NCBI GenBank assembly: GCA_963922205.1 | Contig: CAWUHX010000220.1 | Location: 248,001-312,000, forward strand | Reading direction: 5' to 3' | From: Romanomermis culicivorax | Taxonomy: Eukaryota > Nematoda > Enoplea > Mermithida > Mermithidae | Length of the DNA stretch: 64,000 nucleotides | Shown here: positions 1 through 64,000 of the stretch, piece by piece | Layout: each line of letters begins with the position of its first letter | Position numbering within the stretch: position 1 is the stretch's first letter | Translations under genes and position numbers: made by a program | Notes under the pieces: model-generated | The model's database searches: none | Seen by the model: only the letters and a program-made list of their open reading frames with translations | Told to the model about the DNA's origin: nothing

Positions 1-71
1 ATACATTTAAACGAATACAGCGTGAAGCAAAAATTGAAGCATTTAAGCAGAAATCCCATCGTAAACCAAGA

Positions 72-1544
72 ATGACCCACCAAACGCAAGATCATTTAGG
101 AGAAATCGTTAGAGAACAGATAAACGATTTATTTTCAGAACATTTTCGTACTCTACGCACACAATTGAATCAGAATACAGTAAACCCTACCCTAATAGAC
201 GATCTAAGAACAGCAAACATTCGTAATAACATGGCAAACAATTTCTACGCGAAACCTACAGTATTCACGGGCGGCGTGACCCAACATTTTGGTGAATGGA
301 ACAAAAGATTAGAACAATTCATGGCACTCCAAGGCATGAAAGATACAGACGTACAGTTAAAGTTGGCATGTTTAGAAATTCATTTAGGAGGAGCCGCGTT
401 AGCAAAATTCAAAAGTTTAGCAAATTCCGAAAATCCTCCCCACACATACGAGCAGTATAAAGTCGCATTACAGGCATTTTTCCCAAACAATAGAGATAAT
501 GAGCTACATCAACAATTCTTACGCGAAAGAAAACAGAAGCGATCAGAAACAGTAACGGAATTCTTATTTGATCTAGAACATCTCGCAACCCTCGCCTACC
601 CTAATTTTAACACAGACGCACGAGAAATGATCATAAAACCCCTCTTTGTAGAAGGCATGCAAAACGAAATCAGGGAAGCAATTAAGTATAGAAGGTTCGC
701 GACTCTAAAAGAAATGTCAGATGAAGCAGCTTACATTGAACAGCAAATTCTTAGAAATGAGTTAAAGTCCAACACCCTTCCCTTCATACCCCCAAAACCC
801 GAACCCATCTTTTCCCTAACCAAAAATACAGACCAACAGGATCTTTTGCATCAGTTAGAACAACAAGTAAAAGATTTACAGTTGCAGATCAAGCAAAAAC
901 CTCAACCCCCACCACAGAGTAGCTACAACAATTTCAGTAACAATACTTTCAGCAGGAATAATGCTTACAGGAACAACACCACCCCTAGGCAACCCACATG
1001 CTTCCAGTGTGGACAAATCGGTCACGTAGCTCGTAATTGTAAATCAGTAGGTACCCGAAAATCATGTGAAATCTGTTTCCGTAATAATCACAGTACACGT
1101 GATTGTAAAAGCCGATGCATCCACTGCTCCCAAACAGGACATAGATCAGATAACTGCCTTTCAAAACCCTACTCCAATTTTCAATGTTTCACATGCAAGC
1201 AGAGAGGTCACACAAGCAGGTATTGCCCAAATCAGCAGAGTCGTAATATTCAAAATTGCATTGAGTACAGGCAACCCCAACCCCTCATGGACATTGACGA
1301 CCCCGCATTTTACTCAAAATTACCCGCCATAACTAACGGCCCTCAGACTACTTTAGGAACTATCATGCCCAACACCCACCGCCGTAGCGACGAATACGTC
1401 CTTGATCTGGACGTACCCGATTGGTGCGCCATGTCACCACCCCCCACGCCTGAAGCCGAAAAAATCGAAAAATCGCCGCCCACCATCCCCGTAGGCTACA
1501 AGATCCCCCGAAAGCAAGACACAACGCCGCCCACCGCCCCCTAA
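72..1544 (+). CDS. gag: Gag polyprotein of LTR retroelement (capsid and four-knuckle nucleocapsid)
   Basis: The protein of at least 490 aa is the structural Gag that would form the particle and bind element RNA. Residues about 70-240 match the retrotransposon capsid pattern: a W-rich start (GEWNKRLEQF), a LA-LHL-GAA-KF segment, then a FFP...LR-RKQ region and a helical EF-FDLEHLA segment. A Gln/Pro/Asn-rich linker follows. Four CCHC zinc knuckles (C-x2-C-x4-H-x4-C) begin near residues 310, 332, 349 and 372. The C-terminal tail is Pro/Thr-rich. The frame stays open upstream of this ATG to the first bases of the window, so the true start may lie outside; position 72 is only the first ATG visible. 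It ends at TAA (1542-1544), and the same frame is open again immediately after. Confidence 0.9.
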   Translation: MTHQTQDHLGEIVREQINDLFSEHFRTLRTQLNQNTVNPTLIDDLRTANIRNNMANNFYAKPTVFTGGVTQHFGEWNKRLEQFMALQGMKDTDVQLKLACLEIHLGGAALAKFKSLANSENPPHTYEQYKVALQAFFPNNRDNELHQQFLRERKQKRSETVTEFLFDLEHLATLAYPNFNTDAREMIIKPLFVEGMQNEIREAIKYRRFATLKEMSDEAAYIEQQILRNELKSNTLPFIPPKPEPIFSLTKNTDQQDLLHQLEQQVKDLQLQIKQKPQPPPQSSYNNFSNNTFSRNNAYRNNTTPRQPTCFQCGQIGHVARNCKSVGTRKSCEICFRNNHSTRDCKSRCIHCSQTGHRSDNCLSKPYSNFQCFTCKQRGHTSRYCPNQQSRNIQNCIEYRQPQPLMDIDDPAFYSKLPAITNGPQTTLGTIMPNTHRRSDEYVLDLDVPDWCAMSPPPTPEAEKIEKSPPTIPVGYKIPRKQDTTPPTAP

Positions 1545-1835
1545 ACCCCATCGAAAACAGGTCGCAACTTATTATCCCTCTTACACGGCCTGACCCCTGA
1601 ACCCTACCAATTCCGCCCCCGCCAAACACTTCTACCAACCCCCGCAAGTAAGCAAGTCCAAACCCCATCTTATAACTCACCCTCTAAACTTTTACAGAAT
1701 GTTCAGATTGCAAACCGGCCACCCCCCCCCCAGCGCAAAACCGCAAAACGACAACACCAAAAGCCCCAACACCAAACCAGCCACAACGAAAACATACAGT
1801 GCCCCGCCGCCTCCACTAAAACATTCTATTGGCCG
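1545..1835 (+). other. Open in-frame spacer between gag stop and env-pol ATG, with splice-like signals
   Basis: I read every codon from 1545 to 1835 in the gag frame and found no stop, so gag and env-pol share one frame and are parted only by the TAA at 1542-1544. The 97 codons are extremely Pro/Gln/Asn/Thr-rich and C-rich (for example a run of C at 1722-1731). The spacer also contains AAGTAAGC (GT at 1648), a good splice-donor match, and CTAAAC plus TTTTACAG ending at 1697, a good branch-point and acceptor match. The acceptor lies 138 bases before the env ATG and could create a subgenomic env mRNA. No expression data can be inferred from this. Confidence 0.6.
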
Positions 1836-4800
1836 ATGTTTTGTATTTTTCTTTGTATAATAATCCCCACATCGTGTAGTGCCCAATTTCAGATGTGTGG
1901 AACTTCATTGAGCGGTCACTCAGTCAGCATACCAAAACTTGTATCATGCATGCCCCCTTCCACAGTAGACAAACCCGTACAGACATTCGGAAAAATCTAT
2001 ATCCCCTCCACTAAACCCCACATTACAGACGCATACAAATGCAGTGTTCGCAAACGCAAAATTTGTACTAATACAGGATTTTTTGGATCAAAAGGTATTG
2101 TCTTCGACCAAACCGAAATGCAAAATCTAACCCCACATGTTTGTAAGGCAATCGTTATAGACAAAGAACACAATGGTCAAAAATTATACGAAACCCAACC
2201 AGGATTTTGGTCAACAAATAACTCCCTAAGCGTAGAATACACATGGTGTTGTACAGACCATTGTACCTCGGTCACTAACGTCATCATAGAAATAGGACAA
2301 ATAGCATCTTGGAATGGAAAATCTATGACAGGTACATTAGGCGACCTAGGGTCATGCAAACCGACATCAGGTCATGTTGTCACAGCCGACGGATCCATTA
2401 TCTGGAATGAAACAGCATTTGAAAACTTATGCCCCTTCGAATACAAAAATACACATCCCATAAAACTCACGCCAACCCACATGATAATAGAAGAGCTACA
2501 AGGTGCATTCTCGGTTAAAAATACAGTTTTTTCGAACCCCAATTGCCCAGAAATCCAAGACAGCATTCTAACCGAACAAGGCATTATCGTACAATTAGAC
2601 AAAAGCACCCCACATCGTAATGCATTTTTAACCCCAACAACCAACGAAACTCATACTACACTATACGATTTTGAACCCATCAATGCAAAACTAAACTATC
2701 TTGCAGACAAAATACAGGAATTCGAAATTCAAAATTTCAAAAATGAATGGAATGAATTATGCAGACAGGCACAGCGTCACCTTGATCTCGTATGGCAAAT
2801 TTTACGTCTTGATGCAACCCTTGGAGCACGTGCATTCCTACAGCGAACGGACATCATAGCAGAATTCACAGGAGAAGCCCTCACAGTCTGGCCCTGTAAA
2901 CAAGTAAATGCATCTAAAATCTTTTACAACCACAAAATCAACCAAACATGCTACAAACTTTTGCCCATCCTCGTAGGAACCGAACTCATGTTTTCAAATC
3001 CAGGAGGCAACGATTTGACCCCTTTTTCGCAAACCGTTGACTGCCATCACATGCATGTAGCCCTTTACAAACAGAATAATACATGGGTCAGTGAAACAGG
3101 ATCCCCGCATGTCACAAATTTACCCTTAGAAATTGTCTGGAACCAAAATTTTTCCCTTTTCCATTTTAATACACCCGCCATTTTTCATGATCAACTTGCA
3201 ACTATTTCAACCAACTTACTCTTTTTGAAACAATACATTTACAAAACTCACACACTCGAAAACATTGTCAAAAAACTCTTCAATTACACCGCCCAAATGT
3301 CTCTCAATTCCGATACAGTTTACAACATGATCTCAGGCACTGGCCAAGCACTCGGAAATACACTCTCTGGCGCCGGTCAAGGCATAGAACATGTAATAAC
3401 CGGTACCACCCAAAGTCTCACCGACGGATTAAACAATTTACTCAAAGGACCCCTGCAATTCATTATCAATCTCGCCGTTATTACTGTAGTTATTGCAGGC
3501 GTCTTTTATTCATTTCTCATTCTTCGAAAATATTTCCCCTTTCCAAAGCATCATGCCACAAACGAACATGCATACGAAACACCATCAAACAACAGACATT
3601 TACATGAGACCATCCCCCCGTCATTTGGCCATGCTCTCTTAGAATTAGCTAATCGTCGTGGGGCACAAACACAGCAGAAATATGTCCTTGTCGATATTGA
3701 TACCCCCCGAACTCCTGCAATCGAACTCATTAATCAAATTCACCAATCTGCATCAAATAAGCCACCCCAAAATGTACCTGAGAAACATACCCCTCATATT
3801 CCAATCACACTTAATGGCAAATTAATGACAAAAGGCATGATTGACACTGGTGCAGTTTACTCACTCATTGATTCCCGAATCGCTCAACTTTTACAGTTAG
3901 ACATGAAACCCCCGCTAGTCCAAGCAAAAGCAGCAAATAATCCTCCCATTCACTTTGTGGGAACCACTTTTGTCACAGTAACAGCCCAAACAATCCAAGA
4001 AACAATCATGGTCCATGTCCAAAAAGATTGTACAGCAGACATCCTTCTAGGCAAAAACTTTCTCAGTCGATTTTCGGAATACACTATCAACAATCAAAAA
4101 TCACAGGTCAAATTTGGCAATGTTATACTACCTTGTGATGGCCTAGAATATAGCCCTCTTTCAACCCGTGGTGGAACTTATCTAGACGAGAAATTAGAAT
4201 TACCACCCCGTACAGTAACCGAATTTACTGTCCCCTTGCCCAAATCGTACCTACAAGTTAAACAGCTCGAATTCACTCCGAAACCCAAACAGAATCCCAA
4301 AGTCCATTTCGCAGCTTGTATCTCAGAAAACCAAAACAGTCGCATACGCATATCGGTCCTAAACACACAAGAAACAGCTCAAATTCTTTACCCTGGAACA
4401 TGCATTGGTACAGTCTCTTGTTACATCCCGAAACAAAATACTCCCGCTAACGTAACCCCTTCCACACAAAACCAGCCCAACCGTTTTGATACATTCACAT
4501 GGTTAAAAGAAAATGTCAATTTAACCTCCAGTGACCTCACAGAAACTGAGAAAATGCAACTCCTACGCGCCCTATCGAAGTACCCTACATTATATGCTAA
4601 ATCCAAAATGGACGTAGGCAGAACCACCCTCGTTTCACATACAATTGACACCAATGGCTCCCAACCCGTACGTAGACAACTTTATCGGACTTCCCCAAGA
4701 GAAAAGCAAATCATACAAGCAGAAGTTGAGCAACTCGCAGCAGCAGGTGTCATAAGCCAAAGCAATTCTCCGTGGTGTACCAACACAGTTTTAGTCCCCA

Positions 4801-7295
4801 AAAAAGATGGAGGCCATCGTTTATGCATTGATTTTCGAGGCCTCAACAAAGTCACAAAAAAAGATACCTACCCCTTGCCCCGGATAGACGAAATCCTAGA
4901 CACCCTTCGTGGAATGAAATATTTTACGTCCCTTGACCAATCCAATGCATACTATTCCATTCCCATAGCACAAGCAGACAGAGAAAAAACGGCCTTTAAT
5001 TGCTCAGCTGGCCAGTATCAATTCAATTACCTCCCCTTTGGACTCACCAATGCCCCAGCCACATTCCAAAGGTTAATGGATGTTATTCTTTCGGGTCTGC
5101 AATGGAACACATGCCTTGTATATCTCGACGATGTTTTGGTATTCGCAGACTCCCATGCCCAAATGCTGGAGTGTTTAGACACTATTCTTGCCCGATTCTC
5201 ACAAGCAGGCCTTAAGCTAAACATACAAAAATGCAAATTCTGCCAGCCCCAAGTCCAATACTTAGGCCACGTCATTTCCCAGCAAGGCATTTCACCAGAT
5301 CCCCATAAGGTACAGGCCATTTATGACATACCCACACCCAAAAGCTCAAAAGAAGTCAAGTCATTCCTTGGCCTACCTTCATATTATCGCAGATTCATCC
5401 CAAATTGCTCCCAAGTTTCTAGCCCACTCACATCGCTACTCAAAAAGCATTCTGAATTTTCCTGGGGCCCTGAACAGCAAAATGCATTCACTAAGCTAAA
5501 AGAATTACTCATTCATGCCCCAATACTGCAGCACCCCGATTTCACAAAACCGTTTATTCTGCAAACCGACGCCTCAAAACTCGGAATCGGCGCCATTCTC
5601 AGTCAGCTAGATAGTAAAGGTCAGGATCGCCCCATTGCTTTTGGAAGCCGAACACTAAAACCCGCAGAACGCAACTACCCGATAACTGAGTTGGAAACCC
5701 TTGCAGTAGTCGAATTTGTCAAGTATTTCCGCCCCTATCTTTTCCAGCAACATGTTATTGTACATACTGACCACACAGCAGTTCAGGCAGTCTTACAAAA
5801 GGAAAACCCGTCCCCTCGCATTGCCCGTTGGGGATTAGCCCTCTCTGGTATTCAACTCGACATTCGACCTAAGAAAGGCACTGCTAACCGCAATGCAGAT
5901 GCAGTTTCTCGATTCCCCTCACAGACAGCAAAGCAATCCTTTGATATTGAGCAATTAGAAACCCGCCCCGAAATATCAACTATCAATTCAGTTTTGGAAG
6001 CCGAAGCAACTGAACAAGAAGAGCAACAGAAAAACTTTGCCGAACTCCAACGCACTGATCCAACTGTCAAAAGTATTTTAGCAAAAATTGCCCAAAAACA
6101 CCCCCTTACTCTGATCAAATTCGACGTGCATCAAAACATTCTCTTCCGTATAGTCGACAAACAGGCAAAACTATACATCCCCAAGTCCCAAGTCCAGCAT
6201 CTCATCGCCTCACATCATGACAGCAAATTCACAGGTCATTTTGCGGCCCGGAAAACTTTACACTTGCTCAGACAGAAATATTTTTGGCCCCAAATGAGCC
6301 GGGATATCAAACGTTACTGCAAAACTTGTCACCCATGCCAGACACAGAAAGCCCTCCAACACAAAGTGCATGCAAACTTGGTACCAATTCAGCCGACTGG
6401 CCCCTTTGATAGAGTCGGTGTTGATTGCATGGGACCGTTACCCCTCACAGAAGACGGCAACCGATTCATTGTCGTTTTGATCGATTATTTCACAAAGTAT
6501 GTAGAGGCATTCCCGACCCCTGACATCACCGCAGCCACTATTGCCAAGCTATTCGTAACCAAAATTGTTTGCCGTCATGGGTCCCCAAAAATCATCCATT
6601 GTGATCGTGGCACCGATTTCGTATCCGATCTTTTCTCACGGATCACCAGTTTATGCAATACTCAGAAAATTCACACTACCCCATATCATCCCATTGCCAA
6701 TGGGGAAGTTGAGCGTTGCAACCAAACCCTAGCCACCCGTATCCGCATGTACATCAATTCAAATCACACTGATTGGGATACTTATCTCCCATATGCCGTT
6801 TTTTCGATCAATATTCATAAAAATGATAGCACATCATATCCCCCATTTGAATTACTCCACGGGAGGCAAGCTAATCTGCCGTCAGACGCAGCCTTAAACT
6901 TTTTCCCCACGTCCTACATGGTTGATTTAGACGATTACGCCCTTCGTGTAAAATCGCATTTCACAGAAGCCCTCTCAACCGTGCAGAAAAGTTTGCAAAA
7001 AGCCCAAGCCCACTATACCCATCAGTATAACAAGCATGCTCAGAACATACATTACAAGGCAGGTGATCTTATTCTCTACAAAAATCATTCGTGTAAACAA
7101 GGGCTGACTCCCAAATTCCTCCCTCGCCAAAACGGACCCTATACAGTTACAAATTTCATGTACCCCAACGTTACGCTTAAACACCCCCATAAGAATATTA
7201 CATTTACAGTGCATGTAAACGAGACAACCCCTTTCTACCCTCGGAAAGCAGCTAACGAATCTACCCCCACCCCTCCTCAACCTCGAAAGCCTTGA
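1836..7295 (+). CDS. env-pol: Env-Pol fusion polyprotein: signal peptide, envelope glycoprotein, TM, then protease-RT-RNase H-integrase
   Basis: One stop-free ORF encodes 1819 aa. Residues 1-16 are a hydrophobic signal peptide ending in SCSAQ. Residues about 17-540 are a Cys-rich ectodomain with about eight N-glycosylation sequons. Residues 307-356 (ELC...LVWQILRLD...FTGEALTVWPC) have the pattern of class III fusion glycoproteins of the herpesvirus gB/chuvirus type. A Gly/Ser/Thr amphipathic stretch (about 495-540) precedes one membrane helix at about 542-563. After a short tail come the aspartic protease (DTGA at 670-673), RT with YLDD at 1096-1099, RNase H (QTDAS near 1244), the integrase zinc finger (from H1460) and the D1530-D1590-E1626 triad with D,D35E spacing, then a C-terminal region with GPYTV. 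In this topology Pol would lie on the cytosolic side of the membrane. The ATG is chosen because the signal peptide follows it directly. Domain assignment of Pol is certain; the fusogen class is inference. Confidence 0.93.
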   Translation: MFCIFLCIIIPTSCSAQFQMCGTSLSGHSVSIPKLVSCMPPSTVDKPVQTFGKIYIPSTKPHITDAYKCSVRKRKICTNTGFFGSKGIVFDQTEMQNLTPHVCKAIVIDKEHNGQKLYETQPGFWSTNNSLSVEYTWCCTDHCTSVTNVIIEIGQIASWNGKSMTGTLGDLGSCKPTSGHVVTADGSIIWNETAFENLCPFEYKNTHPIKLTPTHMIIEELQGAFSVKNTVFSNPNCPEIQDSILTEQGIIVQLDKSTPHRNAFLTPTTNETHTTLYDFEPINAKLNYLADKIQEFEIQNFKNEWNELCRQAQRHLDLVWQILRLDATLGARAFLQRTDIIAEFTGEALTVWPCKQVNASKIFYNHKINQTCYKLLPILVGTELMFSNPGGNDLTPFSQTVDCHHMHVALYKQNNTWVSETGSPHVTNLPLEIVWNQNFSLFHFNTPAIFHDQLATISTNLLFLKQYIYKTHTLENIVKKLFNYTAQMSLNSDTVYNMISGTGQALGNTLSGAGQGIEHVITGTTQSLTDGLNNLLKGPLQFIINLAVITVVIAGVFYSFLILRKYFPFPKHHATNEHAYETPSNNRHLHETIPPSFGHALLELANRRGAQTQQKYVLVDIDTPRTPAIELINQIHQSASNKPPQNVPEKHTPHIPITLNGKLMTKGMIDTGAVYSLIDSRIAQLLQLDMKPPLVQAKAANNPPIHFVGTTFVTVTAQTIQETIMVHVQKDCTADILLGKNFLSRFSEYTINNQKSQVKFGNVILPCDGLEYSPLSTRGGTYLDEKLELPPRTVTEFTVPLPKSYLQVKQLEFTPKPKQNPKVHFAACISENQNSRIRISVLNTQETAQILYPGTCIGTVSCYIPKQNTPANVTPSTQNQPNRFDTFTWLKENVNLTSSDLTETEKMQLLRALSKYPTLYAKSKMDVGRTTLVSHTIDTNGSQPVRRQLYRTSPREKQIIQAEVEQLAAAGVISQSNSPWCTNTVLVPKKDGGHRLCIDFRGLNKVTKKDTYPLPRIDEILDTLRGMKYFTSLDQSNAYYSIPIAQADREKTAFNCSAGQYQFNYLPFGLTNAPATFQRLMDVILSGLQWNTCLVYLDDVLVFADSHAQMLECLDTILARFSQAGLKLNIQKCKFCQPQVQYLGHVISQQGISPDPHKVQAIYDIPTPKSSKEVKSFLGLPSYYRRFIPNCSQVSSPLTSLLKKHSEFSWGPEQQNAFTKLKELLIHAPILQHPDFTKPFILQTDASKLGIGAILSQLDSKGQDRPIAFGSRTLKPAERNYPITELETLAVVEFVKYFRPYLFQQHVIVHTDHTAVQAVLQKENPSPRIARWGLALSGIQLDIRPKKGTANRNADAVSRFPSQTAKQSFDIEQLETRPEISTINSVLEAEATEQEEQQKNFAELQRTDPTVKSILAKIAQKHPLTLIKFDVHQNILFRIVDKQAKLYIPKSQVQHLIASHHDSKFTGHFAARKTLHLLRQKYFWPQMSRDIKRYCKTCHPCQTQKALQHKVHANLVPIQPTGPFDRVGVDCMGPLPLTEDGNRFIVVLIDYFTKYVEAFPTPDITAATIAKLFVTKIVCRHGSPKIIHCDRGTDFVSDLFSRITSLCNTQKIHTTPYHPIANGEVERCNQTLATRIRMYINSNHTDWDTYLPYAVFSINIHKNDSTSYPPFELLHGRQANLPSDAALNFFPTSYMVDLDDYALRVKSHFTEALSTVQKSLQKAQAHYTHQYNKHAQNIHYKAGDLILYKNHSCKQGLTPKFLPRQNGPYTVTNFMYPNVTLKHPHKNITFTVHVNETTPFYPRKAANESTPTPPQPRKP

Positions 7296-7313
7296 ACGAG
7301 GACCTTCAACTCC

Positions 7314-7326
7314 GGAAGGAGGGAAA
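7314..7326 (+). promoter_or_regulatory. Polypurine tract for plus-strand priming
   Basis: A 13-base all-purine run, GGAAGGAGGGAAA, abuts the TGTAACG start of the LTR and sits 18 bases after the Pol stop. This is the position and make-up expected for the second-strand primer of a reverse-transcribing element. Confidence 0.88.
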
Positions 7327-8219
7327 TGTAACGTACCTGCTAAAGCAGTACTGTAAATATGTAGCATACTGTATGTAATAGACATTTATTAAATGTTATT
7401 TATTTTCACATTTTATCGTCTCAAGGATGTCTGGGATTCACACCCAAACATTCCTACAAAATTACGTGAAGTACTTTATTTTGATCCGTTCACACCCCGG
7501 TAGCCCAATTAAGATGCCCTAATTAATTTGCACAAACGGCAGCTGTTCCCCTAGAACCCACACTAAACTACACATTCCACAGCTACCGTAATCCCCCGTA
7601 AAAATCGTAAACAACACCTGCACACAGTAAGATACGTAGAAGCCCCGCCGTACAGTAGTCTCAAGTGTAACAGTAGCGGCGGCCCCACAAAACATGTGTA
7701 TACAGAGAAACCGATACAGGAAGCATGCACAGAAGCACGAAGGTGTGGCCAAGCCCACCGTAGAAAGCAAGCAAAGCACAGAAAGCATACGGTACCAGAA
7801 AAGCATTAGAGAGGCATAATTAAGAAAGCATAAAAAGCGTAGCAGGAAACGACAATTGGCGGAAGAAGATGGACAGAAGCTCGACCTCCCGCAGCGCCCA
7901 GGGAGTGGCCAAAATCGCCGTATAAAAGAAGAAGCAAAGCGTGATTTATTCATTCTTATTCTTGTGGTTTTTCCGTTTTGACTTTCGCGCTCGCCCCGTC
8001 TTTTTATACATTTGCAAGCGGCCGACTATTCGAAAGCAACTTAAACCGAGGCCCCCGTCCGTACTTTAATTCGAAGCGCGTTATTGTCGACGTTCAAGCG
8101 ACCGTCGATCTCCGTTGTTTATTGTAACCGTTCGCCCGCGCCCCCGTCCCGTTATTTGTCCCCGCCGTATCGACCGATTGGTTAGAAGTAAAGTACCTCA
8201 CACAAATCTGGTCGTTACA
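7327..8219 (+). repeat. 3' LTR of the retroelement, 893 bp
   Basis: It starts TGTAACG directly after the polypurine tract and ends CGTTACA, a perfect 7-bp inverted terminal repeat with canonical TG...CA ends. A TATA box lies at 7921, so U3 covers roughly the first 620 bp. The part after the TATA box is markedly GC-richer with CpG words (CGCGCTCGCC, GCGCCCCCGTCCC). The partner LTR is not in the window, so the right end is deduced from the inverted repeat. The flanking bases after 8219 (AGTGT) would be the target duplication, but its left copy cannot be seen. Confidence 0.88.
7921..7928 (+). promoter_or_regulatory. TATA box of LTR promoter
   Basis: TATAAAAG lies about two thirds into the LTR, followed about 25-35 bases later by a pyrimidine-rich CATTCTTATTCTTG segment that suits a start of the R region. 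It is the only good TATA match I see in the LTR. Confidence 0.6.
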
Positions 8220-8299
8220 AGTGTAAACTAACGTATTTCTGCGAGAGGGAAAGGGTTTCCGACCATGGGGAATTCAGTCGATATGGTCACTTTACACTC

Positions 8300-10130
8300 T
8301 CTTTACAACGTGTTCTAAGTACTTTACTGTTTCACATCTTTCACTTCTACCAAAAGTGAGAATTCATAGCTTTAAGATTGTTTTTTATTCTTTCTTTGAT
8401 GTGAAGATGGCCAAATTTAAAACTTCAATGTGCTTCTATGAAGGTTTTGACGCATGATTGAGGCCCACTAAAAAGAGGTGGACTAGTTGATTAGAAAGTG
8501 CCCCGATGGGGCAGAAAAAAGAAGAACATACTTGCATGGATTGTCGCCAAGCTTGAAAAAGGAGCGGATTAGATTTTTGAGAACTTGGGTTAAAGTTGGA
8601 AAAAACTCACTTTTCTAATATTGGATTTTCATTCTTTCTCATTAAAAAATTTTCAATCTCTGTGAAAAGCAACACACCTTCCAACCACACTTGTGCATCT
8701 CCGAAATTTTGAGGAGGGCAGTTCCTGGTTTTTTGACGTTTTTTGGAACAACAAATTCAAAAAAAGTTGACCAAAAAATTATTTTTCGTACAAAATTTTT
8801 CACTTTCAGAACTTTTGGGTTAGTTTGCACCCCCAGGTCCCCTCTCACACATGTGTCCTTCCAAGTCGTTGAACTTTTATGCTAAATTCAGCGTTAATAA
8901 AACAGAAATCAACCGTGGAAATATGACACATAAAATCCCACTCAGTTTGTTCAGGAGAAAAGAGCACGCAACGTTTTCTTTGAACTAAATTGATTGTGCA
9001 GGATCTACTTAATTCAGTCATTTTATGGTATAGAATTTACTCCGTAAGTTTTACTGATTAAAAGCCGTAAATAAATTTATTCTCTCAATATAAGTACTCG
9101 AAATCAAGTAATCACAAGTGTTTGTTGAAACTATTCAACATCACAGCTTTTGGATTTGAACTGAAATTTGCAGAAAGAGCGTTTTTTGCAGGATTGCAGA
9201 CGGGTAGCAATTTCACCCATCCCGATGGCTCCCGTCCTGCTTTCAAAAAAGGCGTACTGTTGCCGTGGGAGTGCGAGTAGAATGGGGGAGAAGCGGGAAC
9301 CGGATTTGGTACGCACCCCCAATATAGGCGCGGCTGTATCATGAGCTTTTTAATCGAATTTTTGTGTGCCTTACCCTGTTGCTCTACTTGCATATGGTGC
9401 CCAAAGACTGCGACCAAGGCCCAGTGGCACTAAAGGGGTCTATGCTCGAACTCAAGATAGTCTCGAACAAAAAGGCGACTGTTTTATCTCAAGTTTGGTA
9501 TAATTTCAGTGTCATCAGGATTCTAACGAAATCAATATCGAGATTATCCCCAGCCCTGGGTGTCGGGTTGCACTAACATTTTCGCATAATTTTCATATCT
9601 CTAAAGCAAATAAACATAAAAATGTTTGAATTTTCCCAAACTCGAACTTAAATCTCAATATTAGTTAGTCCTGAAGTGAGTATTTGTGCACTGGAAGAAA
9701 ATAATCACGACATTGCGATTAGCTCAAACTGAGGGGGTTGGTGCAATCAACCTCAGGTTTCTTTATAGTTCTGAAAATGACTCCTCCCTCGCTATTTTTC
9801 AGCTAGAGTGAGAGGTAAAGGCTTCGAATCGGTCGGGAGTTAAAATGCCATTGGTTTACCATTTCTATACATTTGAGTGAAGTCAGCGATGGGCATCACT
9901 GCATATAATTTTCATATAGAAAAAATCGTGGTGATGCAAGAGGAAGGACAAAATACACGATGCTGCAGAATATACTTTTTCACAGACATGGAAAATTTTT
10001 TAATGAGAAAGAATGAAAATCAAATATTAGAAAAGTGAATTTTTTCCAACTTTAACCCAAGTTCTCAAAAATCTCATCCGCTCCTTTTTTCTGCTCCATT
10101 GGGGTATTTTCTAATAAACTAGTAATACAT
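8300..10130 (+). mobile_element. Dispersed element E, copy 1 (inverted arms, degenerate ORF)
   Basis: The left arm (about 8300-8660) and right arm (about 9960-10125) are inverted copies of each other: for example, GAAAGTGCCCCGATGGGGCA near 8497 answers TGCTCCATTGGGGTATTTTC near 10092. The whole unit matches the reverse complement of 36362-37990, so this is a dispersed family of about 1.6-1.8 kb. Compared with copy 2 it carries an extra stretch at about 8710-8930. The interior contains, on the minus strand, a small ORF (9417-9112) that is also found in copy 2 but is frameshifted here. I see no transposase. Exact ends and target duplication are uncertain. Confidence 0.65.
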
Positions 10131-12470
10131 GTGCTTTCTCCCTCCGAGCAGTATTTTGTGGTATTAGATTAAACCCTCACATATTTTTCAATATTGAGGA
10201 ATGTCTTCATAAACATAAGCTGTCAAGACGTCATTCACGAATAGACCACTGCGGACCACATTGAATCAAATGAAGCAACAATTTCAGGGAAACCTGACAG
10301 TGGGCGTAAGTTATCCCACTATCCTGAGACCAAATAATATTTTCGCTGGGGTGCCTCAAACTCGCACCATCGCACGATTTCATCATTGATCAGGCCATGC
10401 AGATTCACAGAGCACAAGTGGGAGTAAATTGAGAAAACTAACTAAAATTTTATGCCACGACGCAAAAAATTACAACAAAATCAACAACAAAACAATGTAC
10501 ACCACGCAACAAAAATATTGAAGAAAATTTTGTTAGTCACGTCTCGCACAGATGAAAAAACCATCATGGCCGCTATCCCTATCCGATCTTCTCTAATGGA
10601 AATGAGAAACAAAGCATCGTATTTCGGAACTAATTATGAAATCCTCAACAGACGTCAAGATTGAATAAGAAATTTATTCTGAAAATAGCAACTAAACAAG
10701 ATTTTCTGATTTTTATCTCAAAATTTGACTAAAACGATGATAGCGACACGTGTCACCGTGTACCAATTGCTCATTTGGCGATTTTTTTTCCAGAAATTTA
10801 CGTGCAAAACAAAAATGTGAGTTGCTTGATATATATTCAGTTCAGGAGAGGGCAAAAATTAGTATTCAGAGTTCTCTCCAACGATCAAAACAAATTTCCC
10901 TGCCTAACGTCGAAAATTTCTGGGACCGAATATCAGCTGCTCACTTAAAAACTGCTACTTGATTCTGACGCTGAAAATAAATTATTTGTGAATAAATGAA
11001 AATAAATGATCCCATATGGTCTGTTTGTCTTGAAATGCTTGTACAGAGTAACAGTGGAACGCCATTACTTTCATGCTTTTAGTATTTCCCACTAAACTAG
11101 ATCAATGCCATGCAGGCTTCTTTCAACACAGTGCGGGAGAATGGGAATTTTTTGGATGCTTCTGTCACAGAGATGGATGAAAAGGTGCATCGTGGTATCA
11201 TTTAGAAGGCAGAAACCTTAAATTTGTCCCCACTTCGCCCTCTCAAAAATAATAAACTACAGTATTCATTACAATTGAGCTAAAAAACTGTCAAAAACAA
11301 GTTCAGTTTCACTTCTCAGTTATCCTCGTTTGCTACCACAAATCTGCTTCTTTCATATTTCATATCAGAATGAGTAAAATTTGTCCTCTGAAAATATAGT
11401 AAAAATTGTAAGATTGCGATGAATAAGAACTCCTTCTTTTTTCTCAAATTTCTCTATTCGCCCATTTAATACCACGATTTTTCAAACTGAAAATTTGAAC
11501 CACGAGTATCAGAAATTATCTTTAGAATACATTTTCTAACATTTTAGATAGTTCCGTGTTTAAAAATTCTCCGACGCTACGCGCAGCGCGCCGAAAAAGT
11601 TAACGTTCAATGGTTTCCATTATTTAAAATACCTTATCTCATTTTTAAATCGGTAATCTCCAGTATCCTGCTTGGATTTGGTCACAAATTAAGATTTTTT
11701 GATTGATTTTCACAAATAATTCCTCTATTTTCAGGTTTTCCGAACTTTATAAGCAATTTTTTCATTGGGGAACGATAACATTTTAGAATGAAAATGTTAA
11801 GCTTTTACTTATTTCCAGTGTTCTAGAATGTCGAACTCCATCAATTTTTTTCGGCGCTACGCGCAGGAATGAGGCATAAATCGAAATGTACATATCTTCA
11901 TCTCTAATCACAGAAATACCGGCAGTGTAACTTTTTTGCACAATTACTCTAAAATAATGTCTCCGAATTAAAAAAACAGATACATGTATTTGAAGATTTT
12001 TCTGACTATCTACAATTTTCGCCTATTTTACACATTTTTCATATGATTTCAAATTGGAACAAAAAAATTATCATGCACGGAACAAACTTTGAGTCTTTTC
12101 TGCGGAGTGCGGAAGAAAGCATGCGGAAAAAATCTGATGTCATGCATCAAAAATCACACGTGAGAAAAACAGCAATCGAAAATCAAACAATATTTTATTT
12201 CTGTCTGATTTTACTGCTATATGTTCGTATTATCGAATTCTTTGATTTCTATTAACTTTGTTATATCACAAAATCCAAAATAACTAGCAAAATATTTGAC
12301 TTTTGTTTTACATGTTTCACGTACAATACTAAATACGCTGTTTGTATCTCATTGTTAGGCCACCTCAACGTATTACAAGCACAACTTTGTTTTTCCCATT
12401 TTCTTGTGCAAAAAGACATCATGTAAAATCAAAAAATAAGTCTCGATTTTCTGATTTTCTTGCATTGACT
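10131..12470. other. AT-rich stretch with no supported gene
   Basis: Only short, low-complexity reading frames occur. Two frames of 70 codons at 10452 and 10750 lack convincing splice partners. Near 11575 and 11850 are isolated words of the GCGC-TACGCGC palindrome type also found in the dispersed repeat at 24 and 42 kb. Otherwise I see nothing. Confidence 0.5.
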
Positions 12471-12472
12471 TC

Positions 12473-12645
12473 GAATCATATATGTGAATTGGGAGACGTG
12501 CCCATAAGAAACCACCAACAGAAACCGTCAGCCATGTGGCTAGCCATAGTGTAGTCATAGAGACTCCCATACTGTTGGTCAGAAAAGAACAGAAAAATGT
12601 CAACTTTTCGATGGAAAAGGGTCATTTTTGAACCGAATACGGCCA
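12473..12645 (+). mobile_element. Degraded copy of the CATACATGTAA MITE
   Basis: The words AAATGTCAACTTTTCGATGG, GGCTAGCCATAGTG and GACTCCCATACTGTTGGTC match the central part of the better copies at 22463 and 28367 (GGCTAGCCATATGG, GACCCCCATACTTTTGGTC). Poly-C/G tracts and termini have decayed, so this is an old insertion. Confidence 0.5.
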
Positions 12646-13313
12646 AAAAGTACATTATTAATATTTTTACACAATAAGTACTATTTTTCGTCGTGTTCTT
12701 TTACTCCAACTGTCCCGTTACACCAAATGTCCAGGTACTTCAAGTGTCCCGTAACACCAAGAATGCTATAAATTTTTTAAATTGCAATAAGATTGAAATG
12801 ATCATTTTGCAGCTATTCATTTTAAAAGTATTACAATATGCAACTTTGAATTTATGGTGCAGTAGCTCGTCTTAATAATTTATATATTGCCATTTAAAAC
12901 TTCCTCTGACAGGCAACAACAGGAAATGCAGGTGTTCAAAAGTTGTTGCAGTTTTTTTAATAAAATGATGAAAATTTTTCAACTGTTGAAGTTTTTATTT
13001 GTAAATTATACGACCTGTATTGAACATTACAGGGTAACTATATGCATAATTATTCTCATTAGATTTATAGCTTATTCTAAAATTAATTTTTTGGTAGTTA
13101 AAAATTTATTACAAAATAATTAGGAGATTACGGCAAAATTCTGATGATTTGATCCTAGTTTTTATTGCACAAAACTTCCGCCGCTTTTTGCAGCCCTTGG
13201 TTTCCCACAGACTTTTACGCACCACATTATAGCCTATTCACTTCTCTTTGCTTTGCACTAAACCGTAAGATTGTAGAGCACATCGTCCAAAAGATTTCGA
13301 CAATATTCGGAAC

Positions 13314-13480
13314 CAGGCCTGTAGGCAGAGGAGGGCCCCCCAAATGTTTCAAGCATTGAAAAAAGACAACCTTTGATTTTTGTCTTTAAGAAAATTCAAG
13401 TCAGAAAAGCCAATTTTACAGTAAATCAAGTGAGAAAATGTGCCCCCCCCCCCCGAAAAAAATTCCTGGCTACAGGCCTG
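13314..13480 (+). mobile_element. CAGGCCTGTA-family MITE, 167 bp, hAT-like
   Basis: The element begins CAGGCCTGTAGGC and ends GGCTACAGGCCTG, with an exact 8-bp target duplication TTCGGAAC at 13306-13313 and 13481-13488. An 8-bp duplication with CA...TG ends is the signature of the hAT superfamily. Inside are a G/C run at each side and an A/T-rich core. Sister copies are at 35281-35464 and 40590-40750, with a partial one at 43226-43365. Confidence 0.8.
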
Positions 13481-13794
13481 TTCGGAACCATACTCGAAAA
13501 ATGATTTTTTCAGTTTACACTGTCATGTAAATGTAATGTGCAAGTGGCGTTAACACAATACGAATTGTTCGATATCCCTGTAAAGTGCGCTCCAGAGGAA
13601 ACTATGGGTGATCTCCTGCACCCAAGTTGCATCAAAAAATAAGGGCGTTTCATTCTATCAACGGTGCGTGTAAGTTAAGTTACATAACCGAATTACTGAA
13701 TTACAAATATTTTTGGTTCACAATTTTCATCATGGCACAACGATTTCTCTAAAGACAGATAAATGCAAAGGTCATACAAAGTACGGAAAGGCAC

Positions 13795-13890
13795 GTTTCG
13801 GTGCCGCCATTTCGGCGCCGGCGTTTGAGCCATTTCGGCGTCAGCTATTTCAGTGTCGGCCACTTTGGTCCCCGCTGTTTCGGTGCCAAA
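13795..13890 (+). repeat. Short minisatellite with TTTCGGYGCC motif
   Basis: About five imperfect units repeat the word TTTCGGTGCC / TTTCGGCGCC / TTTCGGCGTC / TTTCAGTGTC with spacers of about 6-8 bases. It is immediately followed by a T-rich tract. It lies inside the 12700-14172 element. Confidence 0.55.
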
Positions 13891-14214
13891 CTGTCTTTTT
13901 CTTTCCGTTTTACTTTTTTCTTCATTTTTTTTTATTTCTTATCTTTCTTTTTTTAACCATTATTTTTCTTTGTATTTCATTTTCTTTCGTTTTCTGTGTT
14001 TGCTTAACTAATCGCTCAAGTTGTTATAGTACGTACGGGAAATTTTGGAACATTAATATAGCATTGTTGGAGTAACGGCACACCAATTATTTGCAAAAAA
14101 TTGCATTACTTTGAGTAGAGGCATTTATAGCATTACTTGGGGTAACGGGACACTTGAAGTAACGGAACGCAATCCTATTTTGCCGAAAAAATTGTAGTTT
14201 TTGGGAATCTAAAG

Positions 14215-14292
14215 GTTTTCAGAATCGATAATCCTCCGCCCAGAAAAAAGTCGCTTGACCGCCCAAACCTCGGGGCTCTGTCACATGTATGC
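14215..14292 (+). mobile_element. Solo right end of CATACATGTAA MITE
   Basis: The stretch GCCCAAACCTCGGGGCTCTG followed by CACATGTATG matches the right end of the copies at 22904, 28694 and 57225. No left half is visible. Confidence 0.5.
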
Positions 14293-14673
14293 ATTGAGTA
14301 AACAGTTCGCAGAATTATCATTTTTCATTTCAACGAATAAGTTCTTCATGAAGTCATCCCGAAAGTCATGTGGTACACGTATGTTTTGAATTGATGCTTC
14401 GAATCAACTAGATCGTGCTGTAAATAAGCTAGAAAACCAAAAAATCTGCATAAAATCAAGTATTTTACATGTACTCGGGAATGACCGCAAAAATCATCTC
14501 AATTTTGACTGAAGAAAGTAATCAAAATTCAAAAATGAGACAGTAAACAAAATTTCAGATTCTTCATAAAGTAAGAACCCTTGCCTTTGCCTGCACGGAA
14601 ACGCACGAGAATGTAAAATTCTCGAAACCTTTCCTACATAATTTAAAATTAGTCAATGACCCAAAAGTCATTC

Positions 14674-17600
14674 CTAAAGCGTTCGCATTCTCGTTTGAAT
14701 TTTCAACATATGACCTTGGGCCAACTTTTTCGAGATATCCAATTCGTATTGATCAAAAACGGTAAAGTTTCGCAACGTAGCGACGATTAATCTCGTCAAT
14801 TCGAAAACCAAATATTGGATCCGGTAAGCATCCTGCGTTAAAGTACGCCACTTTTTGGCGTTTTCCGCGATAAGAGTGATCATTTGCTCGGACAATTCGA
14901 TATTACCTTCGGCGTTGAGCACGTTGGAAAATGCTTTAACGAATTTGTTATACGCATCATTGACTAAAGTATGATCGGATTGCGTTTCGAATAATTTCAT
15001 GATCCGTATGTGCTCCATATTCAAAATTCGTTTCGAATAACCTTGCGTGATGAATGGGTACATCAAAACATTGTCGGTGAGCAAGGATTTGATAGGTCGC
15101 TGCGGAACCGATAACAAGAATGGGCGAGACAAGTCGGTTTCGGCGCCGGATAACGGGGAACGTTCATGATCGTTTTTTCCCAGATTTTGTTGATCAACCG
15201 TAGACTGAATGTTCAGCGATTTACCTGGTTTCAGTTGAGAAGCGGTATTTTTGATTTCGTAATCGGGTAATAAGCTGGGACGAGCTAAAAAAGGAGTAGA
15301 CGTAGATATGGGAAACCATAAAGACTACTTTGTAGAAAAAGTTGAGGACAGCTCTAGAACGAGACTCATTCCTCTACAAAATGACAAATAAATTTTCTAC
15401 GATGTTGGAATGCAACTTTCTCTAGTTTGTACTACTCGTTTTTAGCGCGACTAATTTTCATAAGCGCAGACCCAACTTCATTAGCTTCGCGCAAAAAAAA
15501 CAGTGATTCCGTGTGAAAAATGTAGCAAAAAGCTTAAGTTTTCAACTTCTTAAGCTGTTCGAATAACGAAAAAGTAGAGGATAAACATTAATTAGAAACT
15601 TGGAACAGGCCAGGAATCATGGAAGAATTTCACGTTCATAAGCTAGTCAATTGATAAAACAAATTTAGGAAAAATCTTGGTCGTTGCAAAAAAGTATAAA
15701 AATTTGAAATTTGTATCGGTCAATTTTTTCCCGAATATATCAAACGAGGTACTAACGTTTTTCGAGTAGTGATCGACCGGTAGACACCTTTAGTCTATCG
15801 GTCATAACATGTACAAAATATAAAAAAATAAAAAAGGGTTTTCAAAGTATAAATTTTTTAATAAGTTTTATTTTCAAAATAGAAAACGACATTTTCAAAG
15901 GCATCCGACAAGCTGTGAATGTACGTTGCAGCCTAACAAAGAAGCAATATGTGAGATGACAAAACTTGGAATCAACCAACGGTTAGAAAATAAATCATGG
16001 GCCCAACAGATCCGGATAAACGCAATTTGGTCAAACGTTCACAGGGTGTTTCGGTGACTGGTTGGTTGGCTCCCTGGTTATTTTATTCCATGATAACATT
16101 TATGTTCTTTTTATTTATTTCTCTTTTCCATTTTATTATCGTATTGAAACTGTGCACACAAAACATAATCTGGTGCTGGAACTCCGCTCAGCTGTTGCGG
16201 TCGTTCCGAGTTGCGTCAAGCTGGATCTATTGTCCAGGTATAAGGTCAACAACCAGAAAATATTGGAAATGGCCATGCACATACCTGTAAGAGGTGCAAC
16301 CTGTTGGGGGGAGGGTAAACTCAAAATTTTGGGGTGTGGGTCCCAACATTTCCAAAATTTTGGGGAAAGCCCCAAAAACATCGAAAAAATTTCGAAAATT
16401 TTCCCAAAAAAGTCCAGAAAAAGCCACTTTTCCTAATTTTCTCCAATTTTTCCGAGTTGGGGGGGATTGAGTACAGGGTTGACCAAGTTAGGGGTGGGGC
16501 CCCCCAACCTCCCCCCAATTACAGGTATGGCCATGCATTCCTTTTTTCTTTCTTTTTGTATTTCTCTTCTTTGTTTCTTTTTCCTTTCTACACAACGTAA
16601 ATGCTCAAGAGGATTCTCACAATCCAATTTCTTAAGTTAAGTGTTCCTTAAAGTTTCACTGTTTTTCGAAATAACCTTAAACAGCAGACATACTCATGAG
16701 CATACTAACGAGCAAACAGTGTTTCATGAATAGGCTTGCATTTTTTAAACTGTTTTGGTTTCTTTGTTAGATGGTCAAGGACAAAGGCCTTTGTGTGCAA
16801 AAGAGCTATAAATTGATTATTTTCAAAAAGCTAAATTCATAGACCAGAGAGATGCATCATCATTTGGAGGCTCATGAAAAGTAGGGTTGTCCCAGGCTCC
16901 GGGGCAGCTGCCCCGGCCCCGGGCCGGGGCTAGGGTTGCCCCGGTTCAGGGCAAGACTACAGAAAATTAGTATTTTTGATAGTATAACAAGCTCGATTTA
17001 TAATAAAATTGAAGTTTAGACTGTGACAAGTAAATATTCAGTAGTTAGTTTGACAGTAATACTTTTAGGAATCACTAAATTCATGTTCTATTTGGATAAA
17101 AGTTTAAAAGTTTTCATTATATCCGGAACTGCACTTCAACTTCAATTGATGTTTTCAGAAAACGTACAATCATATTAGCTATTCATTACTACTGATTTGC
17201 CTAAACTTCAGCATACATTTCAAAACATGCTTTCAAATTACCTAAGTAGTGTCCAAGAAGTTAGAGCTGAAGCGAAATTAGATTCGAGGCATAGTCATTC
17301 ACTATGCAAAAGTGACAAAGAGAATGAGGATGTTGACAAAGTTGTTATTTGGGAAAATGGTGATTTTTGATTTTTGACCACTATTTTGTGATATCTCCAA
17401 CTTTCTTCTCGATCATTTTTCAAAATTTTCTCCCTTCCAGTCATTAGCATGCATGCTAACATCCAAAATTTCCATTAGCAAGGCTCTCGTTCCATTAGCA
17501 CCATGCTAAAAAACCCTGCAGATGAATCGATACAAGTTCATGTATGCAATGCAGTTTCTTCGGGAAAAGAATGAGCTTCCTAATTTTTAGTAATGACAAT

Positions 17601-19214
17601 TATCTTAAAAATTTAATTTTTTTGTCTGCATGAGACCCTGTCTAACCTATCAATCAATGCAGTATCATAGCTGACATGAAATAAAAAGAAAAAGAATCAC
17701 CTTAAAATTTTTTCGATGTGACACATGAAGTATGGTACTACTAGTGACGTATATATGTTAATATGTTATATGTCTGCCCCGGCCCCGGCTAAAATGTCTG
17801 CCCCGGGACAACCCTAATGAAAAGGCTTTCGCTGAGTATATTTTCAAACACAAGTGGTTGCGGTTCATCAGCTTCCATCTATGACTCCAAGAGATATAGA
17901 ACGTCATCATATCTTTGCTGGCGAAAGACCACAGACCTTGTACTTTTCACGATGAAACTAAAACATACGAAAGAAAACGACCAGCACGGCACGATTAGAT
18001 TTCTCACGTTTTCTTGCCAATAAGTTATTTTTCTGCGTTTTACACTTTTAAACATTAAACGGAAAAGTTGATATATAAATTTGGCTAGACTTTTGAATGA
18101 CACTGTAGTCTGTATACACTGCATAGTTTAATCAGAAGGCAATCACGCCTAACAGAAAAAACTTGTTCGAGACATTGATTTCGGATGAGAAAATTTAATT
18201 TTTATGCAACCAAGCACAAACTCATTTATTCGAAAGGACAGACATAAACCGGCCATAAACAGTTTTTTAAATTATAGCCAAAAACCTAGAAAATGACCGA
18301 TGCATCGGTCGATCACCATTTGTGAGTCTAAAGTTAAAATTTCAGCTTCGAACGAAGGTGCGCCAAAAAGTTTTTCAGTGAACTATGTTAGGATTAAATG
18401 ATGGAAAATCTCTCACTAAAAACATTTTTTTCAATCTTAATATTCATGAGAAATAAACATTTCCGGCTCTTGTATATAAGGTTAAATTTAAATTTATATA
18501 AATAATCTCACGAATTAGGTTCCGGAAATGAGACAATCAAAACACACACACGACTTTGAACTTACACAGATATGCACTCCCTTTAGGTGGACATTTGAAC
18601 GAGAAATTTGGTTTTTCCTCGGGAACGTAACAACTTCTACCATATAATTTCTGGGCTAGGGATTGTAATTCGTCCGGCATTTTCCCAAGAGTCGGAACAC
18701 TTTCGGTAACGGTCGTTGTCGATTTACCTGCCGCGAAACCATTGCTGGACTGCGGAAATTTAGCGGCCATAGCCGAGCTAATAGCATTTGGAATTTTTTT
18801 GTCGGCTTCCTCTTTGGCCGCCAATTTTTTCTCCAATTCTTCTATATGCTTGCGCAAGGCGTCGCATTCTTTCACCATTTCTGTCATGACCCTCTGGTAT
18901 TGGAACGATTGATTAACGCTATTGCCGAACGCTTCCTGCACCATCGAAAATTTTCTTTCGCTTTCGCCAACTTTCGCCTCTAATTTTTGCTTGTCGTCCG
19001 TCAATTGAGCAATAATAGCGGCTTGGCGTTCAATCGTTTCGTTCAACGTGTGGTTAGCTTTTTGTAATTCGGTAATTTGAGACGATTGTCGCATTATTAC
19101 TTCGACGTAACTACTTTCGACTGCGTTGGCTGTCGTAGGCGGTGGAACTTGCGACTGCGTAAGGTTTTGGGCCGCCGTTGCCGTGGGCGGAAAAGGGGTA
19201 AAGCGATTGGACAT
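14674..19214 (-). CDS. Unrecognised coiled-coil protein, two exons, 419 aa
   Basis: Exon 1 runs 19214-18566 and exon 2 runs 15284-14674 (minus strand). Exon 1 ends before GTAAGTTC and exon 2 follows CTCCTTTTTTAG; one base plus two bases form a Ser codon, and the joined length (1260 nt) is exactly 420 codons with stop TAG. Residues 1-30 are Pro/Thr-rich. About 35-150 form a coiled coil with heptads ([33 protein letters not shown]). About 155-215 are Ser/Thr-rich, ending with [14 protein letters not shown]. The second exon encodes a loop-rich part and then a mostly helical C-terminal region of about 150 residues, ending [10 protein letters not shown] do not recognise the family; a structural or cytoskeletal role would be a guess. 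The start was chosen because GC-rich codon use begins at this ATG; an acceptor-like TTACAG lies about 30 bases upstream and may begin the exon. The 3.3-kb intron holds MITEs. Confidence 0.7.
16280..16529 (+). mobile_element. CATACCTGTAA-family MITE, 250 bp, hAT-like
   Basis: Termini are CATACCTGTAAG and ATTACAGGTATG. An exact 8-bp target duplication, GCCATGCA, flanks it at 16272-16279 and 16530-16537. The inner sequence is paired G-runs and C-runs around an A/T core with AAAAAGTCCAGAAAAAGCC. It lies in the intron of the minus-strand coiled-coil gene. Sister copies are at 29559 and 43032. Confidence 0.85.
16882..17816 (+). mobile_element. hAT-like non-autonomous element, 935 bp
   Basis: It has 12-bp terminal inverted repeats TAGGGTTGTCCC...GGGACAACCCTA, backed by GC-rich subterminal words (GCCCCGGCCCCGG at both ends), and an exact 8-bp target duplication ATGAAAAG at 16874-16881 and 17817-17824. 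There is no transposase frame. It sits in the intron of the coiled-coil gene. The interior near 17340-17520 (GCTAATGG words) is echoed, inverted, at about 20390-20520. Confidence 0.87.
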
Positions 19215-19785
19215 TACGGAGTACAGCACAACTTGATTATCTGTAATGTTACATAAAAATTTGCAAATACCGATTTTTGAGCCGATAGATGACAAAATTG
19301 ACCGAAATATGTACTTTCCGTGCAGTTTTAAAGTAGATGCCGTCGATTCTTTTCTCATTTTCGAGCAAAAAGATACATTCAACTATAATATGTTATAACG
19401 TTAAACAGAAGTTTTTCAGTGATTTCTGGAAAATCAGAAAAGTTGATTTAATCTGTTATATTTTCTACTGTAATAGTAGTTTTTATTCCTGTCTACGTTC
19501 GCTTTCGAGTTGTAAATCATTTCGTCGTAATTTTAAGTGATATGGTCGCGATATGGATGGATGAATGAATATTTTCCACTTAGTAATTAACCCTCAACAG
19601 TTTCTATCTTATATTGAGTCACCTCATCTCATTTTGTAATCGTTAACAGCCAGTATTTCGCCGGAAACTGAGATTTTTCATCAATTCTCTCACTTTTTTT
19701 CTCTGGGGGCTTGAAATCTTTCGACCGTTTTCAACGTAAACTTTTGTATTTTTGGACGATTAAGATTGAAGACATCATTCTAGAC

Positions 19786-21031
19786 TAGTGATGTGTGCCG
19801 GAAAAATTTTCATATCCGGATATCCGCGTTTTTTGCACCTTCGGATATCCGGATATTTTTAATGTTGTTTGCACATAGGTAAAAAGAAGTCGCATAAGTA
19901 CACACTGGGTCAACTAACTACGTAATGATATTCAATAGGTGCAATAACTTTTCGTTTTATATTTAGGCTACTCGTGATCGTTATACTTTTTTAAACCGCA
20001 ATATCACAGGAAGTACTGCAGAAAAAGTATAGCTTTTTATATATTTTTTATAGTGAAAAATCTTTTCGGTGGATAGATTCTAAAGAATTGACTCGCTTTT
20101 GTTATGTCTCTCTTGAATATCCGAAAATCCAGCCACATATCGGAGTTGAATGTGGATCTTGTATTTGTTCGGTCTGGATTTTACTCTGGAATCGTTGGAT
20201 CCGACAGCTCTGGTAAAAACTGACTTCTGAGAACCTAGCGACTTTTCAGGAAAAGCTACTTTTAAACCACATTTTGGACTTCCATTGTCCAATGTCCTTT
20301 GCATTTCAAAGTAAACAGAACTTTATATAATCTTTTTTATGCTTCTTAATCGAAGACGGACTGCATTTTGATGTAACGTATATAGCAGGTTTTTTAACAC
20401 AGTGCTAATGACTGGAACTGGAAGTGAGAAATTTTAGAAAAAAGTTCGAGAAGAAAGTTAAGAATATCACAAAATTGTGGTGAAAAATCAAAAATCGCCG
20501 TTTTCACACAATAGTTTCAGATGCAATGAAAAGATGTAAACGTTTATCGAAACAGAATGCGAATTTATCGATTCCTAAAAGTACTGCCGTCAAACTAACT
20601 ACTTAATATTTTCTCCTCGGTCAACTAACTAAGTGCATAATGTAAGAATGAACTGATTTAATTAGAATCAGATGAGAGTCATATTCCTTTTAAAAGTACC
20701 AATATCAAGCATAATTTCATGAGTCAACACAATAAAAGCATGTTATCAGAATTGAAAAACTCGCACATTAGTTTGACACCAACGAAGAAACAAACATTTC
20801 TCAACAGTGCTAACTGTGCTAATGAAATATTTTTTCATTGTTGCTCGTGTTAAAAAAGCCTGCAGTGAATAGTATATGAACAGTATACACACTTAATTTG
20901 AACCTTTTGTTGTTGAAACTTTGTGTAATAATGTAGCACCTGTAACTTCTCAGGAACCTTTACATCTTTTTTGAACAGTGAAGATATCCGGATATTTTTT
21001 CAAATCCGGATATCCGTGACGCACATCACTT
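19786..21031 (+). mobile_element. hAT-like non-autonomous element, 1246 bp, with ATCCGGATAT subterminal repeats
   Basis: Termini TAGTGATGTG...CACATCACTT are inverted with one mismatch, and TTCTAGAC is duplicated on both sides (19778-19785 and 21032-21039). Subterminal palindromic words ATATCCGGATAT occur twice near each end, a typical layout for hAT transposase binding sites. The interior shares words with 17340-17520 in inverse orientation. No transposase frame is intact. Confidence 0.85.
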
Positions 21032-21039
21032 TTCTAGAC

Positions 21040-22026
21040 CGTAATTTTAGAGCTTCTATTCAGGAATATTTGTTGCAGAGATTCATTTTCCAGCGTTTCA
21101 GAATATAAAAACTCGACAATGAGGACAAAATTACAGTTTATTAGTTTGATTTCAGTATATTCGTCAACGTTGTAAAGGTTTATTTTCTAACTTTTAGAAA
21201 GTGACAATCCGAAAATTTGAATTTGATAACTCTGATCGGAACAACAGAGATGTTGATAGCAGATAAATTCGTGAGAACTCTATCGTGTACGCTTTCTGCT
21301 CCAGTAGAACAATATACATATATGATTCGTCAGCCCAATTTGACTGACCTGACTAGAATCTTCTCAATTTTTCCTCATTTTTGCAGGTTACTGACTTCGA
21401 AAAATATGAGAATATTGGGGAATACTCCTAAAATGCAGAAAAAAGGCGATCACATTATAAACGTTTTCAAAAATGTGGAAAATTCCCGGAAAATGACGAA
21501 AAAAATTTTGGGTCCGGTTCTCATGTGGAAAATATTTTCGAAGAAAAAACGGTAATTGGAAGATGAATCTTTTCAAGACTGATTTCATGATTTAAAATTT
21601 GATTTTTCCGGTGTAATGATGTTCATGGTTGAACAATGTGAAAATGTTTTCAACCCGCTAAACAGCTAAAAAATCAGCTTGAAGTGAACGATGTTTGATG
21701 AATCTGGGGGAAACAACAAAATTCGTAAATAGACTTACGGCCAGTGTTTTTTTTTTTGTGCCAATTGGCATAAAGGACCAAAAAAATTTGTGCTAATGGA
21801 ACAAGAAAAATTTTTCTCTCTGAAAAACATACTGAAACTCTTTGAAAAGTTTCACGTCAAAAGTTTGATAAAAACAACTAAAGATAAATATCACCGCTTT
21901 AATTTAAATAAAAATCCTGCCTACTCTATTTTATATAACCACGTCAGTGAGATAAGAAAAACCGATCGAGAAAAAGGTTTATATGATTCGGAATGAAATA
22001 GAATGCTGCAAGAAGTCAGATATATT
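21040..22026. other. Stretch with no supported gene
   Basis: AT-rich sequence with several short frames in both directions. One at 21790-21996 (68 codons, Lys/Phe-rich) has neither clear splice signals nor recognisable motifs. I annotate nothing here. Confidence 0.4.
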
Positions 22027-22165
22027 TGCACACCTGTGATTGCGGAGGTTGGGGGGGGGACCCTCAACTGGGCCAACCCTATATCCAATCCCTCCACAAC
22101 TTGGAAAACTTGGGAAAAATTGAGGAAACAGTGCCTTTTTTGGGAAAATTTTCGACCCCCCTCCA
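22027..22165 (+). mobile_element. Truncated CATACCTGTAA-family MITE
   Basis: The left end CACACCTGTGATTG and the C-run and G-run core (GGGCCAACCCTATATCC, CCCCCCTCCAAAATTTGTA) match the copies at 29559 and 43032. The right end is lost where sequence of the LINE fragment begins (about 22165). Confidence 0.6.
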
Positions 22166-23395
22166 AAATTTGTAACAAATGGTGTCCCACAGAGCACTGC
22201 TTTGGGTCTTTTACTATTCCTTTTATATGTCAATGATATAGATAACCTTCCATGATCACCTGAAGTAAGGCTGTTTTTAATCGCTGATGATATAAAAATC
22301 TTTAGCTGTACTGAAAACAGCGGGGACCTTCAAAAATTTCTAGAATCTATTGTCAGATGGTCTGAAAGATCTCAACTAACTCTCTCTACTTCCAAAAGTA
22401 AGGTAATGCACTTTGGAGCCATTGAAAAAGTACAGAAATACTTAACAAAAAGGGTTCTCAACCATACATGTAATTGGGGGGGGGAAGTGCTATGGGAACC
22501 TCCCCCCCCCCCAGAAATCGTCGATCATATGGCTAGCCATTGGGCGACCCCCCCAGGATTTTCCAATCCTATGGCTAGCCATATGGTAGCCCTAGGGACC
22601 CCCATAGTTTTAGTCGGAAAAATACTGAAAAATGTCATTTTTTCCATGAAAAATGTCAATTTTTGAACAAAAAATGGTCAAAAACGTCAATTTTCTCTTC
22701 GCTTCGCGCCATAAGTACATATTTTATCATTTTTTAGACAGAAAATACTACTTTTCAAACTGTTTTTCGGACATTTGGCATGGAAAAAATCGAATTTTTT
22801 TCCTTCAGGGACCCCTACCCCCAAAATTTTGGGAATTACTGACCCCCGGCCCCAAAAAAGTGCTCCAACCACCCCCCAGACCTCGGAGCTCCGCTACATG
22901 TATGTTCTCAACTATCCAGAGGTTTCTTATAATGATCGTTTAACTATATTAAAGTCAGAGACACTTGAAAGTAGAAGGCGTTTGAATGATTTGGTTGTGT
23001 TATAGAAGATAATAAACCATGAAGTAGATGTAAAATTGGGTGATTTCTGCACCATGACACATTCTCAGACGCGGTCCAACCACAATTGGAAGTTAAAAAC
23101 AGATATTCCAAGGACTGATATTAAGAAATACTTCTTTACAAATAGAGTTATTCCTATTTGGAATAAACTTCCTGAATCGGTAATAACATCTAGAAATAGT
23201 AAAATTTTTCGCTCTAAATTGGATAAATTCAATTTTGGTCAATTGTAAGAGCTATATGCCTTTTTGACCAAGCACAGCATATTCGTAAATGTACTGCATA
23301 TTTATTCCGTATTTAATTAACTTATTCGTTTATTTTGTTATATTCTCCTAACATTGCTTAGTGCCGTTACAAATAAAATCATCATCATCGTCAAA
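22160..23395 (+). pseudogene. CR1/Jockey-type LINE fragment (RT to C-terminus and 3' tail), split by a MITE
   Basis: Reading along the plus strand gives decayed reverse transcriptase motifs: GVPQ-T-LG (motif B) and, about 25 residues later, FLIADDIKIF (motif C, catalytic DD), then LQKFLESIVRWS. After the inserted MITE (22463-22904) the protein resumes with SYNDRLTILKSETLESRRR, FFTNRVIPIWNKLPES and DKFNFGQL then stop (23246). The tail has AATAAAATCATCATCATCG, a trinucleotide run typical of these LINE 3' ends. Motif-B residues are damaged and at least one in-frame stop occurs, so it is dead. The C-terminal block is related to the LINE at 25950-28360. Confidence 0.82.
22463..22904 (+). mobile_element. 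CATACATGTAA-family MITE, 442 bp, hAT-like, inserted in LINE
   Basis: Ends are CATACATGTAATT and GCTACATGTATG; TTCTCAAC is duplicated exactly at 22455-22462 and 22905-22912. Inside are G/C homopolymer runs, two GGCTAGCCAT words, and GACCCCCATAGTTTTAGTCGG. It interrupts the LINE reading frame, so it is younger than that LINE copy. Sister copies are at 28367-28694 and 56811-57225. Confidence 0.87.
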
Positions 23396-23800
23396 ATTTC
23401 GGATTTACCCCCTCTCCAAAACTGGCCGGACTTCGTAAAGGTATGTATAGCATACCTATAAGAGGTCCGACCAGTTGGGGGTGGCAAATCCGAAATTTGG
23501 GGGGAGGGGGTCGAAAAAAGTCGAAATTTTTCCCAAAAAGACCAAAAAACACGCTTTTTTGCAAACTTTTTTAATTTTTTTCCAAACTGGGGGGGGGGGT
23601 GGGTATATGGTTGGCCAAGTTGAGGGGGGTTCCCCCCGCCCCCAACCATACCTGTAAGACCTCCGACCAGTTGGGCGGGGGGCGAAAATCAGAAATTTTG
23701 GGGGGGGGGGAGTAGAAAAAGTCGAAATTTTTCCCAAAAAGGCCAAAAAACATACACAAGGGGTCAAAATTTTTTTCCCCATTTTCCCGAACTCGTTTTT
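23393..23800 (+). mobile_element. Cluster of nested CATACCTGTAA-family MITE pieces
   Basis: At least three ends of the family occur head to tail. An inverted right end finishes with CGTAAAGGTATG (to about 23442). A left end starts CATACCTATAAGAGGTCCGA (about 23454). Another starts CATACCTGTAAGACC (about 23650). Each is followed by the typical long G-run, GTCGAAAAAAGTCGAAATT and CCCAAAAAG. Repeated insertion into its own kind, or slippage at the G/C runs, would produce this. Confidence 0.65.
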
Positions 23801-23879
23801 TCGCTTAAAAATGCTCACAGACGCTTTATTTAGGTGTTTTTGAGCTTTTTAAAGCCTTCTGGTGTTTTTAGACCCGTTA

Positions 23880-24725
23880 ATTCATTAAAATTGAGGAAAA
23901 AATTGAAATTTTCGAGTTCAAAGTTTAATCTACAAGCATTGGAACAAATTTTCAAGCAAACTATCCAAAAGCATAATGACTTTGAGAATTACATGAGAAA
24001 TCGATGGTTAGGTTCTCTATGACGACAAGTGAGAACTCAAAATGGATGTTAATCTTTCCGGCGCGAAGCGCCGGAAAAATTTTTTGGGTATTGATATTCT
24101 GCGACGCTGGAAAATCAATTTTCCGAACATTTATTTCAAGAATTAGATTTGAATTTTGTGTTCAAAAGTCGTAATTTCTAGAATTTTACTTGAAAAATTT
24201 TAAAACCAGTATAATTTATTTGTAAACTCTCATGCTTGGTCGAAAATATATGAGTATGCAGGGTATAAATTTCCGAAAGATATTTTCATGAAGCGTTTGA
24301 ATTGATTTTACGTTAGAAAAGAAATAATCGCATCAAAAAGCTTAGAGACTTGACGTACTGATCTTTCTCAAAAGGAAAAAATGCGAATCTTCATTAAATA
24401 TCATGATAAAATATTGAAGATTACCAATGAAAACATGAGATAACATGTTCAAGATGATGAAAACTATTATAGATTATATGATAAATGAAGGTAGACGTGC
24501 TAAAAGCCGCGCCTGAGCTAAGTAATGCATAATAATGATTATTAAAGTAATAAACGGCGCGAAGCGCCGGAAAATTTTGAGATTATGACATTCTAAAATG
24601 CACCAACCAAAATGCATCTTTTCTGTATCCGATCCCCAAAATTTTCTTCCCCAAATGGGGAAAGAGCCCAAAATTTTTTTCCCCTTTCCGAATTTTTTTT
24701 CCCGAAAAAGCACGATTTGGGGAAA
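23880..24725 (+). repeat. Dispersed repeat R, copy 1 (about 0.8 kb, GGCGCGAAGCGCC palindromes)
   Basis: The sequence aligns along its length in the same orientation with about 41890-42665: shared stretches include GACGCTGGAAAATCAATTTT, TTTATTTCAAGAATTAGATT and TCTTCATTAAATATCA. Two copies of the palindrome CCGGCGCGAAGCGCCGG (24057 and about 24553) lie inside, with a third partial one at about 24765. No coding frame of substance. Confidence 0.65.
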
Positions 24726-25189
24726 AAAAACAGTGGTGTTACCGCCGCGACCCGCGAAGCGCCAAAATGAAATATAAGAATTACAATACAGTAGAGAAAA
24801 CTTTCATAGGGTACAAAAGTCTTAATCTTCCACCTTACTTGTCTTATTCATCTTCGATAGTCTGTTCTGCATGAATCGATCCGACAAAAATTTTCGATCG
24901 AATGCTGCTGAGGAGCAGCATATAAATCAGATGATGATTAGGCGCGTAGATTTTCAAGCCTTGCTGGTCAAAGCCACTGTATGTCCGAACTGTTTTCGAA
25001 TGCTACACATTTCCATTTTCCCTTTCCCCCAATTGTTTTTCTGCCTCCATTCATCTTCGTTCCTCTAATTGGGACTTGGGAGAATGTTTGAGGAGACCCC
25101 CCCAACTCGGTCGGACCCATCACCGAATGTTGGTTCTTCCTAACGTTCAGTTACTCCCCCAAAATCAATCCTCCACCCAGGGTTTTTTT

Positions 25190-25600
25190 GCACAGGCCAG
25201 GTTGCAATGTGCAACTTGTGGAAAAATTTTGGTTGCACAGATAAATTTTTGGTTGCTCATTCTAAAATCGATAAATTTGCTTAAATTTATCGGAAAAACT
25301 ATCGCAAACTAGTTTCCTAGTATTTCATTCGATCCGCATCAGTTTTAGAGATTTAAAACCCAATTTTCTGAGTTTTGGAGAGAAAATGAAAAGACTAATA
25401 ATGACTAGAGTAGAGTAATGTGTTAGGCGCGTAGCGCCGAAATTTTTTTCTGGATTTCAATATTCAAGAACGCTGGAGAATGAATCTTTTTACCTTTTAT
25501 TTCCCGGACAAAAGGTTTGATTTCTCAGTAAATTTAATGAATTTTCAGTCGGACAAACTAAAATTCAAAATCTAAGCAAGCCACTAAGAATTTGTATCTT
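25190..25600 (+). repeat. Repeat R fragments and TTGCACAG-type repeat
   Basis: TTGCAATGTGCAACTTGTGG followed by TTGGTTGCACAG is matched at about 29010-29080. At 25428 GGCGCGTAGCGCCG followed by CGCTGGAGAATGAATC is a diverged piece of repeat R (compare 24057, 28907, 42081). No gene is visible. Confidence 0.45.
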
Positions 25601-25949
25601 TCAATCGGCAAAAATTTCTAAACTCAAAAGGTTTTAATCACATGAAAGCATACATGTAATTTGTTTGTTTGTTTGTTTACTAGTCGAAGACAAAAGAAAG
25701 CAAATATAAAAAATCCATCGAGTATTACGATGAAACATTAAAAACATTTTTGAGACGGAACAAATGTAAAAAGAAATACACAAGGATAGCGAGAAGAAAA
25801 AAATATCCAGAAATTACACAAGGTTAAAAAACGGAAATAAAACAACGAAAGTTTCAACGTAATGTAAGTTCGAAATAAACAAACTACTGTAAAGAAAGTT
25901 CGATTAGTCAAGGAAGCACAGGTTACAAAGTGTAACGAACTAACGCGCT

Positions 25950-28360
25950 CCCCCATAGAATTTGGAAAAATCGATTTTCATAATTTGTTCCTAAAACATT
26001 GCAGACTGGAAAAATTGATAGCATCTGAAGGAAGGTTATTCCATATATCGATATATCCGTTACAAAAATCATATAATCTCAAATTGGATTAAACTTTGCC
26101 AGTAATGAGCTTGAAATCATGTTGGCGACGAGTGTTGTCATTAGAATTTAGCGTAAAGAAATCATTTTTGTCAATGCAAGTGTGATCTCTGATAATTTTG
26201 TAAATGCAAGTGTGATCTCTGATAATTTCAGCTATTAGTCTGCGGGTTTCAAGTCGTTCTTGAAGAAGAGCTTTTAGACGTTCTTCATAAGAAAGGCTAG
26301 AGTTTTTACCAAATAATCTCTTGGTAAACTTCCGTTGTACATTTTCGATCAGCAGAATTTCATTCATGTGAAAAGGATTCCACACAGTGGAGCAGTTCTC
26401 AAGTATAGGTCTGACATATGTATTGAAAGATTTAATTAGAACTGATTTATTTCTTGAAGTAAAAGCTTTCAAGATCAAGGAACTCCGTTGGTGAGCTCTG
26501 TTCATAATTGAGTTGATATGATTTTTAAAAGATATAAATTGTGAGAAATAAGCACACCGAGATCTTTGACAGTTTGCTCTTCATGGGGTAAATATCGGCT
26601 ATCCAACTGATAACAATGTATAGGATTAGAATAACCAAGGTGCGGTACTTTACTTTTATCAGGAGAGATATCAAGCTGCCAGAGAGCAGACCAGGCAGAA
26701 ATTCTATCAAGATCCGCTTGGAGAATAATGATTATTAGTAGAGGAGTTGAAAATTTTTACATCATCAGCAAACAAAAACATATTGGACTTGATGTTGTCA
26801 GAAAGATCATTTATATACAACGGGAATAGTGTTGGTCCTAAGACGCTGCCTTGTGGAACACCACTTGTGACAGAAGAGAATTCAGAGAAATTAGTTTCTA
26901 CATTAACTCGTTGGTAGCGTTTTAACAGAAAAGCAGAAATCCAACTTTTAAGGGAATCAGATATACCATAACCTGCTAGTTTAAGTAATAATTTAGAGTG
27001 AGATACAGAATCAAAGGCTTTTTGGAAATCTATGTATACACAATCCAATGAAGTACCACAATCAATATTTCTTGTCCATTCATTTTTACATTTTAGAAGC
27101 TGTAGTTCACAAGATTTACTGGGCAAGAAACCATATTGTTGTTGAGTCGGAAGAGAATTAGATTTCAGATAGCTGATCAGAGAATTGTTCACGATAGATT
27201 CCATAATTTTACAACTAACACAGCAGAGGGATATAGGCCTGTAATTAGAAGTAAGAGACTGATCACCTTTCTTGAAGATTGGTATTCCTTTTGCTTGATT
27301 CCAGAAACTAGGAATTGAAGAAGTTTGGAAGGAAACTTCAAAAATACTGGTTGAAGGAATGGCTAGGTGGTGTGCCAGTTTTTTGTAGAAATATGCACAT
27401 AAACCGCCAGGTCCAAGAGCATAGGAGGAATTCATTTTTCTAATTGCAGTAATGACTAGTTCAACAGAGAATCGCCCAGATGTAAGTTTTGACTTGGTTC
27501 TTAAGGGAAAATCAGGAATAGAACAATCATCAATCTTAAAGACTGATAAGAAATAATCGTTGAATAATCTACTGATTTCTTTTGGATCATGAACAACAGT
27601 ATGGGCATCTTTTCGTATGGGGGGAATTTGACTACTGGTGCTCAATTTAGAGTTTACAAAATTATAAAAGGATTTAGGGTTATTTTTATTTTCTCTTTTT
27701 TCTCTTCAATAGAAGCCTGATGTATTTTTATATTTTTTTCTCTTCAATAGAAGCCTGATGATTAGAGATTAATTTCTTCAAGTGTAAAGAATGAGACTTG
27801 TATTTCAGTTTATCTGCAATAGTTCTAGATGATTTGTACCTTCTCCATAGAGACAACTTTTTAGAGAATGCCTTCTTAATATTTTTAGGATAGCATATTT
27901 CATTTGATCTGGGTTTAAAGAGAGGAGTATGTGCTATAATCATGGGTTTAAGAACATTGAGGAAGGTGCAGTACATATCATTAACATTTGCACATCTGGA
28001 GAAAATGTCTGGCCAAGAAATCAGACTGAGTTTGTAGCCAATTTCTGCATAGTTGGCTTTACTAAAATTCAACGACGGACTCTTTTGACATAGCTTCATT
28101 TTATCAGGTGATAAAATTTTGAAATTAACACAGCAGTGATCACTAGTAGAGAAGGGAGCGGAAATATTAACATCAAAAACTGAGTTGTCACCAAAAACAA
28201 GATCAAGTATGCTATTTTCGTGTGTAGGTTCCAATACAAACTGATTCAAACCTAGGCTTGAGAAGGATTCGAAAAAATTCATATAAATTTCTTCATTGGG
28301 GTGAGATACAGATCTAATCAATTTAGCCTCGGTTAATTAAAATCACCAGAGATGCACACG
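25950..28360 (-). pseudogene. CR1/Jockey-type LINE, 5'-truncated, frameshifted endonuclease-RT protein
   Basis: Read on the minus strand, 28360-27728 holds the end of an AP-type endonuclease: GDFN followed by a stop where the family has an aromatic residue, then LDLVFGDN and the SDHCCVNF motif with its catalytic Asp-His. 27645-26707 holds reverse transcriptase: NYRPISL, YIDFQKAFDSVSH (motif A), SGVPQGSVLGP (motif B) and FLFADDVKIF (motif C). 26710-26089 carries the thumb and C-terminal part (RKFTKRLFG, SYEERLKALLQERLETRRL). The frame is broken at about 27697-27761 by a 40-bp direct duplication, again near 26730, and near 26520; a 29-bp tandem duplication lies at about 26160-26225. The 5' side ends at a MITE near 28367. 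The element is no longer able to make a full protein. Confidence 0.9.
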
Positions 28361-28366
28361 GGATAA

Positions 28367-28694
28367 TTAACATGTGTAGTTGGGGGGAAGTGCTATAGCA
28401 ACCCCACCCCCCCCCTCCCCCCCCAGAAATCGTCGACCATATGGCTAGCCATTGGGCGACCGCTCCCCCCCAGGATTTTCCAATCCTATGGCTAGCCATA
28501 TGGTAGCCCTAGGGACCCCCATACTTTTGGTCGGGAAAACACTGAAAAATGTTAATTTTTCGAACCTTTTTCATCAAAAAATCGAATTTTTTTTCTTCAG
28601 AGACCCCTCCCCCCAAAATTTTGGAAATAACTGACCCCCGGCCCCAAAAAAGTGGCCCAACCCCCCCAGACCTTAGGGCTCCGTTACATGTATG
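28367..28694 (+). mobile_element. CATACATGTAA-family MITE at the LINE 5' edge
   Basis: The right end CGTTACATGTATG is intact; the left end (CATGTGTAGTT) is altered. The GGCTAGCCAT pair and ACCCCCATACTTTTGGTCGG are present, but the copy is shorter than the ones at 22463 and 56811 by an internal deletion. No 8-bp duplication is evident, so part of the flank has probably been lost. Confidence 0.7.
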
Positions 28695-28904
28695 CATGAA
28701 AGTCAAAATTTTTATGAAGATTGCAAAAAATTTTTGGGAAAATGACCGATAAAAATGTTAGTTTTCATCAAATTCGTCAACGAACAATACAGAATCAATA
28801 ATTTATCCATAATATGTTGATAATTAGAACCTATAAGCACTAAATAGAATGACTTTTTCTTACCGCGCTCTAGAATATTGTAAAAAATTAAAAATGAATC
28901 TAAA

Positions 28905-29085
28905 CCCGGCGCGTAGCGCCGGAAAATTTTAACTTTTTTCTGTTTTAGAACGCATAAAAATGCATCTCCGGACAGAAAACCCTAATACCTAATCGAAAGA
29001 GCAGTCAGGCCTCAAGTTGCACTGTGCATCTTGGCAGAAAAATTTGGTTGCACAGCCCGAAATTTGGTTTCTGTGTGCAGAAAAA
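28905..29085 (+). repeat. Repeat R fragment plus TTGCACAG-type repeat
   Basis: CCGGCGCGTAGCGCCGG (28907-28923) and following bases match repeat R. GTTGCACTGTGCATCTTGG and TTGGTTGCACAG match the piece near 25190. Confidence 0.45.
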
Positions 29086-29558
29086 ACACTGCCTCCACCA
29101 ATTCGATAAATTGGGCAAAAAAGAGCCTGTTTTGGAAATTTTTCGAAGTTATCTATCTAACATTTGAATTTTTCGAATTTCCGGTATAATTCGTAACACT
29201 CGAGGATCTTGGAAAAGCTGGGTGCGCCCCATCTAATTTTGTATTTATCCTGCTCTCTCTCAACCGGAAGTCTTATGGGTGATGATCATCTTCATCTTGA
29301 TTGCTGACGCTCGATCGCATTTCCTTTCTCTTACTGTCTGTCTCCAGTCTCCTCCCATTTTTTTAATGCGTTGCTATTATTGATCTTAGTTCTATGTAAA
29401 GCTGACAAACCCATTTGTCAAACTTGTGTTTTTGACTTTTTACCTGGAATTTTGTGCGTTGTATGCGGGGCCCAGGCCTTAATGGCTTCAAGTTTAGGAA
29501 TTTACGGCACTTATAGAGTTTAGGGGATACGAAATTTTTTTTCCAAAATTTTCCCAAA

Positions 29559-29779
29559 CATACCTGTAATTGGGGGGGGTTGGGTGGGACCCTCCCCCCA
29601 ACTTGGCCAACCATATACCTAACCCCCCCCCCCCCCAGTTTGGAAAAAAATTAGAAAAAATTGGCAAAAAAGCGTATGTTTTTGGCCTTTTTTGAGAAAA
29701 ATTTCGACTTTTTTCGACCCCCTCCCTCAAAATTTCGGATTTACCCCCCCTCCAACTGGTCGGACCTCTTACAGGTATG
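29559..29779 (+). mobile_element. CATACCTGTAA-family MITE, 221 bp, hAT-like
   Basis: Ends are CATACCTGTAATT and CTTACAGGTATG. The flanks TTCCCAAA (29551-29558) and TGCCCAAA (29780-29787) are an 8-bp target duplication with one change. Long C- and G-runs surround an A/T core. Confidence 0.82.
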
Positions 29780-29787
29780 TGCCCAAA

Positions 29788-31505
29788 TTAGCAAATATGC
29801 AAATTTCGCAAAAAAATTTTGTCATCGGACACCCTGTTTGCAGTTGAATTATTCGGTTTTATGGAAAACTACTAACATATTCGTAATCAGCGTCATCATT
29901 TTAGTCGGGAATATTCAAATTTGGAAAAAAATTTGCAAAAAAATCCCGTACCCCTAAACTCCATAAGTGCCGAATTTACTACGAACAAGAAAACAAGTGA
30001 GTATAATAACGTAGGGCTTATATAAGCTACGTTGTTGCACAAAATTAATCTCTAAAAATTTTATCGGTCTGATTTTAAGGGCATCAATATTTGGAACTGT
30101 GATAATACATTCTGGCAGGCTATTCAGTACAGCTAACGGAAAATTCGATTTCAGTTTCAGAAAAAGTGACGGTTTTCATGGTTTAGGTTTTAATTAACCG
30201 GAACATTATATTGGCAATACGGTTCAGGACTCTCCTTTTTCCAAAGATATCTAGTTTCGGAATTCCGGGTCACTCAGAATAAGAAAAATTCTGGAAATCT
30301 ATGACACTCTTCGAAAAATATTAATTCAATTTCCGATTTTTCGATAACGTACCCTAAAATATTTGCTTCAATTTTGAGAAGAATTTCTTCATTAGCCCTG
30401 CATCCATTATCTCGAATTATTACTGCCGGAACGCAGTTGATGACAGATTCAGTTAAAATTCTGTTGCATTAAGCCACTAGATTTAGAGTGCATCATGTTG
30501 CAGACACTTTGAATGATTCGCCTGTGTTGATTCTTGGATTATCGGAAAAGATAAGCATTTTAACATTGATGTTGTACTTCAATAAATGAATAATGTCATC
30601 TATGTAAAATAGGAATAAAATAAAGTTCTAAAACCCTAGTACACCACTCAGAGCACTGCTGTCAACACAATAAGTATTCACTGCTCTATTTCGCACACAA
30701 ACAGCAACTGTATTAAACTTAATTGAGTAGAAACGTGTTTTAAAACAATCTTTATTATTTGGAAAAAAATTAGGTGCTTTACACAATTTAAAAAAAATTT
30801 CGTGAAAAAGCAGCCATTCTCGGCACAAAGAAGCTATCAAAGTGTTAAAACAAAGTTCCCGTCAAAGAAACAAACAACTATTGAAAAACAGAAAATTATA
30901 TATAGCAGCTCAAATTGAATGTTGAAAGATTAGCACGGTTAACTGAAGAAAATTTTATTTCAACCAAATTCTTGTCAAACTTTATTCACTAATGACTCCG
31001 TCAAAAAAGTTACACCACTTTAAGCCATTTTCGAATAGACTTCTACCATATCTATCGAGTCGATTGATCACCTCGTTTGTTGTGGTTTGGCAGAAAAATT
31101 CTGTTCACCTCTAAACGTCACTATTTGGGTGGGGCCTACCTAACTGAGGAAGTCAAACACTTTGTGGCGAAATCATGTTCACCAGAGGTCCCGAAAGTCA
31201 GATTTTCAGGTAGGAGTAAAGTTGAAAATTTGTGGCCGTATGGTAGTCGAACAACACTAAACAAGCCACTTTGTCCAAAGACCAGGCACCCAGGGATTAA
31301 TTTTTAGGACCTCTCGTAGGAGTAATACCCCCTCATATCTCTCTCTATGGTACAGTCTGATTATACACCTTTCCTATATGATATGATATGATAACTACTG
31401 CAGCGCACACTATACTTTTTTGGAAATTTATAATGAAGCTTGATCTGTTAGACGACTTCAAATCGGCGATAAGCTTGCAATGCAATACCCATCTCATAAG
31501 ATTTT
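29788..31505. other. AT-rich intergenic stretch, no supported gene
   Basis: No frame here has motifs or splice logic. It probably contains the promoter and 5' untranslated exon(s) of the cyclin gene downstream. I cannot point to a promoter element. Confidence 0.4.
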
Positions 31506-31605
31506 GTTTCAGGGTGTTTTAGACGCATCCGATTTCCCCACGACAATATCAAAATCAAAAACAAGATTTTACCTTCAACGCCTTTCGATAAAATTCCACC
31601 TGCAA

Positions 31606-34581
31606 ATGTTGACGAGGTTGCAATCCAAACTCAAAGAAGCTCAACAGATTAACGTCCTCGAGCCGTTGACGAACAATCCGGCCGTTCCATGGCCGACCAA
31701 ACGTAAAGCTGTAGAGTCACCCGATCAATTCAACGGGATCAAAATGGCGCCTAAACGCTCGGCATTTTGTGATTTGACTAATGCTTTTCAAAACGTCAAA
31801 ATAACTAATCAGCAACTCAAAAAGGGCGATGGTACGGAAGCGACGAAAAAGTTGACGTCTATCAAAATAGTGGATCAGGTGAAAGTCGTCGGAAAAAAAT
31901 GCGTCGAAGATCAGAAAAAAAAGTCGCCGGCGGTGAAACATGTCGCAAAAGCTAAATCGAAAGAAAATCAACATGACGCCAAAGTGACCAAAGCGAAAAA
32001 ATCCACGATTTCGTCGGCATCTTCGGGTATCATTAGATTTATTTGCACTTGTAATCACTGTTTTAGCTTTTCATTGTGGCTCTTTCGGTCTTCGAGATCA
32101 AAAAGATTCATTCCCCTGCGTTTTGAATGTCAGAATCCTCGTTTTCTGGCCTATGAAAGTCCTTACTTTATCTTAATTTTCCCCAAATGTTGGTCCAAAA
32201 AGGTTCATCAATTACGCCATAATTATCTTCATGCTTATTTTTGCCATTTTTTGTTGGTACTACTTTCGGGAATCAGCATTTATTCTATGTACCATAAATC
32301 TTGTTAGAAGTGCATAATTTTTACTGGATTTTCTTGTCGATTTTTCCGCAAGAAAACGTTTATTCGGGGGAATTTGGCATTAAAGATTAACACAAATGCA
32401 GAGATAGAGTTATTTCGTTCCATGAACATCTTCAAAACTTCTCATATTGATTTTAGAATTTCCGCGTTAGTGAGTGATAACATGATGCCAAATTACGCTC
32501 AATAATTCAAAGAGCAAGTGACCATATGCATGTTAGAGCGTAAAAGCTGTTTTTAATTTGTTTCCATAAGTGGAATACAATTCTAAAGAAATCTTCCTTT
32601 AAAAGGACGCTGTTTGGAATAAGAGAGCTAAAAAATTATGTATAATAGTCAAAAATTGTAGTCTTCCTTATTTCAGGTTGTTCTTCGTATCACAGCAGTC
32701 AATCTTCTTTACTCCACGTTGAAACGAGAATATCGAACGAAAATGTAGAATCTTTGAAGGCCGAAATTCTTTTATCGAATATTCCATCGCCGGCCAATTC
32801 ATTCGCCTCGCCGGCGTCCAAATGTAGTAGTTCGAGTTTCGAATCTATGGAAAAGAGTAGTTTGAACCAAAGCTCGAGTACAGAAACGATGATATGCTCA
32901 TATTTGAGCAATCTGAATTTCTCAAAATCGCATCAGTTGTTGGTAAACGTTGAAGAAAAAGAACAGGAGCAAGAATCACAAAATGTTTTCGAAAGTTCGG
33001 ACGAAAATTGCGCGACTGTGGTGGGAAAAGTGTGCGAAAATGCTGTTCCTGAATACGATTATGATAAAGAAAATGAAATGGATCCTTTCAATGTTCCCGA
33101 ATTCGCTTGGGATATTTTCCAGTATTATAATCAAAGGGAAAATCAATTCAAGGTATATCTTTTCTGAGCAATAAAAACTTGTCCAAACAGGCGCGATACA
33201 AATATCCCATTAAAAATAAACTTTTTCGACTAATGATTTTACGATTCTACGTTGGCTCTCTTCTGCACCTTCTTCGATTTATAGTGTGTTCATCATCAGT
33301 GAAATTTGCATATATTATTCACTTTTGTCCAAAAAAATTGAATCATACTGACATACGGTCGTTTCCCAAAACTTGGACAACCGTTTGTGTTTCAGGTGTC
33401 TGACTACATGCACAAACAAACTACGGTAACTCATCAAATGAGGTCCATTTTAGTCGATTGGATGGTCGAAATACAAGAAAGTTTCGAACTAAATCACGAA
33501 ACTTTGTACCAAGCCGTCAAAATGACTGATCTCTTCTTGGAAAAAAGGGTCGTCGATAAGCGTATGCTCCAGTTAGTCGGCACTGCGGCGCTTTTCATTT
33601 CATCCAAATTCGACGAACGGTGCCCGCCGGCGTGCGAAGATTTTCTTTACATTTGCGACGATGCGTACACGCGCGATCAGTTATTGTCCATGGAACGCGA
33701 TATGTTGAAAATTTTACAATTCGATTTAGGCTTCCCGTTGTCGTATCGATTTTTACGACGTTACGCAAAAACCACCAAACTGGGCATGGAAACTTTGACT
33801 TTGGCGCGGTTTATTTTAGAATCGTCGCTGATGCATTACGAATTTGTATCATACAAAGAAAGCTTGATGGCCAGCGCTTGTTTATTGTTGGCATTAAAGA
33901 TGAAGAATGAAGGGGAGTGGGTGAGTGATGGTTATTGAGAATTTTTGTCATAAATGAGGTTAAATACATAATTTTTGTTGATTTACTTTACCCACAGTTT
34001 TCATATGAGAAAGACAGCAGATGTTTGTCTAAATTCAACAGAAAATCTTCTATTGAAACTCATCGACTCTTATTAACAAGATTTCAAAAAGTTTTGCATG
34101 TGTAAAATTTTCGAAGTCTTGTGAAATCGACCCTTCAGATGTTTTTTACTCGCATTAGATTCCAAAAATTCGCCTGTGTTTCATCAGAAACTACATGCAG
34201 AACGTATTGAGGCCAATAAAAATTAGGATGGAATAAAAAATTGTGAAATCCTCGAAAATTCGGAATTCGAAAATTGTTTCTTTCCCGCTGTGATGTGAAT
34301 ATAGGTTTAATATTGCTTAATTCGAGTCGAAAAATTTTGAATCGAGCAATATATTCTAGGGTGATGTCCACAGAAAGTATTCGGGATATAAAACTGAAGA
34401 TTTGGAGCCAATCACTTTACGGATCAACGATCTGATGGTCAACAGCGGCTCCGATCCCAAAATGTCCCAATTGGTCAATATCAAAAACAAATATTCGCAC
34501 GAAGTATTTTTCCACGTTACTAGCGTTCCGTTTTTGCCTGTTCAAACGACGACGACGGCGCCCAACCAACATGTATCCTAA
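31606..34581 (+). CDS. CCNB3: Cyclin B3, four exons, 547 aa
   Basis: The G2/M-type cyclin that binds a cyclin-dependent kinase and is destroyed by APC/C at anaphase. Exons: 31606-32026, 32677-33152, 33396-33920, 34360-34581; the borders fit GT..AG (TTTCAG, TTTCAG, TTCTAG acceptors) and codon phases, giving exactly 548 codons. The N-terminal part is Lys-rich with a destruction box RSAFCDLTN, which has Phe where other B-type cyclins have Leu, a known cyclin B3 trait. The cyclin core starts near SDYMHKQTTVTHQMRSILVD and contains LVDWMVEIQE, FISSKFDERCPP, DFLYICDDAY and FPLSYRFLRRYAK, all close to the B3 family. The last exon supplies YSGYKTEDLEP and a Thr-rich end. The frame is open upstream to a TTTCAG acceptor at about 31512, so an earlier start in an upstream exon is possible; 31606 is the ATG before the region of clear coding bias. 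Confidence 0.9.
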
Positions 34582-34935
34582 AAATTACTTGGACGACAAG
34601 CGCGCACGATTTTTTCTAGTTTTGAACTTTTTGCACCTCAAGCTTCGCATTTGATGAGCTAGCTAATTTCCTGTAAATTTTAGAATGCAATTACTGTACA
34701 TTCATTGTTTTAGAAGAACAATCCACATTTTACTTATTTCCGCATCCCAACATCGTCTCATTTTTTAGATTTCGTTCATGTCTGAAATCTCATCGGGAAA
34801 ATTTCGGATCAAATCCATTTTAATATCAAGTAGAAAATCAACATTGTTTTTCTTCTATTCTATCAATAAGCTAATGAAGAACACTACATTTAGAAAATCC
34901 TTTTTTCAGCAGTTTGTTTAACTATATCACAACAC

Positions 34936-34941
34936 AATAAA
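34936..34941 (+). terminator. Candidate poly(A) signal for cyclin B3
   Basis: AATAAA, 355 bases after the stop codon; a second AATAAA is at about 35013. Which one is used cannot be told from sequence. Confidence 0.35.
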
Positions 34942-35280
34942 TATTTGAATCGAAAGACTGGTCGTTTCGTAATCGCACTTTTCGTTTATTTTGAATGCAT
35001 TTCGAGCAAAGTAATAAAACCGATTTTTACCCTTTGTTTAGTTTTTAAGGGTTTTCACGTTATTGATGCGTATACTGTTGGTTTGATTTAATCTTCGAAT
35101 TTTAATGAAGGCTCCTGTTTTTAGAGTCATTGAGGCACAATAGTTTACACACTTGGTTGGGAGAAAATTCGGCCTACGGTAAGATATTTCAGTTTTCAAC
35201 ATAAGTTCATATATACGAGCCAATAAGGATGTTATTGAATCCGAAATTGGAGGAACATTGGTTCCAAGCATACATGTCAC

Positions 35281-35464
35281 CAGGCCTGTAGCCAGGTATT
35301 TTTTCGGGGGGAGCACTTATTTTTTTCACCCAATTGGTCCTAAAATTAGCATTTCTGACTTGACTTCTTTTTTAAGAAAAACCAAAGTTCACTTTTGCCT
35401 TTTTTAACACTTCAAATATTTCGGGAGACCATGGCCCCTCAACCCCCTCCTGCCTACAGGTCTG
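35281..35464 (+). mobile_element. CAGGCCTGTA-family MITE, 184 bp, hAT-like
   Basis: Starts CAGGCCTGTAGCC and ends CCTACAGGTCTG; flanks CATGTCAC (35273-35280) and CATGTAAC (35465-35472) form an 8-bp duplication with one change. It is in the opposite orientation to the copy at 13314. Confidence 0.8.
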
Positions 35465-36361
35465 CATGTAACAGTGCTCCCAGGTGTGAGTTTCATCATT
35501 TACCCAAAATAGGGTTCAAAAATCTAGATCCGTGTACAAGATTTTCGTGTACCTGCACCTGACCCAATATTTTCGAAGTTTGGGATACGATCGCCAGTGT
35601 AGCAACTTCTTCATTTCGCCACATTGTTTCTGCTTTCACAAAAAGTCCGAATTAAGAGGAAGAACCATTTTTCTCATACATTGTTGTTTTTTGGATCAGA
35701 AATTTACCTCATATAATTGCGAATGGAACTTGATCATCTTATGAAAGAATTTTTTCTTGAATTTAAATATGAAGCGCGGTCTCAACCCGTTTTCTTGTAA
35801 AGTAAAGATCATTTCAATTCATAGTCTGTAATCTGAATAAAGTTGTTTCAGAAAAGATCCAAGTACCCACCTCCATTTTACAATTATGTCGTGGAAATAG
35901 ATCTAAAAATTTAAATAAATATTTTCTAAATTTTGTAGCCGAGGCATTCGGTGTTGTCATTTTGTTAGTAAAAATTCCAAAAAAGTTGACATGTTGAGTT
36001 CTCGCTTTTTTAATACTTGAATTCTTCAATCTGATTCTTATCAACACCCTGGCCTATTTTCTACTTGTACTGCGAAAAATTCATTTGATACTTTGTCTTA
36101 AAATAGTTTAAGGCAAGCTTCCAGCATTCTCTACGTTTCCTTTTGTTTTTGTCAGTAACTTCTAATCGAAAGTATTCTCTCGATCAGAATTGGAAGAAGT
36201 GGCTTAATAGTATATATTTTATTGTTTTGATAGAAAAAAATCGAATTTGGTTTAGCTTAGAAGCTATAATAACTAAGTTCGAAAGTTATTCACATCGGTT
36301 CACTTGATTGTATGCTCATCCTATCGCTGTGGTTTGTTAGATCCCTGTTCTATATATGAGT

Positions 36362-37990
36362 TAGTTTATCAGAAAATGCCCCTATAGGGCAGAAAAAAGA
36401 AGATTATATTTGCTTGGATAGTTGCCAAGCTAAAAAAAATGAGTGGACTGGATTTTTGAGGACTCTGGTTAAAGTTAGAAAAAATTCACCTTTGTTACAT
36501 TGGATTTTCACTCTTTCTCATAAAATTTTCCATGCCTGTGAAGAAGTTATTCTGCAGCATTGTGCATTTTGTCCTTCTCCTGGCATCAACTACAGTAATT
36601 TTTTCCAATATGAAAATTATATGCAACGATGCTGCTGGCTGACTTCACGCAAATGTATAGAAATGGTAAACGAAAAGCATTCTAACTCCCGACCGATTCA
36701 AAACACTTACCATTAACTCCAACTGAAAAATAGTGAGGGCGACTTATTGTCATTCTCAGGACTATAAAGAAACCTGAGGTTGGTTAAACTAATTCAATGT
36801 GAGGATAATCTCAACATCAGCATCAAATTGCTGATCCTCAGTTTGAGCTAATCGCAGTGTCGAGATTATTTTCTTCCAGTGCATAAACAATACTCAGTTC
36901 AGGATTAACTAATACTAAGATTAAGTTCGAGTTTGGGAATTTAAAAAAATTTTATGTTTATTTGCTTTAGAGATGAGAAAATTAGGCGAAATATCAGTGC
37001 AACCCGACAGCTCGAGCTGGGGATAATCTCGACATTGAGCTCCTTATAATCTTCATGACAATCAAATTATACCAAACTTGAGATCAAACCGAGTCGCATG
37101 TTTGCTCGAGATCACCTTGAGCTCGAGTTCAGACGAATTTAGTGCAACTGGGTCTTGGTTACAGTCATTTGCCATTATCTGCAAAGCGGACAACAGGGCA
37201 AATCGTACAAAAATTACATTAAAAAGCTCCTGATTCAGCCATGCCTGTATTACATGTGTACTCCAAATCCGGTTCCCGCTTCTCCCCCACTCTATTCGCA
37301 CTCCAACGGCAACGCTAACAACTTTTTTGAAAGCAGGACGAGAGCGATCGGGATTTTTGAAATTGCTTCCAGTCTGCAATCCCGCAAGAAGCGTTCTTTC
37401 TGCAAATTTCAGTTTAAATCCAAAAACTGAATGATGCTATGTTGAATAGTTAAATAGAAGAGAATAAATTTGTTTATAGCTTGTAATCAGTTAAACTTAC
37501 GAAGTGAATTCTATACGGTATGTTATATAAAATGACCGAATTAAATATATCTTGCACAATCGATTTAGTCCACCCCCTGTACCCAAAATTTCGGAGATAC
37601 GCATGTATGGTTGGAAAGTTTGTTGATGCACCTAGCTGCTGAATATACTTTTTAATCGACATGGAAATTTTTTAATGAGAAAGAATGAAAATCTAATATT
37701 ACAAAAGTGAATTTTTTAAACTTTAACCCAAGTTCTCAAAATCTAGTCCACTCATTTTTCTAGCTTGGCAACTATCCAAGCAAGTATTTTTTTCTGCCCG
37801 ATCGGGGCGTTTTCTGATAAACTAGTCCACCTCTTTTTAGTGGACCTCAACAACGCATGAAAACCTTCATAGTAGCACATTGAAATTTTAAATTTGGTCA
37901 TCTTCATATCAAGGAAGCAAAAAAAGCAGTTTTAAAACTACGAATTCCCACTTTCGATAGAAACAAAAGATGTTAAACCACATTGTACTT
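36362..37990 (-). mobile_element. Dispersed element E, copy 2 (inverted arms, conserved small ORF)
   Basis: This unit is the reverse complement of 8300-10130 over nearly its full length. Its own arms (about 36362-36550 and 37655-37970) are inverted repeats of each other. On the plus strand it carries a 91-codon frame at 37155-37430 whose first half matches the minus-strand frame of copy 1 closely (shared PNPVPASPP, GNA/GNS, IKKL-IQP), and whose second half matches copy 1 in a shifted frame (FFESRT-AIG, KKRSFCKFQFKSK). A dual-arm structure without transposase suggests a fold-back or non-autonomous element. Confidence 0.65.
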
Positions 37991-38037
37991 AAAACACGTT
38001 GTAAATGTGGTTAAGAAACCCTCAACCCAAAAAAATA

Positions 38038-38250
38038 GCACCCGGGATAATTCTTTGTGTATAATGACCACATCCATAGAATTCCCCGCGGTCGAAAGCC
38101 CCTTTCATCAAAAAACCGTGATAATACGCTCGTTTACACCCGGGATAGTTTTTCTGTGTAAAATCACCGCGTCCATTGAATTCCTCATGATCAAGAACCC
38201 TTATATTCCGAAAATCCCAATAACGATAATGGTTTATTTGAAACTACAAA
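38038..38250 (+). repeat. Imperfect tandem duplication, unit about 107 bp
   Basis: ACCCGGGATAATTCTTTGTG at 38038 recurs as ACCCGGGATAGTTTTTCTGTG near 38146, followed in both by ATCCATAGAATTCC/GTCCATTGAATTCC, a CGGTCGAAAGCCC/TGATCAAGAACCC block, and CCGTGATAATACG/CCCAATAACGATAATG. Divergence of the two units shows it is old. Confidence 0.6.
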
Positions 38251-39907
38251 AAATTCTGGCACCGTAGTGCATTATGCTGCAAAAAAATATTTTTTTGAAG
38301 CCATAAGCATTATATAACAAAATTGCCAAATTTCGCGGTTCCCGGAACTTTGGACCACCGTACAATTGAATTGAGGCCATATTTTAAAAAATTAAAAATC
38401 GCATTTGAGATTGCACCCTCAAGATGCTTAGGCCGAAGTATGGAGCTTGAATATGGCAACCCCGTTGTGGGGCATGATGGGACTGGGTGCCCTTAAAAAG
38501 TGCGTTTTTGCATATTTTTGGGGCCCCACCGAGCACTACTTGCAGATAGAGACAAAATGACAAAAGGCACCCTATAGTTTGCCCCTATACCCGAAATTAT
38601 GAAAAAACCCCAAGGTACTAGCTTTAAAGTTTTGGCTCTAGAGGGGGGACATGAATTTTGGGGGCCAAGTATATTATAGGTTGACGCTATCGCGCCACCT
38701 ATGATTGGGAAATCTTTCTAGATCTCAAAAAATTTATCTATTTTGTATCCATAATGTGGTTTAGCTAAATTGCCCCTCATATTCAAGTGGAAATTGTTTT
38801 TCCAGCTTTCCAGTCATAATTTGTGTTGCGGGTCATAAAATAGTTCTGTTTTTGAATGCCAGTATTTTTTAGACGTTCAAATTCTTCATTATCGAGCTAA
38901 TTTTAATCTTTATTGTTAATTATGGCTGTCAAACATTGAAAATTACTTTTTATAATCAGATGTTTATAGATTTGAACTAAAAATATACGTTCGTTCTTTT
39001 CGTAAACCAAAGCTCAAAGTTCAAAGTAGTTATGCAATCAATCAATCGATTATTTTTATCGTTGCACAAATACCGCCAAACTAAACATCTCATTTCTAGA
39101 TAGAAATTTGTAATTATTTCCTGTTCCTTATTGATTAATTTTTTCTTGCTAGTTATTTCAAAATCATTTTAATTACCTAGTTTTAAAAAAGTGAGTGATT
39201 TTCCATAGTAATTATAAGAACTAATGTATTCATTGTGACTTGAATGTTTCTAACAAGCATCACAAGAATCAATGTAAAAATGGTGTAATTCCACTGACAA
39301 TCTCCGTACTATGTCTAAGAATTAGTTATTCGATATTTTTTAAGCACATGTCCGTCTGATAAAGACCGAAGATTATTTGATCAAAATTTGTATACAATTA
39401 CTAAGGTAAAAATTAATTGGATTTCAAGGGTTTCTTTTGAAATGAGACTGTCTTACATCGAATTTGAGAGGCACGTCAACAGTTATTCCAGAATAGAGGG
39501 CCAACCTGATTTTGGCAATGTGTTCGTGTTGCGATTTACTCAATCTGATAGGTAGTACGGTGAAAAAGCTAGAAAACTAAAGAATCTGTTAGAAATCAAT
39601 CAATTTTCGAACAGAATCAGTTAAAAATCAACCAAAATTCGAAAACTGGCCAACAACTAAAAAATTATGTTCTTCGACCAAAAATAATTTCTGCCATTGC
39701 CCAGCTTCTGGTCAAATTGTCCAAAATTAGTAATCGAAAAATGTCCATTTTCTATAGAGGAACGTGGTCTTTGAGTCTTCGTAAGTTTTAAAAAGTTGAA
39801 AAATATGTTTAGATGACCAGTTTTCTTAACGTTCATAAGTTTGTTCCCTGGCCCAATGCGTGTCTATGATCATGTGTCGGCTCGGTGATTCTTTCTTGAA
39901 TGAAGCC
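38251..39907. other. Stretch with no supported gene
   Basis: I found no extended frame with motifs. The GC-richer part at 38430-38700 (TGGGGCATGATGGG, GGGGCCCCACCGAG) may be an old repeat but has no visible ends. Confidence 0.4.
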
Positions 39908-39910
39908 TTA

Positions 39911-40353
39911 AGGCCCTCCCATACTTCGCCGGTCGGTAGTATAGCAGCTCAGAATCGGCACCGGTTGCGAGCTGCTATACTTCGTTTGCCGCGGCCGGTC
40001 TGACAATTTCAATTCAATCGAAATTTTCTGAACCGACGCGGGCCGACGCTGATGTTATAACAGGAGGCAAAAAATTATTGATTGATAGACTTGATCTTCA
40101 TTATAAGTGAGGTGATTTTGACCGAAAATACTAATTTTTACGTCAAAAACCTTATATTTTTTTGTTTTTTGGACATTTTCAAAAAAAATTCCAAAAAATT
40201 ATCAATTTTTGCGTCGAAACACTCAGAAAAAAAATCGGAGTAATGTATATTAATGATGATAATAATGAAAATTACAAAAATTTAATAATTAGAGAAAAGA
40301 AAATTTGATTACAACAGAATCTGAGTCCTGACCGGCGAAGTACAGCAGGGGCT
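39911..40353 (+). mobile_element. PIF/Harbinger-like MITE, 443 bp
   Basis: Termini AGGCCCTCCCATACTTCGCCGGTC and GACCGGCGAAGTACAGCAGGGGCT are inverted repeats with mismatches, flanked by the 3-bp duplication TTA on both sides. Inner GC-rich pieces (GCCGCGGCCGGTC) echo the palindromic core of the copy at 50619. TTA duplication is the hallmark of PIF/Harbinger elements; no transposase is present. Confidence 0.75.
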
Positions 40354-40589
40354 TTAGTTTTCTTAATCTTGTGATACATTCAGCAACGTCTCTTAGGAAG
40401 TTTACTTCATCTCATTGGATATTCGGTTAAATAACAACTACGCTGTAATATATCTGAATTCTTTTTAGATATGAGTCAACCCGGAAAACAGGTTGATGTT
40501 GTCTATCAGCGGGGATAGTTCATTTTGCTATAAAACTAGGAAAATCAGTTAGAATTTTTTATGAATTGGGGCGAAACAGAAAAAGATCG

Positions 40590-40750
40590 TACCAATACGC
40601 CCCCAACCCGAAATGTTTCAAGTGTTAAAAAAGGCAAAGGTACCTTTGTATTTTTTCTCCAAGAAAAGGTCAAGTCACACATGCCAGTTTTACAGTAAAT
40701 TGAGCAGAAAAATGTTTGCCCCCCCAAAAAAAATCCTGGCTACAGGCCTG
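40590..40750 (+). mobile_element. CAGGCCTGTA-family MITE, left end decayed
   Basis: The right end GGCTACAGGCCTG and the inner AGTTTTACAGTAAATTGAGC, next to a C-run, match 13314-13480 strongly. The left terminus is not recognisable. Confidence 0.65.
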
Positions 40751-40973
40751 TATATATGTATACATATATAGAAAAACATTCTTGAAAAGTATCAATTGTG
40801 GCCTTGAGAAAATATGCGAGAACACTTTTCATCAATGCAAGTCCTCAAAATTCATGGAGCAAAAGTCGTTTTATCACTTGCTCCAGCGAAAAACTGCGTT
40901 TTTTGTTATTGTTTAACGTACACACTTTTTCTTTTTCAGATTTTCTGCCATGCACTGTTAGCCGAAGACCATT

Positions 40974-43367
40974 ATGATTTTGAAACGGTTCTTTTCTTCG
41001 GCTTTCGTACCGTCGCATGAACCGTTCGACTTTCGAGACCTCATCGACTTACAGTCGATTTTAAATGGCGTTTCGAAACTGCTCGTTTTAACCGGCGCCG
41101 GCGTTTCAACCGAAAGCGGTATTCCCGACTACAGGTGAAATGACAAGTAGACAAGTATTATTTCCCTAAATGAATGACATACCATGGCTGGGCTGGCTCC
41201 TGATCTGTCTCGAAATATTGTGCTCCGAGATTCGGAAGAGGTAAGGCGTCAAGGTGCCCAATATTTTAGAGGATGTGAATGAAGAAAAAATGTCGATTGT
41301 TCGTCCAGAGACGGGTAATTTTATGAAATATGTGTTTTTGGCATGGAGCGTCGAAAAAATTGGAATTATCGACCGTTCAGGCCAAATTGTAACCATTTCT
41401 CTCCTCAAAATGACAAAATGGTTTCCAATTTATCTAGAAAGCCAATTTCTCATCTGAAAACTTTCACGTGATCTTAAAACTATCCAACGAAATCACATAT
41501 TCGATTATTCAGTCTGAAGATGTATGAATTTGAGATGTATGAATGTCACTGCATTTGTGCTCAGTAATAGTATCCTAAATCTGTCATAATGTGGATATGT
41601 CCAAGAAACAATTTTATAAATTTTCCATTGATTTGTTCGTAAATTTATCATTTTTAACTTTTGACTTGTGAAAATCTGGTCGGGTATTACCTCTACCTAT
41701 AGTCCTTAAAATCGATCACTGATTGCCAGGATTTTTTTTTGTAGATGACCCATTTGCACATGTACAAACAACGGCCAATATTTCATTTGTACAATTTGTA
41801 CATAGCAAAAGTAGGTATAAATAAGTAACCTATGTTCCTCTATGTCATAGCCAAAGACTAATAATCAAATCAGTGTAATTTTGTAATTTTATCTATAACT
41901 ACAAAAAAATTTATTAAAATTGAGCAAAAAATTCAAATTTTAGAGTTTCAAGTCAAATTTACAAGTGGAACAATTTGTCTAGAAAACTATCCAATAGCAT
42001 AATGAATTTGCATTAAATGATAAACCGATGGTTAAGCCCTCCATGATGACAAATGAAAGCCCAAAAAAAGATATTAATCTTTCCGGCGCCAAGCGCCGGA
42101 AAATTTTTTTGTGTATTGACATTCGGCGACGCTGGAAAATCAATTTTCTAAAAATTTATTTCAAGAATTAGATTCGAATTTAGTGTTCAAAAGTCGTAAT
42201 TTTGAGAATTTTATCATTTGAAAAATTTTTAAACCAGTTATTTATTCTTTAACTCTCATGAACTTGGCCGAAAAGATATTAGTGGAAGAGTTTAAATTCC
42301 CGAGAACTACTTCTATGAAGCTTCCGAATTGATTTTACGTTAAGAAAATAATAATCGCTTCAAAAAGTTTACAGACTTGACGTATTGATTCCAATGAAAA
42401 TCTGCGAATCTTCATTAAATATCAAGATAAAATATTGAAGATTACCACTTAAAACATGAGATAGTACGTTTGAGATGATCAAATTTATCATACATTAAAC
42501 GATAGGTGAAAGTGGACATTCTGAAATCCGTGTCTGAGCTAGGCAATACATAATAATAGGTATTAAAGTTTGTGAAATTATGAACTTCTAAAATGAACCA
42601 AAATGCATATTTTCTGTACCTTATCCCCAAAATTTTCTTCCCTAAACGGGGAAAGAGCCGTTTGTACATGTACAAATAACTACCTCAATTTCGTTTGCTC
42701 CAAAAAATTTTCATTTGCCTCCGGCAAAAAAAGACACTGCTGGCTGCCTCATTTTGAGACAAAATGACGTGTTTGTTGGACATTTAGCTATACTACCTCC
42801 GCAAATTTTCAATTTTACCCTTACCTGAAAAATCTGACCTTGGGGACCTCTGAATTGTAGCATATTCAAAAAATTCTTAAACTATCTTGATTTGACCAGT
42901 CTGTGAATTGAACTATACATCTACAGTCAGGCTTTCTTTAGTCACTCTAGGGGCCTGGGCCCCTAAAAATTTGGGAATGGTTTCTAAAATTTTAGGTCCT
43001 AGATATTAGGGGTTAACCCTAAAATTTTCGACATACCAGTAATCGGGGGCCCCCCTCCAACTGGGTCACCCCTATACCCAACTTCGCCCCCAAACTCGGA
43101 AAAAATTGGTGGAAAAGTATCTTTTTTGGTTTTTTTTGCGAAAATTGTCGACTTTTTACGATTTTTTCGACCCACCGCCCAAAAAAAATTTCGGGTCCAT
43201 AACTGGTCGGACCTCATACAGGTAGATTTTCGGGGTATTATTGCTAAATGTTCACTAAACATTCCATTTTCTCTCAAAAGAGAAAACTTTTGCCTTTTTT
43301 CAATACTTGAAACATTTCGGTGGGCCATGCCCTCCCCTCCAACCACCCCTGCCTACAGGCCTGTATG

Positions 43368-43424
<57 letters not shown>

Positions 43425-46400
43425 GATCAAATTTTCAGAAAGCACTGAGCTATTTCAAAATCATATTTATTTCATGCTTCATATATTCATTTGCAACATT
43501 TATTTGACAAATCTACTTCTTCATTTCATGGTATGAAAATCCCAAAAGATAAAAATTGTGGAGGTGTCAGCCAGGGTTCTGCCCCGGGTAAGCATACCCA
43601 GCAACCCCCTCCCCACCTCAAGAACATTTATGCATCAATCTAGGATGTAAAATTCCTACTCCATACATATGCGAAAATTCCATTTGTAGCCTACGGACTC
43701 TGGCTTTTTTGGTTTGAAAATCACCAGCCAAAGGGCTCCAGGGCCTAAGTTTTTAGGGGCCAAAATTATGTAATTGGAGACTATTCAAGTATAGACTTGT
43801 AACGCACTGATGAAGTTAATTGAATTACATGGATGTTCAATCAGTTGATTCGTATTCAAAAAAATAACTGCCCAAAACATTTCCAACACAATATAAAAGT
43901 TTACTTTAAATTCAACAAATTTTGAATGTACACTTCAAATCTAAAATTGAATGAAATTACAGTAATTCATTAACATGTAAATTAATAAATCAAAATTCTT
44001 ACGACTAAGACCGTAAGAGCCATTTCCAAATTTTCAGCTGCCCAGGCCCATAGATTGACTAAAAAGAGTTCGAAACATTAAATTGATTAAACAGCGATTT
44101 GTTTAGTTAATACAATTTCACCAACATTTGAGCACAAACATGACAAGAAATGTTTCCAATTTTGTCCCAAAGTTCAGGACGATTCAAAGCTTGATCGAAA
44201 TAAGCTGAATTTAGAAAATACGAGTATAACATTACTTTACTTCACTTTCGATACATCAGATCACATATTTTTCTCGATTATATATACACTTAACCTCGAA
44301 TCATGTGTGGAAAAAGCGTAATCCGCCTCTAAATTGCTCTGCATAATTGCGTAATGTAGAAACTTTACCAATGTATTCCCGGGTGCAGACAGATGTACAA
44401 TTGAACTCCCCGACGATTGTTTGTCCTTCATGTTCTGAATTTGAAGAAAAATCAGAAACGTGGTTTCGAAATTCACGCGCTCGATTGGCTATGTCAAATT
44501 GACTTCTTTCAGATCGGACAAAGTTGGTCGTTTCGCCACTAGCAAACATCGCCCCATCCAATACCAAGAATTTATTAAAAGTTCGCAAGTTCGTCGGAAA
44601 TATTGGGCTAGAAATTTTGTCGCCTGGCCCAAATTTTCGTCTTTCCAACCGAATATAGTTCACAGCACTTTAACCTATTGGGAGCAACAAGGCCGACTTT
44701 TCTGGATTATTACACAGAATATAGACGATCTGCACAAAAAAGCCGGTTGTACCCGCGTTACAGATCTACACGGATCGGCTTACAAAGTCAGATGTATGAG
44801 GTGCGATCACGTGGAACATAGGCAGGCGTTCCAAAGTCGTATGCGATTTTTGAATCCATATTTTGATTATAATTCGACTAAAATTGCTCCCGACGGTGAC
44901 GTAGATTTACCCGATGATGTGGTAAGCATTCTGGAAATTATCGTCACTATCTCTCTAGTCCTTTAACTCTTGTCTAGTCTTCCTGAATCCAAAAACTTGA
45001 ATCAAAATCAGTGATGACTCGTTTTCTTTATGGGCACTAAATTGTTGAATGTTAAATTCAACAAATTTACTTCAGATTTCAGTTTGGCTCTAGGAAACAA
45101 TTATCTTCGTATTGATTGTAGTCATTCCCTGATCTTGCAAATAAGATGAGTTAAATATATTTTTAGTTTCAAAACATCAAAAATGATTGTTTTGTTTTTA
45201 TAAGTAATTTTTGTGCAAAAATTATGCTTAAATCGTAATACACATGAAGGGAGCTATGCGGCCTGAGGAAGGTAAAGCGAATTTTTTGTAGATCACCATA
45301 AATCTTAGAGAGGGTCATGGGACAAAAAAATCAATTTCTTGCGCAATAAGTCCGAAGAACGGTTCAAAAAATTGGCATTTTCGAACTATTTTTTATGCAA
45401 AAAAATGTCAATTTTCTTTCAAAAAAACGACATTTTTAGTATTTTTCAACTACAAGGATAGGGTTTCTTATGGCTAACCCATTTCAGCCATATGATTGGT
45501 AAATTTTTAAAAGAGTTTTCTTAATTTTTTAATTAAATTTTTAATTTTAATCAAATTTTAATTTTAATTAAAAATTTTTAAATTAAAATTATTCAGCGAT
45601 TTCGGCTGTTTTTTATGGCACCTCCTATTATATGTATGGTTGTTGATAATAATTGTGTGAAAGCAAAAAAAAAGTTTTTGAATCTGATGTGTATTGTCAA
45701 TCAATTTATATGTACTTCTCAACGTAAAATTTTCTACTGAAACTGATGGCTAGAAAGTAAAACACGAAGTGAATCAGAATAATTACCGCACTAAAGTCAT
45801 AAGAACCATGCCTGTAAGAAGTCCGAAGAATTGGGAGGGGGTCCCAAAAAAGTCGATAAAATTTCGAAAATTTTCCTAATAAAAGCCTAAAAGACACATT
45901 TTTCCACATTTTTACTGGAAAAATGAAAAAAATGAAAATAAAATTTTAAAAATAAATAATACAATGAAACGTCGGTGATTTGAAGTTCAAAGTTGAGATG
46001 ATTTTTTACTTTTAAAAAATTATTTTAGAAAATGAAATTTAATTCATGTCTTTTCTTCGTTTCAGATCGAAAACTTCGTTTTACCCGGCTGTCTTCGATG
46101 CGGCGGCGACGTCAAACCGGGCATAGTTTTCTTCGGCGACAACGTTTCCTCCGACGTCGTAGAATTTTGTAACGATAAGATCGATACGGCCGACGCCCTA
46201 TTGATTTTGGGCACGTCGATGAGCGTCTATTCCGGTTACCGTTTCGCTAAACGTTTCAGCGAACGGTCGAAATCGATTTTCATTATCAACATAGGCGCCA
46301 CGCGCGCCGACTCTTTAGCCAGAATGAAAATTTCGGCCAAATGCGGCGACGTCGTGCCACTTTTGAAAATGACGCACGAAAATTATACGGCTTTGCCGTT

Positions 46401-46434
46401 GAAAGATGGGTTACAAATCGAGACGACTTATTGA
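40974..46434 (+). CDS. SIRT4: Mitochondrial NAD-dependent sirtuin SIRT4, three exons, 312 aa
   Basis: Class II sirtuin; family members work in the mitochondrial matrix as NAD-dependent lipoamidase, deacylase or ADP-ribosyltransferase regulating pyruvate and glutamate metabolism. Exons: 40974-41134, 44513-44921, 46066-46434 (borders ACAG|GTGAAA, TTTCAG|ATCG, GTG|GTAAGC, TTTCAG|ATCG); phases fit and total exactly 313 codons. Residues 1-18 (MILKRFFSSAFV) are a basic, amphipathic mitochondrial presequence. NAD-binding motifs GAGVSTESGIPDYR (about 41-54) and TQNIDDLHKKAG are present, with the catalytic His in DLHG. The zinc site is C-x2-C (VRCMRCDH) plus C-x2-C (GCLRCGGDVKPG), then VFFGDN and GTSMSVYSGYR typical of SIRT4. 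Length agrees with animal SIRT4 (about 310). Intron 1 (3.4 kb) holds repeat R, MITEs and an AT microsatellite. A 3-codon upstream ORF (about 40949) precedes the start. Confidence 0.95.
41890..42665 (+). repeat. Dispersed repeat R, copy 2 (in SIRT4 intron 1)
   Basis: Aligns with 23880-24725 in the same orientation, including CCGGCGCCAAGCGCCGG (42083-42099), GACGCTGGAAAATCAATTTT, and CCCCAAAATTTTCTTCCC near the right end. TTTGTACATGTACAAA-like words flank it at about 41757 and 42660, perhaps its terminal repeats. Confidence 0.65.
43032..43225 (+). mobile_element. CATACCTGTAA-family MITE, 194 bp
   Basis: Starts CATACCAGTAATCGG and ends CTCATACAGGTAG, flanked by ATTTTCGA (43024-43031) and ATTTTCGG (43226-43233), an 8-bp duplication with one change. 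It lies in SIRT4 intron 1. Confidence 0.78.
43226..43365 (-). mobile_element. CAGGCCTGTA-family MITE, partial
   Basis: The stretch TTGAAACATTTCGGTGGGCC and the terminus CCTGCCTACAGGCCTG match 35281-35464; the other end is missing, cut by the neighbouring MITE. Confidence 0.6.
43371..43422. repeat. (TA)26 microsatellite
   Basis: Fifty-two bases of pure TA repeat, directly after a MITE end, in SIRT4 intron 1. Confidence 0.97.
45810..45910 (+). mobile_element. CATACCTGTAA-family MITE, left-end fragment in SIRT4 intron 2
   Basis: CATGCCTGTAAGAAGTCCGA followed by a G-run, AAAAAAGTCGATAAAATTTC and TTTTCCTAATAAAAGCC matches the left half of the family. The right half is absent. Confidence 0.6.
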
Positions 46435-47545
46435 GATTTCTTGTTTTGAGCAGAGTCACGAAATTTTGGAGAAGTTCAGTAAGAAGAAAAAACATCGTTC
46501 AGCACCTGACCGAGTATGAAATGAGATATTTTTCATAATTTTGATCAAAAATTTTGATTTTTCGACAATCTGTTATCGAATTTCCGCCCTAATATACCTG
46601 GCGAAATTTAAATCGGTATTTTAATTTTTTGATCGTTTTTGTGGGTTTTCTGTTAAAGTCAGAACTTTATCATGAAAAATTTATTCACGTAAAAATCTAG
46701 ATTTTTCAAAAATGTCCCAGGGAGTTTGATAAATTCTCCTTTTTTAGTTTGATTGATTGTGGTGTCTTGCATCTGACGCTATTTTTGTTGGTTATAATCA
46801 CGGTTCTGAAAATTTTCCTAGCGCTTATCGTCTTGTTGGCTCCATTTCGGGGATTCTTTAATTGCATTCGTGACTTTTTCGGCTGAGCAGCAACTTATGA
46901 GAAATGAAAACTTTGACTTTCGAACATTTTTACTAGTATCCTTAAAGTTTATTTTTCATCATCTGGTTTTTCATCTTTTGTTTTTTTCAGAATTTTTAAC
47001 AATAGTTCACCTCTTATGAAATCCAATAGATTTTTCGTCTTCCTGATCTTATATGTGATTATTGATAAAATTGTGAATTTTCGGATTTTGTGAACATATT
47101 ATTTGAAAACTTTGATTTTTTGAATAAATTTCATCAAATTTGTGAAATTCTTAGTTTTTTACCATAACAATGTATTTTATCTGTTCTCGTTTTTGTGACC
47201 TTTTTTCTGACTTGAAAATCCTCAGAATTGGACGTTAAATCGTCGCTGTACGTCGGCATGAATTCAAATTTTTACGCGTCGTCATTTTGATTTATGATTA
47301 GTTTCGTTCGTATTTGCCGTGTTCCATATGTTTTTAGTCGCAAGATTACTTCTCTATTTATGTAGCGTTTATTTAGCTTATGAATGTGGTAACATAGATG
47401 CGGAAAACGCTAATCATCCTTAAGGATTGTCCTCACGTCCCAGAATTTTTTGAGCGAAAAGTCTTACTGTAAAAACTGTGAACGACTACTGATTGTTTTC
47501 TTTCTCAACTTTTTCAAGCATTTTATTAAAAAACAGACCATAAGC
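46435..47545. other. 3' flank of SIRT4, no supported gene
   Basis: AT-rich sequence with short frames only. AATAAA-type words occur (for example near 47130), but none can be assigned as the SIRT4 poly(A) signal. Confidence 0.4.
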
Positions 47546-47650
47546 CTATAGTCTTAGGTAAGTATAGCAGCTACTTATCATGCACCGTGCGGCGAAGTAT
47601 AGCAGCTCAACGTGGTGCCGTACGGTGAAGTATAGTTGGCCCTTTATACT
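47545..47650 (+). mobile_element. PIF/Harbinger-like MITE fragment
   Basis: GTATAGCAGCTACTTATCAT, GGCGAAGTATAGCAGCTCAA and GGTGAAGTATAGTTGGCCC followed by TTTA match the inner and terminal words of the copy at 39911 (CATACTTCGCC, GTATAGCAGCTC). Confidence 0.55.
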
Positions 47651-48245
47651 TCGATTCGTTCGCGATCGAAAAAAACAAACGGCAGAACAAATTATTGCGT
47701 TTCCTCACTGGCGGATTTCAGAAGAAAAATCAAATTCAAGAGAGAATTAGCCCAGTTTTTTCCAAATTGAAAGTCCTAAATTTGAGCCCGAAATATGGGC
47801 TTCGGGCTGTCTGTCTGAAAAAATTATCGGTCCAGGCTGACCTACTTTTCAGAAGAACGAAAAATGTTGATGTGCAGGGTATAGTTTTTGATTATGTTGG
47901 TTGTGATTACTGTATCAAATAAATTTTGCTCGGGATACCTCATTTTTTTCAGTGTAGCTGAAGAAAATGAAATTTTCATTTTTAAAGCCAAAAACCATGG
48001 ACAAAGTAGCCAAAGCTCTCAGTCCGACCAACTATGCTCTTGACTCACACTCTTTCTTCTTTGCTTCCGTTTTTTCCTCTTTGTCTCCTTTCATGAACTT
48101 GGACCAACTCTTTTCAGTGTTTTGTGTTACTGAATAATTCACTAACTTAATTATTAGTCAATTTTCAACAGTTCAATTTAATGTTTTATTTATAACTTTC
48201 ATTTCAAGCAGTTGATAATTTAATTTTTTGAAGAGTAAATCCATA

Positions 48246-48640
48246 CGTGCACAGCATATAAATTTTATTGGTGGTCAGCCAGGACAGGGGGTGGAATAGA
48301 AATTTTTCGTTCTTGATAATGAAAAGAAAAATCTTAGGAAGATCTTCTAGCATTCAAGCAGCATATTCTTCTTTCTTTATAAGTCAGATATGTGAAATTA
48401 TATTGTCTTAGACAGCACTTTTTAAAGTTTTAGTGTTACTTTTTTGGAATCAAGTATGCTTTGTTTTAAAATATTGCTAAATTACAGCGTCATTTCTGTT
48501 TTTTGACGACTTTCTCTTCTCTCGCTCATTTTTCTTCGTAATGGTCTCAATCATTGCTGGGGGATTAAATCTGCTGGGGGGGGTCAATCATAATTTGCTG
48601 GAGGTCAAAACCCCACACGTATCGAGACTATTCCTTGATT
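48246..48640 (+). repeat. Segmental repeat S, copy 1
   Basis: Aligns with 50484-51128 in the same orientation (GGTCAGCCAGGACAGGG, CATTCAAGCAGCATATTCTT, GTCAGATATGTGAAATTA, GACGACTTTCTCTTCT). This copy lacks the MITE that sits in copy 2 and so preserves the empty site. It ends in CTGCTGGGGG-type words repeated two or three times. Confidence 0.75.
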
Positions 48641-48719
48641 TTTGTATCATGTTTAGCTAAAAGTGCAATGTTGAGCAATAGTAAAATACCAAATGAAATT
48701 GCATTTACATAAAATTTTA

Positions 48720-48885
48720 AAATCGAGTTTTTGGGTCGGGCTTCAGGCCTCGTTTTTTTAATCGGGCCGGGCCGGGCCTCAAGGTTAAAGCTCGATTGTG
48801 GACCGGGCCGGGTTCAGGCTTCTAAAAAAAATTTTCGGGCCGAACCGGCCCGGAAATTCCAGGCCCGATTCAGGCCCCATTGAAG
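48720..48885. repeat. GC-rich block with repeated CGGGCCGGGCC and inverted ends
   Basis: Words such as GGGTCGGGCTTCAGGCCTCG, ATCGGGCCGGGCCGGGCCTC, ACCGGGCCGGGTTCAGGC and GGCCCGATTCAGGCCCC recur in both orientations within about 165 bp. It could be a short fold-back MITE; no clear target duplication was found. Confidence 0.5.
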
Positions 48886-48991
48886 ACCATGACATCATTA
48901 TCATCAAGATTTGATATAATTTTTTTAACAAATTTCTGTTCCACAAGGCCCGTTTTGATCAAAGTCTCGGTTCGACTGTTGACGATCATTT

Positions 48992-49202
48992 ATACTTGCC
49001 TTCCGACGGAACGGAATGTAATCAACAAAACGTAACCGAACGAAAGGGAAATTTTCGTTCCGTTCGGTTCGGTTGGAGGTTACCGTCGGTCGTTTTCCAC
49101 AAAATTGCAGTAGTCCTTTCCGACCGAAAGCGGATTTGCAGGCTGAACGTTTCATGCTGTTAGCGATACGTTCCGTTCCTTTCCGTCGAAAAAGGCAAGT
49201 AT
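48992..49202. mobile_element. MITE with TACTTGCC inverted ends, about 211 bp
   Basis: ATTTATACTTGCCTTCCGAC at the left answers TTCCGTCGAAAAAGGCAAGTATAAAT at the right. The interior is full of CCGAACGGAACG-type inverted words. TA or TTA/TAA at the borders suits a PIF or Tc1-like target. Confidence 0.65.
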
Positions 49203-50483
49203 AAATGAAATGAATTTACAGTAGAAAAAAACAGCCACGTATTATTTGCATGGAAAACTAGTCCATTTTCTCCGGATAAAAACTTAAAAGCACAAATATG
49301 TTTGGGAAACAAAATTATGATTTTTCGCAAATTAGTTGCAGTAGCCTAAGATGTTCACTTGAATGTGAGTTTTTAACCTGCGTAGGTCTAGATCTGATTT
49401 TAAAATAAATGAACTATCGAGTTACTAATAGGTTGTAATTGAACAAAAGACCAACAGTTTTGGAAGGTTCATCAACCATATACCATGGTGGTGATTTAAG
49501 TATCATAATGAATTGTTCCATTTTCATGACAAACTGAGATTGACCCATGTCACTCGAATGATTTCCGTAGTGAAAAATATTCATATCAAGTGACGCTTTC
49601 AAAATTCTAGAAATTTCCAAAGTTTACGTGATTTTTGCCAAACAGTCGCTGCTGGAATCACTTAATTCGTTGATTTTTTCAGTATAGTAAGTGCTACTGG
49701 ATTCAATAGTTACACAGGGAATATTATGCATAAAAAAAGTTTTTGTTGTACCGAATTCAATTGGTCAAAATGTTATTTGGAAGGGGGTTTGTCCAAGGAC
49801 AGACTAAGCATAGACCACGAAAAAAGTGGCTTCCCACAGCTTTGAATTTTTTACATAAAGTTGGAATATTCAAATATTGTTGCCCAGTCGTGGAAACGTT
49901 CTAGGTGTGTGCATGATAAATCTAATCAAATGATACAATGTCTTAAAATGGACTGAATTATCGTGTCTGTCTTTTTTTAAGTGGATGGTCTATGGCCTCT
50001 TGCGCTGCTCAGCTCAACATTTTTTTAACACGAAAAAAATTAGAACCCTTCTCAGGACGACCACCAGCAGATTTTAGAAAGATGTTGAACATGTACGGTG
50101 GTCATTTAAAACTTCAGTAATGAAATAGTGAATCTGCAGAAGTTGAAAGGCTTGGAATAATGAATGTTTTGGAAAAAGTGATATTGTCCAAACTGCTCAA
50201 CTGTGTGTTCAAGGATAGAAGTGTTCATCTTGTTTTGAACTGCACGAAAATCAACTTGTGGTCTGTTTTTCCTGAAATTTTTCTAAATGCTGAAAGAAAA
50301 TATTCTATGTTATTACGATCTTCAGCTGAACCATATGCCACAACGGACAACGAATTTGTGACCATGCTGAACTAAGTTTTATCAATTCTTTGTGAAAGAT
50401 CTTACTGTGAAAGCCTTGTCCAAACAATTTTGCGATAGACTGATTCTTGTTGTTCATTTTTCGATCCAGAACGATGTACAACC

Positions 50484-51128
50484 ATACATGCACTGCATAA
50501 AAATTCTGCTGGGGGTCAGCCAGGACAGGGACTGGAATACAAAATTTTTTTTGTTTTTAATAACAAAAAAGTCTTAGATAGGTCTTCTAACATTCAAGCA
50601 GCATATTCTTCAATATTAAGGCCCTGTCATACCTCAACGCGCGGCGCCGCGCGGTACCGGCCGGCGCCGCGCGGCGCCGGTTGTCCTATTCATACTAACA
50701 GGCGGCGCCGTACGGCGCCGCTTTTATACTTTTGGATTTTGCTCTTCTCAAAAAATGTGTATTGGTTTAGTTGAAACCTGACGGGGCGCCGCAAAAATTA
50801 CAAAAACCCATTCATACTTCAAAGGCGGTACCGCGCGGCGCCGGCCGGTGCCGCGCGGTGAAGCATGACAGGGCCTTTAGTCAGATATGTGAAATTATTT
50901 GCTAAGATTGCACTTTTTAAAGTTTCAAAGTTACTTTTTTGGAATCAAGTGTGCTTTATTTAGAAAAATTCTTAAACTACGGCATCATTCCCATTTTTAT
51001 GACGACTTTCTCTTCTTTCTTGCTCATTTTCCTTCGTCATCTTCTCAATCATTGTTGAGGTAATCAAATCTGCTGGGGGTCAGCAAGAATCTGCTGGGGG
51101 TCAATCAAGGTCTGCTGGGGCTCAAACC
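50484..51128 (+). repeat. Segmental repeat S, copy 2, interrupted by a MITE
   Basis: Same sequence as 48246-48640 with a 258-bp insertion at 50619-50876. The right end has CTGCTGGGGGTCA three times (TCTGCTGGGGGTCAGCAAGA, TCTGCTGGGGGTCAATCAAG, TCTGCTGGGGCTCAA). Confidence 0.75.
50619..50876 (+). mobile_element. PIF/Harbinger-like MITE, 258 bp, with GC palindromic core
   Basis: Ends AGGCCCTGTCAT and ATGACAGGGCCT are perfect inverted repeats, flanked by TTA at 50616-50618 and 50877-50879. The subterminal parts are runs of CGCGCGGCGCCG / GGTACCGGCCGGCGCC in both orientations, able to fold into a very stable structure. The related unfilled site is seen in repeat S copy 1. Confidence 0.88.
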
Positions 51129-51331
51129 CCCTCTCAAACCCGCAACGTGCATGGATGAGTACAACCACAGTCCATTTAATTTAAAATGGCAGATGCAACG
51201 AAAACCAAAAAGGTAAGTTCAATTTAATACGAAATTTTGACTCAGTGGAAAACTTTATACCGTATGTTGAGAGTGGCCACAGCAGCCACCTCAACTACGA
51301 ATTGTTGCAAAAAGAGAGCGCATTTCGCGCT

Positions 51332-51399
51332 GCTCGGTTGGCTCAGTTGGTTAGAGCGTGCGGACCGCAAGGTCCTGGGTTCAAGTCCCGAATCGAGCC
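51332..51399 (+). tRNA. tRNA-like gene lacking a normal anticodon loop
   Basis: Acceptor stem GCTCGGT/ATCGAGC pairs fully (one G-T). The D arm is GCTC-AGTTGGTTA-GAGC with an intact A box (TGGCTCAGTTGG). The T arm has the B box GGTTCAAGTCC with loop TTCAAGT. Between D and T arms the sequence reads TGCGG-A-CCGCA: the two strands of an anticodon stem with one base between them, or TGCG-GAC-CGCA with a 3-base loop, in place of the usual 7. The total length is about 68 bases, roughly six fewer than normal. TTTT at 51404-51407 could stop RNA polymerase III. It is either a pseudogene whose loop was deleted or a tRNA-like RNA with no decoding role. No anticodon can be assigned. Confidence 0.72.
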
Positions 51400-51409
51400 T
51401 ACCTTTTAC

Positions 51410-53820
51410 TGAAGTCCTGAGTAGCGGGAACAGGTTGCCTCAACACGTAGAAAAACGATAAATTTCTTCCAGGTAATGGGGAAGATCAAAATCATAAAAA
51501 ACATCATGCTTATCCATTGTCGGTTTGGACAGAATTACGCCGATCCGATACATGAGTGCTACTGTTGTGTTTGTCGCTCACCGACAAAACCTTTTTTAAA
51601 TTGATTACAGTAATAAGCTTATTAGCTTTTTCCGTATTGAACTTTATTTCCTGGAATGCTGCATCGATCATTTCGAAATTAATGTAGTATAGAGAATTCA
51701 GTAGTGACAGTTTATTTGTGCTACGTGCATTCAAATACAAGTAGGAAGCAAGTGCTATTTCATAATTTTATATTTTTCTGCTAAAGCATACAAAAGATTG
51801 AAAATTCGCGAACATAATTAACTATAGCCCATTTTTTCCGAATGAGCCTCGGAAAGAAAAATAAGTGCTCGTGCAAAATAAAGCTTTTTTTCTCACATTG
51901 AATGCAGCAGTTGAGTTACACCTGGAAAAAAGAAAATTCAGCATGCGATGGTGATCACTTGCCTACTAATTTTTTAGACTTTTTTGCATCCCGAGGCTCG
52001 TTTGAAAATAGATTTGCTATAAACATAAAAATTTTCTTACTAAAAAATTATTTTGATGAAATTGATGATGACGGCAATACTATGCTTTGAGTTCGATTTG
52101 ATTGTGATTTGGGCTTTTCATACGCCAAGCCAAATACGTGTTTTCCACAAAATCAAAACGTCAGCATTAATTCTTAAAGCATTTGCTCCAAGAATTTTGT
52201 GGATCATTTGACGGACAATTTATGCGCGAGCAAAGATCGTATATCCTATGTTACATCCTAACCACGTTTCTCAAGATCCTCTTCATGGGCAGGAAAGATC
52301 TATATATCTTGTTACGGATTTTCGATGCTAGAAGTGCATATATTTCGCTTCTCTGTACCTCTTCCCCACCTCTATCTTCAGTTCCTTTTTTATTGATCCT
52401 ATAAAATTTTCCATATAGGGCGGTGAAGCTTATCGATCTACTCATTACTTCTGCGTCAATTTTTTCGTAGAAATTGTAGTTCAGGGGAATAAAAGGGGGA
52501 GATAGAAGTTACTTGCCGCAGACTCCTGGTTTGAGCCAAGGGCTTTTTCTTTCACATAGATTACCATTAATGGTTGTTAGGTTTTATGAACTTGCAGAGC
52601 GGAGTTAATGACTAGAATGGGTTCACCTCTGTACATCCTATGGCAATCGTTTTGTTTCGGATGAAATGCTGAAATTATACAGAAATCGTCATAAGCTTTA
52701 TGTCCTATCTGTTTCCGGGTTGGCAGCATCTTGCTGAATGAGAAATGAAAATTTTAGGTTCGGTGTCCATATTTCTTGAAAATCTTTTAAATTAATATTA
52801 ATTCTGCTATTTTGTCTAAAATGTTAAAACTTGGTTGATTTCTGGTAGATCCCGTCAATTTTGTATTTACCTAGATAGGTGTTTATCTCAATCCAAACAG
52901 CGAATTTTTAAGATGAACGGTATTTAAACGCTACAAATTAGTATTAATGGATACATTTGATTGAGACCTAATCACAAACATAATCTAAAATTACGTACCT
53001 GCCACGGTTTCGAAAAGTTAGTAGAAACAGCTGCTTGAAGTTCAGACCACAGGAGTGCTGAAATTTTCTTTTTTCCATTAGCCTCTGGCGCTTTAAAATC
53101 TCATTCGTAGCTACAGTAGTGAATCCAAAGCTATTCTCACATACAGTAAATGGTATTCTTTTTGATATTGTAGCAGCCAAGAAACCATCTTACTCGAAAA
53201 TGACACACGTCACCTATTTCCACAAGCAGATAAAAATAATGAGATTTGTTTTTGTATGAAAATGTGTTTCTAAATTTATATATATTTTACGATATCTTCA
53301 GTAGTAGCTTTTTATTCTAAGCAACTCGATGGGTGAACAAGATGAATTTATCAAAGTGCTTCTCCATCCATAATGGCCTTTTTTGTGGGAACTCGTTTGT
53401 CTCTGTTTGATTCTATTTCGCAGGATATGAGCATCTTCGTGTGTGCAATCAGTGAATGCAAACAGAATTTTCCGATTGTTGCCGTGCCAACCCCAAGAAT
53501 GCTTGCTGTTTGTCAAAGATCAGACGAATTCCAACTTCCAAGCCCAGAATAATCAACGGCCAATCCCATCTAATTTTTTAAGGCACACAGTTGCAGTATG
53601 GAGATGATACATTGTTTTAATTCTCTCTCTTTTTTCGGGTTTTCTCTTTATGTTTTCATTTTGATGAAATGTTTTTTTGATGAGATCCGTGGCATATGTC
53701 GTGTTATATTCTTTTTTTCGTTCAAAATACATTTCTAATTTTTAGGCTAGTTTTTATGAGTCGTAGAATTTGAATTTTTGCAATATTTCGACGGTATATC
53801 ATCTCTGGATTATCAAATTT
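51410..53820. other. Stretch with no firmly supported gene
   Basis: Two minus-strand frames (53180-52968 and 53516-53298) have a protein-like look, and the first runs to TGGCAG|GTACGTAA, a good splice donor at about 53000. No motif or partner exon supports them. The rest is AT-rich filler upstream of the V-ATPase gene. Confidence 0.35.
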
Positions 53821-53825
53821 CGGTG

Positions 53826-56800
53826 ATGGACACTTTCTCGAGAGAAGAATTGAATCCATACTACGCGCCGATTTTCGGCATAGCCGGCGGCGCCCTATCC
53901 ATCGCCTTGTCAGGTGAGGCATGCGAATGAACATTGAACTAGCGTCTCAACAATATCTCCTCTCCAAAACTGTCACAGTGTCTTTGGTGATTTTTACATT
54001 TTCATTGTCTCAGTCTATTCATGTGCGGCAAGTTTTCATTTCTACGAGATTGAGTCCCAATGGCAAGCTTCAACATCGTAGAACTAACAGTATGAAACGT
54101 TCAATTCCTAATCCCGATTTTTGTGAGATCTGCTGCAAAGTTCTATGAAAATGAAAACAAAGTTTTTTGTCAATATGAGTTGTTCCATTTTCGAAAATTA
54201 TGTAATTTATTGAAACTAATTATGTTAAAGTTTTTCAAAAAACACACTGTAACAATACGAGAATGACTATTTGAAAAATTCGTCTTCGAATATGATGCGT
54301 AAAATTATTTCAAGATGCATCACAAAAATTTCAAGATGCATAGCAAAAAATCAAGATGTGAGGGTGTTTCGATGTTCAATATTTTTTAAAACTTATCACA
54401 ATTTTTTCAAGATAGTCTTGAAAAAAGATCAGGATCCATTTCGAAAAAATCAAGATCCCATCTCGAAATAAAATCAAGATGGGAGAAACATCAACGAATG
54501 GAAATTTTTTCAAACTTTCAAAGGCGTTGCTCCGCCTCTTATATTTATACCCGTCTTGCCGGAACCTTCTTTGGATTTCTGAGATCAGGGTTTATTTGAG
54601 GTGGTAATTCATAAAGGGGGGAAACTTTACATTGCGAATCCGATGGACGCGTTGGTATCCCATAAAACTTTTTTGTAGCATAATTCTCACAAAAACGTCC
54701 GAATGCTCGTTTTCCAGCCAAAATGCAGTAATTTTGGAGAATATGCTCTTCTTTTTTCGTCAGGTTCCTGATCAGGTAAGGAATGGCAAAAGAACAGCAG
54801 ATGAAATCAGAAATCTAAAAAAACAGATTTCTATTCATTTTTTTATGCGATGGCTGATGCAATTTTTTTCTACAATTTCAATCAATAATCAATAAGCCAC
54901 GCTCTTGTTGACGATTATCCGATCAAACACGGTTAGATGACCGAAAATTTCTACCAATGAAGACAGCATTTTGAAAAAGTGTGTGAATTTTTCTTGAAAA
55001 AACAACTTTTTTTTAAGAAATATAATTCCTTTTGAAAAATTTAGTCTTTTTTCAAACGTGCGGAAAAATACAATCTTTTCGTGATGGCTCCTCGTATTCA
55101 GTACTTCTCGTATACCGCGTACTGTAGTGCATTCAATAGTCCTATTTCAACTGAACTTGCCATTTTTTGTAATATACTAAACACTAGTTGAACCAAATTT
55201 GCGTAAATCGTCACTAAATTATGACACAGTTTGTTTTATACAATGCATGCAAATTGAAAAATCACAAAGATCATCACCGTCGTCGAAATCGTTTATAAAA
55301 AGTTTTTTCAATGAAATTTTTCGCTAAAAAAATTGTTGAAGAGTCCTCAAACTTTCCTATGTGACACATAATTTATCAGAAAAACTAAAAAGCACATGAT
55401 TTCAAAGAGAGTTTATATACCTGATCAGGATAAGTATGACTAACAAACTTATAAAAATATGCTTCTGATAACTTACTTGGAATCTTAAAATGATCGGAAT
55501 ATTTTTTAGCAACGAAGTCCAATACTCAACAAAATAGATATTTTTCGACATCTTATCAATGCAAATGAAAAAAAAACATCGGAAAACACGTTCAGGCAAA
55601 ACTTCGTGTTTTTTAGTAAAAAGTACGCAAATTTCCAATTTTTTTACCAATATCATCTTTCCAAAAATCACCAAATAGCCGAAGCCTGACCTTATGACTA
55701 AGTCTAAGCACAAGCCTAAGCCTGAGTATAAGCCTGAACCTGACTCTAATCCTAAGACCAAGCCTGAGTAAAGGTATATGTATAAACCTAGACTAAAGCC
55801 TAAGCGCCTAAACTTAAGGTCGTGCTTAGCTCAAGCTTAAGCCTAATCCTTAGCCTAAGCCTGAGTACAAGCATAAATCTAAGCCTTAGCTCAAACCTAA
55901 CCGTAAGCCTAAGACTAAGCCCGACTCTAAACCTAGGTCAACCTAAGCCTAAACTTAAGCTAAGCTAACCTTAGGTAAATATTGTTCTTGTATACGTTAT
56001 TAAAAAATAACGTACTTCTCGTATTGAAATCGGTCAATCTTCGGCAGCATCCCACGCCTTCAGGAATCGTTTCCTCTGCCTAAGCATAGATTAAAAATGA
56101 TCAGCATCTGATTACGTCAACTGAGAATTCTATTGCTTACACTTTGCAGCCGTAGGATCGGCTTACGGTACGGCCAAAAGTATGGAAGGCATAGCCGAAT
56201 TGGGCAAAATGAAGCCGGCGCTGATCATGCGCTCCATAGTGCCCGTTGTTATGGCCGGCATTTTGGGCATCAACGGTTTGGCCGTTTCGGTTATCATATT
56301 GGGCAAACTGAAAGGCAGCGGCGATTATTCCCTTTACGAGTGAGTCAATGAATTCTCAAGGAGCGAAAGAAATTCGGCTACACAATTCTGGTCCTTACTT
56401 TTCGAAAAAAAATTCTAAAATAAAAAAAAAATTGAAATTTTTAAAAAAATCACAGAAGTTGACCTCACCTTGTGTGACTTTTCAAGGCGAGTAGAAGCTT
56501 TTCCCATAAAATCTAACAAACTGGGCGTCAATCGATAGATCTCTTTGAGATCTATCCAAAAACATAATTTAAATTTGTGTATCTTCATTTTGGATTAGAT
56601 TATTGATGGTTCAAGTTTAGTTGACCCCATTCAGAGTTTCCTTTCTGCTTACGCATGAATCACGGTAAAGCGGGTTAAATTATCTGATCTACTAAATCCG
56701 GATTCGGTGCAAAATCCGGCAGGTAAAATCTAAAACCAAATCCAGCCAGGGACTTACCTAACTTACCTAGACATACAATACCCAGTGTGAAATATGAAAC

Positions 56801-59693
56801 CGAACAAACCCATACATGTAATTAGGGGGAAGTGCTATGGGAACCCCCCCCCCAGAAATCGTCGACCATATGGCTAGCGATTGGGCGATCCCCTCCCCAG
56901 GATTTCCCAATCCAATGGCTAGCCATAAGGTAGCCGTAGGGACCCCCATACTTTTGGTCGGAAAAACACTAAAAAATGTCAGTTTTTTGATTAAAAATGT
57001 CAATTTTTGAACAAATATGGTCAAAAACGTCAATTTTCTCGTCATTTTTTCGGTCTTTCTAAAAAAATTAGTTTGTTGAACTATTTTTCGAACTTTTTTC
57101 TTGAAAAAAATATAATTTTTTTCCTTCAGAGACATCTCCCCCCCAATATTGGGGAATTACTGACCCCGGCCCAAAAAAAGGGGCCCGACCCCCCCCCCAG
57201 GTCTCGGGGCCCCGTTACATGTATGAACAAACCTATCCAAGCCTAGAAGAATATGAGCTGGATTTTGGTATCAAATCAAACCTCAACTATTTTGTAGCCC
57301 ATAAAGTAATAGAGTACGCTGTTAGTGACCTAGCTTGTGGTAACACGGTATTTTAATTGAAAGTCTTAAAAATTTATAGCACATCATTTTTTGATGATAA
57401 CTCATTAGAAATCATCCGAGTTACACGACCGATCGCTATTTACTCAGGTGACTTTTAGTTAGAAAACGTTAAAATTACCCCTGTTGGAATTCTTTTGGAA
57501 TCCCTTGAGTGTCTCTAGTGGCCACTTGTCACTCAGATGACTTTTTTCAGGAAATCATTGATTTGAGACGTCATCGGTAGGTCATCCAACTTTGATGATA
57601 ATGGAAGGCCCTCAGAGATTATCTGAGTGACCAGTGGTCTATCCGATCGTGTCCGATGACCTTAGTCTCAATTTGTAAGTGATTTTGGTAATTATACTTC
57701 GAAACGTCATCTGAGTAATTTTTGGTTAGTCGGCAACCTCGGATGACCTTCGTCATCTCCTGATTTTGAACATTTTCCTTTCAAAAGTCGTGTAAACTTT
57801 CAACATGATTCCGGGTACAATCCGCTTGAATTCAAGATTTCAACCGACATTTCGGTTAGAGAGAAAAACATTCGGCCCCAATACGGATCCAGCAGTCTCA
57901 CTTCGACTTCACCGAATTTCAGATTTTGCTCAAAAAACAAGCGAGACGGAAGGATTCGGTACTAAGTTTTACCCGACAAATCCAGGTGCTTAAGATTTCC
58001 TCTTGATTCAAATCCGGATTATACACCCCAAAAATGTTGGATCCGCCTGCGATTTTGTCCAGCCCCGTCTTTTCAACCGTATCCTGCACTGAATCTGGTT
58101 CCGGATTTTGTCCATACTACACATGAGGAGTATTTCTAGTTTAAAAGTTAGTGAAAAAGTGCGTTTGAGTGTCAAATTGTGGATTTGTTACCTGGAAAGC
58201 AAGTAACCAAAAATATCCGATCAATACTTCACAATAAAACTGACCAAACAATAAAACTTCCGCTTTCTTATTCTTCATTCTAATTTTCAGGACATTAGTG
58301 TTGAGAAAGTTTGAAGTTCTTTCTCCAAAATTTTTAGAGAGACGTAGGTTCTCAGTAGACATGGTTATGACGTTTTTATTCAGCATTCTTTAATGTAAAA
58401 CTAGACTATTGGAATCGTTGCTGAAATTTACTCACTCTACTCAAACAGGTGTGAAAAAAGAGTCATGGAGAGTTATAAAAATTACCCGTTTATTTCGAGA
58501 TGATGGATTTCATCAAGCACATCAGAAATTTTTGTATTTATGGATAGCATTGATTTTTAGGGCGAAAACGGTAACTAAGTTGGGCTTCTCTCTGGGCTAC
58601 CGTGACAATTTTTACAATTCACAAAATGATGTATGACCGAAAATCATCTATTTTCCTATTCTTGGTGTGAAATTTCGTAAATATGACTTGGAAGAATATT
58701 TTGAAACAAAAAGCTTGGGCATAGAAATAAATTACTGGTAAAATAAATTTCCCCAATATAATTTAGCACATTTTTACAGTACTTTGCGTGAGTTTTAAAG
58801 CTGGAACAACTTTAAAAATTTTATTGTGATGTCAAATCTTCATCAAATAGTGGAAGCTACCACAGAAGGTCCACAGTTGAGCAACGAAAATGTGAAATTT
58901 TCTGATCATACAGTTCATTAATTTGTGTTAGGAATTTGAGCTTTGAATCTCATCTCCAAACCTGGGCAATGTGCGTGTTGATTTTCAAGCGGCTATAGTG
59001 TTTAGTCAAAAAGCTAAAACATACTACCTAAATCAGCTATAAATCAACTATTTTTTATGAACTCAAGCAAGAGTATATTAATCACATCAATTTCCAACCA
59101 GTGAGAACTTCTGCCATTGCCCAGCGCTGTTTTGTTAAGTCTTTCCCGAACCGATTTCTACATTAGCTACACTGTCATCGATGGGAAATATTTCTCCGAT
59201 CAATTTGTTTTGAAAAGTACATTCTCCATAAAACTGAAGATCGCAACAGTTCTTTGGCTTTCACTTGAAACTTCGGATCCTCAAAGCTCCAGGTAGAAAT
59301 TACACATTTTGAAATGATTTTGCAATTAATTTGTTCGCAATTAAACTTCACTGTCTAAAAATGTCATGTCCAAAAACTTTAAATTTGATCGCGAAGTTGG
59401 CTCGAAGCAGTCGTTTTTGCCAAAATTCCTCTGCCATAAAAAAAAATTACACTCCATACTCCGCTCATGAGCATAATAAATTTTCCAGGGGCCTAAGATC
59501 CCTATCAGCAGGCATAACTGTCGGTTTGAGCAACTTCGCTTCCGGATTCGCGATCGGCCAATTGGGCGACAGCGGTTCTAGAGCCATGGGCTACCGGCCG
59601 ATCATTTTTACGGCCTTCGTCGCCATGCAAGGTTTCGCCATGGTGATCGGCCTATACGGACTGATCGTAGCCGTCATTTTAGTAACACAATAA
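53826..59693 (+). CDS. V-ATPase proteolipid subunit c-like protein without the TM4 glutamate, three exons, 160 aa
   Basis: Subunit c forms the rotating membrane ring of the vacuolar proton pump. Exons: 53826-53913, 56150-56339, 59489-59693 (donors CAG|GTGAGG and CGA|GTGAGT, acceptors TTTGCAG and TTTCCAG); phases fit and total exactly 161 codons. Motifs in order: [12 protein letters not shown] (TM1), [34 protein letters not shown] (TM2), [31 protein letters not shown] (TM3; key residues LSAG, GLS, GD) and [17 protein letters not shown] (TM4). Length and all four helices are typical. In the last motif the family has Glu where this protein has Met (codon ATG, about 59639-59641), so it could not carry a proton at that site. 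Stop TAA at 59691. It is probably a diverged paralogue; a canonical copy should exist elsewhere. Introns hold the hexamer tract and a MITE. Confidence 0.9.
55681..55975. repeat. Degenerate telomere-like hexamer tract (GCCTAA/AAGCCT)
   Basis: About 295 bp built from variants of AAGCCT (AAGCCTAAGCCTGAG, CTAAGCCTTAGC, AACCTAAGCC). The complement is TTAGGC, the nematode telomere unit. No long perfect run remains. It lies in intron 1 of the V-ATPase c-like gene. Confidence 0.75.
56811..57225 (+). mobile_element. CATACATGTAA-family MITE, 415 bp, hAT-like
   Basis: Ends CATACATGTAATT and CGTTACATGTATG, exact 8-bp duplication AACAAACC at 56803-56810 and 57226-57233. The interior matches 22463-22904. 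It lies in intron 2 of the V-ATPase c-like gene. Confidence 0.87.
57410..57770. repeat. Region of repeated TCATCYGAGT / ACTCAGRTGA words
   Basis: Variants of ATCATCCGAGTTAC, TACTCAGGTGAC, CACTCAGATGAC, TTATCTGAGTGAC, CGTCATCTGAGTAAT and GACCGATCG/CCGATCGTG occur in both orientations over 360 bp. It looks like an old fold-back repeat. Ends are not defined. Confidence 0.4.
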
Positions 59694-59699
59694 CGCGTC

Positions 59700-62600
59700 G
59701 TAACGTCTTTTCTGGTTTGTGCCATATGAGGCCCCCAAGCCCGCTTATCTGTTTTTCCTGAAATGCTTGTGAACTTACAAAATGGTGCAAATAAGTACGG
59801 TATCTTCAAAATCGATTGTCAAACTGGACCTGATTTCCAGTTTATGTTGAATGTAGTTATTGAATTCGCTCTACAACGATTATTCTGGAAGTTATGTACT
59901 CTTCCAGAATAATCTGAATCTGGAAGAGTACTCAAGTACTTTTTAAACTGGACTATAGTCTGTTGTTTATGAAACGCTTCTAAATCCAAAAATCACTACC
60001 GTACCGATAATTTTTTTACACGGAGATTTACTGTAAAATTTTTTAGCACAAAAAACATTACTTGATTTAGCTCAAAAATTTTCAGGTCTATAATTTCTGC
60101 AATCAAATCGGAATCTTGGAGAGTGAAGAAACGACGCGTTGTTTTGTTGCCATATTTCCTTCAAAATCGATGTAGAATATTTATTTTTTTAGTTTTTCAA
60201 ACAACGAGTATGCTTCTTTCGTTCTTTGCAATAATGTCGATAATTTGGAAATAAATTTTTAGATTTTTCACGTGGAAGATCAGCAAAAAAGATAGTGCGC
60301 CTGGAATTCGAGAAAACAGTGCGCTACTCACATCAGTTAAATATTTTTACATTATCACCTTGTGAGATTCTTGTCCCCATCGAATCAGCAACCTACAGTA
60401 ATTCGATTTCCAAATTTCGATAATTTTCACTTCTAAGTGACAAACGGTTCAACTTAAAACCGTAAGTACTTGCTTTCCAGTTTCATTAATTGAGACATGT
60501 CAAGAAAACCCGATTAGAATTGCATGTGTGAATTTCTCACATAAAAATTGTCGAGAAGAATCATGTCTTAAATACATATTTTTCATGGGAAGTCTCATAA
60601 ACATTGAATAATTTTCATTGCCAAACGAATGAGCTGTTTTAAAATAAAAGACTGTAAAAACTTACCTGAATTTGGTACATTGGAAATTAATTAAAATTGA
60701 CTGTGAAAAAGACAACTTACATGTCTGTTTTTTGAAAAATCGAAAAGTTAAAGAAATCAGTACTGTGAAACAATTTTTAGGGAGCTTTTAGTGTAGACTG
60801 CCACTTGAAATATTATTATATACTAACAAAAGTCTAGCACACATGTGCAGCATAGAAATTTTGGGAATTCAGAGCAAACTTTTTTCAATAGTGCTCAGAA
60901 CTCAATCAAAATCGATCAGAATGCTTTAAAACTTCGTCATTAGATGTTTCTCTGTTTCAGTTCTGAGGAAAAAATTAACTTTTTGGTTGATAATTTTCAA
61001 CGCCTATACATGAAATTTCCTAGTTTTTATATGATCTTCAAAAAGCATTGAACAATTTTTAAATCATATCTTTGGGAAATAATTTGCTTCTACATTTTAT
61101 GATACCGAAATCCCAAAAATGAAAAGTGTGAGGTTGTCAGCCAGGATTCTGCCCCAAGTCAGGACCCTCAGCAACTCAATAAGAATATTCATGATTTTCA
61201 CTCTTGACCTTTTATGGAAAATATTGTTAAAATATCGTATACTTCCTGCCGTCCATTAACCATTTCCCATTTCAAGGAAATAAGTTGTAATGCCTCTCAA
61301 TAGGGCAGTTCCCACGCGGGGAGCACCTGGCAAAAAGGCGCCAGCCGCACCGAGGGGGACCTATACCCTTCCAAAAACTGGTTCGCAGCCCTTTAGGCCA
61401 CATAATCACGGCGTCAACCGATGACCACGAATTTTCCTTACTCTTTAGGTTAGAGCACGAAACACGACTAACATGAACATGAAATAAATCCAAGCTTGAA
61501 ACATCAAAAGTACGGGTTGGGGATGCAGCAAGATCCTGATTCTGGAATTATGATTGACTCAGTTAAACACCCTCAAAACGATTTCAATGATTTTACGGAG
61601 ATTCTCTATACGATTATGATCAAGAATTTCTGTCATCAAAATCAAAATCCCCATTTCAACAATTTTCTACAATAAGGATAATGAGGTTATGGATAGCAGA
61701 ATTTATTCAGCATTATGAGAATTTCATGACCTTAATGTTGTTACCACAGTAAGCCAACCAGATAAAGTAAGCAAATGTTTCGTTCGAAGAATTCAGATCT
61801 CAGGATTACTTTTAAGCTCAAATCACGAAATGTAGCGATCCGATGAAAGTAAGGTCAAACGATAAAGACTATACTTCATTCATTTAGAAAAGGTCGATGC
61901 AGCGGTCAGGGTTTCTGCAAACGCAGCCCTACTAGAGATCAGGAAATCATTTTCGATAATTTTGAAATGATTGTAAAGAGAGATCATCAAGGATTCTGTA
62001 TAAAGAAGGATAAATTTATTAAATAGAATCAACGAACCTTCCATAATTTTGAATCAAAGTTTGGCTGCGATCTCGCTGCATCGATCATTTCAAAATGAAT
62101 GGAGTACAGTAAAGCTAGTTACTGTAAATGTCTATAGGCAGGAAAGGGAACAGCTGAAAATTTCCTGTCATCATTTAGTTAAATGATCAAGATTATATCA
62201 AAATCGAAAGTAGATATAAATCGTGGTCTTTCTATGATTTTAGCGTGCCCATTATCAAAGAAAAATTTATCGTTTTTCTACACTATATGGTTTTTTCGTT
62301 CTATAGAAATGGCGTATCAAATTGAACCTATTTTTCCAGTTATGCATCGCCTTGAAATAATTGGTTTACATAAAAATTCCAAGAAAATGTAATAATCGAT
62401 TCTGAACATAAAAAACAGAAAAACATTCTATTTCTGCTTCAATCAAATTCTGTTATATCCGTGGTTTTTCCCACGACAGAAATCCAAAAAATTATCTTCG
62501 TCGAGTTTTGATTATCTGATAATTTTGTCAAAATTCAAATTATAAAGTTGTTATGATGATCATAAAGACAATTTTTTGAAGATACAATAATACACACAAC

Positions 62601-63480
62601 ATCGTTGAGCGTTTGATCTGCAGGTAAATTAAAGATCAATTGAAACGGTAGAAAATAGAGGGTAATGCAATGCATGATGAAATTTACTCCATAACCGCCT
62701 ATTGAAGCTAAAGTTTGATCAGTTGAATCCTGTCAATATTTTTCTTACTCACGATTGAATCAATCAACCATATCAAAACCGTGGTGTGAGGCATTCTGAG
62801 TGCTTATCCTGAGATAAATAATTGTTCGGAATGATCAAAATCTATAGTCCATTTATTTTCAGATGAATCTTGCAATATAAAAAAATCCGAAAGAAATCCG
62901 TTTATAGATGACCAATGCGAAAAAATCAAAATGAGAAAAGAAAACGATCACCAATGTAGGTTTTTCATTATTTGCATGAACATTTTTTGGAATGGACTAT
63001 AGTTCGGATATAGTTTGAACAGTGACTAACATCATGGAAAAAAAATTTGGAGTAGGTAAATTTAACCATCACATAACCCTGTAAAAAACGGAGATCACTA
63101 TTCTAAAATCATGGTTTAGAGCATAGATACACATATAGGAGGTATTTGAGACTCTGAATAACCCCACATGACCTCGAAAAACTACCAGATGCCAATCACC
63201 TGAATTTATAGAAGAACAACTTTCCAGGTGATAGTGCATATTTTTTTGCTCACTGGCCCTTCGATGAAAAGTAGGAACTCCTAGAATATTCTTACCGTAC
63301 ATGTCTGGTTAGCAGATCTCATATACTATATTCGTCGATACCCAGAAGAAGTCATGTTCTCCTTGAGAAGAATTTGGATAGGTCAAAAGACCAATGTATA
63401 TTCGCAGACCGAAAGTCAAAAAAAAATCAGCCGACTACTTCCGGGATACAAGTTTTAAAGGCGTGTCCCCATTACATCGA
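59700..63480. other. Stretch with no supported gene
   Basis: A long AT-rich region downstream of the V-ATPase gene. A GC-rich patch at about 61300-61400 stands out but has no motif I know. The segment at 61130-61180 (GTCAGCCAGGATTCTGCCCC) repeats one in SIRT4 intron 1 at about 43567, so dispersed repeats are present. Confidence 0.4.
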
Positions 63481-63486
63481 AAGCCA

Positions 63487-63608
63487 CAAAAGCGAAACTC
63501 AAAATAGCGATTCTCAAATACAGCGAAATCTCAATACAGCGATTCTTAAAACAGCGAAGTCTCAAAACAGCGATTCTCAAAAGAGCGAATCTCAATACAG
63601 CGAATAGT
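63487..63608 (+). repeat. Minisatellite, unit about 15-16 bp (CAGCGATTCTCAAAA)
   Basis: About eight units: AGCGAAACTCAAAAT, AGCGATTCTCAAATAC, AGCGAAATCTCAATAC, AGCGATTCTTAAAAC, AGCGAAGTCTCAAAAC, AGCGATTCTCAAAAG, AGCGAATCTCAATAC, AGCGAATAG. A partial higher-order alternation of GATT and GAA-type units is visible. Confidence 0.9.
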
Positions 63609-63884
63609 AAAAAGTTGTATACGCATCAGAGTAAACCCACACATCACGTTTATATTAGGTATATTAAAATCGTTTTTGCTGATTGAGATAGTCTATTTGC
63701 ATTTGACCATCTAAGTTCCGCATGCTTTTGTGCTACATAGTTGCGGTAGGTATGCACGAACGGATTATTCCAAAATCAAAAATATATCTGTCTGAGAAAT
63801 ATTTTTGCGAAACGTTTGAAAAAGCGAGAACGAAAAATTATCACAAGGATTCCCGATTAAAGTTGCTTTGAATGGAGTTTAATT

Positions 63885-64000
63885 GCAAAAAATTTAATTA
63901 ATGAAATAAACAAAACAGAATGAAATGAAATAAGCAAGAAAGATGAAATGAATAAAATAATTAAGCAGTAAAGGCAGAACAAAAGACAAATAATAAAGAA
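63885..64000. repeat. A-rich low-complexity tract
   Basis: Repeated AAATGAAATAA/GAATGAAATGAA words run to the window edge. It continues beyond the window. Confidence 0.6.

What the first reader, a model, noticed from the sequence alone, without database searches (positions are those of the whole stretch)
1836..7295. Envelope gene fused in frame upstream of Pol (gag-env-pol order)
In retroviruses and env-bearing Gypsy elements the envelope lies after pol and is made from its own mRNA. Here a signal peptide, glycoprotein ectodomain and membrane helix (residues 1-563) are followed, with no stop, by protease, RT, RNase H and integrase. All catalytic motifs are intact (DTGA, YLDD, D,D35E), so the arrangement belongs to a functional-looking element and not to debris. 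I know of no described family with this order.
Basis: partly seen in the sequence, partly recalled or inferred. Interest (0 to 1): 0.9.

Follow-up and report, generated by a model that had tools for sequence, protein, structure and literature searches.

The report
Retroelement with envelope fused before Pol
This virus-like jumping gene in an animal-like genome carries its membrane-fusion (envelope) protein in front of, and joined in one reading frame to, its copying enzymes, the reverse of the usual retrovirus order, and a distant relative shows the same joined arrangement.

Summary
ORF 1836-7295 (1819 aa, no stop) encodes signal peptide, glycoprotein ectodomain and membrane helix, then protease, RT, RNase H and integrase. 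Gag lies upstream (72-1544), a 3' LTR downstream (7327-8219). The envelope is of chuvirus/mononegavirus (class III) type (PF24664, 4.8e-17; weak gB profile hits); Pol is Ty3/Gypsy. An assembly join is unlikely: P0010, a 1750-aa protein from a JGI contig, has env, PR, RT, RNase H and IN in one chain at 35-65% identity and falls in the same RT clade (SH-aLRT 99). Best reading: Env-Pol is one type I membrane polyprotein with Pol on the cytosolic side, later cut by its own protease. That is inferred; transcripts, splicing and cleavage were not testable. Ten library searches led to no description of this order, but most listed papers were not opened and the main survey of envelope-carrying Gypsy elements was not held. 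New variant of a known kind.

The parts
72..1544 (+). gag: capsid-type domain and CCHC zinc knuckles; frame open upstream to the window edge, so the true start may lie outside
   Evidence: Pfam zf-CCHC 6.9e-9, Retrotrans_gag 1.2e-5; open frame upstream
1542..1544 (+). TAA, the only stop in the gag-env-pol frame from base 3 to 7292
   Evidence: frame count
1545..1835 (+). A/C-rich stretch open in the same frame, with no in-frame ATG
1836..1883 (+). signal-peptide-like N-terminus of Env, 16 aa (cleavage point judged by eye)
   Evidence: sequence and hydropathy; aligned hydrophobic segment in P0005
1884..3437 (+). Env ectodomain, chuvirus/mononegavirus-type fusion glycoprotein
   Evidence: PF24664 over 2670-3149; 36% identity to P0005 over 98% of Env; the 15 Cys after the signal peptide are all Cys in P0005
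3438..3524 (+). membrane-spanning segment at the end of Env
   Evidence: Kyte-Doolittle peak 2.36
3525..3800 (+). linker between membrane segment and protease, in frame
3801..4070 (+). aspartic protease, DTG at 3843
   Evidence: PF13975 6.9e-9
4794..5276 (+). reverse transcriptase, YLDD at 5121
   Evidence: RVT_1 1.4e-29 and 1.1e-12 on two overlapping pieces; Ty3 nearest solved structure
5463..5846 (+). RNase H
   Evidence: PF17919 9.4e-39, PF17917 2.2e-37
6177..6713 (+). integrase: H2C2 zinc domain and D,D35E core (6423, 6603, 6711)
7293..7295 (+). stop codon of the env-pol ORF
7314..7326 (+). purine-rich tract directly before the LTR
   Evidence: sequence
7327..8219 (+). 3' LTR, 893 bp, TGTAACG...CGTTACA, TATAAAA at 7921; boundaries by motif, as the 5' LTR is outside the window

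Best explanation
A Ty3/Gypsy LTR retroelement lineage acquired a class III type fusion glycoprotein of chuvirus/mononegavirus kind between gag and protease and makes it as one Env-Pol polyprotein. The signal peptide sends the chain to the ER, the ectodomain goes to the lumen, the membrane helix stops transfer, and the joined Pol stays on the cytosolic face. Gag is made separately in excess. Pol is thereby brought to the budding membrane by its Env anchor instead of by a Gag-Pol fusion, and the element's protease frees the enzymes from the tail of Env. Shown: order, frame, domains, a relative with the same join. Inferred: translation as one chain, topology, co-packaging, cleavage.
For: One 1819-aa ORF with no stop; between 1545 and 1836 there are two ATGs in any frame, 1699 (another frame) and 1836, the start of the signal peptide. 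P0010 has the same env-PR-RT-RNase H-IN chain: env 40%, PR 47%, PR-RT stretch 35%, RT 62%, RNase H 65%, IN 47% identity. P0011 has a hydrophobic segment at aa 31-66, before its PR. RT/RNase H clade of 6 rows at SH-aLRT 99; P0010 pairs with P0014 (98) and the window lies with P0009, P0011 and P0012 (85), so the join is old or arose twice. No splice donor with 6 or more of 7 consensus bases in 1-7300. A type I glycoprotein leaves its C-terminus, hence Pol, in the cytosol (established topology of such proteins, recalled). Env shares the strand bias of gag and pol (GC skew -0.25 against -0.22 and -0.29; 109 overlapping windows of the flanking DNA range -0.15 to 0.15).
Against: No RNA or protein data. 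The absence of strong donors is weak: 115 of 300 random sequences had none either (mean 1.05), the flanking DNA holds only 1.7 per 7.3 kb on the + strand, ten weaker donor-like sites (5 of 7) are present, and the leader is outside the window. P0009, in the same clade, has gag, membrane-like segments and pol in one chain with no Env ectodomain detected, so Env is not kept by every member, or P0009 is a spliced product. P0005 has Gag and Env in one chain with no Pol behind it. N-glycosylation sequons are only slightly denser in Env (8 in 563) than in Pol (12 in 1256).
Confidence: 0.55

Rival explanations
1. Splicing separates the functions: Pol comes from an mRNA in which Env is removed as an intron, or Env-Pol comes from a leader-spliced subgenomic mRNA, as Pol does in foamy viruses.
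For: Env of insect Gypsy viruses is made from spliced RNA (PMC12992720, passages); foamy virus Pol is made from a spliced mRNA (PMC7828637, passages). A TTTTACAG acceptor-like site at 1690-1697 and a C-rich one ending at 1733 lie before the env ATG, and a looser acceptor-like pattern occurs at 3637, between Env and PR. Ten donor-like sites reach 5 of 7, two of them (1099, 1648) upstream of Env. P0009 could be such an env-free product, since its source label (lgn) does not say DNA or RNA.
Against: No donor with 6 or more of 7 consensus bases in 1-7300; the stricter pyrimidine-rich acceptor scan gave no site between 3524 and 3801. The env-pol frame needs no splicing to stay open.
Confidence: 0.2
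2. The element makes a single Gag-Env-Pol polyprotein, with the TAA passed by readthrough (or being a lesion of this copy), so the Env signal peptide is internal, as in flavivirus polyproteins.
For: Only one stop in 7.29 kb of frame. P0005 joins Gag and Env in one chain with no Met between 216 and 546, and 546 lies inside the hydrophobic signal-like segment at 522-553. P0009 runs gag to pol in one chain.
Against: The 97 open codons after the TAA are not strongly unlikely by chance (141 of 2000). P0005 may be a spliced gene model. In the window a Met stands exactly at the signal peptide, as expected for separate initiation.
Confidence: 0.18
3. Env no longer acts in entry; its membrane part anchors the polymerase or the particle to membranes inside the cell.
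For: P0009 has membrane-like segments but no detected Env ectodomain in the same place. P0015 and P0023, outside the clade, also have a hydrophobic segment before PR.
Against: All 15 Env cysteines after the signal peptide are Cys in P0005 at 36% identity, which suggests a folded secreted domain under selection.
Confidence: 0.1
4. Assembly join or debris of two elements.
For: Only one locus seen; the host genome search did not complete, and no raw reads were available.
Against: The same join in P0010 from another source; intact motifs; like strand bias over gag, env and pol.
Confidence: 0.02

Closest known systems
Envelope-carrying Gypsy elements (errantiviruses; iERVs such as ZAM, gypsy)
   Same: Ty3/Gypsy Pol, LTR, gag, a captured viral envelope; type III glycoproteins are mentioned for mosquito gypsy elements (PMC13172572, passages)
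   Different: There Env is a third ORF typically made from spliced RNA (PMC12992720, passages) and insertions are listed in the order GAG, POL, ENV (PMC13172572, passages); here Env lies before Pol and is joined to it
Anakin (BEL/Pao with a chuvirus glycoprotein, mosquitoes)
   Same: LTR retroelement with a chuvirus-type glycoprotein (PMC7642597, passages and section 16)
   Different: BEL/Pao Pol rather than Gypsy; the text that I saw does not state the glycoprotein's place in Anakin
Foamy viruses (Spumaretrovirinae)
   Same: Pol not made as a Gag-Pol fusion, so a special packaging route is needed (PMC7828637, passages); for the window this is inference
   Different: [quoted passage not shown] here Pol is joined to Env
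Cer1 of C. elegans
   Same: Nematode Gypsy element; gag and pol in one frame, there without a stop between them (PMC10309623, passages)
   Different: [quoted passage not shown]
Flavivirus/alphavirus polyproteins (recalled)
   Same: Capsid, internal signal, envelope and further proteins in one chain crossing the ER membrane, if the single-polyprotein rival is right
   Different: RNA viruses without reverse transcription; enzymes of other kinds

Membership tests
Ty3/Gypsy (Metaviridae) | Pol order PR-RT-RNase H-IN with Ty3-like RT | tested here: met
   nearest solved structures are Ty3 (3.2e-88 and 9.4e-88)
Ty3/Gypsy (Metaviridae) | LTRs with TG...CA ends on both sides | tested here: inconclusive
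   3' LTR 7327-8219 seen by motif; 5' LTR outside the window
Ty3/Gypsy (Metaviridae) | gag with CCHC knuckles upstream of pol | tested here: met
Errantivirus-type envelope-carrying Gypsy | env as a third ORF downstream of pol | tested here: not met
   Env at 1836-3524, before and joined to pol; the ORF ends at 7295 and the LTR begins at 7327, leaving no room for another env
Errantivirus-type envelope-carrying Gypsy | env made from a spliced subgenomic RNA | not testable with these tools
   no RNA data; no strong donor in 1-7300, leader outside the window
Class III viral fusion glycoproteins (chuvirus/mononegavirus/gB type) | sequence homology to the family profile | tested here: met
   PF24664 4.8e-17, above its cut-off (61.6 against 27 bits); BDV_G 0.0013, below its cut-off
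Class III viral fusion glycoproteins (chuvirus/mononegavirus/gB type) | class III fold | tested here: inconclusive
Flavivirus-like single polyprotein strategy | capsid, envelope and enzymes translated as one chain | tested here: inconclusive
   one frame, one stop; translation not testable

The most novel reading that the evidence does not exclude
A retroelement lineage that makes capsid, envelope and polymerase in one frame as a membrane-threaded polyprotein, in the manner of flaviviruses, with Pol delivered to the particle as the cytosolic tail of the fusion glycoprotein instead of as a Gag-Pol fusion. No such expression strategy is known to me for any reverse-transcribing element.
Probability: 0.2. 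Interest if true: 0.92.

Novelty: new variant of a known kind. Interest (0 to 1): 0.8.

Why it matters
Envelope-bearing retroelements have been described as gag-pol-env, with Env typically from a spliced RNA and Pol packaged through Gag. A lineage with Env joined ahead of Pol would need another way to package Pol, to time its protease and to set the Gag:Pol ratio. It would also show that a glycoprotein capture can be built into the polymerase gene and persist: the window and P0010 lie in different sub-branches of one RT clade. Annotation that looks for env only after pol could miss such elements.

Tried and rejected
Cyclin, SIR2 and ATP synthase c exon-like ORFs say animal-like eukaryote (inference); an Env fragment 52% identical over half of Env, P0006, is labelled Romanomermis culicivorax by its source, which hints at a nematode but does not show it.

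Viral contigs: three scans (Env, P0010, alignment A1) gave no relative. Genome contigs: one scan gave one RT-only match at the end of a Proteobacteria MAG contig, L001; its neighbouring 1106-aa ORF is GGDEF/EAL and L001 matches none of the gag, env or protease queries. It was set aside.

PHROGs gave only a 0.2 hit.

P0005 as proof of a Gag-Env polyprotein: not accepted, since it may be a spliced gene model. P0009 as proof of Env loss: not accepted, since it may be an RNA-derived contig; its middle part (388-666) had only chance-level matches to Env-bearing proteins (best E 1.4, to P0010).

Membrane segment before PR as a clade mark: 5 of 35 proteins with 60 or more residues before the PR motif reached 1.6 (120 of the 185 hits were listed, and the other 85 of the 120 were dropped for lack of a PR motif or of upstream residues). 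Two of the 35 rows (P0078, P0085) were mis-sliced by my script and should not count, so 5 of 33. Two of the five (P0015, P0023) lie outside the clade, so the mark is not exclusive.

Tree: 119 rows, the window and 118 of 120 listed proteins; P0016 and P0126 dropped for short cover; quick method; no named Gypsy reference clades were available, so no clade name is given. blastp mapping used 25 of the 124 proteins returned by the searches.

Literature: most papers in the search lists were not opened, for instance all but one of the 33 papers found (25 listed) and all but one of the 8; one search was a title look-up with a loose minimum and is no novelty test.

Full report
The ORF at 1836-7295 exists as described: 1819 codons from ATG to stop, with no interruption. 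Its first 563 residues were read and scanned apart from the rest. They begin with a short hydrophobic signal-like stretch (MFCIFLCIIIPTSCSA), hold a large cysteine-bearing domain and end in a 29-residue hydrophobic stretch with a Kyte-Doolittle peak of 2.36. Pfam places aa 279-438 in PF24664, viral fusion glycoprotein of Monjiviricetes, at 4.8e-17, and gives a sub-threshold hit to the Borna disease virus G protein. [quoted passage not shown] The nearest solved structures for RT-RNase H are those of Ty3.

Surroundings: gag with CCHC zinc knuckles is at 72-1544. Its frame is open back to the window edge, so the start may lie outside. After the ORF stop a purine tract leads into an 893-bp LTR, 7327-8219, with TGTAACG and CGTTACA ends. 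The LTR ends were set by motif, since the 5' LTR is not in the window. No second copy or fragment was found in the remaining 55.8 kb of the window by blastn or tblastn at 1e-3. The host genome could not be searched.

From base 3 to 7292 this frame has a single stop, TAA at 1542, while the other two frames have 116 and 130 in the first 7330 bases. The 97 codons between that stop and the env ATG are open, but a random sequence of that A/C-rich make-up stays open in 141 of 2000 draws, so this stretch on its own says little.

Is it more than one odd locus? The pol part was searched against 5.8 billion proteins; 185 hits passed 1e-150, of which 120 were listed. One of those 120, P0010, also bore the precomputed PF24664 domain. 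It is a 1750-residue chain from a JGI contig of 8629 bases; it starts inside Env with no Met. It maps onto the window as env 40%, PR 47%, PR-RT stretch 35%, RT 62%, RNase H 65% and IN 47% identity in that order. P0011, which also starts with no Met, has a hydrophobic stretch at aa 31-66, before its PR, but too little sequence ahead of it to show an ectodomain. P0009 has gag (34%), then about 280 residues with two hydrophobic stretches and no detectable Env, then PR to IN in one chain. An RT-RNase H tree of 119 rows puts the window, P0009, P0010, P0011, P0012 and P0014 in one clade (SH-aLRT 99, quick method); within it P0010 pairs with P0014 (98) and the window lies with the other three (85). 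Hence the join either predates that split or arose twice. P0017, in the wider set of 18 rows (96), has its gag-like match running up to its protease motif at 580, with no hydrophobic stretch in the 240 residues before it (highest 0.66). That suggests, from one outgroup, that the insertion is derived.

The envelope itself was searched twice. In the size range of fused proteins only P0005 was found: 1186 residues, a gag-like part (28% over about 200 residues) and then Env at 36% over 98% of its length, ending in a cytoplasmic tail with no pol. It has no Met between 216 and 546, and 546 lies inside the hydrophobic signal-like segment. In the range of free envelopes three fragments were found, P0006-P0008, at 52, 40 and 39% identity over 50, 63 and 54% of Env; P0006 is labelled Romanomermis culicivorax. 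All 15 cysteines after the signal peptide are Cys in P0005, and 5 of them (174, 199, 309, 354, 372) in all six aligned sequences. A profile of the six hits herpesvirus gB chains first, but only at 0.016-0.068, and Env alone hits no solved structure. I take the envelope to be class III type on the Pfam evidence, with the fold untested, since structure prediction was off.

Age in the element: Env has a strand bias like that of gag and pol (GC skew -0.25, -0.22, -0.29), while 109 overlapping windows of the flanking DNA, of the same length, range from -0.15 to 0.15. It has therefore probably been copied with the element for long, and is not a recent patch.

How it most likely works (inference from here on): the only ATGs between 1545 and 1836, in any frame, are at 1699 (another frame) and at the signal peptide, so ORF2 can be started there on a message whose leader is outside the window. 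Env goes through the ER membrane as a type I protein; its C-terminus, and so Pol, is left in the cytosol, which is where Pol must act and where Gag assembles. The anchored Env-Pol could bring Pol to the budding site, and the element's protease could free it. This would remove the need for a Gag-Pol fusion. Splicing is the chief rival: insect Gypsy Env and foamy virus Pol are made so (PMC12992720 and PMC7828637, passages). Against it, no donor with 6 or more of 7 consensus bases lies in 1-7300, but 115 of 300 random sequences also had none, and ten weaker sites are there. Acceptor-like sites lie before the env ATG (1690-1697, 1733), and a looser one at 3637 between Env and PR. The single Gag-Env-Pol polyprotein is the boldest reading; P0005 and P0009 speak for joined frames upstream, but both may be products of splicing.

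Comparison with what is known: of the papers found, passages (and for some an outline or one section) of eleven were seen: PMC12440569, PMC5408684, PMC10084718, PMC12992720, PMC13172572, PMC12859917, PMC10309623, PMC7642597, PMC3118150, PMC11952523 and PMC7828637. Where the passages give a position, envelopes or extra ORFs lie after pol (PMC5408684, PMC7642597 for Roo, Tas and Cer-7, PMC10309623, PMC13172572), or small fusogen-like ORFs lie before gag or, in some Lepidoptera, after pol (PMC11952523). None of the passages describes an envelope joined ahead of pol. PMC10084718 states that it found no clear capture of such glycoproteins by Gypsy elements, while PMC13172572 notes type III glycoproteins in mosquito gypsy elements. 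Ten searches were made; those for 'gag-env-pol' with retrotransposon and for six direct phrasings returned nothing. Most listed papers were not opened. The survey that matters most, Chary and Hayashi in eLife, is not held, so the claim of novelty is limited.

Verdict: observation confirmed; reading of the gene order supported; expression mechanism open. New variant of a known kind, with a less likely reading that would be a new expression strategy for reverse-transcribing elements.

Noticed in passing
window 26089-28321, minus strand: ORFs of a non-LTR (LINE-type, by eye) retrotransposon, RT domain 4.9e-28 in 26707-27645, with neighbouring ORFs of like kind at 26089-26505 and 27728-28321.
   Followed up: no
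window 8556-8668 and 9977-10089: 113-nt inverted repeat, 96% complementary, 1308 nt apart, just after the LTR; may be a terminal-inverted-repeat element.
   Followed up: no
window 33387-33938, 44460-44966, 59331-59693: Exon-like ORFs of host genes: cyclin, SIR2, ATP synthase subunit c.
   Followed up: no
protein P0009 (no window coordinates): Clade member with gag to pol in one 1903-aa chain and two hydrophobic stretches but no Env where Env should be.
   Followed up: partly
protein P0023 (no window coordinates): Gypsy-type protein (35 member sequences) outside the clade with a strong hydrophobic segment before PR, a dUTPase domain and a chromodomain.
   Followed up: partly
protein P0007 (no window coordinates): Env relative deposited as a Gammaproteobacteria MAG protein on a 1383-base contig; probably eukaryotic contamination.
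   Followed up: no
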